A stretch of DNA of 20,344 bases, from IMG/VR virus record IMGVR_UViG_3300021375_000213, positions 1-20,344 of that record, one strand, 5' to 3'. This document shows positions 1-20,344 of this stretch, one piece after another. How positions within the stretch are numbered: position 1 is the first letter of the stretch; each line of letters begins with the position of its first letter. This stretch comes from a virus. The notes under the pieces were generated by a model that was not told where the DNA came from, ran no database searches, and saw only the letters and a program-made list of their open reading frames with translations. A program made the translations under genes and the position numbers.

Positions 1-103
1 TAATAAGTTGATCTCTTTTATTTGCAAACCAAGGATGAACATGTCGCATGATAACAAAACCTTCGTTTAGTACCATAACTGTAAAACCTATCCAAAAAAT
101 CAT
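1..103 (-). CDS. Partial gene, unknown product (N-terminal 34 codons)
   Basis: An open frame starts at ATG 103-101 and runs without a stop to the window edge, so only about 34 N-terminal residues are visible. It begins with a hydrophobic run (MIFWIGFTVMVL) followed by a charged stretch ending near KRDQLI. The start lies 11 bases after the stop codon of the previous gene in the same direction, which fits continuation of the same operon. No clear Shine-Dalgarno sequence is visible; an ATG nine codons downstream is an alternative start. The hydrophobic opening could be a membrane segment or the first beta strand of a Rossmann-like enzyme. Too little is present to name it; by position it is probably another member of the glycan cassette. 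Confidence 0.55.
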   Translation of the reverse strand, partial: MIFWIGFTVMVLNEGFVIMRHVHPWFANKRDQLI

Positions 104-114
104 AACAATAATAC

Positions 115-801
115 TTATTTCATCTTCTGCACAAATCCATGCATACTGGTATGTATATCATTAGTCCATTCGCTCATTACTTGATACCAACCCCATTCAT
201 TTGGGTATAATTTACATTCTTTTACTAACTGTCTAAGCAATGCACGATTAAAATGTTTACGGTGATGTATTAAAAAATCGCATGGTAAAAATCCGTGCCA
301 GTCATCGTGTGGATTAGTTTTATCAACTTCTTCTATCTGCCCAGATCCAAACTTAGGTCCTCTATTTGGTCTAGTCATAAATCCAACAGGGCCTTGTTCA
401 TATGCTTTACGAAGCCAATTATGTAAGTCAACTTTATTATCTATTTGTGTATTCCAATCTACTCTAATAATTAAATCATGATGAGCTGGTATTTTAGTTA
501 CTATATCAGCGTGTGCAATCATAGGCGCTATTCCAAAATATAATTCGTCAAATAATTCTTTTGACTTTACGTATTGTGCATACTTGGCATGTTTAGAAGG
601 TGGTTGTACTTCCATAGGATGATAATGCCATTTAGGATAATGCATTGTATATAAACGTTCGTGATATTCTTCTGGAACAAGATTTGTTTTATTAGACCAT
701 GTATGATAATAAAAATTACAACCAGGAAGTTTTAGTCGTAATTGATCTACAATAATACTATTTTTATCATTTACTCCACTAACACAAATTGCTATGTTCA
801 T
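115..801 (-). CDS. Glycosyltransferase-like protein (capsule/LPS synthesis type)
   Basis: This 228-residue protein opens with a beta strand of the form MNIAICVSGV, continues with a FYYHTW segment, and has a YDLI-like strand (HDLIIRVDWNTQ, about residues 108-119). That pattern (N-terminal strand, xxHTW, then a hydrophobic strand ending in acidic residues) is what I associate with WavE-type and other capsule or LPS synthesis proteins with a GT-A-like fold. The donor and acceptor sugars cannot be told, and there is no textbook DxD motif; D114 in the VDW segment is the nearest candidate. Its ATG overlaps the stop of the SGNH hydrolase by four bases, implying translational coupling. Assignment to the glycan cassette is firm from context; the enzyme class is an inference. 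Confidence 0.6.
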   Translation of the reverse strand: MNIAICVSGVNDKNSIIVDQLRLKLPGCNFYYHTWSNKTNLVPEEYHERLYTMHYPKWHYHPMEVQPPSKHAKYAQYVKSKELFDELYFGIAPMIAHADIVTKIPAHHDLIIRVDWNTQIDNKVDLHNWLRKAYEQGPVGFMTRPNRGPKFGSGQIEEVDKTNPHDDWHGFLPCDFLIHHRKHFNRALLRQLVKECKLYPNEWGWYQVMSEWTNDIHTSMHGFVQKMK

Positions 802-1505
802 TTAAAAAACCACTCATTAATATTTTTTGCAAATAAGGCATGACTCATTAATCCTGGGTGAGGATTTGGTACGTCTAAAGCGTCATCTATATTAAAATCT
901 TTTTTCCAATTAAATGTTTTTATATTAAGGTTATCTAAATTAAATTTATTAAAGTAATCTTTATTATTTTTTAATTCATGTTCAGGGATTAGATGAAAAC
1001 TTTTTACCCCTTTATTTTTTAGGAATGCATGTATGTAATTTATACGTATCATTTGGTCAAATTTTGCATCAAACTCTTCATAAAAATCTTCATAATATAT
1101 CTTTACTTTTTGTTGTAATTCACTTTTTTCTCCGCCATGCCATATCCAAAACGATTTTGGTAACCTATCTGAGTCGTACATATGCGGAAGCATGTGTAGT
1201 CTTTCTTTTTTATTTTTGAAGAAAGTTGCTCTATTAAAGTTAGCCCATAGTATTACTACAATACTTTGTTTTGTAAATTTTGGATATTCTATAATTGCCT
1301 TTGCAATCATCTTATTACTAGATCCTGATTTAGCTTGATTGCTAACACTGTTAAACTGAACCTGTTGTTGTAATCTTGCAGGCCAAGCCCAATTACTAGG
1401 ACGTACACCCGGTGATTGCATATCTTCTGCAATACTATCAGGCAATCCATGTCCGTAAGTATGACTACATCCAAATGTAATTAGATTGTAATCTTTCCAG
1501 CCCAT
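798..1505 (-). CDS. SGNH/GDSL-type hydrolase or acyltransferase-like protein
   Basis: The 235-residue protein carries the blocks of the SGNH hydrolase fold: block I FGCSHTYGHG (residues 11-20, candidate nucleophile Ser14), a block II-like NQAKSGSSN (56-64, Gly61), a strand with Asn (ILWANFN, about 85-91) and a C-terminal DVPNPHPG (211-218) that could supply the Asp/His pair. Such enzymes hydrolyse or transfer acyl esters, and in polysaccharide clusters they often act in O-acetyl addition or removal. It has no signal peptide, so it probably acts in the infected cell's cytoplasm. A Shine-Dalgarno AAGGA lies about 7 bases before the ATG, inside the sulfotransferase gene, with which it overlaps by 25 bases. 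Substrate unknown. Confidence 0.75.
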   Translation of the reverse strand: MGWKDYNLITFGCSHTYGHGLPDSIAEDMQSPGVRPSNWAWPARLQQQVQFNSVSNQAKSGSSNKMIAKAIIEYPKFTKQSIVVILWANFNRATFFKNKKERLHMLPHMYDSDRLPKSFWIWHGGEKSELQQKVKIYYEDFYEEFDAKFDQMIRINYIHAFLKNKGVKSFHLIPEHELKNNKDYFNKFNLDNLNIKTFNWKKDFNIDDALDVPNPHPGLMSHALFAKNINEWFFK

Positions 1506-2161
1506 ATATTTTTCCTTGCACTTGTATCGAAATCAAAGTCCCAATGATCGATATCTTTCTTATACCATTTAGCAACCTTTTGCATTGTATTACTGTTATA
1601 TAAAGTCCTGTAATCTTCTTTAATACTTGTAACGTTTCTTGATCTTGGCATTTCTGTCATATTGAAGTATTTAAGTACATCTTCTTTAAGATGTTCTACA
1701 CGTAGTATGTCACAACGAACATTACCATCTAAATCTGTTACATGGTCTAACTGAGGATGCCAACCTCTTATAGCTCTATACCAAGTATACTTTTTATCAA
1801 ACCATTTATTACGTTCATGTAAAAAATGTTCAAGTGATCGTGTATCAGCGTAAGACGGATCTATGTTACCTCTTTGCACTGCTTCTTTTGCAAACAAATA
1901 TCTACTTACAACTTTACTCCATGGATTGCGTACAACAGCAAATGCTTGATGTTGATCTGTTATACTGCTACTTACATCTCTCCAACGTGCATGTTCAACT
2001 CCTTTAACATCACGTTCACCATATTGTTTCATAGCGTTGTTAAAGTCTTTAAAATTTGCAATCCATTTGCGTTGTACAGGAAGTATTTTATCTTGAAAAA
2101 CTTCACTGCCACGTATAGTCATGCCTGCATTTTTTGGTATGTGTATAAAAAGTTTTTGCAT
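1481..2161 (-). CDS. Sulfotransferase family protein
   Basis: The 226-residue protein has both PAPS-binding signatures of the sulfotransferase superfamily: a 5'-phosphosulfate loop, FIHIPKNAGMT (residues 5-15), and a 3'-phosphate-binding segment, VVRNPWSKVVSRY (76-88). The IPKNAG form is typical of the Golgi-type carbohydrate sulfotransferases and their bacterial relatives rather than of the cytosolic aryl enzymes. The expected reaction is transfer of sulfate from PAPS to a hydroxyl of a sugar. No PAPS-synthesis genes are visible here, so the donor would come from the host. The start overlaps the preceding stop by one base (TAATG). Together with the methyltransferase and SGNH protein it suggests chemical decoration of a glycan. 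The acceptor is unknown. Confidence 0.85.
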   Translation of the reverse strand: MQKLFIHIPKNAGMTIRGSEVFQDKILPVQRKWIANFKDFNNAMKQYGERDVKGVEHARWRDVSSSITDQHQAFAVVRNPWSKVVSRYLFAKEAVQRGNIDPSYADTRSLEHFLHERNKWFDKKYTWYRAIRGWHPQLDHVTDLDGNVRCDILRVEHLKEDVLKYFNMTEMPRSRNVTSIKEDYRTLYNSNTMQKVAKWYKKDIDHWDFDFDTSARKNIWAGKITI

Positions 2162-2538
2162 TAGTACTTTGTGTAATCCTTTTCTTCAATAATACCTGAC
2201 TTTGTAATTATGTTAATCATTTTTTTAATTTTTGCTCTCTGATCGTTTTTGATATAAACATTTCTAGCAAGTTCTATAAATTTACTACCAAAGTCTTTAT
2301 TAGACTCGCACTCGCGTTTGCTGTTTTCAATATCCCAAAGTTGTTCGTTAATTGACTCTAATTCTTCAACTAAAGCATTTACTTCTGGATCATTACTAAA
2401 TGCTTTATCTTCTAAATATTCTAATTCTTTATTAACGTTAGCAAGTTGGTCTTGGTCTGTTAGTTTGTTTTGCTTGATTCTAAGTATAGTAATCTTGTCA
2501 AATAATTCGCCAACAGATACTTCAATTGATACCATCAT
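2161..2538 (-). CDS. DUF6165-like coiled-coil protein of polysaccharide clusters
   Basis: This 125-residue protein begins with VSIEVSVGELFDKITIL, followed by a heptad-rich region that should be coiled coil (about residues 20-75: LANVNKELEYLEDK, then VEELESINEQLWDIE). The opening is the one I associate with DUF6165, a short family of unknown biochemical function found beside glycosyltransferase and sulfotransferase genes in bacteria. The name comes from memory of the signature, not from a search. It overlaps the upstream heptosyltransferase-like gene by 17 bases and the downstream sulfotransferase by one base. Two ATG codons stand in a row at the start; the first is used here. A structural or adaptor role in a glycan enzyme complex is possible but not shown. 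Confidence 0.7.
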   Translation of the reverse strand: MMVSIEVSVGELFDKITILRIKQNKLTDQDQLANVNKELEYLEDKAFSNDPEVNALVEELESINEQLWDIENSKRECESNKDFGSKFIELARNVYIKNDQRAKIKKMINIITKSGIIEEKDYTKY

Positions 2539-3280
2539 TTATTTTAATCCCGTTATCTTTGGCCCTATGCATGTGATGACTCCAGCGGTCCTTAGGGCTC
2601 AGTGTATATATGTGAATGTTCTCTGGAGCAAAGTAAACTTGTGACATATGTAAGAAGCCACTGTCAACGCCAACATGATACGTTGCCTTTGACATAGCAT
2701 ATGCAATGTGTTTTAAACTGTCTCTTAATAATACATCTTTTGATTCTCCACCTACTACAACTACTTCATAGTCTTTATACTTGTCTAGTATTGCTTGACG
2801 TTGCTTAGGTTTAATCATACGTTTTTTAGAAGTACTATCAAATTGTACTGTAATAAACTTTTTAGGAAGTTTAATATCTTGTGGCTCTGCATCTAATTGC
2901 GGAAAGTGTCTCAAGTATGCTGTAAGATCAATACCTTCTTTTGGCTCAAAGCGTTGCGGATAGTCAGCATATATTTGTGCATGTCCATCGTATGTGCGCC
3001 TTACATAGTTAACAAAGTCTACATTATCTTTTGGTTCAAAATCAAGGTGTGGCATTATTACAACACTTCCTTCAGGGAATAAACTTACTATCTCTGGCCA
3101 ACTTTCGGGCTTGTGTCTGTTCCACTGATACTTTGTAAGGTGTAGTGTTACAGGACTATTTTCCATTAGTCCATAATTGTATGATAGTAATACACTGTGT
3201 ATTCTGTCGCCTAATCCAGGTGCACCATAATGAAAGTTTTTCTTTACAGTACTATATGCTCTCATTACTAAATGTTTCAA
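2522..3280 (-). CDS. GT-B-type glycosyltransferase, heptosyltransferase (GT9)-like
   Basis: The 252-residue protein has a C-terminal half typical of GT-B nucleotide-sugar-binding domains: a strand FITVQFDSTS, a helix rich in basic residues, YEVVVVGGES, then AYAMSKATYHVGVDSGFLHM. The last is the heptosyltransferase-like segment in which a conserved GVDSG...H loop contacts the donor. The N-terminal PGLGDRIHSVL resembles the GxGD opening of GT9 proteins. The predicted start is TTG at 3280: it overlaps the preceding TGA, and an AGGTGA Shine-Dalgarno ends 4 bases before it, whereas the next ATG (3265) is too far from that site. At about 250 residues it is shorter than typical heptosyltransferases (roughly 320-350). 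The sugar transferred is unknown. Confidence 0.65.
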   Translation of the reverse strand: MKHLVMRAYSTVKKNFHYGAPGLGDRIHSVLLSYNYGLMENSPVTLHLTKYQWNRHKPESWPEIVSLFPEGSVVIMPHLDFEPKDNVDFVNYVRRTYDGHAQIYADYPQRFEPKEGIDLTAYLRHFPQLDAEPQDIKLPKKFITVQFDSTSKKRMIKPKQRQAILDKYKDYEVVVVGGESKDVLLRDSLKHIAYAMSKATYHVGVDSGFLHMSQVYFAPENIHIYTLSPKDRWSHHMHRAKDNGIKINDGIN

Positions 3281-4062
3281 TTTATCACCTGCATTAAATC
3301 TTCAACATTCTCACCCTTCTGTGGTAATAGATCTTTTAAGAAAAAATGTATAAAATATGCTTTAGGTATTTGTGCATCGTCAATACCTTTAAACAATCCG
3401 TTCCATCTCCAATCCATATTAAGTGTAGGAATTTTTTCTTTCTTTACCCAATAGTTAAGTAACATTTGATCAGTTGACCATTTGCGATATCCAATGCCGT
3501 CAACAAAGTCTTTGAACTCTGGTCTACGTATAAACTGTTCTGCTGTTTGTCCTTTTAAGTATGGTAAAAACTTTTGACAGTTAATAACCATCATTCCCAT
3601 ATTGTAAAACTCAGCACCTCTATGATCCCATTTCCAATCTACATCTGTAAGATTTTCAAATGCGGCTTTTGAATATTTTCTAATTTTGCTTTTATATTTT
3701 TTAGCACAAGGTAGTTCGCGTTCTGCTACAGCACCAAATGCATATTCATTTGTTAAGTCTTCAAATATGTTTTGTGCAGTTGGTCTAATATAGATATCAC
3801 TATCAATAATAGCAACTTGATCGTATTTGTGTAAATGTGTAAATGCGTTTTCTTTTTCGTATATAGGCATGTAACCAAGACGTTCAACTGCTTCTTTGCT
3901 ACGTCCTGTTACAGCCATGTCTGGTCTAATTTTTAAGATTGGTTCATTTTGTACAATATGTTCAATGCCGTATTTTGCACAGTATTGTCTTACACTTTCA
4001 ATACAATGCAAGTACAGTTTGCTTTGTGCGCCAACTGCTACTTGATAAATCATTCTCTTCAT
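3277..4062 (-). CDS. GT-A-type glycosyltransferase with DSD motif
   Basis: The 261-residue protein looks like a nucleotide-diphospho-sugar transferase of the GT-A (GT8-like) fold. A strand leads into AIIDSDIYI (residues 84-92), a DxD-type metal/nucleotide site. Further on come a YNMGMMVINC segment of the form seen in GT8 proteins, a STDQMLLNYW helix and LNMDWRWNG near the C-terminus. The start ATG overlaps the stop of the GT25-like gene by four bases (ATGA) and is preceded by AAAGGA with 6-base spacing, a good ribosome binding site. It should act in the cytoplasm on an activated sugar; donor and acceptor cannot be read from the sequence. The class is well supported, the specificity is not. 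Confidence 0.75.
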   Translation of the reverse strand: MKRMIYQVAVGAQSKLYLHCIESVRQYCAKYGIEHIVQNEPILKIRPDMAVTGRSKEAVERLGYMPIYEKENAFTHLHKYDQVAIIDSDIYIRPTAQNIFEDLTNEYAFGAVAERELPCAKKYKSKIRKYSKAAFENLTDVDWKWDHRGAEFYNMGMMVINCQKFLPYLKGQTAEQFIRRPEFKDFVDGIGYRKWSTDQMLLNYWVKKEKIPTLNMDWRWNGLFKGIDDAQIPKAYFIHFFLKDLLPQKGENVEDLMQVIN

Positions 4063-4622
4063 GATAAATCCTTTGTAAAACTTACGTCTGTTTTATATGT
4101 AACTTTATTATACTTATCGAAACGCATATCCACAATTCCATCACACAGCATCCAGTCTGCAGGCATTGCTCCGTTTGTATGTACCCAGTCAAGTATTTTC
4201 TTTGCTCCTGTAGGTGTTATACGATAAGCTCTAGCACCTTCATACCAGTTACCTGGAGGTATAGGTTTTGCTTTTTTAAATCCTTCAAACTTGTATATAT
4301 CGCAGTCTTCATATTCACCTATTGGCTTTTTAAAAACAACATCATGTTCAAATATACAAATTGGTGTGTTAGTTGTGTGGCATTTTTGCCACAGTAGGTA
4401 TTGGCTTAAAAAACAACCTTGTGTACCTGGACGAGCAAGCAAGCGTTGTGCTTTTTTGTGTGCGTATACGTTAATATTATAGTCGGCAAGTCCTTGCTTC
4501 ATACCGTTGACACCTTCATATAATTCTAAGTTCCAACCATGATTGGTTCCTGTTTCTAATGCACGACTAGCCATACTAACACTATTAGAATAACTTGGTA
4601 GATAGATTATGTATCCGATCAT
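4059..4622 (-). CDS. GT25-like LPS-type glycosyltransferase
   Basis: This 187-residue protein shows the pattern of the GT25 family (LPS and collagen-type galactosyl/glucosyltransferases). After an N-terminal strand, YIIYLPS, there is GTQGCFLSQYLLWQKC (residues 66-81), matching the family's GxxGCxxSH-like helix with Gln where His is common. EHDVVF (92-97) is the acidic metal site, and GARAYRITPTGAKKIL and PADWMLCDG correspond to the later conserved blocks. Its length is slightly below the usual 200-250. The start overlaps the preceding small gene by four bases (ATGA) and has AAGGA about 4 bases before it. It probably adds a hexose to a lipid- or protein-linked acceptor. Family call moderately secure, substrate unknown. 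Confidence 0.75.
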   Translation of the reverse strand: MIGYIIYLPSYSNSVSMASRALETGTNHGWNLELYEGVNGMKQGLADYNINVYAHKKAQRLLARPGTQGCFLSQYLLWQKCHTTNTPICIFEHDVVFKKPIGEYEDCDIYKFEGFKKAKPIPPGNWYEGARAYRITPTGAKKILDWVHTNGAMPADWMLCDGIVDMRFDKYNKVTYKTDVSFTKDLS

Positions 4623-4801
4623 TTGTCCTTCTCTAACTTGAAAGGCAGGTTCTTGCCTGACAGTTCCTCTGGGCTTACTTTGATGTTTTTCTTCATTTGG
4701 AATCCGTATCCCGCTTTACCTAGTTCGTGTATCTTAGGATCGAATTGGCTGTTCTGCTCGGCCTCTTTCTCCCGTTTGACTTGCCATTTTGATTTCTTCA
4801 T
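4619..4801 (-). CDS. Small basic hypothetical protein (60 aa)
   Basis: I do not recognise this protein. It is 60 residues, highly charged and lysine-rich (opening MKKSKWQVKREKEAEQ), with no hydrophobic segment. It is accepted as a gene because its ATG overlaps the upstream stop by four bases and its stop overlaps the downstream ATG by four bases, exactly the coupling seen through this operon; a GGAAA stretch lies just before the start. Its DNA looks noticeably less AT-rich than the flanking glycosyltransferase genes, hinting at a different origin. It could be a small RNA- or protein-binding factor; nothing in the sequence decides this. Confidence 0.65.
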   Translation of the reverse strand: MKKSKWQVKREKEAEQNSQFDPKIHELGKAGYGFQMKKNIKVSPEELSGKNLPFKLEKDK

Positions 4802-5652
4802 TTTCCTATTTCTACCTGTATTTCTTTCATCACTACTTTATACCAGTGATTTGGTAACCATTTTAATTGTGCTTGTTTAAACTTTAAACCTTCTTTTTTA
4901 TTACCTTTACCTGTACTAAAAACATTATTCTTTTTAATACCCCAACTATTCCAGTTGTATCCAATATGATTATAATCGTTACCCATATTCTTCCATTCAG
5001 CCATTACTTGTCGTAATACTACTTGGTCCACAAACCAATAACATCCGTTTTCAAATGCTGTAATCATTCTTCTAGCAAATAGGTTACGCCATTCAATACC
5101 TTTAGTATCTATGCCTGGACTTAATGCACTAGCAATAAAAATGTGTTGTTCTTTTGGTTTAGGCATAACACCAACAACATTAGTTACTTCTTCAAACTCA
5201 TGTCCGTGGAAGCCGTTACGCAATATACTATCGCAATCAATCTGTAATATTCTTTGATGTGGGTATGTAAATATTTCTGCCATGCGTATAAATCTTACAC
5301 TAGCCAAGTATGTACGTCTAGCAATATAATCTATATCACTAGTTTTAAAAATTTGCATTCCTTCGCCCATCATACTTTTGTTTTTAGGTAAGTCTTTATA
5401 AAATTGTTCGTTAGTATCTTCCCAAGTGTATGTAAACTTGTATCTACCCATTAGGTCTTTTAAGACACCGTGATCAATATTTCCTTCGTTAATTATATGA
5501 CAATGTACATGCACCCAGCCTACTGTTCTATTAATACTTTGCTGGAGTGCAAATCCATGTCGATCAAAGTAATCATAGTCGCAACTAAAATATATTATAT
5601 TTGCTTCTTCTCTAGGACACATATGTCCTCTTAATTCAGGAAGTTTAAACAT
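4798..5652 (-). CDS. GT-A-type glycosyltransferase with DCD motif
   Basis: The 284-residue protein resembles GT8-like transferases. An N-terminal strand, NIIYFSCDYDYF, is followed by a region about the right length for the nucleotide-binding fold, then RILQIDCDSIL (about residues 134-144), whose DCD is a DxD-type metal site. CYWFVDQVVLRQVM matches the later helix in which a DQ pair is common, and WGIKKNNVFSTGKGNKK is a basic loop near the C-terminus that may bind phosphate. A TTG just before the chosen ATG (5652) is also in frame; ATG is preferred because neither has a strong ribosome binding site. The gene overlaps the methyltransferase by eight bases. Donor and acceptor unknown. Confidence 0.7.
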   Translation of the reverse strand: MFKLPELRGHMCPREEANIIYFSCDYDYFDRHGFALQQSINRTVGWVHVHCHIINEGNIDHGVLKDLMGRYKFTYTWEDTNEQFYKDLPKNKSMMGEGMQIFKTSDIDYIARRTYLASVRFIRMAEIFTYPHQRILQIDCDSILRNGFHGHEFEEVTNVVGVMPKPKEQHIFIASALSPGIDTKGIEWRNLFARRMITAFENGCYWFVDQVVLRQVMAEWKNMGNDYNHIGYNWNSWGIKKNNVFSTGKGNKKEGLKFKQAQLKWLPNHWYKVVMKEIQVEIGK

Positions 5653-6322
5653 CAATTGCTATCCCTGGCCTATGTCCGATAATGGCATTCTTTTCTCCTC
5701 TACCAATTTTTCTAATCATTCTATATCCAAGTGGTGCAAGTATGTGTCTAATTGTGTCAGCGTTATGTCCGTAACGTATTGGATGATCTTTACATTCGTA
5801 AAGTATAATTGGTAAGCAACGTTTAATAGTTTCGAGCCCACCTTGTGCAACAAAAGGTTCATACCCTTCTGCATCAATTTTAATAAAATCAACATCTTGT
5901 AAATTATAAAAATCTAAAGGCATAACTTGTATGTCACCGCCGTCAACATCTGGAGCAACATGCGTACTAAAACTTTTATTTGTTGTTTTAATAGAAACAT
6001 TGTGTTTACGTTGTCCAAGTCCTACAGGATATGTTGTTACATTACCTACTGCTCGAGATTCTAAATTATAATTCATGCATTCATAAATCTTTGGATTAAT
6101 TTCGTATGCGTGTACATGTTCAAAACTCTTCGCCATTTGAAATGCTGTAATGCCTACATGTGCTCCAACATCAACTGCTGTACGCCATTTAGCACAGTAG
6201 CTCATTGCTGTCATTAATTCTATGTTTTGATAATTGTTAATATCGCCATTACCTTGCTTTTTTGCACTCTTTAAACAAATATCGTTTTTGAGTGAGCGCC
6301 AGCCATCTATCTCAGTATACAT
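5645..6322 (-). CDS. FkbM-family SAM-dependent methyltransferase
   Basis: The 225-residue protein carries the FkbM-type class I methyltransferase motifs. AVDVGAHVG (residues 49-57) is the SAM-binding glycine loop, AYEINP (72-77) supplies the acidic residue for the ribose, and VDFIKIDAEGYE (144-155) followed by GGLETIKRCLPIILYEC is the diagnostic FkbM block. The N-terminus (ICLKSAKKQG) is short and replaces the longer leader of some homologues. Members O-methylate sugars and polyketide hydroxyls, so here it probably methylates a sugar of the glycan made by neighbouring enzymes. The ATG overlaps the upstream stop by one base (TAATG), with GGAG 5 bases before it. Family call is strong; substrate is inferred from context. 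Confidence 0.9.
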   Translation of the reverse strand: MYTEIDGWRSLKNDICLKSAKKQGNGDINNYQNIELMTAMSYCAKWRTAVDVGAHVGITAFQMAKSFEHVHAYEINPKIYECMNYNLESRAVGNVTTYPVGLGQRKHNVSIKTTNKSFSTHVAPDVDGGDIQVMPLDFYNLQDVDFIKIDAEGYEPFVAQGGLETIKRCLPIILYECKDHPIRYGHNADTIRHILAPLGYRMIRKIGRGEKNAIIGHRPGIAIDV

Positions 6323-7098
6323 TATTGCTCCACTTGATACTTAAATGTTATATCCCAAGCAAGTCCATTTGCAAAGTCTTCACGTCGGAATTGGCTATGT
6401 GCAATATGTTCTAGCATCTCTGTTCTATCAAATCCAAATTTTCCTTGCCAATGTTGTACTGCACTTTGGCCTAGTACTTCAATAGGTTTTCCTAAACACA
6501 ATGCTTCAACTACTGCCATACTGTGATATGTAATTACTTTTTTTGCACTTAACATCATAGGTAAAATTTCTTGAAAGCGTTGTCTACGCTTGCCTTCTTT
6601 TTCTCTTATAATTAATTTCTCTGGAAGACTATCATAATGGCGAACTGTATCTGTACGCCACGTATTATAATCTTGTCCTAAGTATTTAAATATATTACTA
6701 TTGTTAGGCATCACTAAAAGGTTGTAATCGCCTTCTTTGTTCCATTCTTGCCATAAGTTGTCGTCTATTTCTAAATGTTCAATCCTGCTTTTATCTACAG
6801 GAGTACATACTTTAGTATTTTGTAATGAGTTATAACTAATACGATAGTACTCTGGAGTTTTATGTCTGTGATTGCCTATGTATCCGTTATCTAAATGGAA
6901 AAAGTTTATTCGTTTATCTCTTGATATTGCATCAAATACCCAATCGTCAAAAGGGTGACTAAATGCTAGATATCTATCTAATTCAATTTCTTCTGGGCGT
7001 TCAATGGTAATTGTATCGTAGTTTTTATATAAGTCTACAAAAAGTTGACCACGTAATTCTTTACTGCGTTTAGGTACTTGAAATTTATACGCTGGCAT
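6322..7098 (-). CDS. GT-B-like polysaccharide biosynthesis protein
   Basis: The roughly 258-residue protein has no single textbook motif, but its C-terminal third reads like the donor domain of GT-B glycosyltransferases or capsule biosynthesis proteins. KVITYHSMAVVEALCLGKPIEV presents the Ser/His plus EAL.LGKP pattern that grips the nucleotide sugar. Upstream are a LLVMPNNSN strand-loop and a LIIREKEGKRRQR basic segment. An in-frame TTG at 7113 would add five residues; ATG 7098 is preferred, with GGAAG immediately before it and no good site for TTG. The gene overlaps the end of uvsY by 14 bases, so the glycan cassette is joined directly to the recombination operon. Its sugar is unknown. Confidence 0.6.
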   Translation of the reverse strand: MPAYKFQVPKRSKELRGQLFVDLYKNYDTITIERPEEIELDRYLAFSHPFDDWVFDAISRDKRINFFHLDNGYIGNHRHKTPEYYRISYNSLQNTKVCTPVDKSRIEHLEIDDNLWQEWNKEGDYNLLVMPNNSNIFKYLGQDYNTWRTDTVRHYDSLPEKLIIREKEGKRRQRFQEILPMMLSAKKVITYHSMAVVEALCLGKPIEVLGQSAVQHWQGKFGFDRTEMLEHIAHSQFRREDFANGLAWDITFKYQVEQ

Positions 7099-7540
7099 CT
7101 TCCATACCCGCAACTCTCAGTTTGACAACGTTTGTTATCTGCCACTGTTTCTGATCAAGACCTTTTAATAAGCCTAGCCATTTGTTACGAAGTAATGCAA
7201 ACTCATTAATAATCTTTTCATAGTCGACTACGTCTGCTTCGCCGTCAACATATTTCTCAACATCTCTGCTAGACAAAGCACGTTGATAATTTTCAAGATA
7301 TTTTTTAAAATATGAACTACGCAGTCTACGTAGTTCAATATTTAGATAATTTAGTATAGCTTCAATCTCTTGTAACTGATTAAAACGGTGTTCAACGATG
7401 CCGGGCATCTCTGCCGCGGCACGTTCAACGTTGCCTTTTAGTTTTACTTCACTTCGGGCATCAATAAGTTCATCTTCAAAAAACTTAATTGCTGTGGGGA
7501 TTTTATTGATATCTCTAGCTACTTCAGAGTAATATCCCAT
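7085..7540 (-). CDS. uvsY: UvsY-like recombination mediator protein
   Basis: The 151-residue protein matches the layout of T4 UvsY (137 residues): a helical body followed by a C-terminal LLKGLDQKQWQITNVVKLRVAG helix that parallels the T4 ALDAIKSRGFAIKHIQDMR segment. A YQRALSSRDVEKYVDG stretch corresponds to the ALSADKDVLKV part of T4. UvsY loads the UvsX recombinase onto gp32-covered single-stranded DNA. Two genes upstream lies uvsX, and gp32 precedes that, so all three partners are together. The ATG directly follows the stop of the small acidic protein (TAAATG), with GGAAG inside that gene as ribosome binding site. The N-terminal half (MGYYSEVARDINKIPTAIKF) differs from T4, as expected for a distant relative. 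Confidence 0.88.
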   Translation of the reverse strand: MGYYSEVARDINKIPTAIKFFEDELIDARSEVKLKGNVERAAAEMPGIVEHRFNQLQEIEAILNYLNIELRRLRSSYFKKYLENYQRALSSRDVEKYVDGEADVVDYEKIINEFALLRNKWLGLLKGLDQKQWQITNVVKLRVAGMEDASV

Positions 7541-7771
7541 TTAATCTTCCCATTCTTCTTCATCATCATCTACATCTTCTTCAAGATCTAAATAATAATT
7601 AATAGCATTGTCTAATATATCACAACTACCTAACGCATCTCTAAACGTTTGATCATCGGCACCATAATCGGCACATGTATCTACAAATGTTTCGGCTGTT
7701 GTTTCGATAGTTTTTTTATCAATACTATCTTTAAACGTATTCCACATGTCAACTACAAGACTACTATCCAT
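7541..7771 (-). CDS. Small acidic protein between uvsX and uvsY
   Basis: I do not know a function for this 76-residue protein. It is strongly acidic, ending in a run of Asp and Glu (LEEDVDDDEEEWED), with two Cys near residues 33 and 50 and a helical body (MDSSLVVDMWNTFKDSI at the start). I recall comparable short acidic proteins near uvsX/uvsY in T4-like marine phages, but this is memory, not a search. It begins five bases after the uvsX stop, with an AGGAG site overlapping the uvsX end, and is followed immediately by uvsY. A role with the recombination proteins is likely from position. Its acidic end resembles the tail that gp32 lacks here. Confidence 0.8.
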   Translation of the reverse strand: MDSSLVVDMWNTFKDSIDKKTIETTAETFVDTCADYGADDQTFRDALGSCDILDNAINYYLDLEEDVDDDEEEWED

Positions 7772-7776
7772 ATACT

Positions 7777-8868
7777 TTACTCCTGTTCAATAAGTTCTGC
7801 TTCTGCGACAGCCTCTATCTCGGGCATATCATCATCGGTATTTACCACAGGCGCAAGTTTCTCATTGTATTCTGACATGATCATATCCATCTTAGATGGT
7901 TCCATCCAAGCCTTACGATAGTCAAGATGCTCTTCACCAGCTAGATCAATATACTTGAGTCTGTTGCCTTGTTTTTCCAATAAGCCTTTTTTCTCAAACA
8001 GTTCAATAAGACCACTGTAAGGATTCATACCTGTTTCGTATGGAATCTTTACTTGTACACCTTCGAACGGTTTTGCGTAACGTGTCTTCATTACTTTACA
8101 ACCTGCTCTAATACCACGTACTTCTGAGATCTTATTACCAGCTTCATCTTCTTTTAGTTTCATCTTTTTCATTGCAACAACAATACTTGATGCATAGATA
8201 AAGCCTTGTCCACCACTGATCTTGTCATCTGGATCAAACATATCTTGTGATGCATATGTATGGTTAGTACATACTAGTCCTACGTTGTAACTACCAATCA
8301 TGTTAACAGTATTACGTACAAGTGATGTTAGTGCTTTAGGCTTACGACCCATATCACCTTTCATATCACCTTTGTTAAACTGATCAACATCTGTTGGTGT
8401 TAGTAGCATACCTAATGAATCAATTACAAACAATACTTTAGGACGATCTTCCTCGTTCATTGCTTTATAATCTGTCATAAATGTGCTAACAGTTTTTGCT
8501 ACATCATCAATCATTGACATATTCAATTTAAGAAGTTTATCTTCTCCTGTGTCAACGTCTAATGCTTGTAGCCAACTTTCATCAAGTGCATTCTCTGAGT
8601 CAATTAATACTACAAAGATACCTTGATCTTGTGCGTGTTTTACAATGTTACCTGCACAGAAATAACTTTTACCTGCGCCTGATTCTCCTGCAAACACTGT
8701 TACCTTGCCTAGTGGAACGCCTCTATGAAAGTCGCCACTAATAAGATAGTTTAGTGCATATGAGCCTGTACTAATCCAATCTGTTGGATCATTAAAGCCA
8801 CTACTCATACCTGTTATACTTTTAGTTAAGTCCTTACGGAACTTACTAACGTCAAATGATTTAGCCAT
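7777..8868 (-). CDS. uvsX: UvsX RecA-like recombinase
   Basis: This 363-residue protein is the phage strand-exchange recombinase. Walker A is GESGAGKSY (residues 61-69), the Walker B strand is VLFVIDSLGML (145-155, Asp150), and LIDSEN (88-93) holds the acidic residue expected to activate water. A GLVCTNHTY strand (197-205) and the GGQGFIYASSIVV block (219-231) match the RecA/UvsX core. It forms filaments on single-stranded DNA and drives recombination-dependent replication and repair, with gp32 and UvsY as partners. Its length is close to T4 UvsX (about 390). The C-terminus ends in an acidic stretch, EIEAVAEAELIEQE. AAGGAG lies about 5-6 bases before the ATG. A terminator-like hairpin separates it from gp32. 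Confidence 0.97.
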   Translation of the reverse strand: MAKSFDVSKFRKDLTKSITGMSSGFNDPTDWISTGSYALNYLISGDFHRGVPLGKVTVFAGESGAGKSYFCAGNIVKHAQDQGIFVVLIDSENALDESWLQALDVDTGEDKLLKLNMSMIDDVAKTVSTFMTDYKAMNEEDRPKVLFVIDSLGMLLTPTDVDQFNKGDMKGDMGRKPKALTSLVRNTVNMIGSYNVGLVCTNHTYASQDMFDPDDKISGGQGFIYASSIVVAMKKMKLKEDEAGNKISEVRGIRAGCKVMKTRYAKPFEGVQVKIPYETGMNPYSGLIELFEKKGLLEKQGNRLKYIDLAGEEHLDYRKAWMEPSKMDMIMSEYNEKLAPVVNTDDDMPEIEAVAEAELIEQE

Positions 8869-8882
8869 AGTTTCTCCTTGTT

Positions 8883-8915
8883 AAAAGCTAATGTAGGGGA
8901 AATTAATCCCCTACA
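8883..8915 (-). terminator. Terminator-like hairpin between gp32 and uvsX
   Basis: The sequence TGTAGGGGA (8892-8900), a six-base loop AATTAA, and TCCCCTACA (8907-8915) form a perfect 9-bp stem. On the minus strand it lies 14 bases after the gp32 stop codon and is followed by TTAGCTTTT, a short U-rich run. This looks like a weak intrinsic terminator or a 3'-end stabilising hairpin. It would allow gp32 mRNA to be made in excess over uvsX, as high gp32 levels require. The U-run is imperfect, so part of the transcription may read through into uvsX. Confidence 0.75.
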
Positions 8916-8929
8916 AACGATTAATTATT

Positions 8930-9922
8930 TTATGATTGACGTGATCTAATCATTGATAAAATGTCTTCAGCTTTACCTGACGGTGCAGGTGTCTCTGTTG
9001 CCGGAGCCGCAGGTGCCGCTTCTGCTACTGGAGCAGGTGCCGCTTCTGGTGCCGGTGTTGGAGTTGCTGGTGCCGCTGGTGGTGCCGCTGGAGCAGGAGT
9101 ACCCGCTCTATTCTGTGGATCACCTGTTCTTGCCGCCATTCCCGCTGGACGGAAATATTGACCAAAACGATCCATATCATATGCTTCACCATCTACTGAT
9201 GCTTCAAACATTTCTTTCATGACTTTTACCTCAACTTCTGAAGGTTGTTTCGGAAGGAAGTCACTCATGTTAAACAAGCCATTAGTTTCAATAGCTTTCA
9301 TTTCAACATCTGTCAATGGACGCTCTCTACGTGCCCAATTAGAAGTTGAATAGTCAGCATATCCACCTTTACTTGTTTTATTAAGACGGAAGTCTACACC
9401 AGCAGTATAATCTGTTGGTAATTCTTCCATGTCCGGATCCATGAGAGCCGCTTTAATAATTTGGAAAATCTGTGGACCAATAATAAACCTTCGAACTGGA
9501 TTCTCAGGAGTAGTATCTTCATTCAACGCATTTTCAGTTACGAAGCCTTGGAATACGTATGAACGTTTCTTCCAATATTTTCTACCCATGTCTTCTAGAC
9601 TTGGATCTTTAAACCATGCACGTACTTCATTTAGAATGTCGCACGTTTGTCCGTACATTTCCATACACGGAACTTGTACTTGTACAGGACGTGAGTCTGT
9701 TTCACCTTTAATTCCTGCAAACGGAAGTTTGATCATCAAACGTTCTTTCCAAAAGAAAGTGTTTGCTTCATCTCCGTCTGGAAGGAATCTTAGAGTTGAA
9801 CTCTGTCCTTCTTGCATGTTCCAAAATGGGAAAATTGCGTTGTCACCGCCTGACGAACGATTGCCGCCAGTGTTTGCTTCTTGTTCTTTCAGTTTAGCTC
9901 TGATTTCTGCTAGTGTTGCCAT
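8930..9922 (-). CDS. 32: gp32-type single-stranded DNA-binding protein
   Basis: The 330-residue protein is the phage ssDNA-binding protein that coats single strands at the fork and in recombination. It has a short basic N-terminus (MATLAEIRAKLKEQE), the part which in T4 mediates cooperativity. The core starts at AIFPFWNM (29-36) and holds a TLRFLPDGD strand and the PCMEMYGQTC segment (85-94). Unlike T4, with its His-Cys-Cys-Cys zinc site, only two Cys (86 and 94) and no His are seen, so the zinc site appears lost or changed. Residues about 274-315 are a Pro/Ala-rich linker, followed by a short KAEDILSMIRSRQS end instead of a long acidic tail. It has a strong AGGAGG ribosome binding site 8 bases before the ATG and its own promoter. 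Confidence 0.95.
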   Translation of the reverse strand: MATLAEIRAKLKEQEANTGGNRSSGGDNAIFPFWNMQEGQSSTLRFLPDGDEANTFFWKERLMIKLPFAGIKGETDSRPVQVQVPCMEMYGQTCDILNEVRAWFKDPSLEDMGRKYWKKRSYVFQGFVTENALNEDTTPENPVRRFIIGPQIFQIIKAALMDPDMEELPTDYTAGVDFRLNKTSKGGYADYSTSNWARRERPLTDVEMKAIETNGLFNMSDFLPKQPSEVEVKVMKEMFEASVDGEAYDMDRFGQYFRPAGMAARTGDPQNRAGTPAPAAPPAAPATPTPAPEAAPAPVAEAAPAAPATETPAPSGKAEDILSMIRSRQS

Positions 9923-9924
9923 AA

Positions 9925-9954
9925 TATAAGCCTCCTATGTGTTTTTGCCTTATA
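9925..9954 (-). promoter_or_regulatory. Possible hairpin enclosing the gp32 ribosome binding site
   Basis: In the gp32 leader the six bases TATAAG (minus strand, 9954-9949) can pair with CTTATA (9930-9925). An extra C-G pair is possible across a bulged G. The loop between them holds the AGGAGG Shine-Dalgarno sequence, and the stem ends two bases before the ATG. T4 gp32 represses its own translation by binding its mRNA leader, so a structured leader would fit such control. The pairing is short and AU-rich and could be weak or accidental; this is a suggestion, not a demonstrated operator. Confidence 0.4.
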
Positions 9955-9991
9955 GCTGTTTTGTATTGCCTAAATGTGCATTACTTTATAT

Positions 9992-10020
9992 ATAATACAC
10001 TCTTGTACTTATAAAGTCAA
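9992..10020 (-). promoter_or_regulatory. Sigma70-like promoter for gp32
   Basis: On the minus strand a -35 box TTGACT (10020-10015) is followed by a 17-base spacer and a -10 box TATTAT (9997-9992). This is close to consensus with ideal spacing. Transcription would begin near 9985, giving a leader of about 60 bases before the gp32 ATG. An A-tract lies just upstream of the -35 box and may act like an UP element. The lack of the late octamer here suggests that gp32 is read by host-type RNA polymerase, early or throughout infection, unlike the structural genes upstream. Confidence 0.75.
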
Positions 10021-10038
10021 CCTTTTTTTTGACTTTAT
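10011..10038. repeat. 10-bp perfect inverted repeat overlapping the gp32 -35 box
   Basis: ATAAAGTCAA (10011-10020) and TTGACTTTAT (10029-10038) are exact reverse complements, separated by CCTTTTTT. One arm contains the -35 box of the gp32 promoter. The repeat begins 12 bases after the stop of the upstream 738-aa gene in the direction of transcription. It may be a repressor or activator operator, or an RNA hairpin at the 3' end of the late transcript. It lacks a following U-tract on the minus strand, so it is not a normal intrinsic terminator. Confidence 0.7.
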
Positions 10039-10050
10039 TCTGAAATTTGG

Positions 10051-12267
10051 TTATCTTAGTCCTGCTAGGGATTGGATACGTGCCATTTCAGCATCTTTCA
10101 AGCGTAATAAATCTGCCATTACTGCTTGAGCTTCATCAACCATCTCATCACCGTACTGTTTTTGTACTGCTGTTAAGACTGCTGTTTCACCTTTAGGGAA
10201 AGCATTACTAGTATAATCGTACATACCTTTAATGAATTCATCTAATGGAATTTCGTTCTTTTGCTTCAATTCGTCACCGTTTCCTTTTGGACTAATGTCG
10301 ATTGTTGTAGCATCTTTATCATCTTCTTTTGCTCTTTCGTCGTCTCCGAACATCATTTTATATACTTTATATCCACCCAATAATAGTGCAACTACTACTG
10401 CCGCTGGTATAGCATATTGTTTTGCAATACCTGCAACTTTGTTTAGATCTGGAATATTATCTAGTGCGCCTGCCGCCATTGATTTAAGTTCATCTGCTGT
10501 GTTGGCTACTTTGTCGCCAACTGATTTAATAGTACTTTGAGCTGTGTCAATAGCATCGTTAGCTTTACCAACAAGTTCTGCTCCACCTTTTACTGTGTTA
10601 ACTGCTCCTTTTGCTACGTCTACTGTTGCACTTGGATTAGCCGCCGCTGTTGCACCAACAGTTGCTTTGACTGGATTCTTTGCTGACCAACTTAAAATCT
10701 TGCCTGAACCCTTCATTACATTTGGTAAAACTTTAGGGCCAAGCATTCTTAGTGCCGCACCTGCCGCTGGTACTAGTAATCCTAGTAACGGTAATGCTTC
10801 TTGTAATTGTTGATCTTCTGCTGTTAACTCATCTGTACGTTTGCCTAAAATCTTTTCGGCGTTTAGTTTGCTCATTTTAGTTTTATATTTTTTCCCTGCA
10901 AACATAAATTCTTTTTCGCCTTTTGATGCCGCATCAGCCGCACACTGAGAAAACTTTTCCCACATAGCTTGTTGCTCTTCTGCAGTCATCATTTGCTTTT
11001 CTTTTGGTCCTTGTTCATGTTTTGACTGTGCAATAATAGCATCCATCTTTTCAGCATATGCTGTTTGAGGATCGATAACTTCATTAGGTGATCCCATATC
11101 GTCATTTGTATCTTGAAATCCTTTTTGTGCTAGAAAGTTTTGAATTACTTTTGCTGGATTACCATCAGCCTTTACCATTTCTTTTCCAAATGTTGCTTTG
11201 TCCATTTTTAGAACTTGGGCTAGATAATCTGCTCCATGAGTTTTAAACATACCAAGATACTTGTTCCCCACAGTACCTAATTGTATTGCATCATCTTCGG
11301 CTAGTTTTTCTAAATCTACTTCTTCTACTTTGTTTGCTTCTTTTACTAAGTTGTATACATATGGAAATACACCTTTTAGTTCTTCGTTAAACTGTCTAAT
11401 AGTAAGTTCGTCAATCCAAGTATTTGAAACATCTTCTGGAACTTCTTCAAGCACGGTAGTTTCGAAGTTTGCAAATGTTTCTGTATAATATGCTTTGCGT
11501 TGTAGAGACTCAACTGTCTTTTTAACAGTAGCAAGTCTTTCGTTTACAACGTCCATGTATCCTGCTAAACCTTCAGCCATTACACTTGAGCGATTCATGT
11601 ATGTCTTAAATTTACGCAGTTTGTTTAATTCTTCTGATAGCCCAACAATATGCTTACCAAAGTCGTCGTATGCATTTCCACCTTCACTTACGTGCATAGC
11701 CATTGCTCTTGCACCGTTCATGTGTCGTAGTGGATATTTAAATCTTTCGCCGTTTGCACTTTCAATATAAATGCTGTGTACATTTTGTGTGCGTCCTGCG
11801 GCATTTTCGTGGTTTACTGGGCCAGCATGTTTTACAACTAATCTTGCTGTTCCGATATCTTGGTAACTAGTTCTACTAGTTCCATACATCTTTGATTCGC
11901 TCATTTGTTTCTCCGTGCTTAGATATTCGTAATCTCTTTTATCTAAATTTGATTTTGTTATGTCTCGTGTATCAAAATTTAACATTCTCTTTTTTGCAAA
12001 TACTCTTAATTCTTTTAAAAGATCAAACCATTTGCTTTTAAGTACATGTTCATCTTCTGAAAATAGGTCCTGACCATACATTACTGTGAGTGCATTTTCG
12101 TCAATACTTACACTAACTTTCTTACCGCTTGCAAAGTCAAATTCAAAAAATCTAGCTTCTTTTGGTTTGTTAGTTATTTCAGCAGATTCGTTTCCTACTG
12201 TAATGCTAGGAAAGCGTCCACGTATCTTATTAAATAATTCGTCTGCAATAGTCTCAAGGTTTTTCAT
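10051..12267 (-). CDS. Large virion-associated protein with membrane segment, unknown
   Basis: I do not recognise a named T4 counterpart for this 738-residue protein. The N-terminal 250 residues look globular, with a conserved-looking stretch around TARLVVKHAG and ERFKYPLRHMNGA. The middle is helical and charged, and a hydrophobic segment, LPLLGLLVPAAGAAL, starts near residue 492. A helical Ala-rich repeat-like region follows, then a clear transmembrane stretch, YAIPAAVVVALLLGGYKVY (about 618-636), and a charged C-terminus. This plan suits an internal or ejected virion protein that meets the host membrane. An in-frame TTG at 12282 would add five residues but lies in the terL stop region and upstream of the promoter-like motif, so ATG 12267 is used. 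It follows terL and precedes the gp32 promoter. Confidence 0.8.
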   Translation of the reverse strand: MKNLETIADELFNKIRGRFPSITVGNESAEITNKPKEARFFEFDFASGKKVSVSIDENALTVMYGQDLFSEDEHVLKSKWFDLLKELRVFAKKRMLNFDTRDITKSNLDKRDYEYLSTEKQMSESKMYGTSRTSYQDIGTARLVVKHAGPVNHENAAGRTQNVHSIYIESANGERFKYPLRHMNGARAMAMHVSEGGNAYDDFGKHIVGLSEELNKLRKFKTYMNRSSVMAEGLAGYMDVVNERLATVKKTVESLQRKAYYTETFANFETTVLEEVPEDVSNTWIDELTIRQFNEELKGVFPYVYNLVKEANKVEEVDLEKLAEDDAIQLGTVGNKYLGMFKTHGADYLAQVLKMDKATFGKEMVKADGNPAKVIQNFLAQKGFQDTNDDMGSPNEVIDPQTAYAEKMDAIIAQSKHEQGPKEKQMMTAEEQQAMWEKFSQCAADAASKGEKEFMFAGKKYKTKMSKLNAEKILGKRTDELTAEDQQLQEALPLLGLLVPAAGAALRMLGPKVLPNVMKGSGKILSWSAKNPVKATVGATAAANPSATVDVAKGAVNTVKGGAELVGKANDAIDTAQSTIKSVGDKVANTADELKSMAAGALDNIPDLNKVAGIAKQYAIPAAVVVALLLGGYKVYKMMFGDDERAKEDDKDATTIDISPKGNGDELKQKNEIPLDEFIKGMYDYTSNAFPKGETAVLTAVQKQYGDEMVDEAQAVMADLLRLKDAEMARIQSLAGLR

Positions 12268-12272
12268 ATTAA

Positions 12273-12280
12273 TATTTATC
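12273..12280 (-). promoter_or_regulatory. Late-promoter motif GATAAATA before the 738-aa gene
   Basis: The octamer GATAAATA (minus strand) overlaps the terL stop codon TGA and ends five bases before the ATG of the 738-aa gene. It is close to the T4 late promoter core TATAAATA. With T4 geometry, transcription would start at or within the ATG, giving a nearly leaderless message; no Shine-Dalgarno sequence is seen in the short gap. Confidence 0.6.
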
Positions 12281-13859
12281 AATAACCGCTAACAAATATA
12301 GGCATCGGCGGTTCGTATGATTCTTCTCCTTCTGCTTGTGTAAACGTATTATATATACGTGGATCCCAGTCTTTCATTACAGCCATCATTCTTAATGCAA
12401 GTAATGTAGCACTAACCAAGTCATCATTAGCTCCCGGTTTTGCTCTAAAACTAGTACCTGTAGCAACATAATTCTTTAGTTCAGTAATTAATGGGCCACT
12501 GTTAATAGTTATCTTATTATTTTCAACCATAGTCTTTAGTCGACTACATGCTGTAATCTTAGTACCATGTGTAGTATTAAATCCTTTACGAAACTTACGT
12601 ACATGTCCTTTACGCATTGGTTCACTTACAAATAGTCCGGGTATATTTTCTTCGCCAAAGTCATTTATAACAATCAATGCCGCTTCTCCGATACTATTGT
12701 TTTCTACACTCCAATAAATGTTAGATCCAGTTCCTTTACAACTATCTTGTATGTGTGTACAAATATCTCTTAATATTCTAATCTGTGCTGGTATAGGTGT
12801 TTCGTTGTGTCGCCATTCTGCTACTTGTGTATAACTTGGAAGTTCATATACTTGTATTGCGGCATAATCGCCTCCAGTACCCATTGCTGGATCGAGTGCT
12901 ACTGCATAATTTTGATCTCCTGTTGGTTTTCCGTACCAACGTGTTTGCCCCATGTTCATTAATGGATCTTTTGCTTCCATAGTTGATAAATGAATACTAT
13001 TAATAAGTGTTTCATCGTATACTAAGAATTCGCAACCGTACTCTCGTCTAAATTTTTCTTCGCCAATACGTCCAATTTCTTCAATCTTCCATTGTTCGTC
13101 TCTGTCAGGATGTTCGTCCCAACCACATGTAAATCCGTGAAAACCGTTTATGCCGACTTCTTGTTCGTTACCATGTGCATCGTATTTCTCTTGTGATTGT
13201 TTCCAAATAACAGCAAACGTATCTTCGTCTGAGTTAGGTGTACTTGTAATAATAGCACGACCACCTGTTGCTAGTGTAGGTGATATTGATGTCCAAAATT
13301 CTTCTGCAATATTAGGATTAACAAATGCAAACTCGTCACAGTATAATAATGATATACTCATACCACGTCCTGTGTTGCCTGTTGTAGTAGCACTAACAAT
13401 TCTACTTCCGTTTTCAAACTCCATTGAGCCTTTGTTATAGTTTGTAACACCCGCTCTAATATGGTCTGGACATGATTCATACACATAACGTATACGTTGC
13501 ATAATCTCTTGTGCGCCTGTATACTTGTGTGCGGCAATTAGTACAGTTTGATCTGGATGAAACATTGCATACCATGCTAGATATATTGCGGCAGTAGTAG
13601 TTTTACCAGTCTGCCTTGGTAGCATGTTTACATTAAATCTATGATTGTGATAACTTTCAAGAAGTCGTGATTGGTATGTGAAAGGATCAAACAATAATTT
13701 GCCTTTTACAGGATGTTGGATGTATGCAAACTTACGTGCGAAATGGTCGTAACCAGTTTTAGGATCCATGCATTTAGCAAGGTCCTCAATCTGTGTATCA
13801 GTATATGTTTCTGTTTTATTGGCTTTCTTAATTAAGACGCCGTCTAAAGAAGTACTCAT
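12279..13859 (-). CDS. 17: Large terminase subunit (gp17-type packaging ATPase/nuclease)
   Basis: The 526-residue protein is the DNA-packaging motor and headful nuclease. ATPase domain: Walker A PRQTGKTT (81-88), Walker B LLYCDEFAF (171-179, Asp175 and catalytic Glu176), coupling motif STPN (206-209). Nuclease domain: ALDPAMGTGGDY (321-332, Asp323), VENNSIG (385-391, Glu386) and GANDDLV (476-482, Asp479/480), the three acidic sites of the RNase H-like fold. T4 gp17 is 610 residues, so this is somewhat shorter. A longer frame opens at ATG 13889, but that codon lies inside a terminator hairpin, so ATG 13859 is chosen. It partners with gp16, which is several genes upstream rather than adjacent as in T4. 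Confidence 0.97.
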   Translation of the reverse strand: MSTSLDGVLIKKANKTETYTDTQIEDLAKCMDPKTGYDHFARKFAYIQHPVKGKLLFDPFTYQSRLLESYHNHRFNVNMLPRQTGKTTTAAIYLAWYAMFHPDQTVLIAAHKYTGAQEIMQRIRYVYESCPDHIRAGVTNYNKGSMEFENGSRIVSATTTGNTGRGMSISLLYCDEFAFVNPNIAEEFWTSISPTLATGGRAIITSTPNSDEDTFAVIWKQSQEKYDAHGNEQEVGINGFHGFTCGWDEHPDRDEQWKIEEIGRIGEEKFRREYGCEFLVYDETLINSIHLSTMEAKDPLMNMGQTRWYGKPTGDQNYAVALDPAMGTGGDYAAIQVYELPSYTQVAEWRHNETPIPAQIRILRDICTHIQDSCKGTGSNIYWSVENNSIGEAALIVINDFGEENIPGLFVSEPMRKGHVRKFRKGFNTTHGTKITACSRLKTMVENNKITINSGPLITELKNYVATGTSFRAKPGANDDLVSATLLALRMMAVMKDWDPRIYNTFTQAEGEESYEPPMPIFVSGY

Positions 13860-13864
13860 ACTAC

Positions 13865-13872
13865 TATTTAAC
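13865..13872 (-). promoter_or_regulatory. Variant late-promoter motif GTTAAATA before terL
   Basis: GTTAAATA differs by one base from GATAAATA and ends five bases before the terL ATG. The same spacing is seen before the 738-aa gene and the gp19-like gene, and the base pattern between motif and ATG is similar. It lies right after the terminator that ends the upstream operon, where a new promoter for terL is expected. Confidence 0.5.
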
Positions 13873-13873
13873 C

Positions 13874-13898
13874 AAAAAAATAGGCCCATCGGGCCTAT
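13874..13898 (-). terminator. Intrinsic terminator upstream of terL
   Basis: On the minus strand ATAGGCCC (13898-13891), loop GAT, and GGGCCTAT (13887-13880) form a perfect 8-bp GC-rich stem. It is followed directly by a run of seven U residues (13880-13874). It stands 17 bases after the stop of the 118-aa gene and before the ATG of terL, and would end the gp16-to-118-aa transcript. Confidence 0.92.
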
Positions 13899-13915
13899 GT
13901 GAGTAAGACTTTATT

Positions 13916-14272
13916 TTAAACTATACCGTCGCCGGTAAGTGCATTACCTGCTATACCGCCAAGTATTCCACCGCCGATTGCACCCACTGGTCCTAACGGT
14001 GCACCTAATGTTGATCCAATATATGATCCTGCCGCGCCGCCTAGAAATCCTGCATTTAAGTCTTGATCACCTTCAACGTCATCTTTGCCTGGAATTTTTG
14101 GATCGTCCATCTTTGCTGTTTGTACAATACTAGGACTTAGTCCTGCGTTAGTCATCATTTGCATTAGTTCAGCAACTTCGTTTGGAGTTTCTGCATTCAT
14201 ACTAATGTTAACGCTTGCTTGCTCGTTAACTGGTGAGCTAATATTATCTAACTTTTCCAGTAAATCACGCAT
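13916..14272 (-). CDS. Small Gly-rich protein, paralogue of the 234-aa protein
   Basis: No named family is recognised. The 118-residue protein has three parts: a helical N-terminus with NISMNAETPNEVAELMQMMT (about 22-41), an acidic DDPKIPGKDDVEGDQDLNAG motif (56-75), and a Gly/Ala-rich, weakly hydrophobic C-terminus full of GxxxG steps (GGAAGSYIGSTLGAPLG and GGGILGGIAGNAL). The same three blocks occur in the 234-aa protein two genes upstream, so the two are paralogues. Glycine-zipper tails often insert in or span membranes, which would suit a protein carried in the head and ejected with DNA; this is inference. Its ATG overlaps the stop of the 128-aa gene (TAATG), and a strong terminator follows it. 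Confidence 0.85.
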   Translation of the reverse strand: MRDLLEKLDNISSPVNEQASVNISMNAETPNEVAELMQMMTNAGLSPSIVQTAKMDDPKIPGKDDVEGDQDLNAGFLGGAAGSYIGSTLGAPLGPVGAIGGGILGGIAGNALTGDGIV

Positions 14273-14658
14273 TACGTTGCTACTAATGTTGCCGCAAGAG
14301 TTACTAGTGTACCACTAGTGTCAATATTGTTTGGGCCAACTGCTGTAACTGTGCTAGTTGGATAGTTTGACGCTTTTCCGATTAGTCTAATACGTGCTTG
14401 TAAGTCTGCCGCTGTTGCACTGTTATCACATACTACAGTCATTGTACCACTTGCATCGTTAGTTGTATGATAAACCAAAGGATTAATTTCTTTACAAATT
14501 TGCTCAACTGTTTCATCTAATGCATCGTCTTCTGCTCTTAGATCAACTGCTGTACCGTTTGCAATTTTTACTAAAATTTTAAAAGCAAATGCTCCTGGGT
14601 AATGAACATCACCTGCCGCCGATTTTCCTGATCCGTTTACTCTAGTTTGTCCAGCCAT
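14272..14658 (-). CDS. 128-aa hypothetical, probable virion protein
   Basis: I cannot assign this protein to a family. It is 128 residues, starts MAGQTRVNGSGKSAAG, and has alternating hydrophobic patterns and many Thr, Ser, Val and Gly. A beta-rich fold is therefore likely, with one short helix (ALDETVEQICKEINPLVY). The C-terminus (DTSGTLVTLAATLVAT) is hydrophobic and Thr-rich. Such composition is common in head decoration and other small structural proteins of tailed phages, and its place between two probable virion proteins supports that role. Its start lies four bases after the 234-aa gene stop, with AAGGGG as ribosome binding site within that gene's end, and its stop overlaps the next ATG. 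Decoration is only one possibility. Confidence 0.8.
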   Translation of the reverse strand: MAGQTRVNGSGKSAAGDVHYPGAFAFKILVKIANGTAVDLRAEDDALDETVEQICKEINPLVYHTTNDASGTMTVVCDNSATAADLQARIRLIGKASNYPTSTVTAVGPNNIDTSGTLVTLAATLVAT

Positions 14659-14662
14659 TTAA

Positions 14663-15367
14663 TTACCCCTTGTACTCTGAATATAATGAAGAAAGTTCTT
14701 CTTTAATCTTACTTGCTAGTGCCATTGGATTATCACCGCCTGCTACTTTTGGATAAGATTTTTTAGATTTATTAAGATCATTTCCGCCTTTAATTACATC
14801 AGTGTGTGGTGCATACTCTTCTTCTGGACTATTTTCGTAGTCTTCTCCAGTGATCTTATCACCAATTGTTCCGCCTACCATTGCGCCTGCTACTTTTGGT
14901 GCTACACTTTTTACTATTGGTTTAACAATAGCACTTGATCCTGGTACTACTAAATCAGCAACTGCTCCTGCACCTTGTGCCGCTAAGTCTGATCCTACAC
15001 CGCCTGTCATCTTGTCTATGTTGTCACCTGCTTGTGCTCCTAATCCACCACCAATAAGTGTTCCACCTACTCCTGCTTTAAGATCCATGTCTCCGTCGAC
15101 ATCATCTCTACCTGGAATCTCTGGATCATCGTCCATTGCTCCAAGTGCTTTGATATGCTTTTCCATATCCATTCTTGGTGCTAATGGCTTATCACTAACT
15201 TTTTCTGGTGACATACCTGCGTTACGCATCATTGCCATAAGTTGTCCAACTTGTCCGGCATCGTCTGCTGTCATTGAAATATTCATTGACGCTGATTCTT
15301 TTAATTCTTGTTTTTTGCTAGGAGCTTCAATAGCGTCCATTTTTGCAATCATATCTTTAAGGTTCAT
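14663..15367 (-). CDS. 234-aa Gly-rich protein, paralogue of the 118-aa protein
   Basis: This 234-residue protein shares its plan with the 118-aa protein downstream: MNISMTADDAGQVGQLMAMM near residue 28, the acidic DDPEIPGRDDVDGDMDLKAG block (about 78-97), then a Gly-rich run (GGTLIGGGLGAQAG). Unlike the shorter copy it continues with more small-residue hydrophobic segments (GAVADLVVPGSSAIVKPIV, VAGAMVGGTIG) and a polar tail with an ALASKIKEELSSLYSEYKG helix. Membrane-active or internal virion roles fit such glycine-zipper content, but no T4 homologue is apparent to me. The ATG overlaps the preceding stop by one base (TAATG), and GGGAG is a suitable ribosome binding site. Confidence 0.85.
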   Translation of the reverse strand: MNLKDMIAKMDAIEAPSKKQELKESASMNISMTADDAGQVGQLMAMMRNAGMSPEKVSDKPLAPRMDMEKHIKALGAMDDDPEIPGRDDVDGDMDLKAGVGGTLIGGGLGAQAGDNIDKMTGGVGSDLAAQGAGAVADLVVPGSSAIVKPIVKSVAPKVAGAMVGGTIGDKITGEDYENSPEEEYAPHTDVIKGGNDLNKSKKSYPKVAGGDNPMALASKIKEELSSLYSEYKG

Positions 15368-15921
15368 TATTTGCTCCCTACTGGTGATACAGTATTTTCT
15401 TTGTCGGTGATATCTGCGCCTTCACCGGGTTTAACGTCTTGTAACGGATCATTTTCACGCTCTGATCTAGCAGTTTCAAGTTCTTTTAATAAAGACATAA
15501 CACGATTTGAACCAACAGCTTCTTGTGCTGATTCGCCTCCCATGTCTTCTGTTTCTAATCTAGTTTCGTATGGCCCTTCATCTTTTGTTGCTTGATACAT
15601 TTCTTGTGGTTCGTTTACGTTACGCACTATAAGATGAGCTCTATCAATATCACAACACTGTGTAATATATTCTCCTAACACCTGAGGTGTTGTAGGATAA
15701 TTTAAACCAACTTCGTAATATGTAACTTCACAGTTACTAAGTTGTGGAAAGTCCAGTGGACGTTCTTGAATTGGAGTTTTCTTTCCAGCACTCATTGATG
15801 CTACACTGTAGCGTTGCAAGCATCTTTCTAAACTATCAGCACAATCCTCTGGAAGTTCACCTGCTACTCCAATGTTAAATTCATATATTTTTTTAGCTTC
15901 TGCTAGGTATTTTTCAAACAT
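15367..15921 (-). CDS. 184-aa conserved-looking hypothetical
   Basis: No function can be given. The 184-residue protein has an N-terminal domain of about 110 residues with a strand YEFNIGVAGEL, a helix DCADSLERCLQRYSV, a KKTPIQERPLDFPQL segment, VTYYEVGLNYPTT, and QVLGEYITQCC. This alternation of strands and helices looks like a small ferredoxin-like alpha/beta domain. The C-terminal 70 residues are polar, acidic and probably disordered. It is the first gene behind a GATAAATA motif overlapping the gp16 stop, with AAGGA ahead of its ATG, and is coupled to the 234-aa gene. A head-related role is likely only from location between the two terminase subunits. Confidence 0.8.
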   Translation of the reverse strand: MFEKYLAEAKKIYEFNIGVAGELPEDCADSLERCLQRYSVASMSAGKKTPIQERPLDFPQLSNCEVTYYEVGLNYPTTPQVLGEYITQCCDIDRAHLIVRNVNEPQEMYQATKDEGPYETRLETEDMGGESAQEAVGSNRVMSLLKELETARSERENDPLQDVKPGEGADITDKENTVSPVGSK

Positions 15922-15939
15922 GTTTCCGTCCTTATTAAA

Positions 15940-16425
15940 TTATTTATCCATATTCTTAAGTTTTTCGAGCAAACTATTACGGTCTGTTACTATATAACCT
16001 TCGCCTTGAACCATATCTTCGTCTGGCTTACCGTCTTTGTCCATCTTTTCTTTCTTGAGTTGTAGCTCTACCATCTTAAGTTTTTTGTCTAATTTTGCAA
16101 CTTTAGCATCAAGTGATGTTTTTAACATTCCGCCTGCTACTTCAAATACTCTACCTGAGTATCTTGATTCAACGTTCATACCCAAATCCATTAGATCATC
16201 ATATGCATCCATAGCTTTTTGAGCAACTTCGTTAAGCTCTGTATCAGCCATTTCACCTAATCCCTTAACTGCGGGTAGTGCGGCCGATATTTTATCAAAC
16301 TCAGCAATGTCTCTCAAGGTTTCATTCTGTTGAGCTAATACTTCTTTTCTGTCTTTTTTCTGATCTTGTTTGATAATTTCTTTACTATCAGGTAAGTCGA
16401 GAAGTTCTTCTAATTTCTTTGTCAT
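15940..16425 (-). CDS. 16: Small terminase subunit (gp16-type)
   Basis: The 161-residue protein matches T4 gp16 (164 residues) in length and in its central helical pair. VESRYSGRVFEVAGGMLKTS (84-103) followed by a lysine-rich coiled coil (KVAKLDKKLKMVELQLKK) parallels the T4 segment [22 protein letters not shown]. gp16 forms rings, recognises concatemer DNA and stimulates the gp17 ATPase. The N-terminal third is polar and charged, as in relatives. In T4 it sits directly before gp17; here four other genes lie between. A GATAAATA motif overlaps the stop of the upstream gp4 gene and ends 26 bases before this ATG. Another overlaps its own stop. Confidence 0.85.
   Translation of the reverse strand: MTKKLEELLDLPDSKEIIKQDQKKDRKEVLAQQNETLRDIAEFDKISAALPAVKGLGEMADTELNEVAQKAMDAYDDLMDLGMNVESRYSGRVFEVAGGMLKTSLDAKVAKLDKKLKMVELQLKKEKMDKDGKPDEDMVQGEGYIVTDRNSLLEKLKNMDK
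15941..15948 (-). promoter_or_regulatory. Late-promoter motif GATAAATA before the 184-aa gene
   Basis: GATAAATA on the minus strand overlaps the gp16 stop codon and ends 19 bases before the ATG of the 184-aa gene, whose own AAGGA lies in that gap. The position suggests a late promoter that starts the 184-, 234-, 128- and 118-aa gene group. Confidence 0.55.
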
Positions 16426-16451
16426 TATATACTCACATTAACTGCTACTAT

Positions 16452-16459
16452 TATTTATC
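16452..16459 (-). promoter_or_regulatory. Late-promoter motif GATAAATA before gp16
   Basis: The octamer overlaps the last codons of gp4 (its TAA is part of the motif) and ends 26 bases before the gp16 ATG. It matches the other copies exactly and is the most likely start of gp16 transcription. Confidence 0.55.
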
Positions 16460-16889
16460 GTTTTCCAGAATGGAACATGTCCTTTTCTGTAACGACCCTA
16501 AAACTAAGTCCTTTAGACTTACAATATGCCCTTGCGGCTTCCCATTTTGCCATATTTAATGCAACTGCTAATTGATTATGTTTAGATTTGCCTGCTGATT
16601 CCATAGTAACTTGGTTATCTGGTTTTACTTCAATAAGTTCTACCATATTTTTACCCTTTTTAGTCTTATATTGAATAAAGAAATCAGGAACATAAATTGT
16701 CATCTTTCCTGTTAATGGATTACGGAAAGGTATTTTTACTGCTTCGCTTGCCCATGCTTGTATTGATGGGTTTTCATCGCAAAATTTCATAAACGCAAAT
16801 TCCCAACTACTACGGTAAGTTGGTGTTCTACGTCCTACATATTTTCCTGGATTTTTGGCTTCGAATTTACCTTGTGCAAAACGTCCCAT
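16455..16889 (-). CDS. 4: gp4-type head completion protein, PD-(D/E)XK nuclease-like
   Basis: The 144-residue protein resembles the head-completion protein gp4 (also called gp50) of T4-like phages. The opening GRFAQGKFEAKNPGKYVG and YRSSWEFAFMKFCDENP are the family's hallmark, with Glu30 in the conserved SSWE. A nuclease core follows: YVPDFFI (66-72, Asp69) and ELIEVKP (84-90, Glu87 and Lys89), the pattern of the PD-(D/E)XK/TnsA-like fold. gp4 acts after packaging, finishing the head so that the tail can join, probably by trimming DNA. T4 gp4 is about 150 residues. The ATG comes three bases after the stop of the 125-aa gene. Confidence 0.88.
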   Translation of the reverse strand: MGRFAQGKFEAKNPGKYVGRRTPTYRSSWEFAFMKFCDENPSIQAWASEAVKIPFRNPLTGKMTIYVPDFFIQYKTKKGKNMVELIEVKPDNQVTMESAGKSKHNQLAVALNMAKWEAARAYCKSKGLSFRVVTEKDMFHSGKR

Positions 16890-16892
16890 GGG

Positions 16893-17270
16893 TTACCCCA
16901 TTATGTTTCTTGCTTCTAGAGGAGTATCTGTGTTTTCGACTCTAAATCCTAATGTACTAATTTTTTGTCTATTAAAATTTAAAATACTTGCAACAGTATA
17001 ACTTAATTGTAATTTATCTAGTCCTTTAAGAGTATCTAATAATTCAAATACTCTAACATTGTCAATCTTTGCTTGTTGCATTAATACTGCACCTGTAGAT
17101 TGTGCCGCTGATTTATCAAAGCCTTTGCTTTCTAAGAATCCGATTACTGCATCAACTTCGTTACTTGGATATGCTAATTGTTTTTGATAATATGTATTGA
17201 AATAACGCTTAACTCGATCAGCACTATCAGTTTCTTTTTTTACTGGTAAATTTAATTGTACTTTGTCCAT
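16893..17270 (-). CDS. 125-aa conserved-looking hypothetical
   Basis: I do not recognise this 125-residue protein by name. It appears alpha-helical and soluble: a polar start (MDKVQLNLPVKKETDSADRV), a YFNTYYQKQL helix, a VDAVIGFLESKGFDKSAAQS segment, AVLMQQAKIDNVRVFELLDTL and a VASILNFNRQKISTLGF stretch. It ends LEARNIMG. The spacing of helices resembles small adaptor or baseplate-linked proteins, but that is only an impression. The gene begins one base after the stop of the gp19-like gene and runs three bases short of gp4, so it is cotranscribed with structural genes. A virion or assembly role is probable from context. Confidence 0.8.
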   Translation of the reverse strand: MDKVQLNLPVKKETDSADRVKRYFNTYYQKQLAYPSNEVDAVIGFLESKGFDKSAAQSTGAVLMQQAKIDNVRVFELLDTLKGLDKLQLSYTVASILNFNRQKISTLGFRVENTDTPLEARNIMG

Positions 17271-17271
17271 T

Positions 17272-18462
17272 TTATATTACCCCGTCCATTGGTGGCTCGT
17301 TTGGTCCACTAAAGCTGTTTGCTGATGCTGAACTTGTCTTTGATGTTTGACCGCCGTATTTGCTAATCAAAGCACCTACACCAACTACTGCCGCCGCTGT
17401 TGCCGCTGTTGACGCACTACCACCTCCAGCACCTTTTGGAAAAGCTACACCTGCAACACCACTTACATCAATTCCGGCTTTTTTACCAATATCTCCAATT
17501 GCACTACCTATTAGTTCTTGTCCTACGCCAGCGGCATTTAATCCGCCTGCATTTTGTAATACGTTTGCCGCTTTTAATACTGTACCAAAGTTTGCTGTAC
17601 CACCAGTAATATCACTCAAAACTCCATATCCGCCTGCTAACACTCCGCCTATTCCTAATAGACTAGATGCTCCGCCGCCAGATAATGAGTTTGGACTAGG
17701 AGTTTTATCATAATGTTCTTCGGCAAATCCTTTAGGTCCGCCTTTGCCTATTGCACCTCTGCTGTAATGAACAGTTTCATATTCTAATGTCATTGTGTTT
17801 GCTACAACATCACTGGCGCTGTTGTCCATTGTATCGTGTTGCCAATTTGAAATTATAGGATTTATAAGCGTAAATGAAGTATAATTTTTACGTGCCATTT
17901 GACTAATAGTAATACTGTTAAAAAACGGAGATGAAGAATCGTTATCAAAGCCGTATCTGAATTGCTTTCTGCCAAACATACTTTGTCTATTGTAAGGATC
18001 AAATGATTCGCCACCTGTGTCTGGTGATCCATCTGGTGTTGTTGCGGCATAATTACCATCTCTATAATAGTATCTATAATATGCTTCCCACAGTGCTGTA
18101 GTAACACCCATATTATCATCATGTAATGTAATTTGAATTGGTTGATAATCGATACGTTTTTGTACTATTTTTTTTCTGTTGTATTGATGTTTAACATCTG
18201 TTTGGATATTATATGCAGGTAACTGTGCAGTCTTAACAAGCATATTAAGTTCATTCAAATGCTTTTCTCTTAATTGAGGAATAACTGCGGCCGCATCAGG
18301 ATTAATATTAAAACTGACATGATAAAGAAATTTTACTTTTGGACTTAGTCGATGACTGTCATCAACATAAAGTCTTGAACCGTGTGCATAGTCGCCCAGG
18401 GTTCCTTTTGGGTTTAAAGCACCCGATACTACATTGTCTAAAAATCCGTTTAAAAAGCTCAT
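17272..18462 (-). CDS. gp19-like tail tube/baseplate junction protein with Gly-rich tail
   Basis: The 396-residue protein has an N-terminal domain of about 235 residues that looks like the tail-tube fold. It contains a FLYHVSFNIN strand, LVKTAQLPAYNIQTDVKHQY, IDYQPIQITLHDDN and a W..YYRYYYRD helix, then NSITISQMARKNYTSFTLINP and MTLEYETVHY. That order of strands matches gp19-type tube proteins and the related T4 gp54, which initiates the tube on the baseplate. Residues about 265-396 are rich in Gly, Ala and Ser, a tail not present in gp19. It is the first gene behind a terminator and a late-promoter motif. gp54 is a possibility; a minor tube or virion protein is equally open. Confidence 0.65.
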   Translation of the reverse strand: MSFLNGFLDNVVSGALNPKGTLGDYAHGSRLYVDDSHRLSPKVKFLYHVSFNINPDAAAVIPQLREKHLNELNMLVKTAQLPAYNIQTDVKHQYNRKKIVQKRIDYQPIQITLHDDNMGVTTALWEAYYRYYYRDGNYAATTPDGSPDTGGESFDPYNRQSMFGRKQFRYGFDNDSSSPFFNSITISQMARKNYTSFTLINPIISNWQHDTMDNSASDVVANTMTLEYETVHYSRGAIGKGGPKGFAEEHYDKTPSPNSLSGGGASSLLGIGGVLAGGYGVLSDITGGTANFGTVLKAANVLQNAGGLNAAGVGQELIGSAIGDIGKKAGIDVSGVAGVAFPKGAGGGSASTAATAAAVVGVGALISKYGGQTSKTSSASANSFSGPNEPPMDGVI

Positions 18463-18467
18463 ACTAA

Positions 18468-18475
18468 TATTTATC
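18468..18475 (-). promoter_or_regulatory. Late-promoter motif GATAAATA before the gp19-like gene
   Basis: The motif ends five bases before the ATG, in the same spacing as before the 738-aa gene, and the sequence from motif to ATG differs at one position only between the two. It lies just after the terminator behind gp19. An AAGGA overlaps its 5' side, about 11 bases before the ATG, so ordinary initiation from a longer message is also possible. Confidence 0.6.
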
Positions 18476-18508
18476 CTTTTGAATAAAGTGGGTAGATAAT
18501 TCAGTCAT

Positions 18509-18533
18509 AAAAAAAGGGCCAACAAAGGCCCTT
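18509..18533 (-). terminator. Intrinsic terminator after gp19
   Basis: On the minus strand AAGGGCC (18533-18527), loop TTTGTT, and GGCCCTT (18520-18514) form a 7-bp stem followed by a run of U residues (18515-18509). It stands about 20 bases after the gp19 stop codon and would end the gp18-gp19 transcript, isolating the two most abundant tail proteins. Confidence 0.92.
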
Positions 18534-18552
18534 AATTTAAATCTTGTTTTGT

Positions 18553-19182
18553 TTAGATAGCGCCGCCGCCTGTGATTGCAGTATTAATTGTTCTACCTAC
18601 TGCTGTTCCAATTCCTGTTCCTTGTGGAGTTTGGATTGCATTGTCGTATCTAATACTTAATGTAACTGTAACTACTTCAGATGTTGCATAGTTAAGTGCA
18701 TTATAGTTTGTGCTTTCTAAATAACAACCGTATAATTCAAATGTTTCTAATACGCTTGCTGTGTTAGCACCGTTACCACCATCTAATATTTCGATTCTAG
18801 TAACAAATTTATAATCTGCACCACTTGCCGCACTTGATTGCTCAAAGAAATCAAACTGTTTCTGTAGTTGTTCGCCAACCATTTTTTGTACATTGTTACT
18901 TACATCTTCACGTAAGTTCATTGTAATTGGTTCCCAAGTGTGTTTACCTGCTAAGAACACTTTAGAGTTGTAAATATCAACTGTCATTTGTTCAAAACTA
19001 ACGTTAGGTCTGGATACGTCCATAACTTGTTTTGTTAACTCTGTTGACGGACTTGATACTCCAAAGTTCTCCAAAGATACTCTAAAACGGTATTGCAGTT
19101 TGGGCATCAACAATCCCTGGTTAGATGCACTCGCGTTGCTATCTAAAGGTACTGTTAATTTTGAAAGTGTTGAAATTGCCAT
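18553..19182 (-). CDS. 19: Tail tube protein (gp19-type)
   Basis: The 209-residue protein forms the inner tube of the contractile tail, polymerising as hexamer rings inside the sheath. It shows the gp19 pattern: an N-terminal polar arm, the YRFRVSLENFGV strand, a VSRPNVSFEQMTVDIYNSK segment, the TWEPITMNLRED strand (family hallmark), a helix QLQKQFDFFEQ, VTRIEILDGG and FELYGCYLES, ending in VTVTLSIRYDNA. T4 gp19 is 163 residues, so this version carries extra residues at both ends, the last being Gly-rich. The gene follows gp18 by about 30 bases, with AGGAG 6-7 bases before the ATG. A terminator follows it. Confidence 0.95.
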   Translation of the reverse strand: MAISTLSKLTVPLDSNASASNQGLLMPKLQYRFRVSLENFGVSSPSTELTKQVMDVSRPNVSFEQMTVDIYNSKVFLAGKHTWEPITMNLREDVSNNVQKMVGEQLQKQFDFFEQSSAASGADYKFVTRIEILDGGNGANTASVLETFELYGCYLESTNYNALNYATSEVVTVTLSIRYDNAIQTPQGTGIGTAVGRTINTAITGGGAI

Positions 19183-19201
19183 TATGTGCTCCTATTACTT
19201 T

Positions 19202-19209
19202 TATTTATC
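19202..19209 (-). promoter_or_regulatory. Late-promoter motif GATAAATA before gp19
   Basis: The octamer lies three bases after the gp18 stop and ends 19 bases before the gp19 ATG, leaving room for the gp19 ribosome binding site. It would give gp19 its own late transcript in addition to read-through from gp18. Confidence 0.6.
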
Positions 19210-19212
19210 ATA

Positions 19213-20344
19213 TTATAGTCCGCTAATTTCACCAGTATTTTTAAGTCTTAATGGAATGTAAATAAACTCCACTGCCTTAACTGGTTCAATAGCAATATCT
19301 AAATACAGCTCGTTTCTATCAATTCTACTTGGAGTATTGTTAGACTCATCACATACAACTAGGAAGTCATATAACGCTCTTTGTGACACTAGCTCTAGCA
19401 TTAAACTATCTGCTTGTGCCTTGATCTCATCACGTGTGATTTTATCATTTGGCTCAAAGATGTAAGGTTTAGCAAGTTTCTTAAGTTGTGATCTCAAGTA
19501 AATTACTAGTCTTGCTACGTTGATTCTATCTAATGCACTTGCATTTCTAGCTCTAGTCTTTTGACCAAAGTTTACAAGTCCTGCTCCTGTTAAGAATGTA
19601 ATTGGGTTAATGTTGTTAGCATAAAGTGTATCACGCTGTCCTTCATTTAATGCAATTGACTTAAATTCGCCTTCTGCATCAATGTATCCTGCGGCACTTG
19701 CATTTGTAATTCCACCACGTCTTGTTCCTGCTGGAGCAAACCATGGAAACGATACTTGATCGCTTAATGCTAGTGTTCTTAGAATACCGTGACTTGGTGG
19801 AACAACAACGTTGTTACCTGCGTTATCACTTGTAAATAAGCTCGGGTAGAACATACCTAAATATTCATCTCTACTAACTGCACCGTTGTCGTTATCTTCA
19901 ACTGCTAGTGCAACGTTTGATCCCCAGTTATTAAGTGAAGTACCATCGCTTGGTAATCTAAACGGACTGTCACCTACGATAAATGCTGTTAAGCCTCTAT
20001 CATTGTTTAGTGCAATCATTTCATTAATCAATTCTGGATAACCTGGCGCCGCCATAACGTTAAACAATCTTGATTCATCATCTCTAATTTCTTGGTTAGC
20101 ATTAACCATTGCTTGTAGAGCTTGAATAATAACTTTACGTTGTGCTTTACGTCCGAAGCTACCTGATCCGTTAACTTGGTTAGCTGACTCAGTAATCCAT
20201 CTGTGTGGATAGTATAAAGCCATACTCACGTCGCCCATTCTAATATTGTTAGCAGTTACGTCTACATGGTTACGTACAAATTTCTTAACGTTAAATCCAC
20301 TTCTACGTAAGTTCCAAAGCAACATACCTTTTGGATATAGTGCA
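19213..20344 (-). CDS. 18: Tail sheath protein (gp18-type), 5' part outside window
   Basis: This is the C-terminal part (377 codons visible) of the contractile tail sheath, which slides and shortens around the tube to drive DNA injection. An internal Met at 20325 looks like a start but the frame is open upstream to the window edge (ALYPKG precedes it), so the gene is cut by the boundary. T4 gp18 is 659 residues, so roughly the first 40 percent may be missing. Visible sheath features include the core domain around PPSHGILRTLALSDQVSFPWFAPAG (about middle), NPITFLTGAGLVNFGQKT, and the C-terminal RINVARLVIYLRSQLKK and DIAIEPVKAVEFIYIPL blocks that interlock subunits. gp19 follows with the late motif between them. 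Confidence 0.95.
   Translation of the reverse strand, partial: ALYPKGMLLWNLRRSGFNVKKFVRNHVDVTANNIRMGDVSMALYYPHRWITESANQVNGSGSFGRKAQRKVIIQALQAMVNANQEIRDDESRLFNVMAAPGYPELINEMIALNNDRGLTAFIVGDSPFRLPSDGTSLNNWGSNVALAVEDNDNGAVSRDEYLGMFYPSLFTSDNAGNNVVVPPSHGILRTLALSDQVSFPWFAPAGTRRGGITNASAAGYIDAEGEFKSIALNEGQRDTLYANNINPITFLTGAGLVNFGQKTRARNASALDRINVARLVIYLRSQLKKLAKPYIFEPNDKITRDEIKAQADSLMLELVSQRALYDFLVVCDESNNTPSRIDRNELYLDIAIEPVKAVEFIYIPLRLKNTGEISGL

Follow-up and report, generated by a model that had tools for sequence, protein, structure and literature searches.

The gp32-like gene in this stretch of viral DNA (the window, i.e., all 20,344 nucleotides analysed) appears to be preceded by a dual-promoter leader: a predicted sigma70-type promoter would carry a T4-type late motif in its spacer, two potential stem-loops overlie this promoter, and the perfect inverted repeat at its -35 element (IR1) is most likely a stem-loop of late mRNA reading through from the upstream gene. 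We hold this account tentatively, as the leading one of several. The direct results are the sequences, the covariation of IR1 and of a second stem (IR2) among relatives, the strand asymmetry of IR2, and, in the window, the bases that IR2 shares with a small leader hairpin (b:b'). The protein gp32 is a textbook case of a protein controlling its own mRNA. The present leader combines strong covariation over many uncultured relatives of giant phages with a helix and two promoter motifs that share bases, and it offers a handle on the way in which the folding of a message depends on the promoter used. Coordinates are collected in Table 1.

Table 1. Features of the gp32 upstream region and flanking genes in the window
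Feature	Position	Strand	Basis
IR1 5' arm, gp32 strand: ATAAAGTCAA	10029..10038	-	Sequence, repeat search
IR1 3' arm, gp32 strand: TTGACTTTAT, holds -35 hexamer	10011..10020	-	Sequence, repeat search
-35 hexamer TTGACT	10015..10020	-	TTGAC kept in 79/84
-10 hexamer TATTAT	9992..9997	-	Promoter scan
Putative sigma70 start	9985	-	7 nt after -10 hexamer
Late-promoter-like TATAAGTA within sigma70 spacer	10006..10013	-	One mismatch to TATAAATA
Putative late +1	10000	-	11 nt from T of TAAGTA; inferred from motif statistics and PMC1524935 (available part)
IR2 5' arm GUGUAUUAU, covers -10	9992..10000	-	RNA folds, covariation
IR2 3' arm GUAAUGCAC	9976..9984	-	RNA folds
Leader hairpin 5' arm b GUAAUGC, one A-A mismatch with b', shares IR2 3' arm	9978..9984	-	RNA folds
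Leader hairpin 3' arm b' GCAAUAC	9963..9969	-	RNA folds
Shine-Dalgarno AGGAGG	9931..9936	-	Sequence
gp32-like single-strand DNA-binding protein gene	8930..9922	-	phrog_1192, E 9.7e-60
Upstream virion structural gene	10051..12267	-	phrog_13484 (scan from 12282); GATAAATA before ATG 12267

Relatives and swap test

Since blastn of the window against cultured phages gave no match, relatives were drawn from IMG/VR. Five scans with gp32 queries, each yielding the best 80 of at least 600 candidates and thus a nonexhaustive sample, gave 277 sequences among the matches listed, including the window, 275 of which match gp32 near its first residues. Both a start codon and 170 nt or more of upstream sequence were present in 267 of these, corresponding to 132 distinct upstream regions; removal of 8 cultured phages left 124, and reduction to less than 80% core identity left 84. 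Unless stated otherwise, all statistics on relatives refer to these 84 nonredundant gp32 upstream regions, window included. For promoter placement, a script scored both hexamers and gave extra credit to TAAATA-like motifs in the spacer; at TTGACTAAATA loci the promoter was re-placed by rule. In the swap test, the pairing of a region's own arms was compared with that of arms exchanged between relatives, descent being ignored; nine control region pairs gave z values between -1.8 and 1.8.

Genomic context of the gp32-like gene

Against the Pfam gp32 model, the window protein scores 24.5 bits, under the cut-off of 26.8. Downstream of its gene come uvsX and uvsY, and upstream lie a structural gene and the gene for the large terminase; the annotations of XaC1, RaK2, and 121Q show the order terminase, structural gene, ssDNA-binding protein, and RecA-like gene, the third gene in 121Q being annotated merely as "structural protein." Among cultured phages, gp32 is matched best by Phosso (58.8% identity) and the terminase by PA5oct-like phages (54.6%). 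The position of GATAAATA just before ATG 12267 (12267-12285) makes this codon the likelier start of the upstream structural gene, a 743-aa open reading frame listed from TTG 12282.

Two further observations concern the neighborhood. A nine-pair hairpin, TGTAGGGGATTAATTTCCCCTACA, lies between gp32 and uvsX (8892-8915), and eleven open reading frames on the same strand (115-7113) adjoin the recombination genes. Nine of the latter were scanned, with one family 25 glycosyltransferase and one FkbM methyltransferase domain above the cut-off and one family 8 glycosyltransferase match below it.

A predicted promoter with a late-type motif in its spacer

The hexamers TTGACT (10020-10015) and TATTAT (9997-9992) match the consensus at 10 of 12 positions and lie 17 nt apart, within the 16 to 18 nt that define a sigma70-type promoter here; with the gp32 start codon at 9922, they bear out the good sigma70-like promoter of the initial annotation, as well as its remark that one repeat arm, the inner one, contains the -35 element. 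The spacer holds a degenerate late motif, TATAAGTA. A T4-type late promoter would have a TATAAATA-like box with the start 6 nt past its last A; in the window, where the box has one mismatch, that start is a predicted one. The motif [AC]TAA[AG]TA lies inside the gp32 promoter in 63/84 regions (44 at one position) versus 5/78 control promoters, the former count being possibly inflated because promoter placement rewarded TAAATA-like motifs in the spacer. The predicted late start base is G in 51 of the 63.

Elsewhere in the window, GATAAATA occurs five times on the minus strand, each time before a gene start (one case counted after shifting the start of the 743-aa frame to ATG 12267), and not at all on the plus strand; a related contig of 357 kb holds 23 copies versus 3 of the reversed control. 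This is the commonest form (37/91) among the late-type promoters examined, i.e., [AC]TAAATA sites at most 45 nt from an ATG in the related contigs G001 to G003 and the window. Over these 91 sites, the distance from TAAATA to the ATG peaks at 11, where the ATG coincides with the predicted first transcribed base, and at 24. Of 10 related records, possibly fragments, 2 gave a match to a gp55-like late sigma factor (phrog_234). The late-type motif, the ATG distances, and the gp55-like sigma factor agree with the T4 late promoter rule, which places TATAAATA at -13 to -6 according to the available part of PMC1524935. As a separate observation, the many ATGs at the predicted first base in G001 to G003 and the window would be compatible with leaderless late mRNAs. 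The term leaderless is reportedly linked to a paper on the jumbo phage AR9.

In G001, the first 40,000 positions (L288 and L289, plus strand) contain an array of 21 promoters of the form TTGACA-N16..17-TAnnnT before small genes. A tendency to palindromes, the arms of which vary, is seen in their spacers (CACGG/CCGTG, CAGGA/TCCTG, CACGAGT/ACTCGTG); comparison with exchanged spacers gives z 3.1 (12/5000), and at least 5 bp are reached in 7/21 versus 1.9 expected. Over all 78 control promoters, spacer palindromes give z 3.4.

The inverted repeat IR1

In the window as given, ATAAAGTCAA (10011-10020) and TTGACTTTAT (10029-10038) are perfect 10-bp inverse copies separated by 8 nt, exactly as the initial annotation had described them. 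IR1 lies 12 nt past the stop codon of the upstream gene and has 2 G-C pairs among its 10. By chance count it is unremarkable window-wide, with one perfect repeat of at least 10 bp and 3- to 12-nt spacers found versus a mean of 0.3 in 20 shuffles; within the 128-nt gap before gp32, a repeat of this kind is rare (4/3000 shuffles; 0.0013). If a longer spacer is allowed, the window holds another perfect repeat, of 11 bp with 15 nt between the arms, which is intragenic (2371-2407). With up to 3 mismatches allowed, the 28-nt IR1 pattern occurs nowhere else in the window, and an Rfam search of 9850-10150 gave no family near its gathering score (best, 22.3 bits versus 94.4). As RNA, the 41-nt IR1 stretch has folding energies of -9.2 kcal/mol for the gp32 strand and -8.6 for the opposite one, with z -4.2 in either case.

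Among the relatives, IR1 arms pair better with their own partners than with exchanged ones: the mean longest perfect stem is 5.48 for own and 4.77 for swapped arms (z 6.9; 0/3000; 84 regions). Perfect stems reach 8 bp or more in 15/84 regions (2.5 expected) and 7 bp or more in 22/84 (6.5 expected). The sequence, the length, and the dyad center of the arms vary while complementarity persists, as illustrated in gp32 orientation by ATAAAGTCAA/TTGACTTTAT in the window and L003, ATTTAGTAGAA/TTCTACTAAAT in L007, TAGCAGAA/TTCTGCTA in L009, and ATTTAGCAT/ATGCTAAAT in L042. Paired changes, for which the initial annotation had advised looking, are thus found; selection acts on IR1 pairing in part of the relatives, and neither arm sequence nor position is fixed. 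The same annotation had regarded retention of the -35 box with loss of the second arm as refuting its reading. This is the state of most sampled relatives, as TTGAC is retained in 79/84 and a stem of at least 7 bp in the above 22, but not of the closest kin, where the arms of L001, L003, and L004 match perfectly over 8 to 10 bp and one of the 10 pairs in the stem of L002 is G-U.

A second, differently chosen set comprises the 22 regions in which Watson-Crick pairs fill 7 or more of the 10 positions of the window register, GTCAA-N7..9-TTGAC, a count for which no chance expectation was computed. In these, pair 6 is A-T in 10, T-A in 9, and C-G in 1, pair 7 is A-T in 9, T-A in 9, and C-G in 1, and 13 G-U versus 3 A-C mismatches were counted without a null, all under a selection that itself favors pairs.

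Comparable repeats are not enriched at other promoters. Among 78 further sigma70-like promoters on the contigs of three relatives, at least one of which sits in a gp32 leader itself (L306 of G002), there is no IR1-like excess (z 0.6; 2/78 reach 8 bp); the initial annotation had suggested such a check before other early genes of this phage, of which the window is a 20-kb fragment. The 91 late-type promoters, from three related contigs and the window, likewise show none (z 0.9).

With regard to strand, the duplex energy of IR1 is without clear bias (z -8.8 sense, -7.9 antisense), and the fold z of the zone leans slightly to the gp32 strand (-1.35 versus -1.04; p 0.03). Mismatches amount to 8 G-U versus 2 A-C within stems (null, 43 versus 28) and to 11 versus 17 with flanking pairs. 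Inside IR2, the corresponding counts are 14 versus 4, yet the swapped null is biased as well (154 versus 69). The mismatch counts being equivocal for both stems, they give no firm evidence of strand.

IR2 and the leader hairpin

IR2 is more widely kept than IR1 and is the stronger feature. Its 5' arm covers or adjoins the -10 element, and its 3' arm follows further downstream. In the window it comprises 9 pairs (GUGUAUUAU/GUAAUGCAC), and over the 84 regions own versus swapped arms give z 13.1, with a duplex energy z of -16.1. The median number of pairs is 13, at least 8 being present in 82/84, and 178 of the 1101 pairs are G-U. Its fold z is -2.29 for the sense and -0.79 for the antisense strand (p 1e-11), and an upstream control region displays no difference; since swapped partners differ too (-9.94 versus -6.91), this asymmetry comes partly from the conserved motif. 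At least 5 pairs across the -10 element also occur in 56/78 control promoters, where IR2-like pairing as a whole gives z 1.7 and reaches 8 bp in 4/78; at the 91 late-type promoters, z is -2.1. The putative late start lies at or inside the IR2 helix in 60/63 regions.

The leader hairpin b:b' gives z -4.5 in an anchored test and -0.8 in a crude within-leader pairing test. By duplex energy, IR2 is more stable than b:b' in 84/84 regions, and since b lies entirely within the IR2 3' arm in the window, full formation of one hairpin there precludes that of the other. In folds of the longer RNAs, the IR2 helix was present in 11 of 12; that of L023, begun within its 5' arm, retained b:b'. In the short RNA of L042, b pairs near the ribosome site instead of with b'. 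Sequestration of the Shine-Dalgarno sequence was rejected, as the predicted accessibility of the ribosome site is the same in long and short RNAs (0.746 versus 0.748). IR2 looks like an RNA structure of longer transcripts.

A T4-like pseudoknot was favored at first, since b abuts the IR2 3' arm, and was dropped as a general model because G-U-aware folds place b inside IR2 and some IR2 stems reach 13 to 16 pairs. Trimmed helices could coexist in some relatives, where b abuts the IR2 3' arm. Two cultured phages deserve mention here. Within about 80 nt before gp32 of PA5oct (L083), GTTTTGC/GCAAAAC and AACCC/GGGTT form, by eye, a possible H-type pseudoknot, which follows a TTGACA-17-TATAAT promoter; the gp32 leader of Atu_ph07 (L085) contains, again by eye, GATAAATA, five bases, and then a small hairpin, GTAGATAATTTCTAC, a layout resembling that of the window's relatives. 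In five distant regions (L213, L221, L223, L227, and L225), an IR2 of about 11 to 13 pairs is followed by a T-run and the -35 element reads TTGCnn; judged by this sequence, IR2 may act as a terminator there.

Alternative readings of IR1

The initial annotation had proposed that a protein binding the palindrome offers a switch for gp32 expression. As a dyad operator, IR1 would let a phage or host protein on both arms block or remodel polymerase at the -35 element, and the duplex energy without strand bias is as expected of a DNA site; the 22 regions that keep the window register, again a count without a chance expectation, also point this way. However, a conserved half-site at fixed spacing, the mark of an operator, is not found, 22 of the 84 regions fitting the window register; the arms are diverse (ATAAAGTCAA, ATTTAGTAGAA, TAGCAGAA, ATTTAGCAT, and others), the dyad center shifts relative to the -35 element, and other sigma70-like promoters of three relatives have no excess of such repeats. 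Because the arms change sequence and center while remaining complementary, a fixed protein operator is unlikely. The lack of a clear strand bias would also suit a repeat that shapes the promoter DNA, through non-B structure or spacer geometry, with no dedicated protein or RNA role. The palindromic early-promoter spacers of G001 would then be a cousin of IR1, and the own-spacer signal of its 21 array promoters (z 3.1) speaks for this; but those palindromes lie within the spacer, whereas IR1 flanks the -35 element, and short AT-rich arms extrude poorly. We consider an effect on DNA shape distinctly improbable.

That IR1 in the window is a functionless coincidence of AT-rich promoter sequence would accord with the 0.3 such repeats expected per window and with the 62/84 regions lacking a perfect 7-bp stem. 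The swap tests contradict it, as do the nearest kin, which keep IR1 and of which L002 has a G-U where a break would be; this reading, already disfavored, is rather unlikely. An intrinsic terminator of the upstream late transcript is suggested by the position 12 nt past the stop codon and by the fold of -9.2 kcal/mol, but only 2 of 10 pairs are G-C, a U-tract follows on neither strand, IR1 is absent from the terminator scan output, and in 13/84 regions a hairpin resembling a terminator lies at another place upstream of the promoter. Lacking a U-tract, IR1 is not an intrinsic terminator, and we give this role hardly any credence. Of the RNA hairpin that the initial annotation had offered as its second option, the placement in the upstream late mRNA fits the data better than an operator does, and a terminating function does not hold.

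The upstream hairpins themselves, each followed by a T-rich stretch in those 13 regions, span by eye the last codons and the stop of the upstream gene in L032, L042, and L049. A read-through RNA would predict IR1 to be rarer beside such terminators, which is not observed (4/13 with, 18/71 without; p 0.74); without this anticorrelation, the idea that IR1 substitutes for an upstream terminator was rejected.

A model for the gp32 leader

In the dual-promoter leader that we favor, IR1 would be a stem-loop in mRNA reading through from the upstream late structural gene, marking the junction of that message and the gp32 leader, with its 3' arm sharing the -35 bases. It might serve as a 3'-end stabilizer or be located next to an RNA cleavage site of the kind found at T4 gene 32. 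Together, the sigma70 and late boxes and the two stems would make up a single module. IR2 would form solely in RNA begun at the late site or further upstream, whereas sigma70 RNA would start past the IR2 5' arm and instead fold the small hairpin at its own 5' end. That IR2 spans two overlapping promoter motifs suggests that the start point of a message decides how its front end folds. Both start sites, the existence of the read-through RNA, and every functional role are inferred from the features described above. A further step, possible though rather doubtful, would be a promoter-embedded RNA switch in this group of uncultured phages: the choice between the sigma70 start and the late start 15 nt upstream would pick between exclusive 5' stem-loops, located at or close to the 5' ends of their respective RNAs, and would thereby govern how stable the gp32 mRNA is or how gp32 binds its own message in the early and late phases of infection, with the border to the upstream late mRNA at IR1.

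Comparison with known systems

A search of the open-licence literature for an ssb leader motif in marine phages found nothing. In the parts of the literature available to us, the gp32 RNA signal is described in T4, T2, and RB69, and a wider study in more diverse T4-related phages is called for (PMC3014915). T4 gene 32 has middle and late promoters (PMC2988022, in part) and an RNase E cleavage 71 nt upstream (PMC3014915, in part). As far as the available portions of these papers and of PMC535899 go, the window resembles T4 gene 32 in the kind of gene and, by prediction, in a middle-type plus a late promoter, structured RNA about 40 to 80 nt before the AUG, and transcripts that also arise from upstream genes. 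In contrast to T4 gene 32, the late motif of the window lies inside the sigma70 spacer, the RNA stem includes the -10 element, the leader helices share bases without a full T4-like pseudoknot, and gp32 binding is putative.

With regard to late promoters of T4 type (TATAAATA; CTAAATA in Aeh1), the likeness of the putative late promoters extends to the motif, the predicted start distance, and the gp55-like sigma factor in 2 of 10 related records; the difference is that GATAAATA is the commonest form (37/91) and that many starts are leaderless by position. Several T4 genes have hairpins that form on the transcripts of one promoter alone, according to the available text of PMC2988022. Like I-TevI and segB of T4 and mobE of Aeh1 in that text, the window would form a hairpin on the transcripts of one promoter, with the other start inside the hairpin. 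The I-TevI, segB, and mobE hairpins, as described there, hide the ribosome site, whereas in the window the predicted accessibility is the same in both RNAs; moreover, the assignment seems reversed, as here the shorter sigma70 RNA would be the one without the hairpin and the late RNA would keep IR2.

Follow-up and report, generated by a model that had tools for sequence, protein, structure and literature searches.

Candidate inner-head proteins encoded between the terminase genes of a T4-related marine giant phage

The window analysed here, the whole 20,344-nucleotide stretch of the viral record IMGVR_UViG_3300021375_000213 (IMG/VR), carries on its minus strand genes in the following order: sheath, tube, a second tube-like protein (396 aa), a 125-aa protein, a gp4-like protein, TerS, p184, p234, p128, p118, TerL, g743, and two genes which, by position and similarity, we take to be those of SSB and UvsX. 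The nearest relatives of its TerL belong to giant T4-related phages (PA5oct-like phages, 54.6%; Phosso, 48.5%). An earlier note on this DNA had described a 118-aa and a 234-aa gene with a 128-aa gene between them and the two terminase genes on either side, and these reading frames are all found on the minus strand where it placed them (Table 1). Its remark that T4 has nothing of the kind between gp16 and gp17 is likewise borne out, as the two T4 genes overlap (96194-96688 / 96672). Elsewhere in the window, the second tube-like protein (17272-18462) has a long Gly/Ala-rich C-terminal extension (19-residue Kyte-Doolittle mean, KD19, 1.54) and occupies the position of the second tube protein of PA5oct, and positions 115-7113 hold a block of sugar/glycan-type genes: Glyco_transf_25, Glyco_transf_8-like, FkbM methyltransferase, and unassigned neighbours.

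Table 1. Genes and protein features of the locus, in window coordinates (↓ marks a predicted cut).
Feature	Position	Strand	Basis or remark
TerS (gp16-like)	15940..16425	-	PHROG small terminase 2.7e-5; 161 aa
TerL (gp17-like)	12279..13889	-	Pfam Terminase_6N 2e-17, 6C 2e-10
p184 (184 aa), also between the terminase subunits	15367..15921	-	Constant upstream neighbour of p234; leader MFEKYLAE↓A; homolog of PA5oct gp282
p234 (234 aa), candidate core inner-head protein of the phage group	14663..15367	-	ORF list, slot survey
p128 (128 aa), scattered insertion gene	14272..14658	-	ORF list, slot survey
p118 (118 aa), paralog of the p234 N-terminal part	13916..14272	-	Leader, NISM helix, acidic IPG motif, Gly-zipper tail
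g743 (743 aa), homolog of a virion protein (PA5oct gp278)	10051..12282	-	C-terminal LAGLR motif; best membrane-helix candidate of the neighbourhood
p234 predicted propeptide MNLKDMIAKMDAIEAPSKKQELKE↓	15296..15367	-	Inferred site L-K-E↓S-A-S
p118 predicted propeptide MRDLLEKLDNISSPVNE↓	14222..14272	-	Inferred site V-N-E↓Q-A-S
p118 VNISM...LMQMMTNAGLSP segment	14132..14212	-	p118/p234 alignment
p118 acidic motif DDPKIPGKDDVEGDQDL	14057..14107	-	p118/p234 alignment
p118 Gly-zipper tail	13937..14050	-	9 GxxxG in protein; maximum KD19 1.38
p234 MNISM...LMAMMRNAGMSP segment	15206..15286	-	Ortholog comparison
p234 acidic motif DDPEIPGRDDVDGDMDL	15080..15130	-	Ortholog comparison
p234 Gly/Ala-rich middle	14849..15076	-	Replaced or missing in other orthologs
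p234 conserved C-terminal block (GNDLNKSKKSYPKVAGGDNPMA...)	14666..14800	-	Ortholog comparison

Searches of viral metagenome contigs with p234 and TerS yielded 129 loci in which TerS and TerL are both present; 91 of these differ in the slot sequence between the two. p184 and p234 fill the slot in 90 of these 91 non-redundant loci, a count that for p234 partly reflects selection, the loci having been found via p234 or TerS; among the loci fetched via TerS alone, p234 is present wherever the slot is complete. Only the isolate PA5oct departs from this, pairing a p184 homolog with a 498-aa protein (gp281). The other two genes are less frequent (p118 in 18 and p128 in 22 of the 91 slots) and require on a TerS+p184 tree at least 5 and at least 11 changes, respectively. 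p184 and p234 are the core genes of the slot, and p128 is a scattered insertion. In tblastn searches of isolate phages no match was obtained for p234 or p128, and p118, p128 and p234 are all without a usable match in Pfam and PHROGs. A processing site is found in 0% of the p128 clusters; its AlphaFold model (pLDDT 70) has no PDB match at E 0.001, the only matches being uncharacterised models from uncultured phages.

Several loci carry further insertions or rearrangements. Radical SAM, 2OG-Fe(II) oxygenase-like, and DUF6445 genes are inserted between p234 and TerL (L137 9389-10561, L124 9330-10094, and L155 8742-9308), a site which looks like an insertion hot spot. One p118-TerL interval (L176 5626-9546) encodes a phosphoribosyltransferase, an NMT1/THI5-like binding protein, an ABC ATPase, a permease, and an arylsulfotransferase, and is either an auxiliary metabolic cassette or a chimeric contig. 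In two loci (L056 4591-7161, and L057) the TerL reading frame reaches 857 aa and contains a LAGLIDADG domain preceding the terminase match, a probable intein or homing insertion; in two others (L034 4790-5574 and L045 3779-4460) a frameshift or an assembly error divides p234 between two frames.

The earlier note took p118 and p234 for paralogs, which is true: they share 40% identity across 96 aa (BLASTP E 7e-19), and the profile-profile comparison (hhalign, E 2e-31 across 114 columns) means that the likeness is not due to chance. The NISM segment and the acidic motif that it described are present in both, the latter as DDPKIPGKDDVEGDQDL in p118 and DDPEIPGRDDVDGDMDL in p234. Its Gly-rich GxxxG tail stands in part: both proteins contain a GxxxG region (9 GxxxG in p118, 5 in p234), which is a tail in p118 only, while in p234 it is internal (about residues 98-173) and followed by the conserved C-terminal block ending GGDNPMALASKIKEELSSLYSEYKG. 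In a tree of the N-terminal parts all p118 sequences fall on one side of one branch (support 100/99), and a single p118 duplication is therefore favored. In addition, p118 lies directly after p234, without p128 between, in 12 of the 18 loci, so that p128 was inserted or lost. Both observations support the old tandem duplication proposed in the note, and its view of the duplicates as now separated by the 128-aa gene is a fair one. The sequences thus point to p118 as a single-origin, lineage-limited duplicate of the p234 N-terminal part, with later losses or transfers. The acidic motif and the Gly stretch occur twice within one p234 in a 262-kb relative and in locus L205. A possible further paralog is a 96-aa reading frame on the contig of L046 (G001 53812-54099), weakly p118-like (HMM E 6e-4) and containing IRKMAGVNPAVV...DDDP.

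The T4 capsid-targeting sequence (CTS) is a known address tag for the packaging of proteins into the phage head. In the T4 internal proteins it comprises 10 residues, of which 4 and 7 are important for targeting and 8 and 10 for processing, and the T4 prohead protease cleaves after L/I-x-E (PMC9026906). T4 ipII and ipIII start with MKTYQEFIAE↓A, and T4 gp23 has FLTE↓A. Homologs of p184 start with MKTFKQFLTE↓S, MKKFTEFLTE↓S or MKSFTEFLTE↓S, and the p184 of the window with MFEKYLAE↓A. Aligned from the cut, the p184 leaders have the length of those of T4 ipII/ipIII and show F/Y at position 4, a hydrophobic residue (often F/Y) at 7, an aliphatic one at 8, and E at 10; in 88 of the 91 loci the predicted cut site lies in the first 20 residues and the leader fits the T4 CTS pattern. 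The window p234, which starts MNLKDMIAKMDAIEAPSKKQELKE↓SASMNISM, has a leader longer than the T4 CTS and without residue-by-residue similarity to it. The leaders of its orthologs end in ELKE, KLDE, KLEE, ELTE, PINE, KINE, VVNE, PLGE or QLNE. The p234 and p118 leaders end in a putative [LIV]-x-E↓ site, a pattern like that of the major capsid proteins (MCPs) of the same phages, which in six contigs of the group carry L-x-E↓[T/N/S]-A-T near residue 41. The V-N-E↓Q of the window p118 is not an ideal T4 site.

A short cleavage motif, [LIVM]xE[ASGTN] in residues 7-45, was counted over 80% clusters and compared with shuffled sequences. It occurs in 41 of 44 clusters of p184 (11.0 shuffled) and in 49 of 57 of p234 (13.7 shuffled); for p118, with few clusters, there is no excess (3 of 6, against 2.2). 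As controls (90% clustering), TerL, gp4, g743, and p128 match in 2, 5, 2, and 0% of clusters, respectively, TerS in 39%, and the sheath in 100%, the conserved match of this unrelated protein being due to chance. Since TerS and the sheath match as well, the short motif alone proves nothing, and it was rejected as sole evidence. A better sign of processing is a fixed L/I/V and E with a variable middle letter at the junction between leader and conserved domain. A stricter pattern, [LIV]xE↓[STANQG]A[ST] within the first 120 residues, is found in 2 of the 325 ORFs of the 262-kb relative (MCP and p234), near the chance expectation of 1.3 from shuffling. In PA5oct it is found in four ORFs (MCP, gp281, gp247, and gp223), all four marked as detected by ESI-MS/MS; this mark is carried by about 93 of the 445 PA5oct CDS (counted by hand), and four out of four would arise by chance with a probability of about 0.002. 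A T4-CTS-like expression run over the whole proteomes of the 262-kb relative and PA5oct gave few matches, near chance, and the CTS assignment is accordingly drawn from the p184 family alignment and not from genome-wide enrichment.

Virion data come from PA5oct (Arenbergviridae), a distant isolate without recognisable p234. Its gp282, homologous to p184 (1.6e-26) and located between TerS and TerL, is a virion protein by ESI-MS/MS. gp281, in the slot position of p234, was also detected in virions by ESI-MS/MS and resembles p234 in its MCP-like post-cleavage segment and its GDN...KFKG end. However, it is 498 aa long and shows no significant homology to p234 in HMM and hhalign comparisons; it was dropped as a homolog and serves here as a counterpart by position only. 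PA5oct also differs in having neither p118 nor a Gly zipper. The homolog of g743, gp278 (2.6e-64), is a virion protein by mass spectrometry, and TerS and TerL of PA5oct bear no ESI-MS/MS note. The earlier suggestion of head proteins is thus supported by the targeting and processing signals and by the slot proteins found in PA5oct virions.

A separate observation concerns the C-termini of g743 and the scaffold. Most of the 47 complete g743 homologs end in R[IM]xxLAG[LIV]R, the C-terminus of the scaffold (gp22-like) protein being LRRLAGLK (LAG-type C-termini: window 10051-12282; contig of L046, G001, 104955-107519 and 171731-172828; PA5oct 84724-85827). No other of the 325 ORFs in the 262-kb relative has a C-terminus of this type, for which 0 were expected; the two proteins may have in common a tag that binds the core or shell. 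A more general LAG-type helix motif was no commoner in the 262-kb relative than in shuffled proteins, and a search with a 37-aa copy returned no isolate. We therefore draw no conclusion from this motif.

The middle of p234 is the variable part of the protein. A zipper was scored by a fixed rule, ≥4 GxxxG and ≤3 charged residues per stretch of 40; this gives 14 of the 57 p234 clusters, each of which also has the acidic IPG motif, itself present in about 40% of the clusters. The p234 of the window fails this rule. A Pfam scan of 27 p234 orthologs identified PG_binding_1 in six, LysM in one, and weak matches to Gly-zipper models (Gly-zipper_Omp/YMGG, best 1e-4) in a few, for which reason an envelope-directed role is possible. 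No p234 cluster combines a zipper with a peptidoglycan-binding domain, and neither PG_binding_1 nor LysM was found by Pfam in the proteins of the window. A LysM domain lies at the C-terminus of a p234 ortholog (L054 5992-7194), and one slot contains a separate 443-aa PG_binding_1 protein (L055 4638-5966). The KD19 cutoff of 1.6 for transmembrane segments is reached by 0 of 18 p118 and 0 of 91 p234 proteins, and in about half of the g743 homologs. The AlphaFold model of p118 (pLDDT 47.8) was too poor for use or for a fold search.

From these data, p184, p234, and p118 probably belong to the inner head of this T4-related marine giant phage, being targeted to the core and processed by the prohead protease. 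As capsid-targeting sequences, their N-termini would direct them into the prohead scaffold core, where a gp21-like protease would cut after [L/I/V]-x-E and remove the leaders; the mature proteins would then remain beside the DNA inside the head. p234 consists of a constant part, the NISM helix and the C-terminal block (plus the acidic motif where present), and of a swappable middle: a Gly zipper, a peptidoglycan-binding domain, LysM, or nothing. p118 derives from a one-time duplication of the N-terminal part that kept only the zipper version. Ejection and envelope contact are hypothetical: should the proteins exit together with the DNA, their modules would have the host envelope as target.

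Other readings of the slot have to be weighed. The earlier note saw in the glycine-zipper tails a sign of membrane insertion, and p118 and p234 might accordingly be ejected from the head and become inserted, as a pore or channel, in the membrane of the host. The dense GxxxG of p118, the weak Pfam matches, the helical hairpin modelled at low confidence for p118, and the peptidoglycan-binding domains of sister proteins, which suggest an envelope role, agree with this reading; yet by the fixed rule 43 of the 57 p234 clusters lack a zipper, and all 109 p118 and p234 proteins stay under the usual membrane hydropathy cutoff. Membrane insertion is thus one possibility for the minority form and weak as a function of the family; as an account of these proteins it seems unlikely, the pore being a hypothesis. 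An equally improbable reading makes p234 and p118 consumable acidic core proteins of the prohead, comparable to T4 gp67/gp68, which would shape the head, be cut by the protease, and be mostly lost. Acidic low-complexity stretches and the multiple [LIV]xE sites of several leaders would fit such a fate, against which stand the separate scaffold and acidic core-type gene that the 262-kb relative already has beside its protease and MCP genes, the detection of gp281 in virions, and the peptidoglycan-binding and LysM domains, which make little sense in a discarded protein.

Very unlikely in our judgement is that p184, p234, and p118 are packaging accessory factors which bind terminase or portal and for this reason lie between TerS and TerL. 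The nearly invariant position and the acidic motif conserved in part of the family speak for it. The position may simply mirror the late-gene linkage of head functions. The N-termini are of the targeting and processing type, PA5oct has its slot proteins in finished virions with no such record for its terminase subunits, and variable middles with peptidoglycan-binding domains are unfit for a motor factor.

The inner-head reading can be compared with known systems. The T4 proteins IPI, IPII, and IPIII are CTS-tagged, processed by gp21, and ejected; p184 matches the ipII/ipIII leader in length and key residues, the p234 and p118 leaders have a putative [LIV]-x-E↓ ending, and the contents behind the leader vary widely in both cases. 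No sequence homology to the T4 proteins was found behind the leader, and the present genes differ from them in their fixed, nearly universal TerS-TerL location and in the constant p234 framework with its exchangeable module. In phiKZ and SPN3US, head-interior proteins of giant phages are cut by the prohead protease after x-x-E and include paralogs with identical N-termini (PMC5694885). Those ejection proteins are unrelated to p184, p234, and p118 and differ in motif (A/S-x-E) and in their long propeptides, mostly >100 aa (PMC5694885). With bacterial glycine-zipper proteins (Pfam Gly-zipper_Omp, YMGG) some members share GxxxG repeats in mid-protein (E about 1e-4), but hydropathy here is under the membrane cutoff, most orthologs lack the repeat, and the leader is of phage head type and not of a secretion context.

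A rather unlikely extension of the inner-head reading would be that a constant capsid-targeted carrier is encoded between the terminase genes, whose interchangeable middle reaches the host envelope from inside the head as the DNA enters, p118 being a dedicated membrane version. If true, contractile-tailed giant phages, thought to need only their tail, would possess a modular ejected apparatus. A T4-type tag on a near-universal gene pair of an uncultured marine giant-phage group would provide a sequence-based criterion by which head cargo could be predicted in metagenomes, and p234, with its repeatedly swapped middle, is a candidate natural carrier. It thereby becomes testable whether contractile-tailed giant phages eject envelope-binding proteins.
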